Notes under the pieces: model-generated
The model's database searches: none
The model's input: only the letters and a program-made list of their open reading frames with translations
What the model was told of the DNA's origin: nothing
Made by a program: the position numbers and the translations under genes
Shown here: positions 1 through 64,000 of the stretch, piece after piece
Position numbering within the stretch: position 1 is the first letter of the stretch
How the letters are laid out: the number at the start of each line of letters is the position of its first letter
Assembly: GCF_963576615.1 (NCBI RefSeq)
Contig: NC_088717.1
Span: 955,001 to 1,019,000 of the forward strand
Source: Watersipora subatra
Lineage: Eukaryota > Bryozoa > Gymnolaemata > Cheilostomatida > Watersiporidae
Direction of reading: 5' to 3'
DNA length: 64,000 bases

Positions 1-140
1 GACAACCAGCTCTCAATGGAAATGCATGTCTAATACATACACGTATGTAGCTAAACCACCAAAACCCTCCACACGCTGATGAAGAATCTCAAAAAACCAG
101 ATGCACACTTCTATATGTAGGCCTGTTTTAGAGTAATCTC

Positions 141-378
141 CTTCTACTGGCTCCACTACAGGACAAAGCTAAATAAACGGTAGGAAAGGATCAACAAGAA
201 GGCGTTTAGGTGGGTGTTCAGTAGAAGAAAGCATGAGCATTTATATGAACTGATGATAGACACTGGGTGCCCGTCACTTGCCAACCCTCAGCACAAAGCT
301 GATCTGTATTTGTACTCTCTGGTTATTACTAACTCCACCGCACTCGACAGTTCTCTCCTGACACTAATCAGCAGATAA
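141..378 (+). pseudogene. LINE reverse-transcriptase C-terminal remnant
   Basis: One frame reads as the end of a non-LTR retrotransposon ORF. It has a run with INKKAFRWVFSRRKHEHLYE, then a GCPSL motif and ADLYLYSLV, the layout seen after the reverse-transcriptase thumb of CR1/Jockey-type LINEs. A stop codon lies near the start of the fragment and two stops follow it, so it is a dead 5'-truncated scrap. The clade assignment is from memory of the motif only. Confidence 0.5.
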
Positions 379-1205
379 TGATGCTCAAGTGAAGGATCCC
401 TTTTGGGCACCATAAACACTGAATGCTATTGGACAGTTTTAAATGCAGAATGCATTCTTTTTTCAATTCTGTCTGCAATAATGAATCAACTTCTGAATAA
501 CTGAATGCTTCCTTACACATGTTCTCCCAATCTAGTCTAGCGGTGAAACATTTCTTTCTTTCGCTGCCTAAGTCATTAGATCAGTGACTGTCAACTGCAC
601 CGGGTACCTAGTTTGTCCTCTTCGGACTTCCTTAGCATCCCTAAAAACACCTGTTTCTGCTCTTCTGGTATCCAGTGAGTTTGGGCAGGATCTGTGTTGG
701 TGGATGGGAGCCATGACTGTTGCTACAGGTTTTCCCACAGATGGACACTGACTCTGTCATTGTCACATGTTAGATTATTTCCCTCTCTCTCTCTCTTTCT
801 GTTCTAACAACAGCTGACTAACTTGTACTAATCCTTGATAAATCAGTAAAACATCAACGCTGTTGCTATTCTTCTGTGGTCCAGAAGCTTCTACTGTGAC
901 TTTCTACAGCTTATCGCATCAAAAGGAGCCAGACTCTGACTACAATCACCCAAGATGACGATAATTCAGCATAATTTAACATTCCCACAGCGGCTTTCAT
1001 TAAGCAACAATTAGAAAAAAATAATTTAAAACAAAAAGTCAAAGGTGGAAAAGCTGCTGATTAGATAGAATGGATAATTAAACAGTTTTGCATGCTACTT
1101 CAGAATCAATTTACAAACACAGTAAAGTAACCTTGAAAATTAAATAAATATTCCAACAGATTTTTATGCCATTGCCAAGAGAGGTGAGGAAATAGTGCTA
1201 TATTT
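379..1205. other. Non-coding stretch
   Basis: No open frame of coding character and no repeat array was seen. There is a short CT-rich run near 781-805. I see nothing else to annotate. Confidence 0.5.
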
Positions 1206-1210
1206 ACAGT

Positions 1211-1292
1211 GGCTGTTGACACCTGTTGACACATATTGACATCTGTTGACACATGTTCACACCTGTTGACACCTGTCGACACCTGTTGACAC
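1211..1292. repeat. 10-bp tandem repeat (TGTTGACACC)
   Basis: About eight imperfect copies of a 10-bp unit TGTTGACACC/A stand in a row. The unit is open in some frames and produces a spurious minus-strand reading frame. Similar GTTGACACATGT motifs recur at 53.7 and 58.2 kb. Confidence 0.8.
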
Positions 1293-1534
1293 CGCAATCA
1301 TATGTGCTGGAGAACATTAATTACGGTAGTTGATAAAAAGACAAATACAAGACAAACAGACTGAAAGCCTTTGATACTCCGCAATAACTTGAAGATTTGA
1401 GATACAAGCATGTGTAAGCAACTCCTCGAAGATCTAATTTGAGGTCTGCCTATGCAAGCGGAGGCTGTGGGTATTATAAAGAGCCAGTGTTGCACAAACA
1501 ATGGCTCTGTCATCTTAGCTGGACATGTCTGAGT

Positions 1535-1682
1535 CCAATAGCAAGGGTACCTCATCGATTAGAGGCACACTCAGTTGCAGAGAACACTTTAAGGTTGGAT
1601 GTCATTCCTGTCACTATCAGTAGCCTTTGTTGGGAATTGAACCCCAGCCCACTGTTTTCATTACCAGGTCACAGAGTAATAA
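1535..1682 (-). mobile_element. tRNA-derived SINE, family 1
   Basis: Read on the minus strand this contains a pol III B-box-like GGGGTTCAATTCCC, followed downstream by GGAATGACATCCAACC. That is the degenerate equivalent of GGAAGGGCATCCAGCC in the plus-strand copy near 46.8 kb. The same order of B box then GGAAnGnCATCC motif in both copies supports one SINE family. The exact ends are not defined. Confidence 0.5.
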
Positions 1683-3410
1683 GTATTAAAAATATTAAGT
1701 ACCAAGAAATGTCTGGCATGGCAAAAGGAGAGATTCGTGCTCCCAATAAATCCAAAGAAATACTTCCATGTAATTAACATTGTCAGGCATCATCCGACTG
1801 TCAAGACATGGCGAGTTCAAATATATTGTGACCTAATATATGTCTCTGACGACTGGAGAAATGATATTGAGGAGCATGTGCGAGAGTTCGCTATCAAGCA
1901 TGACCTTTTACAATGGCCAAAGAAAACTTTATTAAACAGTTAGTCTACTACAAAGATTATATTAGAAACATTCCTTAGACAGTGCTAAAGTGTATTTAGA
2001 GGTCATAAAGGTCATTTAGCGTTTGTTCAAAAAGTTATGAATTCACGGAGAGAAGGGGATGCTAATGTCACAACGAAAATTATCTCTAATAACTATAAAC
2101 CGATAAGTATAGTAGTATAATAGCAAGAAACATGTAAAACAGTGAAGACATGATAATGGTTAAACCCTTAGATATAACTAGTTGATTATAACCTATAGTG
2201 AAACATACAAACATCTCATTTCACCGAGCTATGGTATCCCTCTAGCTGCTCTTATAAACAGTCACCGAGTTCATGGTCTGTGCAGTCTTTTAACAGAGAC
2301 TGCTGGAGCATACCTATACAAATTGAATTTTCTGTGTTTTAGTATGGAAAGTTGTTTTTGTTACCATTTTAATATGATTTTCTATTAGTTCATTGCTTTT
2401 GTCAGTTTTTGCCTAATTCAATGTTACACAGAATTGTAGAGCTAGTCAGAACATGTGTAGCTAGAGCCAGAAATTAATATAGTATGATTGGTATGTTGCT
2501 GCTGAGAATTATAACTGGAACTGACCAGGAAGTTTAGTACAATAACGAGCATGCGCAAAAGAACACAAAGAACCAGTGAGATAATAGTTAATTAGCCCAG
2601 TTAACCGATAATAAAGTACATGTATGTAATTATGTATGTATGTTATAAAGGCAAACAGGAGTTGTTTACTCCTTTAACTAAATATCCAAGGGTAAACAAC
2701 TTTATAATAGGTAGATGTACAAACAATGAGTCTGTATCTAGGCTGCAGTACAATCAATGTATGTTTGTCAGCTTTTATGTTCACAAGATTCACTCTACAT
2801 GAAGTTAAGCATGGATATGAAACTTGACAGTAAAAATAAACAGCTGAGTGGAATACATACACGAAAGCGAAAAATAGATAGCTAGAAAATAATGCAAAAA
2901 GCAAAGACAAATTCTTTGAACCAGTGTTGGCGAGTCGAACTTGAAAATCCTAACAATATTGCAGTAATGCTACTAAGTACTGCCTGAGGCAAGTGGGTCT
3001 CCATCTTTGTTTGTTTAGTCAAGGTTAAGTTGGTGTAAAAGTCTCACTAAATAACTAATTATTTAAATTATTGAAACTGCTAATTAAAAAAATGAAAACT
3101 TAAAATCTAGAAATACATTGAAATACTAAAATATAAAAACTAAATTTTTAAACTGTATGCTATCTAAGCTATAGTAAATTTTACCATGTATCCCTTTCAT
3201 TACTTCTGAACAAGTGCATTGTAGAGCTTACAGTCTTGTTCATGTGCCTTAATGGTAAGGTAACTAACTATAAAATCACCATTTTACATGAATTAATCTA
3301 GTTTTCTTGTAAATATAATTAATTTTTTTAAATTTAATTTTTATTTAGATATATTTAATAAGCTTGTTTTGGTGTTGTGTGTAATTAACTGCCATATCTG
3401 TTTAGTAATT
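1683..3410. other. Non-coding stretch, AT-rich
   Basis: Mostly AT-rich sequence with scattered stops. A 68-codon open frame at 1737-1943 on the plus strand reads like compositionally normal protein but I do not recognise it and see no convincing splice partners. It could be an old transposon fragment. Confidence 0.4.
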
Positions 3411-3414
3411 AGCA

Positions 3415-4226
3415 AGTTACTGTAACTTATGAGCTGAGTGACTTATACAGATTACTGTAACCTATGCACTGAGTGACTTAAACAGTTTACTGTAACTTAT
3501 GAACTGAGTGACTTAAACAGGTTACTGTAACTTATGAACTGAGTGACTTAAACAGGTTACTGTAACTTATGAACTGAGTGACTTAAACAGGTTACTGTAA
3601 CTTATGAACTGAGTAACTTAAACGGATTACTGTAACTTATGAACTGAGTGACTTAAACAGGTTACTGTAACTTATGAGCTGAGTGACTTAAACGGGCTAC
3701 TGTAACTTATGAGCTGAGTGACTTAAACGGGTTACTGCAACTTATGAACTGAGTGGCTTAAACATGTTACTGTAACTTATGAACTGAGTGACTTAAACAT
3801 GTTACTGTAACTTATGAACTGAGTGACTTATACAGTTTACTGCAACTTATGAACTGCGTGACTTAAACAGGTTACTGTAACTTATGAACTGGGTGACGTA
3901 AACATGTTACTGTAACTTATGAACTGAGTGACTTAAACAAGTTACTGTAACTTATGAACTGAGTGATTTAAACGGGTTACTGTAACTTATGAACTGAGTG
4001 ACTTAAACATGTTACTGTAACTTATGAACTGAGTGACTTAAACAGTTTACTGTAACTTATGAACTGCGTGACTTAAACAAGTTACTGTAACTTATGAACT
4101 GCGTGACTAAAACAAGTTGCTGTAACTTATGAACTGAGTGACTTAAACGGGTTACTGTAACTTATGAACTGAGTGGCTTAAACGGGTTACTGTAACTTAT
4201 GAACTGAGTGACTTAAACAGGTTACA
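3415..4226. repeat. 35-bp minisatellite
   Basis: About 23 tandem copies of a 35-bp unit with core CTGTAACTTATGAACTGAG and TGACTTAAACAGGTTA. Copies differ by point changes only and the register is constant. Every frame is interrupted by stops, so it is not coding. Confidence 0.95.
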
Positions 4227-4519
4227 CTGTATTCTAATTTCCTTCAACATTCAATCCTTTTATTATATTACTAGCGGAATGCCCTGTGCTGCGCTAGTAT
4301 TAAAAATCAACTTAAAAAAAGAGAGGTAATGTAAGTTGCCTGTCACTTGCCATTGACCTGGCACATTGCCAATGGCTAATTTGAGTAAGCTAGTATTCAT
4401 ATTGTTAAACTTACTAATAAGAGCCGTGAAAGCAAGCATAAAATGAAGTTGCGTCATAATGCAGCGCAGTATGCATATTTTTACCCACATAGCGACATAT
4501 ATCGCCCAATGAATTCATG

Positions 4520-4705
4520 AATCTTGCGTAGCTCAATGGTTTAGTATGTTGTCTGAAGAATGGGAGGTTCCAAGATCAAATCTTCTGTGATACAAATTCT
4601 TCATTCCAAGATTTTAATAGCTATAGCTGGACACACAGAATCACACACACACACATGAATGCATGCACACAAACTTTGAGATTTATATATACTGTTTAGA
4701 AGTAG
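4520..4705 (+). mobile_element. tRNA-derived SINE, family 2, copy A
   Basis: A pol III A-box-like TAGCTCAATGGTTTAGTA is followed about 35 bp later by a B-box-like GATCAAATC. The 3' part reads ATTTTAATAGCTATAGCTGG and ends in a CA-rich tail. The copy at 48.5 kb has the same arrangement and the same 3' block. It is a degenerate, presumably inactive copy. Confidence 0.6.
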
Positions 4706-4945
4706 ATCTCAGAACCAATTAACTTGCATGTAATATATGGAGGTTTACCAGTTTGTACTAGTATGTCAGTATCTCTTGACTCAGCTAAAAAAAACACCAA
4801 ACAGTCACATCAGATATATCAGGCTCATAATTAAACCACGTATAATTAATATGGGTAGTATAATAAAGGATGCACCCGTTTAGCACTATAATACTAAGAC
4901 TTCCCAGATGGGTTTAGTGATAATCTTATAACAACAGGTATTCTA

Positions 4946-6117
4946 CAGGGCAGTATCCACCTGTTTGAAAATGGTACTGCAGAGAGAGTCCAAAAGGGGT
5001 ACCGAGTGCCCTCTTGGTGGGGGGAGGAGGGTCCGGGGGTTCTCCCCTGGGAAAATTTTTAGTATAACTAGTCAAAATGGTGCAAATCTAGCACACTTGG
5101 CTCCTGATGGGGCACATGTTCTAACAGAAAAATTGACATTATAATCCAGTTTTCTAAATATAAAACTGTTTATTGAGATTGTCTTTAACAATGCTTATTA
5201 AAAATATAATGTGAATGAGAGCTGCTAAAGGGGTCGGCCACAGCTAGCATGAGGTAGAATTATCACCGGGTACAATGCTGAATGGTGTAGGAGATGAGTA
5301 GTCTCCTATGAAATGAGTTGTAGAGAAAATTGTAGAGTTAAAAAGTAAAATTAATAGAGCACCATGTTAAAAATAATGTACTTATACTATAGTCTATAAT
5401 ACTGAGCAAGTAGTACCTAGTAGATTTAAGTTTAAGCTATGCATGTTACATGCATAGCTTAAACTTAATTTATTTCTACGAACAAAGTCTTTTGTACATA
5501 AGCATTCATTTACATATCTACTACTACAAAAAACACCCCCATGTATAATTGTCTCTGTATGAAATGCTTGGAAGCATTCTTTTCGGTAGAGTCCAACGCT
5601 ATAACGTTGCCGTGCGAGCTACCACAACGATCGTTTTTCTCTGTATATTCCAAGTATTATAAAAGTCTAAAAATTTTAAATCACTTCCATCATCTGAATT
5701 ATTGTTATTCTAATCACACCAAAAAATCACTTACAATCGGAGAATCAAATAATATTTTATTTTACCGTTTTGAAAGTCGAGCCGATGTTGACTGGTATTT
5801 CCAGTTTTTATTCTTTTCCAAGGAGGCGTTATTTCATTGGCATAAAGCAACGCCTTTCGGATTATCGTTTCATATCTTAATTTATCGACTAATATCTTGT
5901 TGATGATATTTAAAATTTACTAGCATTCATATCCTTTGTTTAACGTTGCGAGACGGCGGCTTTATACTAAAAGCGACGTAAATGCCGTTTCCCCACACAA
6001 CCGATAAATGACATTTTGGCCATTTCCCCAGCCAAAGTGTTAAAATCAAGCAAATTTTAAGCCTCAAAAAATGGTACTGCCATGGCAGTAGCTGCAGTAT
6101 AGGAGGATACGACCCTG
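4946..6117. mobile_element. 1.17-kb insertion with CAGGG termini and 17-bp flanking repeat
   Basis: The left end reads CAGGGCAGTATCCACCT and the right end, inverted, reads CAGGGTCGTATCCTCCT, giving 17-bp terminal inverted repeats with three or four differences. The identical 17-mer TAACAACAGGTATTCTA stands directly before the left end and two bases after the right end, like a target-site duplication. That length is unusual: hAT elements, which often begin CAGGG, make 8 bp. Inside is an open frame of 120 codons (5541-5903) with no recognisable domain. The superfamily is unresolved. Confidence 0.6.
5428..5466. repeat. Perfect hairpin, 18-bp stem
   Basis: AAGTTTAAGCTATGCATG is followed by a 3-base loop (TTA) and then its exact reverse complement. 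The hairpin lies within the 4946-6117 insertion. Confidence 0.85.
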
Positions 6118-6165
6118 TGTAACAACAGGTATTCTATATTTTAGTGTTTCAAAACAGAAAATTGC

Positions 6166-8048
6166 AGATGTGCCTGAGATTCATGTACAGTGGAACCTCT
6201 ACTTATGATGTGCCTAAGATTCATGTACAGTGGAACCTCTACTTATGATGTGCCTGAGATTCATGTATACTGGAACCTCTACTTATGATGTACCTGAGAT
6301 TCATGTACAGTGGAGCCTCTACTTATGATGTACCTGAGATTCATGTACAATGGAACCTCTACCTATGATGTGCCTAAGATTCATGTACAGTGGAACCTCT
6401 ACTTATGATGTGCCTGAGATTCATGTATACTGGAACCTCTACTTATGATGTGCCTGAGATTCATGTACAGTGGAGCCTCTACTTATGATGTACCTGAGAT
6501 TCATGTACAGTGGAGCCTCTACTTATGATGTACCTGAGATTCATGTACAATGGAACCTCTACTTATGATGTACCTAAGATTCATGTACAGTGGAACCTTT
6601 ACTTATGATGTGCCTAAGATTCATGTACAGTGGAGCCTCTACTTATGATGTACCTGAGATTCATGTACAATGGAACCTCTACTTATGATGTACCTAAGAT
6701 TCATGTACAGTGGAACCTTTACTTATGATGTGCCTAAGATTCATGTACAGTGGAACCTCTACTTATGATGTGCCTGAGATTCATGTATACTGGAACCTCT
6801 ACTTATGATGTGCCTGAGATACATGTACAGTGGAACCTCTACTTATGATGTGTATGAGATTCATGTACAGTGGAACCTCTACTTATGATGTGTATGAGAT
6901 TCATGTACAGTGGAGCCTCTACTTATGATGTACCTGAGATTCATGTACAATGGAACCTCTACTTATGATGTACCTAAGATTCATGTACAGTGGAACCTTT
7001 ACTTATGATGTGCCTAAGATTCATGTACAGTGGAACCTCTACTTATGATGTGCCTGAGATTCATGTATACTGGAACCTCTACTTATGATGTGCCTGAGAT
7101 ACATGTACAGTGGAACCTCTACTTATGATGTGTATGAGATTCATGTACAGTGGAACCTCTACTTATGATGTGTATGAGATTCATGTACAGTGGAACCTCT
7201 ACTTATGATGTGCCTGAGATTCATGTACAGTGGAACCTCTACTTATGATGTGCCTGAGATTCATGCACAGTGGAGCCTCTACTTATGATGTGCCTGAGAT
7301 TCATGTACAGTGGAGCCTCTACTTATGATGTGCCTGAGATTCATGTACAAAGGAACCTCCACTTATGATGTACCTGAGATTCATATACAATGGAACCTCT
7401 ACTTATGATGTACCTGAGATTCATGTACAGTGGAACCTCTACTTATGATGCGCCTGAGATTCATGTACAGTGTAACCTCTACTTATGATATACCTGAGAT
7501 TAATGTACAGTGGAACCTCTACTTATGATGTGCCTAAGATTCATGTACAGTGGAACCTCTACTTATGATGTGCCTGAGATTCATGTATACTGGAACCTCT
7601 ACTTATGATGTACCTGAGATTCATGTACAGTGGAGCCTCTACTTATGATGTACCTGAGATTCATGTACAGTGGAACCTCTACTTATGATGTGCCTGAGAT
7701 TCATGCACAGTGGAGCCTCTACTTATGATGTGCCTGAGATTCATGTACAGTGGAGCCTCTACTTATGATGTGCCTGAGATTCATGTACAAAGGAACCTCC
7801 ACTTATGATGTACCTGAGATTCATGTACAGTGGAACCTCTACTTATGATGTACCTGAGATTCATGTACAGTGGAACCTCTACTTATGATGCGCCTGAGAT
7901 TCATGTACAGTGTAACCTCTACTTATGATATACCTGAGATTAATGTACAGTGGAACCTCTACTTACGATGTACCTGAGATTCATTTACAGTGGAACCTTT
8001 ACTTATGATGTGCCTGAGATTCATGTACAGTGTAACCTCTACTTATGA
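6166..8048. repeat. 40-bp minisatellite built on a pogo/Tigger-like terminal repeat
   Basis: About 47 tandem copies of a 40-bp unit. Half of each unit, CAGTGGAACCTCTACTTATG, resembles the outer end of pogo/Tigger-type terminal repeats such as the CAGTAGTACCTCGACATATG seen at 61.66 kb. Immediately after the last copy (8049-8130) single-copy sequence continues with ATAATTCGTTCC and ATAAGTAGAAAC, like the sub-terminal part of such elements. Variant units recur as blocks, so there is higher-order amplification. The array length is directly visible; its transposon origin is inference. Confidence 0.9.
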
Positions 8049-8130
8049 AATAATTCGTTCCACAGGCCGTTTCCTAAGTATAAGATCTTATAAGTAGAAA
8101 CGGATTCTACCATATGAATGCCCTAACCTG
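8049..8130. mobile_element. Tigger-like sub-terminal remnant
   Basis: Unique sequence bordering the 40-bp array, containing ATTCGTTCC and AAGTAGAAACGGATT. These blocks are typical of the region just inside Tigger-type terminal repeats. It ties the array to a transposon end. Confidence 0.4.
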
Positions 8131-8348
8131 GCCCAAGCCTCCACAAAACTCAGACATAATATTTTAACAAACTATAAATGTGTGAGATGGTTGAAACCTG
8201 TAACAAATACATGGTGGAATTATATTTCTACAAAAATATATAAAATAGTACACATGGATGAATAAACGAACAGAAAAATAATGAATAAAAACAACAACTA
8301 AAGTTTGTTTGTTTACCTACGGTGTTGGTCATCTAGATCAGGCTAAGT

Positions 8349-9327
8349 CAGTATATATGTGTAAGTCTGTATATATGTGGAAGTCTGTATGTATGTGTAA
8401 GTCTGTATATATGTGTAAGTCTATATATATATATGTGTAAGTCTGTATATGTGTGTAAGTCTGTATATATGTGTAAGTCTGTATATATGTGTAAGTCTGT
8501 ATATATGTGTAAGTCTGTATATGTGTGTAAGTCTGTATATATGTGTAAGTCTGTATATATGTGTAAGTCTGTATATGTGTGTAAGTCTGTATATATGTGT
8601 AAGTCTGTATATATGTGTAAGTCTGTATATATGTGTAAGTCTGTATATATGTGTAAGTCTGTATATATGTGTAAGTCTGTATATATGTGTAAGTCTGTAT
8701 ATATGTGTAAGTCTGTATATATGTGTAAGTCTGTATATATGTGTAAGTCTGTATATATGTGTAAGTCTGTATATATGTGTAAGTCTGTATATATGTGTAA
8801 GTCTGTATATATGTGTAAGTCGTTATATATGTGTAAGTCTGTATATATATGTAAGTCTGTATGTATGTGTAAGTCTGTATATGTGTGTAAGTCTGTATAT
8901 ATGTGTAAGTCTGTATATATGTGTAAGTCTGTATGTGTGTAAGTCTGTATATATGTGTAAGTCTGTATATATATGTAAGTCTGTATATATGTGTAAGTCT
9001 GTATATATGTGTAAGTCTGTATATATGTGTAAGTCTGTATATATGTGTAAGTCTGTATATATGTGTAAGTCTGTATATATGTGTAAGTCTTTATATATGT
9101 GTAAGTCTGTATATATGTGTAAGTCTGTATATATGTGTAAGTCTGTATATATGTGTAAGTCTGTATATATGTGTAAGTCTGTATATATGTGTAAGTCTGT
9201 ATATATGTGTAAGTCTGTATATATGTGTAAGTTTGTATATGTGTGTAAGTCTGTATATATGTGTAAGTCTGGATATGTGTAAGTCTGTATATGTGTAAGT
9301 CTGTATATATGTGTAAGTCTATATAAG
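8349..9327. repeat. 18-bp satellite (GTATATATGTGTAAGTCT)
   Basis: About 54 near-perfect copies of an 18-bp unit. Because 18 is a multiple of three and the unit lacks stops in several frames, it creates long spurious open frames of up to 277 codons reading six-residue repeats (CKSVYM or CVSLYI). Each unit carries GTAAGT, the consensus 5' splice site. A lone decayed unit occurs near 9551. Confidence 0.97.
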
Positions 9328-10415
9328 TGTAAAATACTAAATAAATGTAATAATATAATTTATAACAAGAAGTATGCGAACAGAAGTGTAGACTAGGCGA
9401 TTCACAGGTTCAGAGGTGAAGGTGGTGATGAAGACATGCAGAGTGACTTACCTTAGCTTATAGTAGGTAAAATGCTAGCCAACATACCTAATGTACCCTT
9501 TACTGCTTTTATTATTTTTACTGCTTTCATATTTGTGGTAGCCTGTATATGTTGTAAGTCTGTATGTGTGTAAATTTGTGTATATATATACATGTATATA
9601 TATCACAGGTATTTCATATTTGCAAGGTTGCTAGCCAACCATTATTTCCTCGTAACACCAGCGACCCAGGATAAGGTCGAGTGGGGCTACTGCTTTGATG
9701 TTCACTTGAATGCCTTCTTTCCACTTCTAGTGATTCTCCATGGCACCAAAGCCATGGAGAATGTTACAGCTGTCTATTAATGCGCACCTCTATGTTCTTG
9801 ATTGTAACTATTCCTATAGTATTACTGAGGCATTATTAGTGTTATATTGTTATATCATTAGTGTCATACTGAGGTAGGCACTGGTCCTCTTTTACAGCAC
9901 TACCCATACTAAGAAAGACGAAGCTCTTACTGTTTCCTTTCACCGTACTCGCTATTTTCTACATTATCAGCCTCGTGCTTCGTTGGAATCTGGTCCGCAT
10001 CTTCCATCTATATATATACAGTCTACAGATAACAAGCTGCGCTGAATATGGTTCAAGGACAAGTTGGTCTCTATACGAGGGTTTACACTAGACCTGTATT
10101 GGTTGCCCAGATGGAATGGCGCTAGCAATGATGACTCTCTTAGATTGGCAATATGAAATGACTTGATTAGACTAACTGTAGTTATCTCGGCATGGCCAAC
10201 AGTTAATAAGATATTCTGGTTTCAAGTCTTCTTTCATGCAATTGTGTATACAGTTGGTAATTATGCTGTGTGGGTAAACAATCCCTCTTTACAAATGTGA
10301 AGGGAAAGCTTTTTTGTGTAGCATTACATTAATATAACTTATTGTTTTATTGCCTATCCTTTTTGACACACGATGCACGCCATGAACACGATGGTGTAAT
10401 AATTAGATGGCTAAA
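9328..10415. other. Non-coding stretch with a short hairpin
   Basis: No gene recognised. At about 9733-9761 ATTCTCCATGG and its inverse CCATGGAGAAT flank a nine-base loop. The remainder is ordinary unique sequence leading to the 3' end of the minus-strand gene. Confidence 0.5.
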
Positions 10416-10421
10416 TTTATT
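10416..10421 (-). terminator. Polyadenylation signal AATAAA
   Basis: On the minus strand this reads AATAAA, about 140 bases downstream of the stop codon of the small membrane-protein gene. It is a plausible end of that transcript. Confidence 0.45.
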
Positions 10422-10560
10422 TGTACAACAATCATAAACAATAACCAACTCAACCAGAGATAAAACATTGAGCTAGGCGTGTGACAGACAGAAAGCGGCT
10501 CTGATTCCAGTTTCAATCTACATGAATACCATATATACTTTATAACTGATATAAGTTAAT

Positions 10561-10707
10561 TTACTCGTCATCCTCTTCCTCCTCATCCTCCTCTTCAACC
10601 TTCCTCCATTTGGCTCCTCTCTCATAATACTCGGCCTGTCTCTTTATCTGGCGATCAGACCAGTTTGCTGGATTCACCATCAAGTCAAATTGTCCCTCTC
10701 GCTCAGC
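10561..10707 (-). CDS. Exon 2 (last) of small membrane-protein gene
   Basis: It starts after the acceptor TAG with Ala-Glu-Arg-Glu, contains NPANWSDRQIKRQAEYYERG, and ends in a run of Asp and Glu before TAA. The DRQIKR motif recurs in the exon at 17762-17853. Confidence 0.65.
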   Translation of the reverse strand, partial: AEREGQFDLMVNPANWSDRQIKRQAEYYERGAKWRKVEEEDEEEEDDE

Positions 10708-12898
10708 CTAAACGAAGAGAGAAGTTGTTCTTAGCTATACAAACTAGTTGCATATGGCGCCTTACAGTGCCTCGCGTTGCGCGTTCACAACTCGAGTTGT
10801 ACAACTCGAGTTGCCGAATTGTACAACTCGGCCTGGGTTTATGACCTCGAGTTGTTTTACCTATACGCAAAACTAACACGGGTTCGTAAAGAAAGCAAAG
10901 TGAGTAATTGGGGTGTCTCATTTACAGAAATTTAATATTAATAATGATTTAAATATGTATACATATTTAAATTATATATTGGCGAGATTTGCGCATATTC
11001 ATTTCTATAAATATAAAGAGACAAAAACAATTGTAGAATGTATATGAGAACCGAGCAACGAATTTTTTATTCCCAAACAGGTTTACATACGGCAGTAAAA
11101 TTTTGGCTCATGATTGGCTTTAGTAATCGAGTTTTAGTAATCAAAACCTACATCATTACATTGAAAGTCAATAGTTATAATTAGAGAGGAACACAAAATT
11201 CCAAAATATTATTCAAAATGGCTTAAATTAATGAGTTTTAAGTGAGCGCCTCTTACGTTTTAACAGCACTTTTTGAATGATAACATCAGTTTTGCTACGT
11301 TATTTAGAATTTTGTGTTCCTTTCTAATTATAACTATTGATTTCTAATGTAATGATGTAAGTTTTGGTTACTAAAACTCAATTACTAACGCCAATCATGA
11401 GCCAAAATTTTACTGCCGTATGTAAACCTGTTTGGGAAAAAGAAATTCGCAGCCAGCCGGGCAACTTCTTTTTCATTTGAAAAAAGGGTCATCTCTCTAG
11501 AATCTGACAAGAAACTGAATGAACACCGAAAATGAACATAGAAATTATTTCAACGGCGTTTAATGATGCACCAAAATAAATTCCGTATATAGAAAATATT
11601 GCTAGAGAAAATAAAATGATGAGATGTTCTCAAGCCGAGTTGTTGAACTCGAGTTGCTGTTGAAAGAACTCGGCTTGGGTTTTGATGAACTCGAGTTGTG
11701 CAACTCGAGTTGTACAACTCGAGTTATATTTACAAACTCGAGTTGTACAACTCGAGTTCTGCAACTCGAGTTGTAGAACTCGAGTTGCAAACTCGGCACA
11801 GTATAATTCTAATAATTCGCTATTAGTTCTAGTTTTACAGTACACACATAGTTTAATTTCTATTAGCTAACGGGTGCCTATTGATATACCATCGTTAATA
11901 TAACCATATCTACGGTTATGCTACCGTAATACTAATATATTGCACCTTACTTTTGAAAAGTCGTGTTGCGCGTTCACAACTCGAGTTGTGCAACTCGAGT
12001 TGATCAACTCGAGTTGCAAACACGCAACGCGAGGCACTGTAAGGCGCCATAATTTGCAGGCTTGTCAACTCCCTTGCAGGACAACATGCCCATAATATCA
12101 AAGGGAACTCTGAGGAACAGGCGATACATAGCTTTCCTTCATTTGGTAAAAGCAGGGGGAGGTGGAGAACATCAACAAAAGAGAAATTGTAAGGAGAAAG
12201 GATATGAATCAGAAACACAGGAATGGGCTTGAGCAGAAACTTCCAAAATTTGCTACGCAATATAAATCGTTGTATTAAACAACAATGAATCACTTTTAAC
12301 TGTGAAATGAATATTTAGTCTATATAATGGCAAGGATTCTTGCCAGTCAATGGTAAACTTTCATAATTCAAACCGATAACATAACCTAACAATTTTTCAA
12401 ACTAATCCGAAGAGAATGACAGAGTAATGCTGTTCTAGCAAACGGCCTCGCTTGGCTGCATCTCAAACCTGTCTATTAATCCCAAGGGAAAAGCTTGCTT
12501 GAAATTCTGCTCGGATCTCAAATTTGTTAAATTTTCGGGCACTCGTAAGTCGAGGTACGACTGTACAGAGATGTTATTGCTACATTTGCTTTGTCTGAAC
12601 GTACAATATAGTAAACCTCTGCTCAATGAATGTACTTGGAAAAGACAACTCCACTTATAAACGCAATATCACTCACCCAGATTAGTGTAGCAATGAAGAC
12701 GAGAATAGAGGTGCCAAAAGCGATGTTTCCAATGCGACTCTTAGCCCGATAGCCTGCCTCCCACGAGCCTGAAGGCTTGGGAAGGTGGTCCATTGTGGCC
12801 TTGAACATCTCGTCGACTTCTTTCCAGGTTTTTACCTCACCATGCCCATAACTTCGTCTAGCTTGCACTCCTGCAGCAATTATAAATGACCAATTCAT
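10561..12898 (-). CDS. Small single-pass, probably mitochondrial, membrane protein (gene span)
   Basis: Two exons, 12677-12898 and 10561-10707, join in phase 0 to give 122 residues if the Met at 12898 is used. The N-terminal part is basic (QARRSYGHG) and could be a mitochondrial presequence. It is followed by LPKPSGSWEAGYRAKS and a hydrophobic helix of about 18 residues (about 57-74), then a basic DRQIKRQAEYYERGAKWRK stretch and an acidic D/E-rich C-terminus. The LPKPxGSW-then-helix layout recalls the deltamethrin-resistance/COX7-like family of small inner-membrane proteins, but I could not confirm this. A good acceptor (GCTGCAG) inside the first exon at 12871 means the true start may be in an exon further upstream. 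The 2-kb intron contains an inverted-repeat element. Confidence 0.6.
10947..10972. repeat. Perfect 26-bp palindrome
   Basis: ATTTAAATATGTA followed directly by its reverse complement. It lies inside the 1.3-kb element, to the left of the nested fold-back pair. Confidence 0.85.
11072..11436. mobile_element. Nested fold-back pair (MITE-like), arms about 130 bp
   Basis: The segment 11072-11202 (starting CCCAAACAGGTTTACATACG) is repeated in inverted orientation at 11308-11436 with only scattered mismatches. A spacer of about 105 bp separates the arms. It sits between the CAACTCGAGTTG clusters of the larger element, so it is probably a separate insertion or the core of that element. Confidence 0.8.
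11635..11790. repeat. Array of the 12-bp palindrome CAACTCGAGTTG
   Basis: Roughly nine copies of CAACTCGAGTTG or close variants, spaced by 0 to 8 bases. Further copies lie at 10787-10830 and 11978-12016 next to the element ends. Each is a perfect palindrome. Confidence 0.9.
12500..12567. mobile_element. Tigger-like terminal-repeat fragment
   Basis: Inverted, this reads CAGTCGTACCTCGACTTACG followed by AGTGCCC. It is close to the CAGTAGTACCTCGACATATG end at 61.66 kb. No opposite end was identified, so it is a one-ended remnant. Confidence 0.5.
12677..12898 (-). CDS. Exon 1 of small membrane-protein gene
   Basis: It holds the presequence-like N-terminus, the GSW motif and the membrane helix, and ends at TGG before a consensus donor GTGAGT. 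If the internal acceptor is used, the exon starts at 12870 and the initiator lies elsewhere. No first exon with a matching phase-1 donor was found between 12.9 and 17.7 kb. Confidence 0.6.
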
Positions 12899-15724
12899 TT
12901 CGCAAGCCTTTACAGGTCAACTACACACTTTAACACAAATAATGAACACATGAAGTGTTTTTGTGTACAGGAATTGGAAGACAACATAGTTTTTTCTAAC
13001 AACTTTTTGTTTTGCTGGTTGACATACTTAAACCTATTCTGACAAAGATTGGCGTCTTTCAAAAATAGAGAGGCAAACATGACCTATTAGAGCTACAGAC
13101 CATAGAGCCTGACAACTATGCTTACTGTTACCTGAAATTTGCCATTTTTAGATATTTCACAGCATGCAGCTGTATGAGCCCATGTGTTCTCAATCGGCTA
13201 ATGAAATAAAACTCTTTGATTTGGCAGGGTGCCAAATGCAGGTACGAAGTATAAAAAACCTCGGTCTTTTTGCCAGCTTTAGCTTTATGTAAATCTGATC
13301 ACATCACATTTTCATATTGAATATCTATCCTAACTTGGTCTTGTTCTGGATGACGTCTATAATACATGAGATTGGCAAATCTAAATTTATGATAAATTTA
13401 ATCCATATTTCTTCGGAAATTACAGTATTTTAAGCAAAATATCTGATAAAATCTAAAATGTAATACAATTGCTTTCTCCTTCTGTTATCGCATCTGTGGT
13501 CCGCATTGTTATATTCATTATGGGTTGTTGTTAAAGTGCATAACTGATTTTGGTTTTATTAAAACGTCTGCTTGAAATGACAAGGATGTGGTTTGGGCAC
13601 TAGAATTTTGCTGCAACAGTTATTTTCTATGCAAACGGTTGGGCTCGCATAGCGTTCAGTATTTATCAACACCATTGCTTTGCTGTTGCATGGCCACACT
13701 TTTCCACAAAATTGGCGTATGTACTTTTTATAATATGTTTGAAGTCATATCTAATTTTTTGTTCCATATTGCATTTTCAATCATAGAGAACACGATTTAG
13801 CAATTTTCCTATAATATTCATTGCAAAGCGCATTTCATTTGATAATGATATACACATGCCTTTATTTCTTTTTAATGCTACTTGCTGCAAGATTAACATT
13901 ATATTTTTAATATTTGCTAATCGCTGAAAGGTTCAGTTTACTTTAAATAAGAAGATTTATCGGTGATCTGGAGAATATGTTAGACAAATGTTATCTAGAG
14001 TGAACTTGAAGAATAGGCCTAACACAGATTTTAGTTGACCAACCTTTTTTCACCATTTGCCAACTTTTCAATTTTATTTAATAAAATTTTTGTGTTATCA
14101 TACTTGAAAGTAAGTACTGCCCAATTTACGTGAGAAAAGTCGTAAACATTATGGTATGGGGTAGCGTTCCAGTTTCGAAACTTCCTCTTCAAAACAACCC
14201 TTCAGTTTTACAATAAAAAACGTTAGTTTGAATATAGCGCTCAGAATTTCCCATTATGTCTTTAAACGTCACGCTTACATCCTGACTGACGTGGTTTTGA
14301 CAGATCCACTGAACGAAGCAAACGTGGATAATATACCAATTAGCTACTCGTGCTACTTGAAGCATCTTTTAAAAAGCATCTGAAATGTTGTATAAAATAT
14401 AAACAAATATATAAGAAATTCTGTTTAGAATTATTCCCAATCAGACTGCATTGAGCGTACATATTAAGTATATTGAATCGACTTTACGCGCACTTGTCAT
14501 TAATGTTACGCCCCATTAAAACACTAACTGGTTTTAATTTGCAATTACATACAGTAACTACCTAAACAATAAATGTGCAACTAATAATATACACAACATT
14601 TTAACAAACTAAATAAACTTATAAAAATTTAATACGAGATAAATCACCAACTGCAATATTAAGACAACTGAATTTGGAGTTCATTTTTACTTCCTTACCA
14701 CCGGCCGAAATTCATATATCAGTTTTGCACTCGGTAACGAAAAATGATGGAATATTAATTGCTGAAAATTAATAATGAAATACGTACGAAAAGCTTTGGC
14801 CGAAGCCCTTAATGCGTTGGGTATTCTTTGCATTTTGTGTGCGACACGAAAATACAAATCTAATCAGTCTAGCTACACCGGCACGAGCAAACAAATCAAC
14901 ACATTCTAGCTTCAGGATTTTATATACTCTCTATGATTGGCTAACAATAATGTGGTTTTCGATGCACTTTATTTTGAAACAATATTTACAATTTTTTGTT
15001 GCAGAACATTAAATGTTAAATGAAATTTTTTTTGATGTATTTTAAGGCACAAAAAAAGTATGATCAACTATAGAGCAACAAAAATGTTTAACCGATCATA
15101 TAGATGCAGCCAATCAGCTGTGGGGCGAACATGCCTTTGGTTTAAAATGTCTTATCATAGCGGAGTAACTGTTGTATCCGGCTATTTTGAGTTTCTGCTT
15201 TTATATCACGTCGTTTACTAATAGTGACCAACACAACAGCAAACCCGAAGATCTTAGGCTAATGAAGCGGAGAGACTCGTCGCCCTGCATGTCCAATTCA
15301 AAGTTGTCTTCACCTGAAACTAGTAGGCGGGTTCAAGGTTTGACTACCATACAGCATCTATAATTTCATTGGCTCCCAACACCTTTTTATAGCGTGCGAA
15401 TGCAATGCACGAATACAAAGAGAATGAATGATACGACAATACACAATAAACATTTATTGAAGCTCAGAATGTAAAGAGACCTTCATGGACAGCGTCACTT
15501 ACTATATGCTCTACATGACAGTACAACTGCAAGACTCCATCTGAAGGAATTTGAGAATCGATAAGCGAACAGCTGGTGCCAGATAGAACATCGAGCCAGC
15601 GTCTGGTCTGATAGTTCAGTATGCTACAGAGCTGAGACAGCTTTTTTGTATCACCAGTTGGTTGGATATTGCCAATATTGCTGTGCCAATGAGCAATCGA
15701 AAAATTTGAAGTCTCGATTGAGCT
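12899..15724. other. Intergenic stretch between divergent genes
   Basis: This separates the minus-strand small gene from the first coding exon of the plus-strand THSD1-like gene, so it should contain both promoters. I saw no TATA-like box at a convincing distance and no array. Short open frames such as 14812-15012 look like chance. Confidence 0.4.
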
Positions 15725-15782
15725 ATGTGGAGATTAAGGATTATTATCGCTGTATACTTACAAATAGTCATAACACAATTAG
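15725..15782 (+). CDS. THSD1: THSD1-like exon 1: signal peptide
   Basis: ATG to donor GTAAGT encodes 19 residues with a basic start and a hydrophobic core (MWRLRIIIAVYLQIVITQL), ending in phase 1. The next exon begins with AA, which completes GAA (Glu) as the first residue after the likely cleavage site. Length, phase and character all suit a signal-peptide exon, but it is 8 kb from exon 2, so the link needs transcript support. Confidence 0.6.
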
Positions 15783-18700
15783 GTAAGTTTGCATACTTTG
15801 TTTGTAGAACTCTGGCTGTATCATATATACCTAGCGCAAATGCACTAAGATAGAAGGGTTTTTAGTTTTAGCTAATAACACACCTGCTGACTAGTGCCAC
15901 CAGTGATTCTGCTGCCGCTGCTATATGAGCTACAGAAACATTTGATGTACAAATCTTGATAAATCTAACAGATTAGGTTGTTCTCCTTTTATAAGCTCCA
16001 ACTCAAACATACTTTCGCTTCACCTACAAAAAAATTGCCGCGTGAAACGATTTTCGGTTGGAGTGTAGGCAGCTAATGGCTTTGAACATTGCGTATCATT
16101 GTTAGGTCCCAAGTCTTTGCCGAAAGGGTATAGAGCTTTGGTGTTCTTAATCAGAAAAGAATTAAAAAGAACCTACTGAAAATTCCATAGAGCTGTCCAT
16201 AGTTTTGTCTGCTTAAACTTAATTTAAATGTCATAGAGCTGTTCATACAGTTGTCTCATTAGCCTGGTGACATAGGTAAACAACAACTTTACTCTAATGG
16301 AATTATTCAGGACTAAATCTACCATTCAGTTTTGGCCAGTTCCCTAAGAAATGGAGCATATCTGGTCTGGCAACCGCTACTGGTAAACCTTGGTCTTAAG
16401 TGTCATTTCGACACCTACACCTCTCGATTCTTTCTCCTATAAATCTCGCATAAAGCCATTCTTGTAAGTAATGATGCATCGAAATGCTATTAACGGTTAA
16501 TTTATCAGGCTACAGTTTAGTGATTGCGCTGTGAAATACAAGCAGCTGGACTCGAAGTGAAAACACTCGGAGTGATTAATCGTGTGATTTACTCGTGTCT
16601 ACTTTATTACTAAAGCTCGCCTCAGAGAAAACTACCACCTGCCACACGCAATCTGTCAATACACGCTTTTCTATGCGATGCTCGAGTCAATTGTATATAC
16701 ACAAAGAGCTGTTACTGAAGCCATGCTGGTGCTCTAGTCGTTCAACCCTTCCCATAATCCCGCAGTAGTCCTAAAATGGGGATTGGTGTAGTTATCTTTA
16801 GAAAGGACTTAATATTAGGTTAATAAGCAAATAGTATCTGATATGATCGTTTATCTCTTGCTTCCTGTGAACCTGTGAACTTTGGGGAACAAACAGTTTT
16901 GTGTACAGCTAGTTAGTTCCTAGTTGTTGACTCAAGTCCTTTACTGTTACAATCACTCTAGCACTAGACAACTAACCACTAATCATTTCATTAATGGAGA
17001 CCGCTTCAAATGTCAACAAACAATTTTGGAGAAAGGGCACTTTTCTTGTGGTGTCACGTCATGGCTTCACGACTCAGCAATCTTATTAGTTATTAAAAAT
17101 AATTTATGTAAGTTCCCAGTCTAATGTTCTCTAGTCTAGTCTAAGTTCTAAAATCTCCAGAACATACGTGTAGCCCAGATAAGAGTTCTTGTAAAGCTGC
17201 TCCTGAAATACTTCAAAGCTTGAGACGAGCTCAAGGAAAACAACAATCATCAATAAACAGCTGTTTTTTTCATCTTTCCGTGCCGATACCAGACAAAAAT
17301 ATTAAGATTTAAATTTTTAAATAACTTGTTGGTACGATGTTTACTTTTTGAACAACAGATCTTACGACGGATAGGCAAATAGCTCTGCTAGCAGTTACAA
17401 TATATTCAAATATTGTAACTGCTATAGCAGAGATATACGGTTTTTATTAAAAACGCCATACTCCAAAAGCTTAACAGATATCCATATCAGTTTGGTACAT
17501 AAAGGTTTTATTTAACATAAACTAAACTTAAAACAAAAAGTGCCATTAAGATATTACTAACTATTTTTAAATAAAATGTACTCAAACTTGCTATAAGTGT
17601 GAAGATATAAACCACAGATTGTTTAACCACAGCATGATTTCATAGCCTGTGAACTTCAGCATAATAGTCATGATCAAGTTATTAAACTTAAGCTGCACAC
17701 TTTTGGATGGCTGCAAGGAAGAATGCTTGCAAGTTTGTCTTTGCTGCGCTAGCAGATTTTACTAAGGATCTTTTCCATATAGGGAGCCATATTGGATGTC
17801 TCTTTTTATCTGCCGGTCCACCTCCGGATTTTCTATGAGAAACGCGTCATTATCTGCAATAATTACAAACATATATATCTACTGATCTGTAAAATAATTG
17901 GCATTTCCTGATACATCTGCAAGCTAATTTACAAATATTAGTCATGTTTGCACTCATAGGTGCCAACAAACTTCACTGATGGTGAGTAGCACCAGACAAC
18001 TTTTCAAACAATTTTATAATCTCAAATTACATTCAAATTCAATATCTCTTGCAAAAGCAGTCAATTGAAAAACTGACACTCACAGTAATTCCTAGCAATC
18101 CATCTGCCGAGTTGGACTGACATGTCATAATTAATTGACCAATGACGGATCAGAGTTTCAGTGATTACACTTAGTTTGCTTATTAGTGCCATTACAGGAT
18201 CACCATCGCTTCTGAGTGTTTCAATTTATGAAATTTACACGCCGACCTACAGCTGGCTTTTTTATTCATATTACATTCTATTTACGAGTTTTGCAAAGAA
18301 AAAAAACTGCACAAACCTTTATGCAAAAGAAAACACAAATCATTTTTAATTTTTTAGATATTCACTAAAACAATATATTGCTTAGCAAGCTATTAGTAAA
18401 GAAAAGCGTGAACTGAACGTCGCTACAGTAAGTTCTCATTTTTTGCAGTTAATTGAGAAAATCCATGATTTAGAAACTGACTTTTTAAAGAACTGTATGT
18501 ATAAGCCAAAATTTTAACACCAGAAAAGTTAAACTGCTTCTTAAGCATATTGTGTCTATTTCCTAATTTATAGCTAAACTGAAGTTATCTTGATCGACTT
18601 CCAGTTATATTTCAACCTCAGTTACAATATTTTAAGTCAGAGAATGCACTAGTTTACTTAGTATGGGCATAGTTTGGACTTCATAACACTTACTCCTAGT

Positions 18701-21700
18701 AAACAGGCTAGTTAACAGGCTAGTTAAAATGTACAACACGCATCTGGTCTGAATATTTGTACTTGTGATTAACTTGTGAGAAGGAAGTCACATGTTTGTA
18801 TTCAGGTATTGATGTATTTATATTCATGTATTTTAGATTTTTTAATAATTTCTCTTAATAATTATGTCTAACTTTTTTATTTTGTAACAAAAATCGTTTA
18901 ACTAAATCTTGATGGGTTACCATATGCTCTTGGATACCGGATACACTTAAGAACCATGAGATGATATTAGATACAAACATCAAATATGTATAGGAGCTGA
19001 TATCTGACGCTAAAGCCTGGTTTCCGTATGCGCCGCAAGCACTGGCGACAGCACCCCAGGGCTATCAGCGGTGAAATGTGAACCTACGTGCCGAGTACCG
19101 CCGAATATCACCGGTAGTTTCCAGCGGTCAATGCAAGAGTTCAGCGTTGTTCAACTTTCACGAAGAGTAGCAGTCAAAACCTTCCCGAAATGCACTGTAC
19201 AGGTAAAGGTGGGCATTTTTGAAACGGCATGGCGAGCGAACATCTTTTATGCGATTGTTAGCGATGCAGCTTTAGGTGAACAAAAGCCGCCGAGCCTAGC
19301 ATCGCAAGCGTTTTGCTGCGCAAGATTTCCGTGGGGTCTCGCGATCAATATGGCAACCAGGCTTTACAGCTCGTCATATTGTCAAAACTCCTTCGCTGTT
19401 GCTTTTACATATGGGTCTTCCCATTTGCGGTATAAAACTCTAGCAAAGATTTGACTTTGCACCCAAAGGAGTTTTTAAAACAACTTGTGATTTTTTTATA
19501 TCGTGTTTTTTATTACAAAAAATTGAAAAATTAACGAGAATTAAAAAAAACTCAAATGTATAAAGAGAAAACATATAAAGTAAGTTTATTTACACTTGAC
19601 ATAGTCTAGAAGTAAATTACCCTGTACTTCTGCTGTCACCCCTACCTTTACACATTGTCTAGCCTTTGCTTCTGTCTGCTTGGTTTTAAGGTAAAGTAAC
19701 AATAAAACATTTTATTTATTATTTTATAAATGTATTTTAATCTCTGCACCTCAGTATAAGGAGTTTGTCTCAAGCTTAATTCCCACCATAACCCTTACAT
19801 ACACATCCATACTTGGAATACCCATCACCGTTGAGAAGGTAATGTAAGTCTTGAGCTATGAAAAGAATTAGTCATCAGGCATCTTGTCAAAACATGTGTT
19901 TATGTTTCAGCACACGAAACAGGTGTGCTGAAACATAAAACATGGTTTCATGTTTTAACCCGCTATACTCCTGCGGTGCATGGAGTAAAATAAATGGTGC
20001 ACAAGGGTTTTAGTGTGCTTCGATTGCAAGCAAAAAAATTTAAAGACAAAATTATTTGTTTTGTTCAGCACTATGTGTATACGGTGTTTACGCTGAACAT
20101 GTGTCACATCATAATTCCCCTCTATTAAATAATACATCAAATGTTGACTAGAGCCTCTTTTCTAAATGCTGTGATTCTATTGTTACAGCCAACTTTTTAT
20201 TTAAATATCTTTGAATGACTTTCATACAACGCTTGGGATAATTTGCAATAAAATTATTGCATTATGGAAATAATTTCGATTTAGAGGAAACTGAACGCTT
20301 CTATAGCGTTATTAGCTGAAGACATTCTGTCTGAAGAGTATTGCGTATAAGTGAGTCTCATGTGACTTACTGACTGAAGGCATTGGCCAGACTGAAGGCC
20401 TTAGTTTTATAAGCATGAGTGCGTTACTATGACAACGAGCCAATGTTAACACTTTTAGGTATTCTAATCCCAAACAAAAAGTTCATAGGTCATAGGTCAT
20501 ATATATTATCGTTGGATTCAGTTTTATTAGGTCAAACGATCCACGGTAAAAATGATATTTAAAGAAACTTACTAAAAGGCAGCCAGGCAGCTTCTATGAA
20601 ACTTATTATCCAGACGGGATCAAGTGAGAAACACTTATTAATAGATATACAAAAACTAGTTAATAGAGTCGTCCTGCTAGAGGTTGTGATATTCTTGTGA
20701 TGTGCCGACACAAGTGTAGCGAAGGGAATAAAGTCTTACTTTATACAACTTGGAGCAGTATAAAGTAGTAGAGAATTAGAATACCTAGCTTGGTTAGCTA
20801 CTATTAGTTTCGTGCTTGTGCATTCATCAGGCGGTAGACCTCAACTCCTATACAACTATATATATATATATAAAATTGTTTCCTCACCCCGGTTAACCCG
20901 TATGGGTGGTAATTTCTGCTCCAACTCGGGTCTCCTACCAGAGACCTGAGAGTTTGAGCACTCGCCGCAAGATCTTACCTGTTCCCAATAGCGCACTTTT
21001 CTGCAACTCACCTTAGTTGATTGCTGTCGGTATTTGGGCAAGCCACATTTTATGCACTGGTGTTATTGCGCCCAGTTCCCCAAGGACTACTGGGATTACA
21101 GTTGTTCTTACATTCCAGCATTTTTCAATCTCTTCTCCAAGAGGGAGATATTTCTCTACCTTTTCTTTTTCTTTGTTGGCTATATTGTAGTCATTGGGTA
21201 CTGCTATATCTATTATAGTAGCCCTCTTGTTCTCCTTGTCCACCATCACTATATCTAGTTGGTTTGCTAGGACATGCTTGTCAGTCCGGATGTAGAAGTC
21301 CCAGAGGATCTTAGCGTGGTCATTTTCATTGACCTTACCAGGAGTTTCCCACCAGTGTTGCGGTTTATTAAGGCCATACTCATCACATAGACTTCTATAC
21401 ACAACACCTGCGTCATGATTATGCAGCTCAGTGTATGGTTTCCTGCTAGCTGCTTGCATCCACTGATGATGTGTTGGATGGTTTCAGGTGCATCTTTGCA
21501 GTCTGCATCTAGGATCGTCTCTAGTGTGATAGATTTTTGTTTAGATTTGCTTTGTTGGAAGCACTTGCTCCTGGGCTGCCATGATTAGCGACTCTGTATT
21601 GGCCGTTAGGTTTCCGCTGTTCAGCCACATATAAGTCTGGTGAAGATCGCCAACATTAGATATTTGTCGGTGGTAAGCACCATGAAGAGGTTTCATACGC

Positions 21701-24700
21701 CAGTCAATTTATTTTATATATATTGGAAAATTAAATAGTTCACTTATCTTTCAGCTACTGACAGTTTCCTGCTGGTGCATTCTTCAGGCTGTAGACTTCA
21801 ACTCTGTTTAATCTTATGTTGAGCACTCTGATTTTAGTTCTAAGTATTATACATTTCAATATATATATTTATGTATATATACATTTATGTATAAGCATAT
21901 ATATATAGGTTTATATAAATATATGTATCAGCATATATATAAGTTTATATACATATATGTACATGTATAAGCATATATATATAGCGCCTAGCGTGAAACA
22001 GTGTTTTAGCCGCCACAGGAATTTTTAGTCAAAAACCGTTTAGTTTTAATATATTCAACTTGTAGCTTTGAGTTTTTTTTTTTAATTTTTTTTGAAATGA
22101 CATAAATATATTAATAATAGTATGAGGAGGAGAAAAAAATGCTTCCCTAAAAATGTCACTATAAATCTGTTTCACTAAACCGAACCTTTTAGGTAGTAAG
22201 TAAATACTGATTCCCTACTTGTCACCGAGTCACTTGTCCCTACTTGTCACCTAACGAGCACGAAATAGATTTGTAGTGATTTTTAGCTGAGTAGTTTTTC
22301 CTCTTGTCCATATATTTGTTGTTTTACTCCACGGAAATTATTTCTCCAATGTCTCTAGTTAGCATTTTCGCAATACTAAACTTATGTATATATTGTTAAA
22401 ATGCATCCGGGGGGGGGGGGGGGGGGGGGGGTAACTCAGTGCATGGTTTGGCCATGACATCTCCGAGTTCCCATGGATAACATCAGACTAGAGGCGTGCG
22501 CTTAAACAATGCATTGTTTAAGCGGGTTTTCATCATAGTAATGCCTAAGCTTCGGCAGTCCTTTGTAATTGCTGAACTTTATCGATTAGGATTTCCAGCG
22601 CAGTCCGAGCTTATCTGTTTTGAATTATTTGTGCGTTTGACATTGTGTGTTTCAATTGAAGCCTGCTAATGTACAGCAAGCTTCAATTGTGATATTCAAA
22701 TACCTGTGTGTAATTGCGGTTCAATGACGGTGAATGGAAAGGCCAGACTACAAACACTGGCAAACTAATTGACTAACAAACTACTAGTCATATCGGTGTG
22801 TTTAAGTCTCCTGAATAGAATTCATTGGAGGATTAAAATTTTTACTTTGATATCAGCAGCACCCCTTTAGGTTTACCCATCAGCAGCATATGCAACTTCC
22901 TCTCACCATGACTAGTTTTTCATAGGTTTATCCTAGTTCAAAAGTGCATTTATGTAGCCTGTAGTTCTGAGATTGTTGAAAAGGTCTGTGCATCTTAGTG
23001 AAGGGTTAAAGAAGTTTTTGGTTTTTAACTAACTAATACTCCTTTCTGATCTTTTAAGGAAATCCTATTATTATTACTCTGTGTCCATGTTCAGCCCTGT
23101 TTCTAATCCTTGCAACGGGCAGGGCGCTCTCCTATTTCACTTTCTTCTTATTCGTTCTCATCGCCGCATGTCCTTCGTCTGCCGAGGACAATCTCGCAAA
23201 CCCTTGTTTAGAATGAAGCAAAAAGGCTAAAACATAATGAAAAAAAGACATATTTGGAATATATAAAAACAATATGTTATTGGAAGGTCATTCCAAAAAG
23301 AGTCTAATATTTTCACACACCAGCAACATATACACAACTCACTTTATGATTGGCTGTTTCTCTGTCTCTTCTCTGCTATCTGATAAAAATGTAGTTACTT
23401 GTGGGTGAGAGAGACAGATCGTTTTCATGATTGATGGCGTTACGATATATATTTCTGATGTATGGAAGAGATGAAAATTTATTTCTGCACCTAACCCCCC
23501 CCCCAAACCCCCCCTCCCCCCCTTCCTCGAACAACAGCTCACACCCGTAATCGGGAATTCCTGTCCTAGTTAGAGCCAGTCCTTTTTAGTTCAGCCACTT
23601 TTGAGCATATTGAGTAGTACTGGTTTTGGTGCTTCGGTATGTTTGCATTTGTTTAAATCTGTTGATGGCCATGTTGTGTTAGATGCAATGCTGACTCTAG
23701 ATCAGCAGAAATAAAGGAATATAAAATAGTTGGCCCAACTTAGCCTCTGTCGTAGACCTACTCAGCTGCGCTTATGGACCATCTCTATGAGTGCTGACAT
23801 ATAGTGGTATGTCAGCCATGTGTTTATCAATATATTGCAGAAAGCCTTCTAGTTCCAGCTAACTTGGTAACTGGGCCGTCCACAGATTACGTGATATTAG
23901 GAGGCAATATTCCAGTACAATACAGCCTTATCAATCCCCTGCCAGGCATGTATCTCGGTCTATACAAACAAGGCTCTAATGATGAAATCGCTAGAGAAGT
24001 TGTCCAGCAAATAAAAACAGGTAAGCTAGGAAAACATATGCTAGTTAAATGTTACATAACGCCTTTGCTACTGTTCCTGATTTGAGTGCAAATGCCAGTC
24101 GGATTATATAGTGTCACTTTCTTCATTGGCAACAGGAGGAAATGCTTGAAACAGCCAAATGGTAATTGTGGGAAACATGCCTCATCCGCCTTTTCTTTTC
24201 AATTAGAGACGGGTGTTTTTCCCTCACTACACCTTACCTTCTGTTTATTATACTATTCACGCATCTAATGAAATGGTGACACAAACTGGCTGTTCATCTC
24301 ATGTCATAGTGTTTTTGAATCACTTGTCAGACATCTTTATCAGCGGTAAACCTACTTATTGTATATTTAATAGTCACTGATAGAAAATAGTAATTGAGAA
24401 TATTCTTGATGGCCATTACACAGCATGTTCCTGATCCTTCCTCATGTTCTTGTAGTCAAATGCTCTGAATATTTCGGAGTTATTGTGTAACTCGTCGCAA
24501 TGGTGATGCCTCGCCTTATCATATAGAAATGTCACACAGCTTATGTAGGCCTATATATAATTATATCAGTATGTTTTCATGACACGGTTAAATCCGCAGA
24601 ATGGAAACAGCAAAAGCCCACAAGTCAAACGAGTTTAGTTACTCGCAAATTGTTATCAAATGCTTCATGCTTGCAAAAGATGGAAACAGCACTTGCGAAT

Positions 24701-27700
24701 GACGTGCAGGAAATGCCACACAAGCTATTCCATTTTAAACATTTTCCATACTTAATTTATTTCTATTTAGATTTTAGCAAGGCAGTAATGTACCGCGATG
24801 GCTTCTGGTATAGAATTCCTTTATCTTTTTTAACAAAGCACACGCTTTAACCCGTAACATGCAAAAATGTCCATTAAAACAACTTACCACCTCAATGTAC
24901 ACACAACTCCAAATCAGCATCTACACAATGGTAACATGGTCTATGAAATAAGTTTAAATATGACTCAAGAAAAAAGGCAAGAATTCACCCTTGGAACATA
25001 TAGGAAAGACAACTCTCTTAACTTCCCAGACTTGTACAAGTTACTGTGACCGGTAGAGTCATCAATGCTCGGTGTATTGAGTGTATAATCAGGAGAAAGA
25101 TAAGCTAGAGGAGGCAAAGCCAACTTAGCCTAATTTAAGCGGGGAAAAGGTTGCCGCTTTTTGTCAAAACTCAAATGATGCTGCAATAAAACTACTAAAG
25201 TTCAATTAGTGTATAACTACTCCTGCCGTAGCCAAAGTGTTGAGAGAAAACAATTTTTCAAATGTGGAGAAGAGCGGAGAGTAGCTAAGGTTTGGCTCAA
25301 TGCAGGATTGCGGGTCCGTGTACTAAGAAGTAATGTTTGTGCGGCTTAATTAGATGTGCTAATCATGAATTTACCATTTTAGCAGGAAGTGGTGGACTGA
25401 CAGTTACTAGTCTTACTAAGCGATGAACTACACAAACTCAAGAGCACTCGTTTATCTCTCTTTAGTAGCAAGCTTTAACAAGCATCTTATAAACAGTGTT
25501 ATTGCTTGGTAGCGGAATTTAAGGTATTGAGTTATTCTTACATGAATATGCAAAAGTTTTCATATTTATACATAAGGCTATGACTATAAATACCTAAGGT
25601 TATGTCTCTAGATACCTAAGGCTATGATTTTAGAAACCTAAGGCTATGTCTATCCATACCTAAGGCTATATCTATCGGATTCTATCCATACCTAAGGCTA
25701 TGATTACCCATACCTAAGACTATGTCTATAAATACTTAAGGCTGTCTATAGATAAGGCCATGTCTATAGATAAGGCCATGTCTATAGACAGCCTTAGGTA
25801 TCGCAAGTTGTTCATAAGACTATAGATAAGGCCATGTCTATAGATCTATACCAAAGACTATGACTATAGATACCTAAGGCTATGGCTATAAATACCTAAG
25901 GCTATGACCATCTTTATATAAGGCTATGTCTATAGATATCTAAGGCTATGCCTGTCGGTACCTAAGGCTGTCTATCCATACCTAAGGCTATGACTATCTT
26001 TACCTGGCTATGTCTCTAGATACCTAAGGCTATGAGTATAGAAACCTAAGGCTATGACTATAGGAACCTAAGACTATGACTATAGGAACCTAAGGCTATG
26101 ACTGTAGGAACCTAAGGCTATGACTATCCAGTCTGCATACTCTATTGATTCCTGAGATCAGTCAACGGAGTAAACTGTCAGCTCAACTGACTTCATATAG
26201 CCATATCTATGATGTCATACCAACTATCAGTGTCAATTACATACCTCTAGTCAATAATGCTTTAGATTAGTATCTGGGTACACTATACTTAATCTGGGTA
26301 GATTATGATTCTGCTGCAACTATCGGATGAGAATGTTATACTATTACATAAATCTGCTTCCCATCTGCTTCCTGAGCGTGTATGTGGCCAACATGTGCAT
26401 CACAATGTATCACAAGACACAAATACTTGATTCGGTTCATAGATAGCATGCTTGAGTTTGTTCTTAGAAAAGTACAATAATTCTACTTGTTTGCATTGTT
26501 GATTGCAAAGGAAAACTGGAATTGTATGCATAACCTTGACCTACAATTTTATTAGTGAAGGTAAAAAAAGTAAGTTAGCATATGCATACGATCATGTGAC
26601 AATGTCGAGTTAATCGAACTTGTCTTACAGCGTTTGTTGTTGATAAATCATATGTCACGCGCTGCACACCACCCTACGGTTTATAGTACTGAGGTTGTAC
26701 GAAAATCCTTGCTGATACGACAAAAAATTTCGCAGTGTGAGCCTTTTGCGTGTATTAGCTTGATATTTTAAATTCAAAGCAGTCGCTAAAAAGAGCTTCT
26801 AATGTTCTAGTCGTAAAAGGAGTATTAAAATCACTATTTCCCTGAACTTTCTTTTTATAGTGTTTACTGAAACTTTGAAACCTTTAGACGCTAAAGAGAA
26901 GGTTTTTGATCAGCTAATACTGTTCAGAAATTACCTGAGTTCCGAATAAATTGAACAAAACTCAACTTTTTGTACCTGATCATCTAGATTCAAAGATACC
27001 ACCAAAACAGGGTAATGTAAAGGTCTTTGCTTTTCTAACATTGAGTGACACTAAGGGTGGCAGATACCTCCCTCTTAATCTTATCTTTTCTCATCTTTTG
27101 ATAGGAATCGTGCAATTCCCATGTTACACAATCCTCTATCCTGGAGTTTATGACGTAAAACTATTTAGTTCCTCCGGAGAAGTTCTTCCTTTGGGTAAAG
27201 CCTCTCAAATTACAGCCGTCTGGCCTCAGTTTAGCCTCACCCTTCCAAATAAACACATAGCCCAAGAGGCGACACAACTCCAGCTTATCTCTGTCTATCT
27301 CAATCAAAAAATAACCTGCAGGACACAAGGACGGGAGACGTCATTTTACTTGGAGGTAAGGATGCCAGTTTTGTGTGTTAGCTAGTAGGAATTCTTTTGA
27401 CCTGTTTTGCGTCATGTTTCTCTGGTAAACATTCTCCTTACACCGAAGATTTTCCTTTCGCTGCTCAGGGTAAAATGCAAGTCTTATAACAACGCATGTA
27501 CTGGTATATGTAGAGCTCGGTTGTCCTTGGCAGGTACAATATTCTGAAGAAGAGAGTTTTACAGACATTCAAGTAGTCCACCTGGAGGAAGATATACAAC
27601 TGAAAACGTTAAACAACGATGCTCGTGATTTGCCATGTCAGCTGTTCGATCGAGCAGGTTAGTTTTATAAGTACGGTCTGAGATCCTTAAAAAGGTGGAA

Positions 27701-30700
27701 GAAGTTTGTGGGAGCGTGGAAGATACTGTCGTAACAAAGAGGTGTCTGTAGACTAAGAATAAATGAAGTCAGTATATCTATGTTTGCAACATTGCACACT
27801 CTGAAACTGTCTGTAGTAAGGCTAACATACTGGAGACAAAACCAGAGGTGAAATGAAACTCTAGCACTATCGCTAGCGTTACAACGAAAGCTCTGCAAAA
27901 CATTCTGGAGGCATGATTTGTCCTTTGCATTAAATAAAACAGTTTGGATTAAGATGTTTGAATTACAAAGTAAAAATCTTTTAGTGTTTGATTTTGATAA
28001 CTTTATTTTCAAAGTAATTTTTGGTCCGAATGTCATTACGTTATGTTAGGGCGATGTAGTTCAACTTCTAAGTTTTTTTAGAAGTTGAACTACATTCTTT
28101 CAGTAAATTTAAAGTTTCATTTTAAAACACACAGTCTGATGATCAGCCAACCAATCACAACAAAAATACAGGCTTAAGCCTGGTTCACATATCGATAGCG
28201 TGACTCCGGCGGTAATCTTGCGCAGCAAAACGCTTGCGTCGCTAGGCTCGGCGGTTTCTGTTCACATAAAGCTGCATCACTAATAATCGCATAAAAAATA
28301 TTCGCTTGCCATGCCGTTTCGATAATGCTGACCTTCACCTGCCCAGTGCATTTCGGGAAGGTTTTGCCTGCGGCTCTTCACGAAGGTTGAACAACGCTGA
28401 ACTCTTGCATTGACCGCCGGCAACTACCGGCAATACTCGGCGCTACTCGGCATGTAGGTTCACATTTCACCGCTGGTAGCCCTGCGGTGCTATCGCCGGT
28501 GCTTGTTGCGTATATGGGAACCAGGCTTGAACATCAAGCGCTCCTAATACACACACATGTATGAGTGTTCAATGTCAAGAATCAGCTCTGTATTTTTTTT
28601 AGTTTACTTAGAGCTTTACTAGCTACAAATGGCCTTTGCGTGCCAGGATAATCTACACAATCGGATATATGATATAGGTATTTCAATCAAATACTAAACC
28701 TTATATAACTACAATTGTATTTCATTCGATCATCAGCTAGATATAGAGCTGCAGTCACTCGGCTGAGCCCTGTCCTCTCAGCTGGGTGTAACGTAATGTC
28801 ACTATGTCAAAGAAGGATTGTCAGAACCAGCAACCTAGCACAGCCCCAGCTCTTCTGTAGATGTGTGTGTTCATTATCAATGTTACTCAATATCCAGTAA
28901 ATATTGTACCCGAGTTATACCGGCGTTATTGCACCTTGAGGAGCCCCTTAAGCCTTAGTAAAACAGCTATGCACTCTAGTGTGATAAGCCGCTGTCGTAC
29001 ATGCAAAGAATCTGCTTTTAATCAAAGGATTAACAATCGCCCTCTAACACAGCTGTAAGTTAGATAAAATATTTGTGTTCAGATGAAAGTCTATACAAGG
29101 TTGTAAGAGTTCCAGTTAGGCCAGTTCAGCCTTTTATACCGTGTAATGCTAGGGATGTTGTCAATATGTTGTGATCGTACGCAGCTAGTGAATCCCAAAA
29201 TGACCGTACTTGCTAGTATCCTGCTTGGTTCGCTCTAATCTTGTCAAATGTTCAAACCCAGCAAGGATACAATTAAAATCTTGAGCCAAAATGGCAGGGA
29301 TTAATGGCTCCTGCTTAGTAATGACATCCTTTTAGAACTGTTAATTGCATCTTGTTGACCATGTAATTACACATTACCCATGTAATCACGCATTCTGGGC
29401 TCAAGTTGACATAAGCTTAACGCTCATTTTGAGCTCCAGATATTTAAAAGGCGGAGGGGGGAGGGGGGGGGGGAGGGAGGAGGCCATGCTGAGTACTTGA
29501 TACATGTCAGACAAAAGCTACAAACCTCGACAAGTAACAATTGCATTCTATAATTAGTGCAGCTGGGATACAAAATTGATGTTTACCAATAAAAAAAACC
29601 TGTCTTCTTTCCTTTTTCTCTTCTAATAGTTGCTTTCGTTTTGAACTGGAACCTTTCCAAGGACTTGGTTTCTGCACCTAAAACTTATCTTTTCTCTTTT
29701 GTATCTATCTTACCTTCACCTTTGTTAAGCTAGTTTATTAGTGATAGTAGTAGCTTCACCGTATTGTCAGCGTATCGTCAGCTCAGCGTGTGCCGCTAGT
29801 AAAAGTAGAGATAGGGTCAAAAGTACTGAACATCTCCAGATGCAACGGATGACGATGACGGATGACGATAGGCAGCGCGATGTAAGATGCCTGGAGTAGA
29901 AGAATCTTGAGTATTATAAATAAGTGATGCGGACGTTGTCAAAGGATGCCACGCTTTCATTTCACTTCTTGTGTGAATGTACAAACATTCATGCAAGTCT
30001 TTATTTATAAATATATTGAAGCTTAACAAAGACGTGTTTGGTGAGACAGAATCTATTGACCGTCAGATCAATAGTCAGGATGAAGCAGTAAGTCGACCTA
30101 TTCAAGCATTGCCATCACGGTTGATAGCTAGCTATCCGCTTCTTACCTTTACTAATCTATAGTTTGAGGAATTGCGACTTGCTCTTCTAAAGAATTTCTA
30201 AGTTTTTTATTATTTGAGCTATTAATCCGATCGTGAGTGCGTTTGAAAAAAGAGCAAAAGCTACGACTGTCCTCTTAACCGTCAAATAAAAAAGTCGTGT
30301 TATTGATGGTTTATTGATTAGGCATGATTGACACATGCCTTTGGCATAGAGGAGTATCGATTGTCTTCTCAGCTTATCACTCTGACTGCAGACTAATCCT
30401 ACCTATTACAATTACCTTCTCATTTCAGAAAACTAGAACTTTTAGATAGTAGTTAATAGTATGTTTGTCACGGATTAATCAGCTGTGAATGGATAATTTG
30501 AATATGTACTAATATGAAACTTGTAGTAATTGGCTAACTGTCATAATCATGATAGAATGAAGAGTTTCAAGATGTCTATTCGTTTACATGAGAATGTAAT
30601 CGCTGAAATGTGTATATGTTTAGTTTGTCCAAAATCAGTTCCAAAATTATGATAATACCCAAAGTTCTTTACTGAGCTGTTTCTGCAGGTTTCTATAGAG

Positions 30701-33700
30701 TTGTACTAAGGCAACGCGAGTCAGAGAGTTATGTCAGCACATCTAACACTATGACAGTAACATGGGGAGACTACTACGAACTTTCAAGTGTTCAAACTAA
30801 AGTCTTTCCATGTGCTGACCAGCTGGTTATTACCTTCACAAGACCAGACTGTATCACAATGGCGGATAACATACATATGTATGCAACGAGGTTGGACAAG
30901 ACAGGACAGGTTAGTTATAACTCGGAAATCTTGACTGCTGACTGATTGTCGTTATCTTAAACATTTTTACAAAGAGTCGTGATATGGTGATCATATGTTC
31001 ATCTGGTGATCATATCTTCACCCGGTGATCATATCTTCATCCGGTGATCATATCTTCACCTGGTGATCATATCTTCACTTGTCACCTGGTGATCATATCT
31101 TCACCTGGTGATCATATCTTCACCTGATGATTCTATCTTCACCTGGTGATCGTATCTTCACCTGGTGATCATATCTTCACCTGATAATTATATCTTCACC
31201 TGGTGACAATATCTTCACCTGGTGACAATATCTTTACCTGGTGATCATATCTTCACTTGGTGATTATATCTTCACCTGGTGATATTATTTTCACCAGGTG
31301 ATCATTTCTTCACATGGAAATCATTTATAGCCAAGCAACTGTACCATCCCTCAATAATAAATTATAAATCCCTTTCTCTTCCAATTCATTGCATAATCTA
31401 AAATGTTTTCATTGTCTTGAGGAACATTTAGAAAACAATAGAAAGATGTAAGAGTTATTTCTGGCCCATTCAGTACTCAAGTATTCCGGATAATGGGCTG
31501 AATTACAGAGCTTTTATTTCACCGAAGCACCTGTGATCACCTGTTTGCTTACTCAACGCGTTGCTCTGTTTGCCTGCCAGTCTCAAATTTCATGTATACT
31601 TTAGCTTTAATTTTTTCTCACTTTGATTAACACAGAAATATTGATGTTTTCTTACCAGAAGAAACTGCAACGTAATAGGAGTCAGATTTCACAGGGACGA
31701 GTAAGAATGATTAGTTTGCTTTGGTAGCTCTATGCATAGACATAGTAAATGGGCTTTTAAGTTGCATAGCCTTAGAAGCTTGCACGCAATGTGAATTCAC
31801 ACAAATTGTGAGAAAATTATGTTAATTAACATGATTCTCTGTCACTTCATTGTCTCTTTATTATTGACTAAGTGTAGAGAATATATTTATTCCCATTATA
31901 TTTATCATCTTGCACGATATGTATCTGTTAGTCTGTTAGTCGCATTTGCTTCTAAACTTACAAATGAGGTGGTTAATTATTTTTACCTCAATTGCTCAAG
32001 TTTGGTCACAACTTCCTTGCTGCCGCGCACGCTGCCGGGCTCGCTGCCATCTCAGAGCTGTCAGAATTCTCAGTTTACAAAAAGAATATCATTCCAGCTG
32101 TCTTGGTTTGTGTTTTGGTTGTGTACAAGTGACTCGTGGTGAGAATTAGTCGTATCATTTGGCTGTTAGTATTACACCTCAATGACCTAGCAAAAGCTAC
32201 CTGCTGGTAAAAATTTATATATTTTGACTTCCCAGTGGCATAAAATTTTATTTCTCATCCACATATTGGCAGCGTGCAAAGAATGCTGAAAACAATCGAT
32301 AATGATTGTTTGTAGCAAGAACTCTCCTACATGTATGAAGCTAAGGCCATGATCAACAAGACCTCAGTCTCCTTCAGTTGTGATGACATCAGGCGTTACC
32401 ATTGGGCCAACAGCCCAACTGCCTATTGCTTCAGATACCAGAGTGTAGCCTCTAACCAAGCTGTGGTGGACCACAGTCTATTCTGCCTTCCCATTAACAG
32501 CAGCATTGGTAAGCAACGATCAACACTTATTGGTAGCCTCTGATCTGCAGCTTCGTTTACACTTAGCTGGGATGTTAGGCAAAAGGAATGGGGGTATATA
32601 AATACGAGCCCTAATATAAAGCAGCAAGCATGATCAACGCTTAAGGCTTCCTAAGACTCACTAATTATGAGTTCATTATGCTTCAATATATACAGTATAT
32701 ATAACATGTATAAACATATTATAATAATATATTTATAAACAAATTAAAATAATATAATAATAAATGAATATATTATAATAAGATATATAAACATACTAAA
32801 ATAATTAAATGCATATATAAGCATACTAAATTAATATATATATTAATACTATATTTATATAGAAATATATTACCGTACAGGATGAATTTATTCGCGGAGT
32901 TATAATATGCGAAAATTGTTATTTCATGCATACTCGCGGATTAATTTATTCGCGGCTAAAAACTGTCACTCTCTATGAAGAGTTAACTCTATTGCGTCTT
33001 ACAACAGAGTTAATTATACGCATGCGCGCATTGCGTGTGCTCATACACCGAAACGCGGTATACACCACAGCTTCCAACTACGAATCAACCATGCTAAGCT
33101 ATAAATTTTTTGCTGCACTCAGAGGTTTTCACGAATATTCATCAATTTGGAGGCCTTTGATGAACCAACAATTTGTGGTAAGTAATGAGTTTTTTCAAAA
33201 CCATTTACTAAATTAGTTGAATTTCACTTTGGCTTTTCGGTAAAACGCAATATTTATTTTTTCCATCCCTACCGCTTCGTTATTTGTTTTAGTGTGAGAA
33301 AGATTTTTCATCGTACACGGAGGCACCATGACTACAAGGGTGGTAGATGTCATTCTTAGAAGATCACCAATCATTCAGGGAGGTCTTGAAATTAGGTAGA
33401 AGTGACTGCAGCTGCTAACGAGAAGAATATATCTGTTTTAAAAAAGGAACAAAAACGCCTTTACGAGCACAAATTTTTGGCCAACCGGCAGAACTTTGCA
33501 ATAGTAAGCCACGAGGAGAGTTCTGATGATAACTTCCTTACCAGTCATGCAGTAGCGATAGAATCGCCTTTAACATCTACCCAAGACAGTGACAGCGATA
33601 TAGAGCTGCTATTACCAAAATAACTAGTCAGAGAGCACCATTACACTCTAGTATTCACTTATCAAGAGTACCAGTTCAATTTTATTGTTAGACAACCGCC

Positions 33701-36700
33701 ATATGGACTAAACTGTTTATATTTACTCCATCATTTGTAAAATTTTATTTTTATTTGAACTATTTTATTTGTACTCAAGTTTGTAATAAATTATAATATA
33801 TCTATACACGAAATAAAATATATAATATAATCGTGTTTGTTGCAGCGATATCAATGAGTTGTTGTCGATGAAGGGGTCTAGGTTGACTGGTTGCTTCTCT
33901 GCCAATATTCCTGCCTTGATGAATATTACGACTTGTCTCTAGTTTTCGTAATCAGAGTAGGTTGTTTCATTCTCAATCTGCAGTAAACACAAAAAGAAAA
34001 CATTAATAAGTGCAAAAACGTGCTGTGGTACAGAAGTGCAAAAACAATAGCTAAAGTATTTAATGAAAGTGATCAGTTTTTAAACAAAAGAATTAACTAA
34101 TGCAGTTAATTATGGAAAAACGTATCTGCACTGCAAATCAAATACATACCATAATGTCCAGATCAGAATCATGATCATCCTCAACTTCGGTATTAGAGAT
34201 TGATGGAGTTGATTTCAATGTAAAAAGACTAGGAGAGATTTTTTGCGATGACGAAGCCATGCCGAATAGCTTGTGAAAACCTTGAATAATTTTGTAAAGT
34301 TTGATGCAATGGCAATAAAACTTGAAGCCCGTGATGATTTTAAAGAAGTTTTGGAACTTGGCTACGTTTAGTACTTCTGCCTAGCGTCTATTTTTGCAAT
34401 GACGCCATTTTGCATATCTTGTGACAACCTTGAATAATTTTGTAAAGAAATGTGATGCATTGGCAATGGTGTTAGCTCAAAGCCCAGGCAATGATTTTAA
34501 AAATGTTTTAGAACTCAATTACGTTTAGTATTTATGCCTAACGGCTAGTTTTTAATTTGATGCAGTAGTTATTCTCCCTTGTGATTAAAAATAGAACTAA
34601 TTATTCACGGAATTTAATAATTCGCGGAATTGACTGTTCGCGCAATCGCGAATTTTTATAACCAACGAATATTTTCATCCTGTAGGGTAAAATACTTCAA
34701 TATGTATAAATTCAGTTTAAACTTGTTAATAGTCTAAGTTAAAGTAAGCTGCACCCACCTCTGAGTCTACACAACGCCAAACCTACACTTCTAAACCTAC
34801 ACCTCTGAACCTACATCGCTAAACTTGCACCTCTGAACCTACATCTCTAAACCTACACCTCTGAACTTACATCTCTAAACTTGCACCTCTGAACCTATAT
34901 CTCTAAACCTACACCTCTGAACCTACATCTCTAAACTTGCATCTCTGAACCTACATCTCTAAACCTACATCTCTAAACCTACATCTCTAAACTTGCACCT
35001 CTGAACCTATATCTCTAAACCTACATCTCTAAACCTACACCTCTGAACCTCTTTACAAAGTTTGTATAACGCTTTCGATTAATAGCTGAAGTATTTATTG
35101 TTAGGTTTTAAGGCTATGGAACATCTTAAACAAACAATAATGTATTCTTATAAAGATATGCGCTCCAACACATGACAGACTTGATATACAGAGAAAATCT
35201 CAGAGCATATCAATTTTTTATGTAGGTGTTAGACTATATTATAACAATGTAAACTGATATAGCATAATATAATGTATTGCCATTTATTTATACAATAATG
35301 AATATATAATAGTCTTGTAATCTTGCTCGATACTGTCGCACTGAGAAAATAGTTTTGGTCAAAATTAAAGTGTTTCATAAAAGGTTTTGTCTGTACGGGG
35401 ACTCGAACTCACAATATTGAAACCCTCAGCTAACCACGCTTAAATTGACCACGTTTAGGATTTACCTAACAATCTTTACTATAATAATTACGGTAATTGG
35501 TGACATAAAAAAAATCTTTCATGAGAGAAGAGATTCGTGCATTATCTACTGCTAATATTATATATCACTTTATTGACAATCATTTCATTTCAAACAGAAA
35601 CGTTTTCAAAATTATACCTTACAAAAATCATAAAACAATTCAGAGGGCATCAGTTAGCCAATAAAGTTAAATAAATGGTTGGACCTATAACATTTAAATG
35701 TAAACATTTAAACGTTTACATAATTAAAACATTAAACATTTTTCATATAGTATTAAAGTATTAAATGTTCAAATAACGCTTATTTAATGTGAAAAAACAG
35801 ACTCCTTCAGACAGCGCAGGGCTCAATTGGCAATCTGAGTAGTTTCGTTTTTTTATAAATGATCCACAATCTATTAGATTAGAAACTAAAAAGAACGGCA
35901 TTCATTGAACCTGTTCATGGATGTCACATGTCATGTCAATGTCACAAAATGAATGTCGACATGTGCATTGAAAATGAGGAAATCCTGAGCAGCACCAGGT
36001 CTACTGTTAATATAATATAACTATATAATATATTGCAATATAATTATATAATATATTGCAATATAATTATATAATATATTGCAATATACATGTAGTTATA
36101 TAATATATTGCAATATAATTCTATAATATATTGCAATATAGCATAACTTTTTAACATTTTTGTGATTATTATTAACTTTTGTGATATTTTGGTCGCTAAA
36201 ATGATGTCATTTAAAATGCAAACTGTGACAAATGAAAAAAGCTTTGCATTTGCCAGGTAAAGTCAAATAACTAGGCTGTTTCTAGTTTTCTGTTTTCCGC
36301 ACCTTGTCTAATATTATCGATGTCTGTAGTAGGCTCTACTTCCTTCTTAGATATGACAAATTATTAGCTGTAGATTTTGCATGTTTTTCTCTAGTCATAG
36401 ATATATTTTAGACACACATATCTTTTATCAAATAGCTTAACAATTTCTTTTATAAATGCATACTCGCAGGGCTGCCTGTGGATGGCCAGTGGTCCCAATG
36501 GTACAAGTGGTCTGAGTGCTCGGGTAACTGCGAGTACGGGCGGCAGTCCCGTGTCAGATATTGCAACAGTCCATCGCCGGCTAATGGAGGCAAGTTCTGT
36601 GATGGCGGTGTCTCCGTAGATTGGCGGGTGTGCGAGAGCAGCTGTAAGACTGGTAAGTACCTGTAGCACGGGTTGGTGTAAACGGGTAGACCTTGACCCT

Positions 36701-39700
36701 GATCAGGTATAGCTTCTGACTAGCATAACAAGATAACTCTATGTTTGTATAACTTTATGTTTGTATAACTCTATGTTTGTATAACTCTATCTTTGTATAA
36801 CTCTATCTTTGTATAACTCTGTTTGTATAACTCTATGTTTGTATAACTCTATGTTTGTATAACTCTATGTTTGTATAACTCTATGTTTGTATAACTTTCC
36901 ATTGGCATTGGTAATCATCAACAAAATGATGTTTTTTCAGTAAAAAAACAGAAATCAGGAATTATTGAGTGAGTGGAACAAACATGTTTTAAAAGTTGGT
37001 AATCTGATAGTATTGCTGAGGAATCGGGATAGTGAATTGAAGGTTGCAGTTACAGAAAGTTCATAAACCGACACATATGATGGTGGATGCGGTATGTTGG
37101 TGTCGTAAAATAGAAAATAATGTTGATCCTGCAAGATGATGCAAAATGATAAAAGAACATGCAGCTTCTCAAAAAATACGGGTTCACTAGATGTCCATGT
37201 AGTTGAGAGAATAATATTGAATTATGATATTTGAGACAAGCAAGTTTTTCTGATTTCTGTCTATCAGGCACTAATCTTTGTTGTTGAGGTCCAGCGATGG
37301 CTCATAAATAATAAATCTACAGAAGCACCTGCTAGACATGTCACAAGTGGCCTTCAGTGCCTCTACAAATTGACTGGAGCACTGTGATTGATTGATGAGC
37401 TTGGGTGTTCTATCGCGTCTCTGCGTAATGCAGAAGTATTTGACAACTTCATTATTAGTTTTTGGGAGATTTTGTTTATTTAAATTGTGAAAAAAAGTTA
37501 TAGAAACCAGGCAGCAGAACATGCAATCAGTGCTCTCATGTGATTTTATATCTCAACGTTTTTGCTCATTTTCATGAACAACTCTTTCATAGCTAGATGG
37601 ATGTGGGAAACTTTTAGAAATGCATAAGACAACTCCGGACTGTAGTTAGATTGTTGTTTCAGCTAAAGTTTTCAAAATTGGAATTTTTTAACAGATTCTA
37701 GTCTTGTTAATTGTATTTAGTTTTTCTTTCATCTCATTTCAGCTCCTCTTCTTAGAACAGGACCTGTTACCAGTAGACCACGCCATAGAATACCAAAATG
37801 CTGGTGCGGTTGCCCTCTTTCAGACTCTTCTGGAATAATTATACCAGGAAGGTGAGCGAGTTACTCTATACAAGCATATTGAAGGCAGAAACATGAAGAG
37901 TGCAACATAAACATGTTACAGTAAAGTGGCTATATGAATAGCTGAGTCTTGCTGGTGTTGGCATAAACTTGTAGGAGTTGCATTCTCTCACTCCCTCAAA
38001 CTTGCTATCAAGAGAAAGAGTTTAGTGCTTTGTGGGAGTTGCATTCTCCCACTCTCTCAAACTTGCTACCAAGAGGAAGAGTTTAGTGCTTTGTGGGAGT
38101 TGCGTTCTCCCACTCCCTCAAACTTGCTATCAAGAGAAAGAGTTTAGTGCTTTGTGGGAGTTGCATTCTCCCACTCTCTCAAACTTGCTACCAAGAGGAA
38201 GAGTTTAGTGCTTTGTGGGAGTTGCATTCTCCCACTCCCTCAAACTTGCTATCAAGAGAAAGAGTTTAGTGCTTTGTGGGAGTTGCTTTCTCCCACTCCC
38301 TCAAACTCGTTATCAAGGGAGTTTAGTGCTGACAGAATGTTTATGTTAAGAACTATCATTTTCTACCCTTCACTACACATTTAATAATAAAACAGTCTGC
38401 ACAATAGAACAGTAAAGTAGGAACTAGTAAAGTAGTAGCTTACTAGACCTGCCTTAAGCTGTAGTAACGAGCAGATCTCTGACAGTACCACAAATCTTAT
38501 AAGACAAGAGCTACTAATAAATTTTGAGCATCGTGTGAATAACATGTAGCTATTTTTGTTGTAAATTTCAAGTGCTGCAGAGAAGCACATCATGGCTTCT
38601 TCCCGTTAATTACTTCAAGTCGCTAGCCTCATCGATTTTACAATTTCTTTTGAACCAACATGGCGTTATAAACAAACGAATTGCGATGAGAATCACTGTT
38701 TTTTTCACATACATGCATAGTGGTCTACTAGTGGTAATTCATAGGCAAGTCAGTTAGTTGGCTTACTCCAGAAACATTCTAGATTCTTCTTTTTACAAAT
38801 GATGCACTCAGAGACTTGCGACACTATCACACCCGATGTAATAACAGTACGTATGTGGTATAAAAGGTTTCGACATCTAAACAACATAAAGCAACATCCA
38901 TATTAGCAAAAGAGTCTGACAAGTTGACAACAAAAATCACAGGATAGTTCAACCTGTTTACCAATTTCCAAAAAGAATGTTTTTGTACAAAACCACTTAC
39001 TAAATGAAAAGTTGTCTTACAGACGCTGCAAGGGAGATGCAAACTATTTTGTGCACATGGTATGGCACATCACAACAGAAAAGGGTTCACAAATCCAGCT
39101 GAATGTGTCAGAGTTTAAATGGAATCACGGTAGCCAAATTTTAAAGGTAAGCAACTTTTAATAAAGCCGAGAAGCTGTCAGATTACAAGCAAACGCCTTC
39201 TTACTAAGACTGTTTGTTTGCTTATTATAATACAAAGATAGTAATATTATAGATTACTAGACCATTGTTTGTTTTTTTTTGATTAGCAGGTTATAACTTA
39301 GCCTAGTACAATGTATAAGTCAATATGTATTGCAGCAATGTGTTAATTTAAAAACTGAATATTTAAAAAACTGTGGCATTGGTTCCATCTGTCAGGTGAG
39401 GGACGGTTTGACATACAGCAGTCTCCTGCTCATGGATCTCAGAGGTAATGAGGACCATGATGAACAGCATGTCATATCTTCCAGTAACTACCTCCATGTC
39501 GAATTCATGTCAGGAGAAGAAGTGCCTTATGACTTTGACCTATTTATCATATCTTACAGCACATATTACGGTCAGTGACCCAATTTCTACTTCTACGTAC
39601 TATTATATGTTGTTTATTTGGCGTCACTTGGTATATGTATGTTTACTTGTTTACTGTTGAAAATAAAGTTTTATTCCCACAGAACCAGATGATAAATATT

Positions 39701-42700
39701 TGTCTGTAGGCATATTTTTTGTCTTTTTTTAATTAGCTTTCGCTGTTTCCTCGCGGTTTATAAGCATTGAGTTTTTATTTTAGCAGCTGGAGAGTCATAT
39801 TTATTACAAGGACAGGCGACTACAAATCAAAGTGAGAATCAAAAATGGAGGCTGCCAGCCATAATTGGTGGATCTGTAACAAGTGCAGTTCTCATCTTCA
39901 CATTCCTCGCTGCGTATGCCTATCGGAGAATACGAGTGGCTCAAGTGATCAAACGAGCGCAAGCACAAAATACCAGCCCCAATCATGTGGTTATGCAGGC
40001 AAGAATTTACTGCTTATGGAATCTTCTTGGCTGTAAAATAATTGTGACAATAAGTAGTGTTGTGAGATTTATATTTGAGTTGTCTTTCCTTTTTTATGAA
40101 AAGATCACTCCCAATAAGTAGCAAAATTGGTTTTTGCTTGGTCACTTCTATGACACTCTTTCAAATACACTGCTTATAAGTAACTGAAGTATACTACAAA
40201 CTAAATGATATCAATCTGAGATGCACAATGTCTAATTGTACCGCAAACGTCTTCCCCAGTATGTTTTCACTTCATCAGTCATAAGCTATCTAGTCAATTT
40301 CCTGTGTGACCATCACATTAGATTTTTACAGTTTTATATGCAATATAAATCTGTGCGACCAAAACCCGTCAGTTTAAGTCTGTAGGTTTGGAATTGCTAG
40401 GCCACAGGCTATTTCTATAGCCTGGCGAGGCTTTAACTAGTTCATTGTAAGAGGAACGCTCCGACTTCTGAGCCGGAAAACGTTCTGTAACATTCACATT
40501 TCACCGACAGGTTCAATCAGGAGAGTACACAAACTTTGGGGACATAACTCCTTCGGTGCAAACCGTGAGGAGTGGCCGTGGTGGAGAGAAAACTCATACC
40601 TCGACTGCTAGACATTCTAGGCGGGACCAACGAGCCAAAATTCATCGTACTAATCATCGAAATAAACTACAAGGTTTGTAGGCGATAACAACGGTGGTGG
40701 CCATCATCTCTAATCGTAACTTATAACAAAGTAGGGATTTCATCGGTAGTGTGCAAGGTTGTACATGTAGTTGCCCAGAATATTAGATTGTTTTAAATGT
40801 TTCAAATGTAAAGAACGTAACAAAGTCTAAAATTTGAGTAAGTTGAAGCTCACTCACCAATACTGTACGTTTATTTCACTGTGGAAATTGAAATCTGACT
40901 TTGAAAATGTTTTTAATCTTTTTTTATTTGCAGCATTTTAAACCTTTTGTGATCACCATAACTATAATGAGAGAGAAATAGTGTTTTACTACAGAAGTTT
41001 ACCAAAGAGTGTAAACACTGGAATATTTTATACTTCATACCCCTGATAAATATAGAGGTATTACAGTATTTTTTGCAACAATTGTGTACACAGACTCTGT
41101 GATATTTTGTACATTACTCCTACCTCGCATAATTGTAGAGGCATTACAGTAGTTTTTGCAATGATTGGGTACACACACTCTGTGGTCTTTCCTACTCTTG
41201 ATGATAGTGGAGACATTACAGTAGTTTTTGCAACGATTGGGTATACAGACTCTGTGATATTTTGTACTCCTACCTCTCATAATTGTAGAGGCATTACAGT
41301 AGTTTTTGCAATGATTGGGTACACAGACTCTGTGGTCTTTCTTACTCTTGATGATAGTGGAGACATTACAGTAGTTTTTGCAACGATTGGGTATACAGAC
41401 TATGGAATATTTTGTGCTCCCAAGTCTCGATAATTGTAGAGATATTATTGTAGTTTTTGCAATGATTGGGTTCACAGACTCTGGGACAATTTTTACTCCA
41501 GGTCTCTCATAATTGTAAGAACATTACAGTAGTTTTTGCTATGATTGGGTGCACCATAGTACGCAAAAGCCTAGACATACAGAACTCTTCAACAGTAGGT
41601 ACGCATGTCACTGGGACGCATCACCAAGATCTTTGTCAATATTTTATGTTTATAATGGATGAAAACACTTGCAGCACACATGAGAAGTGTGTTTGATGAA
41701 CAATAAAATATCCATTATTGGAATTGTCAGCGCGTTGTCTCATCAATAAAGTAGTTACTGTGATGAGTGCTTATTATTGAAAGAGTAGAAGATAACTCCA
41801 AGTTTATGAATATGTGTCAGTCTCACTGATTATTCACTATCTTTCAATTACTAACTAACAGTTATATTCATGTGTAACTTGAAGGGTTTTTCATAAGAAA
41901 TCTAAAAATCCTGGAAGGTGAGGGTTTACTTAAAGGTTTACCTTATGCTGCCTTATGACGGTAATGAATACAGTATAATTTAAATATCCAAGTTTTCATC
42001 ACCTGTGCACAGTCAGAAATTTAATCTTGGATTCAGCTACTCTTGAATGTTGGAACACAACTGTTTCTCTAATGAACAAGTTTGTCAACAGGTATAAGAG
42101 AAGATGAGGGGCCAGGTATAACCCTCCCGGATCCATACCATGTGAAACCTGAGGACTTCCTTCACGCGAGCGACCTGCTGCACTTGAGTACTCCGATAGC
42201 CGGCAGCCAGCATCCCCTCAATCTGAATATCCCTCCAGAAAAAGGTGGAGCAAAGCGAAAGGCTAAGGTCAGGACTGACAGCGAGTTGTCTTATCTGCTG
42301 AGTAACTTTTACTAGAATAAAAATTATGTTTGTCGATGTACGACATTGATTACAAAGAGCTAACTTTTGTAGAAGCATAAGAGGAGACGACTCAGGTCAA
42401 AGCAAGGACCATATGAAGATCCTCAGGAAGTAGATAATCTCATTAATAGCCTTCCAGTTGCTCCAACTGGCAAACGATATGCCTCAGTTCCTCCGGTGGA
42501 TCCAGATAGGTACGCCCTTTGCCTCCTTTACACTCACGAGCTTGACTCTTACATACTCTTGTTCTTTGTAAAAATAGGTTTAACAGAATTTGTAGGAAGG
42601 CCCACAATTGTATAAAACCTTTAATCTTATCATAAACTAGTACCCTGGCATTTCGGTTTGCCGTGAGACATCAAGTGTGCCGTGAGACATCAAGTGTGCC

Positions 42701-45513
42701 GTGAGACATCAAGTGTGCCGTGAGACATCAAGTATGCCGTGAGACATCAAGTGTGCCGTGAGACATCAAGTTTGCCGTGAGACATCAAGTGTGCCGTGAG
42801 ACATCAAGTTTGCCGTGAGACATCAAGTGTGCCGTGAGACATCAAGTGTGCCGTGAGACATCAAGTTTGCCGTGAGACATCAAGTATGCCGTGAGACATC
42901 AAGTGTGCCGTGAGACATCAAGTGTGCCGTGAGACATCAAGTGTGCCGCGAGACATCAAGTTTGCCGTGAGACATCAAGTGTGCCGTGAGACATCAAGTG
43001 TGCCGTGAGACATCAAGTATGCTAATAAAGTGCAGAGAATAAGGATGAGCGCAATTATTTGAAAATGCTCGAAAATGGTCGATTTCCTCAGGTGTTAGAA
43101 TGTTGGACCAAACTGAAAATTTCGACTTTAAATCCTCTAATGATGCGATATGTTTTCGCAACTTCCAGCCGTGGTTCGGTGGGATGAACACTGCTCTTAC
43201 TATAGTAAAGATGAGAGTGAAGAGTACTTTGCACTTTACTGTATCTCTACTAAATAGCTACAGATACAAATAATTAATAATATTCTAAACGCAGAACTCT
43301 AAATAAACTATGTTTCCTGTATGGCAACTGTTTGAACTTTTTCGTAACTAGAAACAAAAGAATAATGCCTGTCTAGCATTTCTTGACTTTTTTTCACAGC
43401 TCGGACAGTTTTCCTCTTCTAGCAATCCCGTAAGTTCGCTGTTATGTGACCTCGTAAAGTACACCTAGTGGTCATGTGACCTCATGACACGCATGAAAAA
43501 GTAATGTGCTCTCACCCCATGCATGAAACAGTCATGTGACCTCATGAGACAGTCATGCATGAAACAGTCATGTGACCTTATGACACGCTTGAAACAGTAA
43601 TGTACTCTCATCCCATGCATGAAACAGTCATGTGATCTCAAAACTGCAAACAGCTTTCAGCTAAGTTAACCCGCTGCAGGCAGGTGTCTAGTGATTAACC
43701 TGTTTTATATATGTTCATGTTGTGTAAAGCAATATTTACTAGTGTTGCGGCTTAAAAATGGATTGTTGTACACGCTTGCTATTTGTATATAAGTCATACT
43801 TATAGGTCAAGGACATCCTCTAAGTGTATATAGAGGCATAAATACATATATATGACATGGCTTTCAGCCAGTTATATAGTTTTTGTAGTTTTTGTCTAAT
43901 GCTAATTTTTAAAACAATCAATTTTCGTTGATTGTTTAGCATATGACACTATGTGTCATATGCTAAACAACACATAGTGTCATATTTTACAATATGTGAC
44001 ACTATGAGCCATATATTGTAAAATATGATACTGATAGTGTCATATAGGACTGTGACACATATGACACTATCAGTGTCATATTTGTCACAGTCATATATGA
44101 CACTATGTGTCATATATGACTTTGACACATATGACACTGATAGTGTCATATGTGACTGTGACACATATGACACTATCAGTGGCATATGCGTCAAAGTCAT
44201 ATATGACACTGTGTCATATATGACTGTGACACATATGGCACCGATAGTATTACTGGTGTCACAGTCGTTTATAATTAGGAGATGAATTGAACAAAATTGC
44301 AAAATTCAAATTGCAAAAGTGTTAAGAATCATAATATGCTAGGACTCTTAATTTAGACTCGTATACCGATGGTTCAGAAATATGTCAAAGTGACCTATTA
44401 ACCAATCTTCTGTATCACAATATATATTCAGTTTTGGTTTTTCATTCTCTTCAACAGCGAGTATAGAGCCCTCATTAATCAGCTCTCTTCAACTGGCTCC
44501 CATAACCAAAGCACCTTGATAGATACATCAGCAGAAGTGCACCCTGTACCTCATACCACACCTGTAGAGAACACAAGTCATGAGTTGTCTCCGCTTGTGT
44601 CCCCTGATGCTATCAATGGCCAGAGGTAAGCTTTGCTAAGTTGACTGTTGGTCTTTTCTTACCTTTTTTTAGCTTCAGTTTCACACCTGTTTGAATAGAT
44701 CACGAGTTCACTAGCCGTTTAAGATGTATGTTTAGGGAAAGCTCAAATTTTATGAGAACTTTTCACATAAAAATATATTTTCTACATTTCTAGTGTTCAT
44801 AAAACGTGTTAACAAATTCATCTACCTTGAAAATCAGTATTTAGCTCTGCGCTTTTGATTCTACCAGGTCACCATGTTTAGATGATGGGTACAACTCATT
44901 GGCCAACACTGGCTCAACGCAATCAAATCTTTCCTCTCGAGACAGAGAGCCGCCCACAACCCAAAGACTCAACCAAATTAAGGAGCGACCAGGTTCCTCT
45001 GATCGTTCCTCTTCAATAGATAATAGAACTCCGCAGCGCCCCAGCTCTCATAACTGCAGTATTGCTTCTCCACAGCAGGGGAAGCAGAGTTCATGCCGTG
45101 GCAGCACTCCATATGCAGCGAATGAGCTGCAACTATCGCATATCACCTGTCCATTAAACAAACCGGATGGTGAGAGTGATGAGGAATGCTCGCTACCCCA
45201 GCGTGATCCTTACTTTGTCAATCATTCTTGCCCAACCAGTCATTCAACAACTCTGGAACCACCCCTAAACTTTGCTGACTCTAAAGCTATGTTGAGTTTA
45301 TCTAGCAAACCTCGAGAACCACCGGGCTTACTGCATGTGAGAAAAGCAGATGACACAATCATGTCAAATTCTAACACCACATCTGACAGCTATGAGTATG
45401 ACGATTACCTGCCACCGCCTGTCACGAGTAGTCACAGTTCAACGCCATCCGATCCCTCCTGGTGTCAACCTCCAATCGCGGAGGAGAATTTAACAGATGT
45501 TCATGCATTATAA
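15725..45513 (+). CDS. THSD1: THSD1-like receptor with CUB-like domain (gene span, 16 coding exons)
   Basis: The joined exons give about 1059 residues with every splice phase consistent. Order: signal peptide (1-19); THSD1-type ectodomain (20-345), with a cysteine and Trp-Pro pattern that follows human THSD1 (VWPQFSLTLP, DLPCQLFDRAGFYRVVL, YCFRYQ); one thrombospondin type-1 repeat (349-400) with WSQWYKWSEC and six cysteines; a Cys-rich linker and CUB-like domain (about 415-558); a membrane helix (583-605); and a cytoplasmic tail of about 454 residues rich in Ser and Pro. Human THSD1, a single-pass protein of 852 residues linked to talin and focal adhesions, has no CUB domain. The orthology call rests on remembered sequence and architecture; another TSP1/CUB receptor family is possible. 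Introns carry many minisatellites. Confidence 0.7.
17390..17437. repeat. Hairpin in THSD1-like intron 1
   Basis: GCAGTTACAATAT and its inverse are separated by about six bases, with further pairing of CTCTGCTA against TAGCAGAG. Only a small mismatch interrupts the stem. Confidence 0.7.
17762..17853 (-). CDS. Last exon with DRQIKR tail
   Basis: The acceptor ATTATTGCAG precedes a phase-1 start. Thirty codons including TAG encode the acidic-basic tail ending YGKDP. Compared with the 10.6-kb paralogue, the acidic extension is missing. Confidence 0.5.
17762..18123 (-). CDS. Putative very small gene, paralogous tail exon
   Basis: The exon at 17762-17853 ends ENPEVDRQIKRDIQYG, then SLYGKDP and a stop. 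It shares the (E/V)NP-xxx-DRQIKR-xxx-Y pattern with the last exon of the gene at 10.6 kb, so the two look like paralogous tails. Upstream, 18084-18123 reads MSVQLGRWIARNY and ends one base into a codon before a consensus GTGAGT; the phase fits the acceptor TTGCAG exactly. Together they would encode 43 residues. The frame stays open upstream of that Met, so the true 5' end may differ. It lies antisense in intron 1 of the THSD1-like gene. Confidence 0.4.
19013..19364. mobile_element. MITE, copy 1 (AAGCCTGGTT ends)
   Basis: A 352-bp element with ends AAGCCTGGTT and AACCAGGCTT. It is clearly more GC-rich than its surroundings. A second copy, inverted relative to this one, lies at 28176-28528 with blocks such as AACCTTCCCGAAATGCACTG conserved. 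The open frame inside is incidental. The superfamily is unknown. Confidence 0.85.
19894..19944. repeat. Hairpin
   Basis: TTTATGTTTCAGCACAC pairs with GTGTGCTGAAACATAAA across a loop of about seven bases. The stem is nearly perfect. Confidence 0.8.
20858..21715 (-). pseudogene. LINE ORF C-terminus with R2/R4-type endonuclease domain
   Basis: On the minus strand, broken frames read WRMKPLHGAYHRQISNVGD, then a zinc-knuckle-like CRLCKDAPETIQHIISGC, then a nuclease-like block with LDIVMVDKENKRATIIDIAV, IPVVLGELG and finally ELQKSALLGTGKILRRVLK. The C-x2-C-H-C finger followed by a PD-(D/E)xK-like core is the arrangement of restriction-like-endonuclease LINEs (R2/R4/NeSL). A stop after PTKQI and a frame change disrupt the ORF. 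The 3' end runs into a TA microsatellite at 20858-20873, and the 5' part is missing. It lies antisense in the THSD1-like intron 1. Confidence 0.75.
21850..21985. repeat. TA-rich simple repeat
   Basis: Long runs of TATATA mixed with GTATAAGCATATATATA blocks. Low complexity, with no gene. Confidence 0.85.
22409..22431. repeat. Poly-G tract
   Basis: A pure run of 23 G, capable of G-quadruplex formation on the strand of the THSD1-like transcript. Assembly length may be inexact in such a run. Confidence 0.9.
22498..22523. repeat. Perfect 26-bp palindrome
   Basis: CGCTTAAACAATG followed directly by its reverse complement. It can form a cruciform. Confidence 0.85.
23491..23523. repeat. Poly-C rich tract
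   Basis: Several runs of five to ten C with few interruptions. It would read as G-rich on the minus strand. Confidence 0.9.
23841..24020 (+). CDS. THSD1: THSD1-like exon 2
   Basis: Residues about 20-80. After the acceptor TATTGCAG it reads ESLLVPANLVTGPSTDYVIL, matching the start of mature THSD1 (a Glu-Tyr/Ser-Leu-Leu pattern followed by short beta strands). It ends in phase 1 at a GTAAGC donor. Confidence 0.75.
25573..26128. repeat. Degenerate repeat of about 23 bp (CCTAAGGCTATGACTATAGA)
   Basis: More than twenty imperfect copies with many substitutions and small length changes. It looks older than the sharper arrays elsewhere in the window. It lies in THSD1-like intron 2. Confidence 0.85.
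27105..27355 (+). CDS. THSD1: THSD1-like exon 3
   Basis: Residues about 80-163. It follows a long pyrimidine tract and TAG, and reads GIVQFPCYTILYPGVYDVKL, then VWPQFSLTLPNK. This parallels the human Cys-containing strand and its Trp-Pro-Val-Phe linker. It ends in phase 0 at GTAAGG. Confidence 0.8.
27534..27657 (+). CDS. THSD1: THSD1-like exon 4
   Basis: Residues about 164-205, phase 0 to phase 1. It contains DARDLPCQLFDRAG, the part just before the GFYRVVL strand. The spacing to the next exon's cysteines matches the second ectodomain of THSD1. Confidence 0.75.
28060..28097. repeat. Hairpin
   Basis: GTAGTTCAACTTCTAA and its exact inverse flank a six-base loop. It lies in THSD1-like intron 4. 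Confidence 0.85.
28176..28528. mobile_element. MITE, copy 2 (inverted relative to copy 1)
   Basis: It carries the same ends, AAGCCTGGTT and AACCAGGCTT, and the same interior as 19013-19364 in opposite orientation. It differs by scattered substitutions and lies in THSD1-like intron 4. Confidence 0.85.
29450..29484. repeat. G-rich tract
   Basis: Runs of four to twelve G separated by single A. A potential quadruplex former in THSD1-like intron 4. Confidence 0.9.
30689..30909 (+). CDS. THSD1: THSD1-like exon 5
   Basis: Residues about 205-278. It reads GFYRVVLRQRESESYVSTSN, then FPCADQLVITFTRPDC. The two cysteines and beta-strand spacing follow the human block with VPELTCESGVEVTVLPPPC. It ends in phase 0 at GTTAGT. 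Confidence 0.8.
30975..31318. repeat. 19-bp minisatellite (TCACCTGGTGATCATATCT)
   Basis: About 18 copies, most containing the palindromic core GGTGATCA. It begins about 65 bases after the donor of THSD1-like exon 5. Confidence 0.93.
32316..32508 (+). CDS. THSD1: THSD1-like exon 6
   Basis: Residues about 279-343. It contains VSFSCDDIRRYHW and AYCFRYQSVAS, then LFCLPINSS just before the TSP1 module. Human THSD1 has the same FNC...KYCFDFG...C order immediately before its TSP1. It ends in phase 1. Confidence 0.8.
32650..32872. repeat. AT-rich low-complexity tract
   Basis: Almost pure A/T with TATATAATA blocks. It lies immediately before the left end of the transposon at 32876. Confidence 0.8.
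33402..33623 (+). CDS. Possible transposon-encoded ORF fragment
   Basis: An open frame of 73 codons with a charged N-terminal helix (VLKKEQKRLYEHKF) and an acidic end before TAA. It sits wholly inside the 1.8-kb transposon and could be an exon of a transposase or accessory protein. No family was recognised. Confidence 0.25.
   Translation: MTAAANEKNISVLKKEQKRLYEHKFLANRQNFAIVSHEESSDDNFLTSHAVAIESPLTSTQDSDSDIELLLPK
33939..34260 (-). CDS. Possible two-exon acidic small ORF inside transposon
   Basis: ATG at 34260 opens 37 codons (MASSSQKISPSLFTLKS, then an acidic DDHDSDLDIM end) to a strong donor GTATGT at 34149. After 172 bases an acceptor TTTACTGCAG leads in phase 0 to IENETTYSDYEN and TAG (33939-33977). 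The joined product would be 49 residues. Good splice signals are the main support; function is unknown. Confidence 0.3.
34757..35052. repeat. 14-bp minisatellite (ACCTACACCTCTGA / ACCTACATCTCTAA)
   Basis: About 20 copies of a 14-bp unit in two alternating variants. It lies in THSD1-like intron 6, just right of the 1.8-kb transposon. Confidence 0.92.
35388..35462 (-). mobile_element. tRNA-derived SINE fragment
   Basis: On the minus strand an A-box-like TGGTTAGCTGAGGG is followed at tRNA-like distance by a near-consensus B box GAGTTCGAGTCCCC. No complete cloverleaf could be folded by eye, so I favour a SINE head over a functional tRNA. Confidence 0.5.
36005..36142. repeat. 23-bp AT-rich tandem repeat
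   Basis: Five to six copies of ATAATATATTGCAATAT-type units. Low complexity, in THSD1-like intron 6. Confidence 0.9.
36470..36652 (+). CDS. THSD1: THSD1-like exon 7: thrombospondin type-1 repeat
   Basis: A single symmetrical phase 1-1 exon encodes the whole module (residues about 343-404), as is usual for TSP1 repeats. It has the C-mannosylation-type WSQWYKW and six cysteines (SEC, GNC, RYC, KFC, RVC, SSC). The first cysteine motif is CSGNC: Asn replaces the Ser/Thr needed for O-fucosylation in CxxS/TC. Human THSD1 has CSATC there. Confidence 0.9.
36738..36897. repeat. 16-bp minisatellite (TATAACTCTATGTTTG)
   Basis: About ten copies, starting roughly 85 bases after the donor of the TSP1 exon. 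Confidence 0.93.
37743..37851 (+). CDS. THSD1: THSD1-like exon 8: Cys-rich linker
   Basis: Residues about 404-440. It reads APLLRTGPVTSRPRHRIP, then KCWCGCPLSDSSG. The CWCGC group begins the CUB-like unit. Phase 1 to phase 2, donor GTGAGC. Confidence 0.75.
37972..38322. repeat. 61-bp minisatellite
   Basis: Six copies of a 61-bp unit containing GTGGGAGTTGCATTCTCCCA. The variants CTATCAAGAGAAAG and CTACCAAGAGGAAG alternate, so expansion was partly by 122-bp dimers. The spurious frame at 38154-38384 comes from it. Confidence 0.93.
39023..39146 (+). CDS. THSD1: THSD1-like exon 9: CUB-like, part 1
   Basis: Residues about 440-481. It reads RRCKGDANYFVHMVWHITTE, then IQLNVSEFKW. The alternation of aromatic and hydrophobic residues matches the early beta strands of CUB domains. 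Phase 2 to phase 0. Confidence 0.7.
39336..39570 (+). CDS. THSD1: THSD1-like exon 10: CUB-like, part 2
   Basis: Residues about 482-560. It contains CGIGSICQVRDG, LLLMDLRGNEDHD, ISSSNYLHVEFMSGE and DLFIISYSTYYG. The sequence S-S-S-N-x-L-x-V-x-F just before the last strands is the usual CUB pattern. Phase 0 to phase 1. Confidence 0.75.
39787..39998 (+). CDS. THSD1: THSD1-like exon 11: transmembrane segment
   Basis: Residues about 560-630. The helix is PAIIGGSVTSAVLIFTFLAA, followed by the stop-transfer RRIR. The acceptor is TAGCAG, a tandem NAG-NAG site at which one extra Ala could be included in frame (start 39784). The donor is CAG followed by GCAAGA, so intron 11 appears to be a GC-AG intron. 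Confidence 0.75.
40511..40673 (+). CDS. THSD1: THSD1-like exon 12: cytoplasmic tail
   Basis: Residues about 631-685. Basic and Ser/Thr-rich (TVRSGRGGEKTHTSTARHSR), with no known domain. Phase 0 to phase 1; acceptor ACCGACAG. Confidence 0.7.
41040..41545. repeat. Long-unit tandem repeat, about 150-bp dimers
   Basis: The block ATTACAGTAGTTTTTGCAA recurs about every 72 and 78 bases in alternation, so the unit is a dimer of roughly 150 bp. It creates long chance frames on both strands. It lies in THSD1-like intron 12. Confidence 0.88.
42092..42267 (+). CDS. THSD1: THSD1-like exon 13: cytoplasmic tail
   Basis: Residues about 685-743, including ITLPDPYHVKPEDFLHASDL and ending GGAKRKAK. Donor GTCAGG, phase 0. 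The frame stays open past the donor for a further 45 bases, but joining to exon 14 restores phase. Confidence 0.75.
42373..42509 (+). CDS. THSD1: THSD1-like exon 14: cytoplasmic tail
   Basis: Residues about 744-789. It begins KHKRRRLRSKQGPYEDP, which together with the end of exon 13 makes a 16-residue basic cluster resembling a nuclear localisation signal. Phase 0 to phase 2. Confidence 0.7.
42655..43023. repeat. 19-bp minisatellite (GCCGTGAGACATCAAGTGT)
   Basis: About 19 near-identical copies in THSD1-like intron 14. The very low divergence suggests a young array. Confidence 0.95.
43440..43640. repeat. Degenerate repeat with CATGAAACAGTCATGTGACC
   Basis: Five or six loosely repeated segments containing ATGAAACAGT and ATGTGACCTCA. 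Unit lengths vary. Confidence 0.7.
43927..44272. repeat. Palindromic array of ATATGACAC / GTGTCATAT
   Basis: Alternating direct and inverted copies of ATATGACAC make nested hairpins along about 345 bp, for example TAGCATATGACAC with its inverse across a three-base loop at 43937-43965. Both strands are open in one frame by chance. It should fold strongly as single-stranded DNA or RNA. Confidence 0.93.
44458..44625 (+). CDS. THSD1: THSD1-like exon 15: cytoplasmic tail
   Basis: Residues about 789-845. It reads EYRALINQLSSTGSHNQST, then a Thr/Pro-rich stretch. Phase 2 on both sides. Confidence 0.7.
44868..45513 (+). CDS. THSD1: THSD1-like exon 16: C-terminal tail and stop
   Basis: Residues about 845-1059. 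Ser, Pro, Asn and Gln rich and probably disordered. It contains SDSYEYDDYLPPPVTSS, with clustered tyrosines next to a proline run, and ends DVHAL before TAA. Acceptor CTACCAG. It is the longest open segment of the gene. Confidence 0.8.
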
Positions 45514-46191
45514 GTCTTTAATTTTTTATAATTATTTTTGGTATATTTATCGGAGAAATGCTAGAAAACTAAGCAATCTCAGTCTCTAATCTGTTGGAAT
45601 TTAGAGTCGCAGATACAGAGTCGAATTATCGCGACTGAAATGTCTTCACCATCATTCTCCCTTTTATTTATTAAAATGTATATACTTTTACACCGGTTGT
45701 ATGACAGCTAGTTAAAAGATCTACAATTTTTTATACCTCATGTTTTTCATTATTGCAATAGTAAAAATCGATAACACATTTTCAAACCACTACTGAATAA
45801 GAAATTTATGTACCAAAGAAAGAAATACAACATTTGCAAATCGTTTACTATTTTTGTTTTAATGTACACATTTACTGCCCTACGTCATGTGCAGCGCTAT
45901 GTCATGTGCAACGCTACGGTGCTGCGCTGTTCACACCTGTCTTACCGCTGTCTTATCTGTTCTGCGTCTGTAAGCTCTGACATTTGACCTTGGTTCCTAG
46001 TACATAAGCACGGACAGTTTGGTTACTTATGACATGAGATTGTTTCCTTTTGGTTAGACTAGCGATGATTCAGCCGTCACAAGGTGTGCGCTAAGTTATC
46101 ACCTATCACCTGTTCCCACTGCGGGGAGTAGTCAAATGGCCCTACTCTGTGGTGACTGTCCTTAACAAGTCTATGTATTCTGCCTGTTCCT

Positions 46192-46197
46192 AATAAA
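46192..46197 (+). terminator. Polyadenylation signal AATAAA for THSD1-like gene
   Basis: The AATAAA about 680 bases after the stop is the candidate I favour. It lies only about 140 bases before the TATA-like box of the next gene, so the two genes are tightly packed head to tail. Confidence 0.4.
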
Positions 46198-46334
46198 ATA
46201 TTATATTGCCAATGATTGAAAGCAGTTGCTGTTAATATAAACAAACACCATGTTGCTCAACCGGAGAATGGAACTAGATCCTTCCAAGGTGCATGACCTG
46301 TAGACCTGTTGACTCCGAAAGCAGCACCGTTGAG

Positions 46335-46342
46335 TTATAAAA
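46335..46342 (+). promoter_or_regulatory. TATA-like box of prokineticin-like gene
   Basis: TTATAAAA stands about 65-72 bases upstream of the ATG at 46407. This would place transcription start near 46365 and give a short 5' leader. Confidence 0.5.
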
Positions 46343-46406
46343 CTAGCAGTCAGCTCAGAAGTGTGACACACAGGTATTTAGGAGGGGCAGCAAAGCAACA
46401 AGAGAA

Positions 46407-46451
46407 ATGAAAGTCTTAGGGTTAATCTGCTTTCTTCTCATAGCAGGGCTG
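46407..46451 (+). CDS. Prokineticin-like gene exon 1: signal peptide
   Basis: ATG with G at -3. It encodes 15 residues (MKVLGLICFLLIAGL) and ends in phase 0 at the donor GTGGGT. Confidence 0.65.
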
Positions 46452-49400
46452 GTGGGTACTACCTTATATGGTCACTAAAATATATTACAGAGCTTGTACC
46501 ACATATGTGGACTAGAACTTCATTTCTGTTGATTTTCTTCCTGATTAGTATGAACTCTGTCAACGTAAAAAAATTTTCTCTTCTTAAAGCAAACCTCATC
46601 GCATAAGTCAGCACTCACCTTGAGAAAAGCCTACATTATGGAAAATTCAATGATGCTGGGTTAATGCTTAGTTTAACAAACTTGAAAGTTGCGCCAGTCC
46701 ACTAGCCTCGAGCCTAATTTGAAGATACTAAACACTAGCATTGTGTAGGGAGCAGCCGTGATTCTGTGGTTAGCCGCTGGCATACAATCAGGAGGTCAGG
46801 GGCTTGAATCTCAGAAGGACCATTAGTGGTATTAGGAAGGGCATCCAGCCACAATTGCCCTTGTGTAGATGGTCACAGTATATCTAGTTCCAGGGGGTAT
46901 ACTATTTGCTTTGGCGAGCCCTAAAAGGGAGAGTCTAATAGAAGCAAATACACTAGTATAGTTTAACAATGATGTTATTGATATTAATAAGAACTGAATT
47001 CTTTTGATCTGTCATGTTTCTTATTTCTGTAAATGGTTTTATTTAAGGGCCGTTAGATCTTCCTAACTGGCTAATTATTTCTATGTTTAATTTGTTCCTG
47101 TTGCTGATTAGATTTGTACAGCTCAGGGAAAGAAGGAGAGAAACAAGCCAGCTGATAGGAGTTTGTTTAAAGGTAAGAGAGACAGCCATGACACGGGTAG
47201 TCTGGTTTCAGTCAGCGACTCAATCTTTATCACTCGTATATAATAATATAATACGTAATATATCTAGACTGTACATATATAATATCTGAACACAGGCAAT
47301 AAGAATAGACAAGGTGGACTAGAGGAAGGAGACTATTCGGGTAACCAAGTTTCAAGGTCTATGAACAGGTATGCATGTCTATGTCTTGGTCTATCTTTAT
47401 GTCTATATGTATATATGTCCATGTCTATATGTATATATGTCCATGTCTATATAAATATATGTCTACTAGGTGCATGCCCGAGTAATAAAAAAGTCTTGGG
47501 ACAAAAATTTATTTTTATTTAACATTTACCATGCTAACTTTTAAACTTCATATCATGAGAAATGTGTTTTTTTTGCGCAGTTCAAATAAATTAAGAGAAA
47601 AAATAAAACAACTGTAAAGGTTTTCCAACTTTTGAAACAACTGTAACTTTTAAACTTCATATAATGAAAGAAGTGCTTTGGTGAAATATATTAGGAGGAA
47701 AAATAAAATTGTAATGGTGTTTAAATGTAAGTGTGAAATCATTCTCAAGTAATGGCTAAATACAGTCTGCTTTGTTATGATTACAATGAAAAATTGTTTG
47801 GTATACAATTATACGACTTTAGTTTGTTTCAGTGTTGGCATCATAAGGCAAATATATCGTATAGAGTGGTATAGAACCCAAGTAATTATCTAATGCAAAC
47901 ACCTGGTAAAAATAATCAAAACCACCATCCTTAAGCAATAGCAACAAAACAATATGTTAACCTTAGTAAGTATAGTTACCTATAATAACTTCAGTGCATT
48001 TTGAGGTTATGATGTGCATGAAAATGTAACATTACAATGTACTACGCGCAGAGTGTACCGTGGAGAGTTTTCACCTTCGAGACAGATGTGTGACATATAT
48101 GCTGAGTCTAATTTAAATAAATTTAGCTTCCTAAACACATGCTTAAAAAAGTTTTGGTATGTATTTTAGTAAACTTCTAACTAAAGTTTTATCACTTATC
48201 TGTTTGCGAATCCGTTTTTACCATAAAGGATAACGCTGAACTCGCCATGACGAGCAATGTATACCTTCTAATAATGTATATAATCAGTACACAAATCGTC
48301 AACGTTTAATTTCGAGAAATTTTTTTGTTGATATCAATGGCGCGAAAACAATTTGCTCTAGTATGGCGAGAACGAAAAAGCATCGTGTTTTATAGAGTTA
48401 GGTGAAAAATATTTTATAACAGGGGCATCGTAACCCGTAGGCGCATTGTATCAATTAATACATCATTTAGCGTGTGAAATCGGAAAAAGGGTGTACATAC
48501 AGTATATAGAAAGAGCGATGGTATCGTAAAAACTTTTGTAGACTTGTGGTTAGATATTTGGTTTCAACAAAAATGCGGGTGCAATCTTCATGAGTTCAAA
48601 TCCAGCGCGATGCAAGCTTTTCGTTCCAAAATTTTAATAGCTATAGTCTGAGACACCGAAGTGCACAATAACAGAATGACAGACACAAACACTGAGAATT
48701 ATATATAAATGTCTGTATGCGTCTATGTCTGTATGTTTACATCTGTATGTCCATTCACATCAGTATCATCATATACTATCATATGAAGTTTTAGGCATCT
48801 GACGGGCCATCTTTGAGTAAATTTGCCATCAATCTATGCTGTTTAAAACAGTTTCTAGATTCTAATAAAGTTTTGACATATGTAAAATATTGGTATGTCT
48901 ATCACATACAAATTATTCAGAAAATGAGAGTTCCTGTAGTAAATTCAAGGTACCAACTTTTTATTATAATGTAAAACTTTGGTTAAGGCCAACTTTTCAT
49001 AAACCGGAGACGTTATAGCTTTTACTGAATAGGTGGTCACGATGGTACCAGACGAAATCGGATGATTCAATGGGGGATCAGGAGGAGACTGGATGGCAAA
49101 ACTGGGGAAGAAATTTCAAAGACAGCCACAGAAAGTGGTGGGACAGACAGACAGACAGCAGCAGGAAGTGGTGGAACAGGAAGAATGGGAGGTTTAACAG
49201 ATGGTTTGAAAACAGTGAGAGTGTTGAAAATATCGATTCTAGCGAGAAATCGGCTGAGAATGGTTTCTGGTTTTCAGTTGGTTCAAGAAAAACTAAACAT
49301 TCTCAAGAATCGGAGGACAACTCCGACAGCGCAGAGAGTCATGAGAAACATTGGAAAGGTCCATCATGGAAAAACTGGTGGAAGGGTTCTGAGAGTGAAA

Positions 49401-52400
49401 GCGAATCTTCATCGATGTCTTCTGAGGAAGATTATTCATGGGAAAGAATAACTGTGGGATGGTGCGAAAGATGGTGTCAGAAATGGGCTTCGAGTCAAAA
49501 AAACTTTTATCAGCTGTTTTCATTGACAGGTAAAGAGAGTTTATTCATAGAAAAATGTAAATAAACACTTATATATGTTATATATTACTTTATTGGCAAT
49601 AAAATGATATCTAATATGTATAAATGTTCAACATTTAAAGTTTTAGTGTCGCATCGTTACAACAAAGCTTAGCAATATCAAAGTATTTTTTCAGCATTTA
49701 AAAGCTTTTGAAATTTTATTAGCGTGCTTTATAGGTACAACTAAAAACTAACTGACACATTGCTAGACTATAAACAGTGTAATAGTGGACTCACTGTTAT
49801 ACTGTTCTCTTATGTACGTAGCATAGCTGTTCCTGTTTGATATGGATTTGCTAGATAAACTAAATATTATATTTACAGGTTTACTAAGGCGGCCCAGCAA
49901 TAAAGATAGAAGTGAAATGATACTGGACAAGTGCAAGCAGGTTGTAAGCTGGAGTGGCATCATGTGCAGGTAGCCAGTATAGGCTTTACTTGTCATAGCC
50001 TAGCAACTATAGCATAGAAAGTAACTGATTTCCTATTTGGCTTTCATAAGCAATTCTTAATCGTCACTGCTGCAATTATTAATATTTTCACCTTTATAAC
50101 GGCTTGTGTTCTTTTCGCTCGCACGCCTTTATAACGACTCGACTTAGTATTGATAGAAAAACATTTATCACGGATTACAGATGTAACAGATCAAACTAAA
50201 GTTTTGCCACAATAGATTTAGGATACATGTATTGGATTATTCTTTTGCCAAAATAACAGGCCAGTTAGTTTTTTTTCACTCAGAAGTCACAACATAATAT
50301 CACGAGTTTCAAATTTTATATTTTCAGTTTAGGATGGTTGGAAACAAAGATAGTAAACTGCGACCTAAATGAATTTTTGCAATGCAAAGTAAAATTCTTC
50401 AACGTTGGGCCTCAGTTATATCTGATAGCTATATTATAATTTTAGAGAATAGGGGTCTGTGTTTAGGTCAGCTACAAAAATGATAGCATTCTACTTCTGC
50501 ATGCGGTTTCACTAAACTGAAAAAAATATTGAACACAGCTTTTGTTTTTCAAATGCATTGATTCTTATGACAAAATTTCTGCTGATTCTAAAAAGCATCA
50601 AAAATACCTAATGTAAGTCAGCTAAGATTTTTAATCATGAACTAATTGCATCAGAATGAGAAACAAACTTTATTGTGAAAGAGTTAATCTCTTTGCAACG
50701 TTGAGGATGTTTTAGACAAAGGTTACTTTCAGATTACTTACACTCAGTCCTCTGAGAGTATGCGTTGCGCAATAGTTGAGACAACAAATCTTGGAGTTAC
50801 CCTCTCTCTCTCGATTTTGGACCACAATCATCAAAAGCTACTGCCATTTCTCAACTGTAAGGGGTGCCATACGAGCACCCCTTAAGCATAGTAACACAAT
50901 TTTTTTAGCTCGTTTTTACTAACCACAAATAGCTGGTTATAAGTTGGGCTGCATTGTGAAACCTATTGCTTGATTCACCTTGGACAAAAATCCTCTACAG
51001 TTTTTACCTTGTTGAGAAAAATAATCTCCATGTTTGAATCAAGTCTACTATCTTTTGGATAACAGATCACATTTGGAGTTATATTTACTGTAACAGTTAC
51101 AATGAGAGCCAGGTGAACACAACAGACCCTTATGAAAGCAATGCAACGGCTACAACGCAGGAGCCAATGACCACCACCTATCAGGATTCGAGGACTTGCA
51201 GAAGTAACATGGACTGTGGTTCAGATGAATGTTGTGCTTTGACAGCGAGACGGTAGGACTATAAAATAATAAAAGCCCTCAATTTTTTTCAGCAACTCAT
51301 GCTAGTATGTGACAAGGTAGACTAGTTTTAGAGAAGTTGTAATCTGCAATATACATGGAGTTATCTGACCATGTGTCAGAAGACTAAGAAAGTAAACTGT
51401 TTGAGATAAAAATGCAAAAGTCTTATTTTAGATGCAGAAAAAATATGGCATTTTACTATTTGTTTTTACTAAAACTATGGCTGGAAACGTGTGACACGTA
51501 GAAGTTGTGTGCCCACACATATGGCTATAGACTTATACATAAGCCTTAACCAACCCATATAAGGAATGTCATAATGATGATACAAATCTAGTTGTATGTA
51601 CATTATAACGCACACACATCGATTGTGCGTAGAACATGACTATACTAAGCGTCATACAACTTTTTACATTCTTGCCTAACTATCGCCTGTATGCATGGTC
51701 CACACCAGGTTATCGTATTGATGCCTAAATAGCTAGTACAAATAATTGAAACCTTGTAACAAGATATTTGTTTTTAGGACATTCACCTTTACAAAATCTT
51801 TGATATAACTGATGCAATTTATAACACAATTAGACACATCTTTAAATATTATTTTCAATAAATAAAATTATTAAGATATAAACATAATTATTTTACAACT
51901 AAACACATAGTAGTCAATAAACATGTGATGCTTTCCATGTTGCTGTTCCTTTAGTAATATATATCTTTGATTTTTTCGCCTAAAAGTGCATGAGATAGAT
52001 GTCATGTACTTGAGGCCTTGACCTAGTGCGTAATCTTGTAGAGGTGTATCAGGGTTATTTTGCACGGGATACAGCAAAGAAGGGGAATATTGTACAAAGC
52101 CAGAGTACTGGTCAGAAAATCAGCAGCAAGTGCTGCCAAGTGATTCCTGTCCATGTCGATCAGGTCTTGAGTGTGTCAGCAGATATAACTCGATGTGGAA
52201 GATTGTTGGATTATATCGTGGAGACAAATCCTACACCAAGCCATACGTAAGGAAATTTACAGCGGTATCACTATACGGACTGCTGAAGCTTTGTGTTGCA
52301 GTAAACATTGTAAGCAGGCCTTGTGCAACATGATACATGGGCCTCGTAATAGTGTGCATAACTAACCTAAGGTCACATAAGGTCACATAAGGTCACCTAA

Positions 52401-55400
52401 GGTCACATAAGGTTACATAGCATTATAAAGTCATGAAGACAGCAAATCGGTGGACATGATTTTCATTATTGAGAGTTTAAAAAGAGTTTGAGCAGTGCAT
52501 AAAATATTTTAGCCCTTTAGCAGTTGTCCTCTCATTCTCACCCTGTAACCTGATGCTTAATTAGTCGTTATGCTAGCCCTGGTTCAGAGTTTCAGACCAG
52601 TATCGTACGTTCATGGATGACACCTTATTGCATCCTGCAGAAAGATATGTCGTTACAAGCACAATTGATAGCTACACCATGTTTTTACTTTCCACTGGCA
52701 GAACACGCAATGAGTCTGAGATTACGCTGTGCACTCGATTCACATCAATCCTAGCGTAGCGAGCCCACGACTATACAAGACCGAGCTGAACAATGCTCTT
52801 GTGTGTTGCACGCAGAATTTAGCTGCGTAATCCTGTGATTTCATAGTTATTTGGTACACATCAATCACACACCTGCGTAAGCTTGCATAACAGGGGGCAG
52901 CACCTCGCATGCTATACATATGTTATTGATCTGAACCAGGTTTGACCACAAAAGCTGCGTTACTAAATTTTGAATTTTTTTGAGATTTTGAATTGTTTAC
53001 GATGATAGAACAAGTTTTTAGCGCAGCCTTGAACAATAATTAAAAATTAAAGATTTCAGTCAAACCATATCAACTGAGCCAAGAAATACCATTAAACATT
53101 TACTTCCGATCAAATCAATGGATGAGTTTTTCAAAGCTGTAAAAGAGAAAAAACTTGTATGTTGGAAGAAAGTTCCAACATACAAGTTTTTAAAACAAAT
53201 TTTCATGTACAAGTGAAAAAGCTGGAAAAGACTATAAATAAAATAAAAAATATTAAAATTATGAGAATATATGAAGTAAAACAGTTCAAAATTTCTTTGG
53301 TAAAACTAAATTGAGTTTTTTTAACACTTCTGTTTTCAACTTAAGCATTATCGAATTTAGAGTTCTGCTCTGCATATCTTCCGTCTCACCCAGGGTCTGA
53401 GAACCATTCAAGCTAGTCAATTCTAACAATTTTAGGAAATAATTGGAGTCTGCAGCGTGGAGAGAAGCTATGAAACAACTCCAGCTGAAATCTCTAGTAG
53501 TGGTGAGTATATGCTATTAAAAAGTGTTCAACCATCAATATCAAGCCGAGTTGGTTTTGTTGTGAGAAAGTATAATGCAAAGCAAAATAATTTTTATTGG
53601 GTATTTAAAGCAAATTAGAATCAGCTGCTGGACCGTTCGCTATCTATTGTCTTTATAAGAGCATCTCAAAATTGAAAAGCACACTTTTTGCTGTTCTTCC
53701 CTAGACAAGCTTTTCATTTCAGCACATGTGTCAAACACATGTATTTGACACAGTTGTTTGACACGTGTCAAACAAATGTGTCAAATTCATGTGTCAAACA
53801 CATGTATTTGACACATTTGTTTGACACGTGTCAAACAAATGTGTCAAAAAGTATCTTAGTTCTTAGATGAAACAATTTGCTTACAACCAAGTTAATTACA
53901 TCATAGCGATAAACTGTTCAAGCATTAGCTGTTCTAGACGTAAAAAAGCTCAGAGATTACGGAGAGAATGCATAGAAAGTTTGCATTTTATGAGCCTTAC
54001 TTATGGGTCCATCAAACACTCATCAGAAAGTTAAAGAATAGCGAGACGAGGCTTTTTAAGGAGGAGTTTGTGGAGAAAAAGATTACTGGAGCGCTTCTCT
54101 CAGAAAAAATAACTGAGGAATCAAAATAAGATGCTCGATTTTTGTCAAAGATCATGGTCAGACACTTTTGTCAGACATCGTTATTAAAGTGCACAAACTG
54201 TTTTAGTAAGCTGGTCATGTGTGTGTTGACCAGATACAGTCTTCAGTTCATGTAAAACATTCTGCGATTGGCTGATGATTGAACTACGGGGTCAGCTCTT
54301 GACTCGTGAATAACTCATCACGAGTACCTTGGCATTCGCTTCATAATGTTTGCTGTGTACCTGCTTTATAAATAGTGGGTGTTTATAGTCACAATCAGAA
54401 AGTACCAAATACAATTATATTGGAAACTGTTTTTAACATGGAAGTAACACATATGACATACATGTATGTGTTACTATGTCACATATGTCATACGCTCCCT
54501 GCGACACTGAGCTTTAATGTGAAAGGGCGGTCTTATTTCTTATAAACGGTCAGGGTGTTTGATGGATGTCCTCGTATATCACGCTTCCCTTGTGAAAAGA
54601 GTCCAGAAAGTTTAATCATGCTGCATTATAGAAACATCACAAGATAAGATGCAACAAACTTACTTTTATTTATTATTAACACAATTCAATCTCAGATTAA
54701 ATAAAAAGTGTGTGACACAAAAGGAAGCATTTTATGCTTAGATCAAGAATGTTGAAAATAATTACTATATAAGAATATATTTTGTTATTTTATGTCATAT
54801 TGTATTATATTTGGTTATATATATTATATTGTACCGTATTGTACTATACCATACTGTATTATTATATTATATGATATTGCATTATAGAAGATTGTATTAT
54901 ATGATCTTTGGTTATATTGCATCATATGATTATATACTAGTAGCCAAGCATGTCCCTGAGCAGTGAGAGGTCATCATGTAATAATTATGTGCACAATTAT
55001 TCGTAAATGTGGAAAGGTTGTTGAGTGGCAGAGATGGCAGCATGCCTGATGGAAAATCCAGATATCTGGGTTTGATTCTCGCGCAGTGCTATCTTTTTTA
55101 TTAAAGCTCTTAGCGTGGCTTCGGACATATGGACACAGCTCTTATTATAGTAAAGATTATGTAATTATATTATATAATCAACTAGCCTAAATATCCTTAG
55201 GTTCATGTTTAATAGTTTCAGCTTATTTTTATGATTTTACTAACTGCAAGTCTGCAACAATTGTGCCTTGATCTGCTTTGTAAAGTTTTATGAAAATACG
55301 CATTGTAATACCTTTAATTCAGAAAGAGAAATATGTCCTTGTCTTCTGTCTGTTTTATGAATTATTGTTAAGTTAAAATTTCACACTAACAGCTTTTGGG

Positions 55401-56629
55401 TTTTCTGTCAGAAATGCTCAAAACAGTTTGATGCATTTTGAGAGTTGCCCGCTCTCAACAAATATCGCTACCATTTTCTGCTTTGCTTCTATCAATAACT
55501 GCTAACAAACAGCTTTTTAAACAAACAAATTCCAAAACCAACATAGATAGTCCTATTATCCCTTTAGCAGTTAATACAAATATTATATATTATATTAATA
55601 CACTGATATTATAAATGATTCTATTGCAGGAACCGATGGACTCGAGGCTAACATGACAACAACACAAGTCGCCACCCCTCCTGTACCTGAAGGTAACAGT
55701 ACAGAGCCTTCAACACCCTGCAGTAGTCACCTCGACTGTCCTTTCTTTCAATGTTGCTCCAGGTGAGTCACCAGCACTGAATCTCAGGTTCTTTTTGTTA
55801 AGCTCTATTTTATTCTCAACATTATTTATTTATTTAAAAAACTAATATTGAGTAAAAACAAAGTCATGATAGTGAAAAGTAATAAATACAATGAATTTGT
55901 GAAATTTTTACTTTTACATTAACACTTTTGTATTTACTTCTTCTTCACTTTAAATTAAACGATTTAATGTAACACTTACGTTCACCAAGTTGTAGTGTAA
56001 GCGGAGTTGTATTCCCTCTTTTTTATCCCGAAATCCAACATGCTCATTGATAATTAAATGAAACAAATGATGACATTTATTTTGAATGAGTTCTAATAAT
56101 CTATGCTATTGCACTAACTTCAAGGGAGGAAGGACAACCTGAGGTCAGCTTATTTAGTTACAGTATAAAAAAGTGTGAGCAAGTAAATTTTCAGGATACA
56201 GTTAGGGATTCCAGGATAAGTTGGCATACAGGATTAGCTACGAAAAAACATGGCTTAAAACAATACAGAAATCTATAGACAGAGGTGAAACATGGAAAAG
56301 TTAGAGTATTATGTGGTTATAATCAATAAAATTTAATCAGCTATATGCAAAGGAAGACAAACATGCATTTTGCGTGATAATTCACATCAAGTACGATATT
56401 AAGGTGGATTGACTCTCAATGACCTGATTTCTGTTATAGGACAGCACCCGGTGATGATCAGGATGGTATCTGCACACCCTTCTCTAGCCTTGGAGACTTG
56501 TGCATACCACAGGATGAGCTGTTCGTAACGAAAACCGTCGCTGCCTGTCCGTGTCAGGCCTTTTACAGTTGCCTTAGAACGAATGCGGATGTAGGTGGAG
56601 CTTATGGAGTATGCGCGACTGCCACGTAA
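46407..56629 (+). CDS. Secreted protein with two prokineticin/astakine-like domains (gene span, 10 coding exons)
   Basis: The joined exons encode about 505 residues. Residues 1-21 form a signal peptide (MKVLGLICFLLIAGLICTAQG). Residues 60-225 are rich in Trp, Ser, Glu, Lys and Arg, with repeats such as RKWWDRQ and RKWWNRK. A four-cysteine segment follows (about 205-255), then a Thr/Asn-rich linker. Two ten-cysteine modules end the protein: C290-C382 and C429-C501, each with the spacing C-x5-C-x4-CC ... C ... C ... CxC ... C ... C. That is the colipase-like fold signature of prokineticins, astakines and the Dickkopf C-terminus. Prokineticins signal through GPCRs and astakines act on blood-cell formation; whether this protein is a ligand is unknown. 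The AVIT N-terminus of vertebrate prokineticins is absent. All phases agree, but the acceptor of exon 6 is uncertain. Confidence 0.7.
46755..46935 (+). mobile_element. tRNA-derived SINE, family 1
   Basis: An A-box-like TGTGGTTAGCCGCTGG, a B-box-like GGGGCTTGAATCTC and the downstream motif GGAAGGGCATCCAGCC occur in order. A related motif (GGAAGGGCATC) is common in SINEs of molluscs and other animals, from memory. It lies in intron 1 of the prokineticin-like gene. Confidence 0.65.
47112..47172 (+). CDS. Prokineticin-like gene exon 2
   Basis: It encodes ICTAQGKKERNKPADRSLFK, the end of the signal peptide and a basic stretch. Phase 0 to phase 1, donor GTAAGA. Another frame is also open here but does not join in phase. 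Confidence 0.6.
47296..47368 (+). CDS. Prokineticin-like gene exon 3
   Basis: It encodes GNKNRQGGLEEGDYSGNQVS and RSMN, phase 1 to phase 2. Small and hydrophilic. Confidence 0.6.
47375..47466. repeat. Short repeat with GTCTATATGTATATATGTCC
   Basis: Four or five imperfect units immediately after the donor of exon 3. Confidence 0.75.
48515..48715 (+). mobile_element. tRNA-derived SINE, family 2, copy B
   Basis: B-box-like GAGTTCAAATCCAGC and a 3' block ATTTTAATAGCTATAGTCTG match the copy at 4520-4705. It ends near a short TATATAAATG stretch. It lies in intron 3 of the prokineticin-like gene. Confidence 0.65.
49033..49529 (+). CDS. Prokineticin-like gene exon 4: Trp/Ser/Glu-rich segment
   Basis: 165 full codons in one frame, about 18 of them Trp (11%). 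Motifs include RWSRWYQTKS, GWQNWGRNFKD, RKWWDRQTDSSRKWWNRK, NRWFENSES, SWKNWWKGSESESESSS and GWCERWCQKWASS. A second frame is also open for 129 codons, but only this one joins in phase on both sides (2 to 1). No known domain. The mix of Trp-Trp pairs with charged residues and acidic Ser clusters resembles secreted matrix proteins in composition only. Confidence 0.75.
49879..49969 (+). CDS. Prokineticin-like gene exon 5
   Basis: It encodes GLLRRPSNKDRSEMILDKCK, then QVVSWSGIMC. With GWCERWC from exon 4 this gives four cysteines that may form a small disulphide unit. Phase 1 to phase 2, donor GTAGCC. Confidence 0.6.
50863..50885. repeat. GC-rich hairpin
   Basis: AAGGGGTGC and its inverse GCACCCCTT flank a short loop. 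It lies in intron 5 of the prokineticin-like gene. Confidence 0.75.
51097..51252 (+). CDS. Prokineticin-like gene exon 6: linker and start of domain 1
   Basis: It encodes a Thr/Asn linker with N-glycosylation sites (NES, NTT, NAT), then TCRSNMDCGSDECCALTAR, which holds cysteines 1-4 of the first module. The acceptor chosen (CTGTAACAG) is the one whose phase matches exon 5. An acceptor at 51078 (start 51079) also fits, adding six residues. The site at 51066 does not fit in phase. Confidence 0.65.
52042..52246 (+). CDS. Prokineticin-like gene exon 7: domain 1 core
   Basis: It encodes GVSGLFCTGYSKEGEYC, then DSCPCRSGLECVSRY, giving cysteines 5-9. The EGEYC and CPCRSGLEC motifs closely follow the GREGEEC and CPCLPNLLC pattern of prokineticins. 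Phase 2 to phase 0. Confidence 0.8.
52365..52425. repeat. 11-bp repeat (AAGGTCACATA)
   Basis: Five copies in tandem, in intron 7 of the prokineticin-like gene. Confidence 0.85.
52577..52940. mobile_element. MITE-like element with CCCTGGTTCAGA ends
   Basis: The left end CCCTGGTTCAGAG and the inverted right end CCTGGTTCAGATC match for about 11 bases. The interior is more GC-rich than its surroundings and non-coding. The ends resemble the CCTGGTTCACA of the MITEs at 19.0 and 28.2 kb, but the interior is different. Confidence 0.55.
53153..53199. repeat. Perfect hairpin, 18-bp stem
   Basis: AAAACTTGTATGTTGGAA, a five-base loop, then the exact inverse. It lies in intron 7 of the prokineticin-like gene. 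Confidence 0.85.
53436..53502 (+). CDS. Prokineticin-like gene exon 8: end of domain 1
   Basis: It encodes EIIGVCSVERSYETTPAEIS and SS. GVC supplies the tenth cysteine, at the same place as YGVC in domain 2. Phase 0 to phase 1. Confidence 0.7.
53724..53850. repeat. Palindromic TTTGACACATTTG / GTGTCAAA array
   Basis: Alternating inverted copies of TTTGACACA, for example TTTGTTTGACAC joined directly to its inverse. It should form a long imperfect hairpin. Confidence 0.9.
54003..54566. mobile_element. Possible MITE with CCATCAAACAC ends
   Basis: CCATCAAACACTC near 54009 is matched by the inverse of GGTGTTTGATGG near 54556, about 550 bp apart. The interior has no ORF and includes a small palindrome near 54440-54490 (TATGACATACATGTATGTG). 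The target duplication is not clear. Confidence 0.4.
55010..55140 (+). mobile_element. tRNA-derived SINE fragment
   Basis: An A-box-like TGGCAGAGATGGCAGC is followed by a B-box-like GGGTTTGATTCTCGCGC. It lies in intron 8 of the prokineticin-like gene. Confidence 0.5.
55630..55762 (+). CDS. Prokineticin-like gene exon 9: linker and start of domain 2
   Basis: It encodes a Thr/Pro-rich linker with an NST site, then PCSSHLDCPFFQCCSR (cysteines 1-4 of module 2). It ends in phase 2 immediately after CC-x-R, the same intron position and phase as in module 1. Confidence 0.8.
56440..56629 (+). CDS. Prokineticin-like gene exon 10: domain 2 core and stop
   Basis: It encodes cysteines 5-10: GICTPFSSLGDLC, AACPCQAFYSC and YGVCATAT before TAA. 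Unlike module 1, no intron separates cysteines 9 and 10. Confidence 0.8.
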
Positions 56630-56702
56630 ACGTTGGCTTTTAGTGACACAGAAACTGCTGGTTATAATTGTAAGAACTAAAATGGGGCTCTATATTATTT
56701 TT

Positions 56703-56708
56703 ATTAAA
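56703..56708 (+). terminator. Possible polyadenylation signal ATTAAA
   Basis: ATTAAA lies 74 bases after the stop of the prokineticin-like gene. No AATAAA is closer. Confidence 0.3.
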
Positions 56709-57911
56709 ACATTTATTTCTACATATTACTCTTAGATCTAGTTCAACTTACTATATTCCTTTCGTAGTTGTCTTCCTAATATTTCCTTACACCCCACGTT
56801 TCCATGTTATATATACAATGTAGATAGCGTATAACCAAATACTCATTTTATTACATTGACGATACTACTCGTGTTTAATACTGACAAACTATAGAACTAT
56901 GAGTTGTCTTCTCATCCGTGTTTATCCAATCTCCTAAATACATCGCTGACACTAACTGACAGGTGCCCTCAAAGCATTCACGGTGTGCGTTTGAAAGGTG
57001 TTAGAGTGCAACTGAAAATGGACATCCTTGAGCAAGCGAATAGTTATTAAAGATTGGCTGTATCCCTTAGCCTGTGATCTCTCTGTACGTGACTCAACTC
57101 AACAATATAAGCGCTAAAAAAGAACAATTGTGCTTGAGTCTTTTTTGAATAACTAATGACTTAATAGTAGGCAGAGAAAGCAGTAAAACTGATTGATAAA
57201 CAGTAAAATCACATCAACTCAGGAACTAAATGTTTATGATCGATTAGCAGATATGGGGGAGACAATTGTAAGTGAAGCACTAGTCCTTGATCTATGAACT
57301 TGTTTCCTAGAAAGTGTTGATATCGATATGATGGTGACAGCTAATTCCTCAACTATTTAGCTTCAAGCCCAGCGTTGACAACAGTGAACACCGTAGCAAT
57401 ATCATCGACTAAAAGTGTATCGACTGAAGAGGTGAATGATAGCAATCTTTGTATTCGTATTAGAATTCCGGCATAAAATACACCAATGTCCATATATTGA
57501 GGAATAGATACCTAACCAAAGCAACATCGCAAACAGTAAAAACTCGATGACAGAAATGATGTTAAAACATTGGGTTAGTAGTTTATGTAATATGATATAA
57601 TGAGGTGCAGAGGAAGTGAGAGTTTACTAAAAATAAAAAACACAAGAATTCGAGTTCTAGAATACATGTTTACGAATCCCTAAAGGCGATAGTTTTCGGT
57701 CTATCAAGAATATAAAATGAAAAAAATTAAGCCAAGCATGATGTAATAACAAAAAGTCGATAAATACTCCATCTGAGTCATGTCATAAGACAACAAAAAC
57801 GAACCAGTGCTCTCTTACTCTCAATTTGCATGACACGATGCTTCGTGACAAGGGCGGCTCCGCTATCATTTACCAACTAGAGATAATGACAATACTTGTT
57901 CAGTGCTTGCA
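56709..57911. other. Convergent intergenic stretch
   Basis: The sequence between the 3' ends of the prokineticin-like gene and SMC4. No gene or array was seen. It should hold both 3' untranslated regions. Confidence 0.5.
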
Positions 57912-58073
57912 TCACGCTTTACCTGGTATGGCAGCGAAGCCACTGTCCTTGACAGCAAGCACAACAGTTTTGGTCGCGTCATGCGTTTTATAGATGCCTA
58001 CAAGTCGGTTTCCCTGCTCAAACATGTTGTCTCTCAATGAGATGATGATGAACTGAGCATTCTTTGTCCTGTC
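57912..58073 (-). CDS. SMC4: SMC4 last exon
   Basis: It begins after TTTCGTAG with [20 protein letters not shown] and continues [14 protein letters not shown] to TGA: 53 codons plus stop. It is 2.9 kb from the previous exon because a transposon fills the intron. Confidence 0.93.
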   Translation of the reverse strand, partial: DRTKNAQFIIISLRDNMFEQGNRLVGIYKTHDATKTVVLAVKDSGFAAIPGKA

Positions 58074-61000
58074 CTACGAAAGAATAGACGGCGAGTTAGA
58101 TAAACGCTAACAGACAGTTTGAATGTTCCTGTTATTGGTTATTTTATTGATTAGTCAGTATTGATAAGCGAGAGTATTGAAATTTGACACATGTCAATAG
58201 TAACCGTTGACACATGCCATTATCAACTGTTGACACATGTCAGCGATAAAGTATTGACAGTAACCAGTATTAACATAAGCCAATAGTGACAATGTCAAAA
58301 TTGATTCTTGAAATGTGAGCTCTTAGGATTTAATAAAAACATTATTATGAAGAATTATAGAATATATTACGTAAATATTCTATATAAACTACATGTACAT
58401 ATTAAACATATGCATAAAATTATAGGATATTACTATTTAGAATTACAGTGTACCCTCGAGATACGAGTACCCTGATATACGATTTTTTCACCTTACGAAG
58501 TCAAACATTGTGAGATCTTCACCTCGCTATACGAATTTTATTTCACCAAATGATTGTGAGAAAAGTTTCGCCCGAGTTAAAATTTGGCGGTCGGTGTGCT
58601 CATAACGCACGTCGAAATAAAAAAAGACACCGAAACATAGTGTGCCGAAAACATTTTCAGAACGTTTAGAAGAGACATGATCGACTTCTCTTATGTCAGA
58701 ATTCTGCGTGGAAAATTTCGTGTAAAATACTCAAGGCAGAGGAAATATTAGCCTGTCTTGACAAGCTGTTGTTTTTGCGTAGTTGTCCCCCCGTCGAGCG
58801 GCGAGCAACAACAGCTTGTCACAAGACGTACTGCACCTGATGCATCAGCTGCACTTATAGGGAGTTGTTCTCTTCCGTCTACGCGGCTCGGCTGCGATGT
58901 TATTCCGGTCGCTCCATTGGTAATCATAACGGATTTCACACAAAAATTTATTTAGAAAAATTAAGATAAGAACGTTTAACTGGCGACCCCTCTCTGCAGT
59001 AAACTTTATTAGAATTTGAGAACTTAGGCAACAACAGCGACTAAACATGTCATTATTTGTGCGCTCAGTCAGTTTTATTTCTATTTTTGTATCAGTCAGT
59101 TTTATTTGTTCTTATGGATTTTATTTTGAGTTTATTTTATTCTCAAGTTCTACTAAAGTTTATCACAGAAACTGGTCTTTGGTTAAACGTTGTAATCTTG
59201 GTTTTTTTACATAAATTTTTGCGTTAAATCCCTTATGATTACCAATGGAGCGACCGACATAACATCGCGGCCAAGCCGCGTAGACGGAAGAGAACAACTC
59301 CCTATAAGTGCAGCTGATGCATCAGGTGCAGTACATCTTGTGACAAGCTGTTGTTGCTCGCCGCTCGACGGGGGGACAACTACGCAAAAACAACAGCTTG
59401 TCAAGACAGGCTAAGGAAATATTCATTTGTAGCGTTATAATATCTTTTACTATTAACTTTTAGTCAGCATACGTATATAACTAAGAGTATCTACATGTCA
59501 TTCGTTAGCTATGGAATCTGAGCCTGCTACAAAACGAAGGAAAAATGATTTCTATGTCAACAAAGTTGGATGTCGTAAATAAGAAGGCACCTGTATTATT
59601 AACATAGTCAAGGAATATGATTGCAACCAATCAGCATTTGCAATTATTATTAAAACAAGAACTCCATCAAAGCAAGCACAAGAAGAAGCTTTCGACTGAA
59701 GATTTGAAGGAGTTAGAAGGCCATGCACGCGATCAGCATTCAAAAGGAGCAACCAATTAATAAGGGCGAAGAGGTAGAAGATACAGAAAAAAAAGTGGAA
59801 TGGTACATTAAAACAATACATGTATAATATATATTATTTATCTCTTGTGTGCCACGTTTTTCATATTTTATTCAGTTTATTTGTTTCCTTTTGATTTTGT
59901 TTTATTTTCTTGTTTAACCATGTCTTTGCGGATGGGCTTGTTATCTCCTATGTGAATACAATTCATCGTATGTATGTAACTCATATAACTAGCTACTCAA
60001 GATGGTTGATGCATTCACATTACTTTCTGAAACTTGTTAAAGCCTTGTCCTTTAGTGTATAAATACGTACAAACTTTGTACGTATGGTTACATTGATTCT
60101 TGTGCACGTTTCATACAAGAAAAGCTACTGTAGCACCTTCTCTGGATCCTTCTACAAGCGTTAGCTAGCTAGCAGTTTTCTGCATTGCACCAGCATTTTT
60201 TCTTTTAAATCAGAAGAAAAATTGGACAGGACTAGACAACTTTCCTTCGCCTGCTAAAAATTCCATTTCATTACGTATTAAATTGACCTTCAAGTGTACA
60301 GCAACATAATTAACATTGATACGTTTTTACCTCCCCTCTGCTTTATTCGCTACATGTACCAGCTAAAGTCACGTTACTCCAAAGGTATGTACGTCCTGTA
60401 TAATAGTAAATAAAATTTCATTTTTCTTTTCGGTAGCCATTAAATGGTCAGGTGTGTGAAAGGCCGCTTTCGATAACTGTATCGCTCGGCATTTCTTATT
60501 GAATTCTGGTTGAAAAAGGTTTCAGCCAGAAACGCTAAATTTTATAATGAAAGTGAAGACAGAAACTTATGAAGGGTAAAAATCTTGTGATAATAAGTTG
60601 AAATTCAGTAAACTAATTCAAAATACATACTAAAACATAAATTAACATACTATTTTGTTATTAATTTTCAATATGTACCGCATTTTTATAAAATTTTGGA
60701 CGATTTTTACCTTGCATTTTTTCATTGTATAATTACAATGGTTTCTATACCCCGACATATGATTTTTCTCGCCATACGATGCCAGTCTTGGAACAGATTA
60801 ACATCGTATCTCGAGGGTGCACTGTATCCACATTCAGACATTCAGGTATTACAAGTTTTTATTGCTAGTTAGTACTAAATATTAATATATCTCAGTAATG
60901 ACTATTAACACCTGTCATTAATGACTGCAGACTCATGCCAGATTTAAAATTTGACATGCTATTAAAATGCCAGCATGGAGACTTGACCAGTATTGGCCAC

Positions 61001-61438
61001 ATAGTAAATTACCTTGATATAGTTGGCTACTATCGATACATTTTTAAAATCAAGCGCAGCATCAATCTCATCCATGACGTAGAGAGGGGTTGGCCGGTAG
61101 TGGTGCAGCGCGAAGACGAGGGCGAGAGAGCTCAGAGTCTTCTCTCCTCCTGACAAGTTGGATATATTCTTCCACGACTTCTTCGGTGGTCGAACGCTTT
61201 AAAGACACACAAGAAGCTAACAATGACTTTCACAAGAGGTACTTTCACCATAGTGAAACGTACAAGATGAAAAAGTAAACAATAGAATTTGGGGAGGAGG
61301 AAATCGCAATTGCGCCAACCTGAAGACGATGCCTTCAGAGAATGGATCCAGAGTATCGACAAGTTCTAGTTCTGCGTCTCCACCGAGAGTAATCATCTGG
61401 TACATTTCCTTGAGCTTACTGGTGATCAGAGAGAAACC
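57912..61438 (-). CDS. SMC4: SMC4, condensin core ATPase: last three coding exons (partial gene span)
   Basis: The three exons join in phase to give the C-terminal 154 residues. They contain [17 protein letters not shown], the ABC signature [13 protein letters not shown], the Walker B and D-loop [18 protein letters not shown], and an H-loop region [12 protein letters not shown]. These match human SMC4 almost residue for residue. SMC4 pairs with SMC2 in condensin to compact mitotic chromosomes. The hinge, coiled coils and Walker A lie beyond the right edge. The tail after GIYKT ([10 protein letters not shown] and ending GKA) is divergent. The gene runs convergent with the prokineticin-like gene. 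Confidence 0.93.
58182..58295. repeat. Degenerate GTTGACACATGTCA repeat
   Basis: Four or five imperfect units including TTGACACATGTCAATAGTAA, in the last SMC4 intron. Confidence 0.7.
58749..59413. mobile_element. Fold-back element nested in the pogo-like transposon
   Basis: The arm from 58749 to about 58955 is repeated inverted at about 59206-59413 with few mismatches. The ends read TAGCCTGTCTTGACAAGCTG. AGGAAATAT stands immediately outside both ends (58740-58748 and 59414-59422), a 9-bp target duplication as made by Mutator-like elements. Matching open frames of about 65 codons on opposite strands are by-products of the inverted arms. Confidence 0.85.
59508..59760 (+). pseudogene. Broken Tigger/pogo transposase N-terminus
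   Basis: Three frames must be combined to follow the similarity, and several stops intervene. It is described here as a relic and not as a functional protein. Confidence 0.6.
61013..61196 (-). CDS. SMC4: SMC4 second-last exon: signature motif and Walker B
   Basis: It begins after CTTTAAAG with the last base of Ser, then [20 protein letters not shown]. It ends VANYIK at donor GTAATT, phase 0. Confidence 0.95.
61320..61438 (-). CDS. SMC4: SMC4 third-last exon
   Basis: It begins after acceptor GATTGTAG with [15 protein letters not shown] and ends [10 protein letters not shown] plus two bases of a Ser codon. The donor GTTGGC is weak, but phase and protein match demand it. The frame would otherwise run on into unrelated sequence. 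Confidence 0.9.
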
Positions 61439-61658
61439 CTACAATCAACAACCTATTCATGCAAGTCAAGTGATGGGTCTGCTACCAATGTCTGTCATAC
61501 AGCAGTTTGATGAATTGTATAGGACAGAGCCAATACAAAATTTAAGAACACCCACTGCAGGAAAGGAACAACAGCGAATTAACAAACTATAAAAAATTGG
61601 TAGGATGACACATAAATTGTATATATAACTGCCGAAGCACGACTATATATATAACATA

Positions 61659-63056
61659 CAGTAGTACCTCGACATATGAGTGCCCCACCATATGACAAAA
61701 TCGAGAAATAAGCACAATTTTGAGCAAGTTTCTTCCTTGAGATACGAGAAACCTTGGAGCTACAAGCAGGTTCTCAAAGGCCACTATATATGCCCAAGTA
61801 TGCGAGAGGTCATTTTCGAAAACAGCATCGCTCAGTCTTTCTCCTCAAATCAGTTTGAAAAAGTTATAGCAAAAATGGGGCAAAAAGTGTCAAACCGGAA
61901 ACAGATATTGAAAATTAAGACGAAGACAAAATTAAACATGAGCAGAAGATTAAATGTTAGCTTCAGTTGTGTGTTTAGTAAGCTAAGTTATTTTAGGTGA
62001 AATTCAAAGTTTGACTGTATGTTACGTAACATCATAAAACTCTATTGTACTAAACACATTGCTGTCAAGTCTCTCCCACACCACTATTAGCTACTAAGCC
62101 TATCTCGTAGGTAAGAACTACATACAATACTGTACTAAGCCTATCTCGGAGGTAAGAACTACATGCAATACTGTACTAAGCCTATCTCGTAGGTAAGAAC
62201 TCCATACAATACTGTACTAAGCCTATCTCGTAGGTAAGAACTCCATACAATACTGTACTAAGCCTATCTCGTAGGTAAGAACTCCATACAATACTGTACT
62301 AAGCCTATCTTGTAGGTAAGAACTACATGCAATACTGTACTAAGCCTATCTCGTAGGTAAGAACTCCATACAATACTGTACTAAGCCTATCTCGTAGGTA
62401 AGAACTCCATACAATACTGTACTAAGCCTATCTCGTAGGTAAGAACTACATGCAATACTGTACTAAGCCTATCTCGTAGGTAAGAACTCCATACAATACT
62501 GTACTAAGCCTATCTCGTAGGTAAGAACTCCATACAATACTGTACTAAGCCTATCTCGTAGGTAAGAACTCCATACAATACTGTACTAAGCCTATCTTGT
62601 AGGTAAGAACTACATGCAATACTGTACTAAGCCTATCTCGTAGGTAAGAACTCCATACAATACTGTACTAAGCCTATCTCGTAGGTAAGAACTCCATACA
62701 ATACTGTACTAAGCCTATCTCGTAGGTAAGAACTCCATACAATACTGTACTAAGCCTATCTCGTAGGTAAGAACTCCATACAATACTGTACATAAAAAAG
62801 TTAGGGACATTTTATTGCAGATCATAACCACTAAATAGGTACAGTATTTTTACTTTTTTAGCGTAGGTACTGAATTACAATTAAAAACAATTATTTTCAT
62901 CATACTATCCTGTTTCATGTGGTTTTTCATAATATGGGAACGGATTAATTTGTATTTGATTACTTTATATAGGAAATATTGCCTTGAGATACGGGACAAT
63001 TGACATACAAGTTCAATCTCAGAACCCATTTAGGTTGTATGTCAAGGTATGACGTA
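61659..63056. mobile_element. Second Tigger-like element, holding a minisatellite
   Basis: The left end reads CAGTAGTACCTCGACATATG and is preceded by TA. Inside, phrases such as GAGATACGAGAAACC recur. Near 62975-63056 the sequence includes GAGATACGGGAC and TGTATGTCAAGGTA, an inverse relation to TACCTCGACATA at the left. The right boundary is approximate. No transposase was seen. It is presumed to lie in the next SMC4 intron. Confidence 0.5.
62085..62795. repeat. 41-bp minisatellite
   Basis: About 17 copies of a 41-bp unit containing GTACTAAGCCTATCTCGTAG and GTAAGAACTCCATACAATAC. The variants ACTACATGC and ACTCCATAC are interspersed regularly. It sits inside the Tigger-like element. Confidence 0.95.
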
Positions 63057-63323
63057 CTAGAGATACCAGACAACTGCTATGTGGTTGTTGATAAGCCTCT
63101 AGATTCGCCTAGAATCAGCTTTGTGCCAGTTGAGGAAGATACTCCTGGTACATCAGTGGTGGGAGCCAATATCAATATTGAAAATAACTCTCCGCTTGAC
63201 AATGTTTCATTAGACCATGTTAGATCAACAAACAAGTCATACAATGGTCTGTCTACCAGCCAGAGGAATTTATATTTAATTATGTTGGCCATTGTACAAC
63301 TGGAACATGAACTAAGATATTAG
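63045..63323 (+). other. Unassigned open frame of coding-like composition
   Basis: It reads LEIPDNCYVVVDKPLDSPRI, then FVPVEEDTPGTSVVGANI and on to TAG. Codon usage looks protein-like, but I recognise no domain. It is antisense to SMC4 and next to a transposon end, so it may be a transposon ORF or a stray exon. Confidence 0.25.
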
Positions 63324-63689
63324 GTTGATTATTACAGGGCGATTACATGGCAACCGGTACAGCAATTTGGAACTGAATCTAACAGTTTTAAGCCAAGTAG
63401 CTTTGAAGTCACACACGCTCCCGCTCTGTGTGATTACAACCAATTGCATGCTGGCGTTTGACTGGACTATCTTTTATTAGTGAATTGAATACTTCTATCA
63501 TCTCTTCACCAACAGTTGATCCAGTCACGATTAAGAATACAACATGGAGGCGCATGACTATGAGAAGGAAGTAGCTGAAACCGTGTTGCTTTCTTGAGAG
63601 ATGTTCACTCAGATGTGGCCTCTCATGGCAAACTAAGGTAGACTTGGTTAAAATACACGCTTTCTGGCTGCAGTTAAACCATACCTTGA

Positions 63690-63872
63690 CACCATGTTTA
63701 TGCAAAAAAATGTTAACACCATGTTACGTTATTACCATGTTATGTTAACACCATGTTGCATAAACACCATGTTATGTGAACATCATGTTATGTTAACACC
63801 ATTTTATGTTAACACCATGTTATGTGAACATCATGTTATGTTAACACCATGTTATGTTAACACCATGTTATG
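63690..63872. repeat. 16-bp minisatellite (ACCATGTTATGTTAAC)
   Basis: About eleven imperfect copies. The 83-codon frame across it is a by-product. Confidence 0.88.
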
Positions 63873-64000
63873 TACTGGAGCAGTAGTCTTTTACCTATAC
63901 ATATCACAAATTCCAAATCTATTTGAAACATTGGTCTCATGCTAACATCTATGGGTCTCAGCCAGTCATTTGATGTTGATATCAAGTGCTCGTGTTTACA

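Follow-up and report, generated by a model that had tools for sequence, protein, structure and literature searches.

A Watersipora subatra gene predicted to encode a secreted protein with two tandem prokineticin-type modules behind a tryptophan-rich half

Results

Gene Structure and Surroundings

The predicted gene described here occupies positions 46407-56629 of the plus strand in a window of 64,000 nucleotides of Watersipora subatra DNA, the window being the whole stretch that was analysed. Joined and checked for frame, its ten exons read through 505 codons to a stop in a single open frame. All introns begin with GT and end with AG and phases agree at all exon junctions, which bears out the claim, made in an earlier note on this DNA, of one frame over ten phase-consistent exons. 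The GC content is 46% in the coding sequence versus 33% in the introns. The model is least secure at the junction of exons 1 and 2: of 18 donor/acceptor pairs, 7 kept the frame, and 46451/47112 was adopted. The alternatives alter only residues near the end of the putative signal peptide. Two TATAAA sequences lie within 206 nt 5' of the ATG, the second of them at 46236. These and the ATTAAA downstream are consensus matches in AT-rich DNA, and are weak signs of transcript ends. The features of the gene are as follows.

46336..46341, plus strand: TATAAA, candidate TATA box, 71 nt 5' of the ATG (consensus match only)
46407..46451, plus strand: exon 1, signal-peptide-like start (from frame and hydrophobicity)
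47112..47172, plus strand: exon 2, closing part of the putative signal peptide, followed by a basic stretch that includes KK at residue 22 (acceptor least certain)
47296..47368, plus strand: exon 3 (from frame)
49033..49529, plus strand: exon 4, Trp/Ser/charge-rich, residues 60-226, nine S-x-E motifs (no Pfam match)
49879..49969, plus strand: exon 5, dibasic RR 229-230 (49887-49892), candidate cleavage site of a putative pro-region
51097..51252, plus strand: exon 6, Thr-rich linker with sequons 258, 263 and 271; module 1 Cys 1-4 (from 51197)
52042..52246, plus strand: exon 7, module 1 Cys 5-9
53436..53502, plus strand: exon 8, tenth Cys of module 1 (53451-53453), then the first part of a linker
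55630..55762, plus strand: exon 9, Thr-rich linker with sequons 406 and 421; module 2 Cys 1-4 (from 55719)
56440..56629, plus strand: exon 10, module 2 Cys 5-10; stop codon 56627-56629
56703..56708, plus strand: ATTAAA, candidate polyadenylation signal, starting 74 nt 3' of the stop (consensus match only)

That the model fuses separate genes is quite unlikely. In the likeliest form of such a fusion, exons 1-5 would encode a Trp-rich secreted protein and exons 6-10 a two-module protein; a separate gene made of exons 9-10 is less likely. AATAAA occurs twice in intron 4 (49560, 49598) and once in intron 8 (54700), and the exon 5 donor, gtagcc, fits six of nine consensus positions, as might be expected of a fusion; intron 5, however, contains no AATAAA, and the phases match at every junction. 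A scan for an ATG followed by a signal-peptide-like stretch found none in 49530-51096, although the same scan does detect exon 1. In intron 8, which separates the two modules, it found three weak hydrophobic ATG stretches (54792, 55290 and 55431), scoring 2.31-2.37 versus 3.33 for exon 1. Because these stretches are accompanied by the AATAAA at 54700, a separate module 2 gene keeps some plausibility. A single gene is the simpler reading.

Intron 8 also carries, at 53723-53848, a nested palindromic array of TGTCAAACA-type units, whose 51-nt arms are 96% complementary. Upstream of the gene, three plus-strand frames (36436-36666, 39771-40121 and 44845-45513) resemble, by eye, a thrombospondin-1-type repeat, a transmembrane segment and a Ser/Pro-rich tail, and perhaps belong to a single receptor gene lying directly 5'. 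A Pfam search with the frames at 39771-40121 and 44845-45513 returned one weak Lactate_perm match, far under its cut-off, for one of them and nothing for the other. Elsewhere in the window, a minus-strand frame at 12626-12916 matches Pfam Deltameth_res (E 1.2e-5, 25.5 bits), narrowly missing the cut-off of 27; a long simple-repeat tract at 8337-9409 holds frames open on both strands; and a minus-strand frame at 21013-21483 resembles by eye the end of a retroelement polyprotein, with no Pfam match. Rfam and tRNA scans of the 64-kb window found nothing.

The Tryptophan-Rich Half

Residues 1 to ~20 are strongly hydrophobic, the top 19-residue hydrophobic stretch of the protein starting at residue 1, and look like a signal peptide; a hydrophobicity scan of the 505-residue protein revealed no second stretch of transmembrane quality. 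The following part, residues 22-226, contains 17% Ser, 8.8% Trp and abundant charged residues, and the exon 4 region with this composition has no match in Pfam. The motif S-x-E, that of a kinase of the secretory pathway, occurs nine times in residues 22-226, versus 3.55 occurrences expected by shuffling (p 0.004, for a motif picked post hoc). At 49120..49184 on the plus strand, a direct repeat of 32 nt occurs twice, 33 nt apart and 81% identical, encoding 11-residue W-rich units. In residues 22-226, 11 is the top lag between Trp residues (p 0.008 alone, 0.18 across lags 1-29); for residues 61-120 the p values of this lag are 0.007 alone and 0.13 across lags 1-29. The excess of an 11-residue Trp repeat is thus suggestive only, not being significant over all lags. 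Two helices were predicted with low confidence in a 165-residue stretch of exon 4, and a low-confidence helix covers part of the Trp repeat (ten-residue pLDDT means of 70-77 in residues 81-110).

These features could belong to a matrix, mucus or adhesive protein, in which a phosphorylated, Trp-rich and Ser-x-Glu-rich half would bind mineral or surfaces, the Thr-rich linkers would be mucin-like and the cysteine modules would be mere stable knobs for cross-linking. The Ser and Trp content, the surplus of S-x-E (chosen after the fact), the 33-nt repeats with their 11-residue Trp spacing and the two low-confidence helices all agree with such a protein. We nevertheless consider it rather unlikely: the lag-11 excess fades across lags 1-29, the terms "prokineticin" and "shell matrix protein" co-occur in no paper of the open-access literature searched, and the well-kept ten-cysteine modules suggest a specific binding role. 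The richness in Trp and Ser as such fits a structural protein and a pro-region equally.

Two other readings were set aside. C-mannosylation motifs (W-x-x-W) number three versus 1.47 expected (p 0.17), and a neuropeptide reading of the Trp-rich half, based on RK pairs and one monobasic GR that follows WQNW, was too weak.

Between the Trp-rich region and module 1 the protein has four cysteines, at residues 204, 208, 244 and 255 (C-x3-C, then C-x10-C; 49461-49969, exons 4-5); residues 204-255 matched no Pfam family, and nothing in the PDB under E 0.24. Dibasic sites are present at seven places (residues 22, 93, 104, 109, 145, 229 and 307), and a scan of the 505-residue protein found none between module 1 and module 2. 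Cleavage at RR229-230 could free the C-terminal half. Since the site at RR307 lies inside module 1, the presence of a dibasic site does not prove cleavage.

Two Ten-Cysteine Modules

Module 1 spans residues 290-382 (Cys 290, 296, 301, 302, 315, 325, 344, 346, 352 and 382) and module 2 residues 429-501 (Cys 429, 435, 440, 441, 454, 464, 479, 481, 487 and 501). Both follow the pattern C-x5-C-x4-CC-x12-C-x9-C-x(18/14)-C-x-C-x5-C-x(29/13)-C, where the paired numbers refer to modules 1 and 2, respectively. Spacing is identical over C1-C6 and C7-C9, so that the two ten-cysteine modules of common spacing proposed earlier are recovered, with gaps C6-C7 (18/14) and C9-C10 (29/13) differing. In 200,000 shuffles of the 220-residue C-terminal part, the pattern arose at least once in six and twice in none. 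Aligned with each other, the modules are 28% identical (E 2e-6 in a single comparison); a score as high as that of the real pair was reached by 9 of 5000 shuffles of module 2 with cysteines held fixed and by none of 5000 full shuffles. Modules 1 and 2 resemble each other beyond their cysteines.

Each module has a phase-2 intron in its C4-C5 loop, the positions differing by four residues, and a further intron, of phase 0, is found in module 1 ahead of its last cysteine; both details amend the earlier note. A Thr-rich linker with N-glycosylation sequons (258, 263 and 271; 406 and 421) precedes each module, and the two linkers can be aligned, loosely. Given the module alignment, the linker alignment and the C4-C5 phase-2 introns, the linker-plus-module unit reads as an old internal duplication.

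Relationship to Prokineticins

The Prokineticin profile of Pfam (PF06607), a search proposed in the earlier note, matched the whole protein in two stretches with 21.6 bits (E 2.8e-4), which is exactly the curated cut-off of 21.6 bits; the single modules scored below it (18.4 bits for module 1 and 16.5 bits for module 2). Up to E 1, Prokineticin was the sole Pfam-A family for the whole protein. None of ten shuffles with cysteines held fixed matched the family; two of them hit unrelated families by chance. The likeness to the family therefore exceeds the cysteine pattern alone. An NCBIfam scan of module 1 gave no family. In a sequence search of the PDB, the best match of module 1 was Bv8 (E 0.0032), followed by MIT1 (E 0.047); with a profile of both modules the E values were 0.0013 and 0.0072, respectively. 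These matches all miss E 0.001, and the alignment runs through Cys 9. Module 2 alone retrieved no prokineticin and nothing relevant in the same search.

Next after Bv8 and MIT1 came Dickkopf-1 (E 0.26-0.36 with module 1 and 1.1-1.4 with the two-module profile). Dickkopf proteins have a ten-cysteine domain of colipase fold, a fold that the modules described here may share, they have two cysteine-rich domains, and lophotrochozoan members exist (PMC6425005). A Dickkopf-type Wnt antagonist, with the second of its two cysteine-rich domains adopting the colipase fold, is nevertheless highly improbable. The first cysteine-rich domain of Dickkopf is of another type, whereas both modules here are of the ten-cysteine type and alike; the Dickkopf-1 matches are weaker than those to Bv8 and MIT1; and at E values up to 1 Pfam gave no Dickkopf family for the 505-residue protein, the N-terminal Dickkopf cysteine-rich domain included.

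A structure model of module 2, predicted from its single sequence, had a pLDDT of 51.8 (35-37 for the other four models). A fold search with this model (Foldseek, PDB) gave 13 weak matches, none at E <= 0.001. Spider toxin 2n8k ranked first (E 0.061), followed by draxin (5z5k), the Wnt signal domain 2jtk, which we take to be Dickkopf-2, an IGF-binding-type protein, a double-ICK toxin and, in sixth place, procolipase (1pcn). The predicted fold of module 2 leans to the colipase fold, from a low-confidence model and weak matches; in MIT1 and Bv8, disulphides of that fold join cysteines 1-3, 2-5, 4-8, 6-9 and 7-10. The earlier claim, of prokineticin/astakine-type modules in tandem after a Trp-rich half, is backed by Pfam, the PDB sequence search and the shuffles, and weakly by the fold search.

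Copies in the Host Genome

The host genome, assembled to 784 Mb in 239 contigs, was searched at the protein level; module 1, module 2 and the Trp-rich half each found only the gene at 46407-56629. A Pfam profile search of the same genome at E 0.001 found nothing. It did not list the gene at 46407-56629 itself either, which makes the single-copy result weak. One place on C5 (16.2 bits, E 7.2), obtained in a Pfam search at E 10, was rejected, its frames showing by eye no prokineticin cysteine pattern. In a collection of prokaryote genomes there were 43 pattern matches, of which none was confirmed. Among markers of the host's affinities, COX1 and the molluscan haemocyanin, cuticle and GFP families gave no match, the last three in searches lacking a working control; a troponin T exon did match and, given where troponin occurs, indicates a bilaterian.

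The rank of the spider toxin raises the thought of a venom, saliva or defensive-secretion component, with colipase-fold modules recruited to a secreted multi-domain product. In the octocoral Eunicella, the venom has several domains per spliced precursor of colipase-fold products; as far as the cited part of the source goes, these cnidarian precursors carry cleavage sites between domains and have five exons in two of the genes reported (PMC11896702), whereas the gene described here, from a bilaterian host, has ten exons and no inter-module dibasic site. With no second copy seen in the genome either, albeit in a weak search, a role of this kind is decidedly improbable.

Discussion

Prokineticin-type domains are well known and usually single. 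Two of them on one chain behind a Trp-rich half would appear to give a familiar molecule an unusual form. With the vertebrate prokineticins, or AVIT family (Bv8 and MIT1), the protein shares the pattern C-x5-C-x4-CC ... C-x9-C ... CPC-x5-C, the PF06607 match and its best PDB sequence matches. It differs from them in having two modules instead of one, a long N-terminal extension and no AVIT before either module: DSRT precedes Cys 290 and PSTP precedes Cys 429. Ten cysteines and no AVIT are also found in invertebrate astakines and lophotrochozoan prokineticins (arthropods, oyster and Platynereis; PMC8398477); the cited parts of PMC8398477 and PMC3890597 describe one such domain and mention no Trp-rich half of ~200 residues, whereas the protein encoded at 46407-56629 has two domains and such a half. 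Nor is it a short single-module astakine, having 505 residues and two modules. Tarantula relatives have the cysteine framework in common (in the cited part of PMC3303826), and prokineticins were reported in virtually all sampled lophotrochozoan phyla but flatworms, according to the portion of PMC6425005 used here.

The earlier note called the architecture one that its author did not know. This holds for the exact combination, which was not found, but less so for its elements, for extended annelid precursors and octocoral multi-domain precursors are published (PMC3890597, PMC11896702, each in the part cited). The Platynereis prokineticin precursor has extra peptide sequence after the signal peptide, and a Capitella peptide is similar (same part of PMC3890597). 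No protein that joins tethered prokineticin modules in tandem to a Trp-rich half was found in searches of open-access literature, to the extent that the papers' text was covered.

Several published observations bear on what the protein might do. In ticks, astakine makes haemocytes proliferate (PMC10923820), and a haematopoietic role is ascribed to relatives from oyster and crustaceans (PMC8398477). The AVIT start is required for the vertebrate receptor (PMC11521371, PMC8398477). The prokineticin GPCR is stated to have been lost in protostomes, and the receptor of their prokineticin/astakine proteins to be unknown (PMC8557429).

We tentatively interpret the gene as encoding a secreted factor that is astakine-like and bivalent and whose Trp-rich part has a pro- or retention role, a reading to which we assign a probability of roughly 40%. 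The product would be a secreted precursor from which the signal peptide is removed. Its Trp-rich half, with acidic and basic residues (residues 22 to ~228), would act as the pro- or retention region and may be cut off at RR229-230. The remainder would be one chain, bearing two modules of prokineticin/colipase fold on Thr-rich linkers that the sequons suggest are glycosylated. Because a dibasic site between them is absent, the modules probably remain joined as a tethered pair, which would act as a bivalent extracellular signal through a receptor other than that of the vertebrate, AVIT-dependent GPCR mode. Among a ligand, an adhesive and a matrix protein, we favour a ligand or cytokine-like factor, and the bivalent astakine-like form in particular, on account of the secreted-factor relatives, the absence of AVIT, the loss of the GPCR in protostomes and the inferred tethering. 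A more specific version, in which a tethered bivalent prokineticin ligand with a Trp-lined helical pro-domain, in an animal group without the prokineticin GPCR, pairs two copies of a non-GPCR receptor instead of using the AVIT mode, is unlikely as a whole.

Dimeric ligands often indicate receptors that act by clustering. If the bivalent reading of the protein is true, a pair of modules tethered by nature would make a useful reagent, as well as a clue to the receptor of protostome prokineticin/astakine proteins. If the protein is structural instead, a signalling fold would have been converted to a building block. Either outcome would be of moderate, specialist interest.
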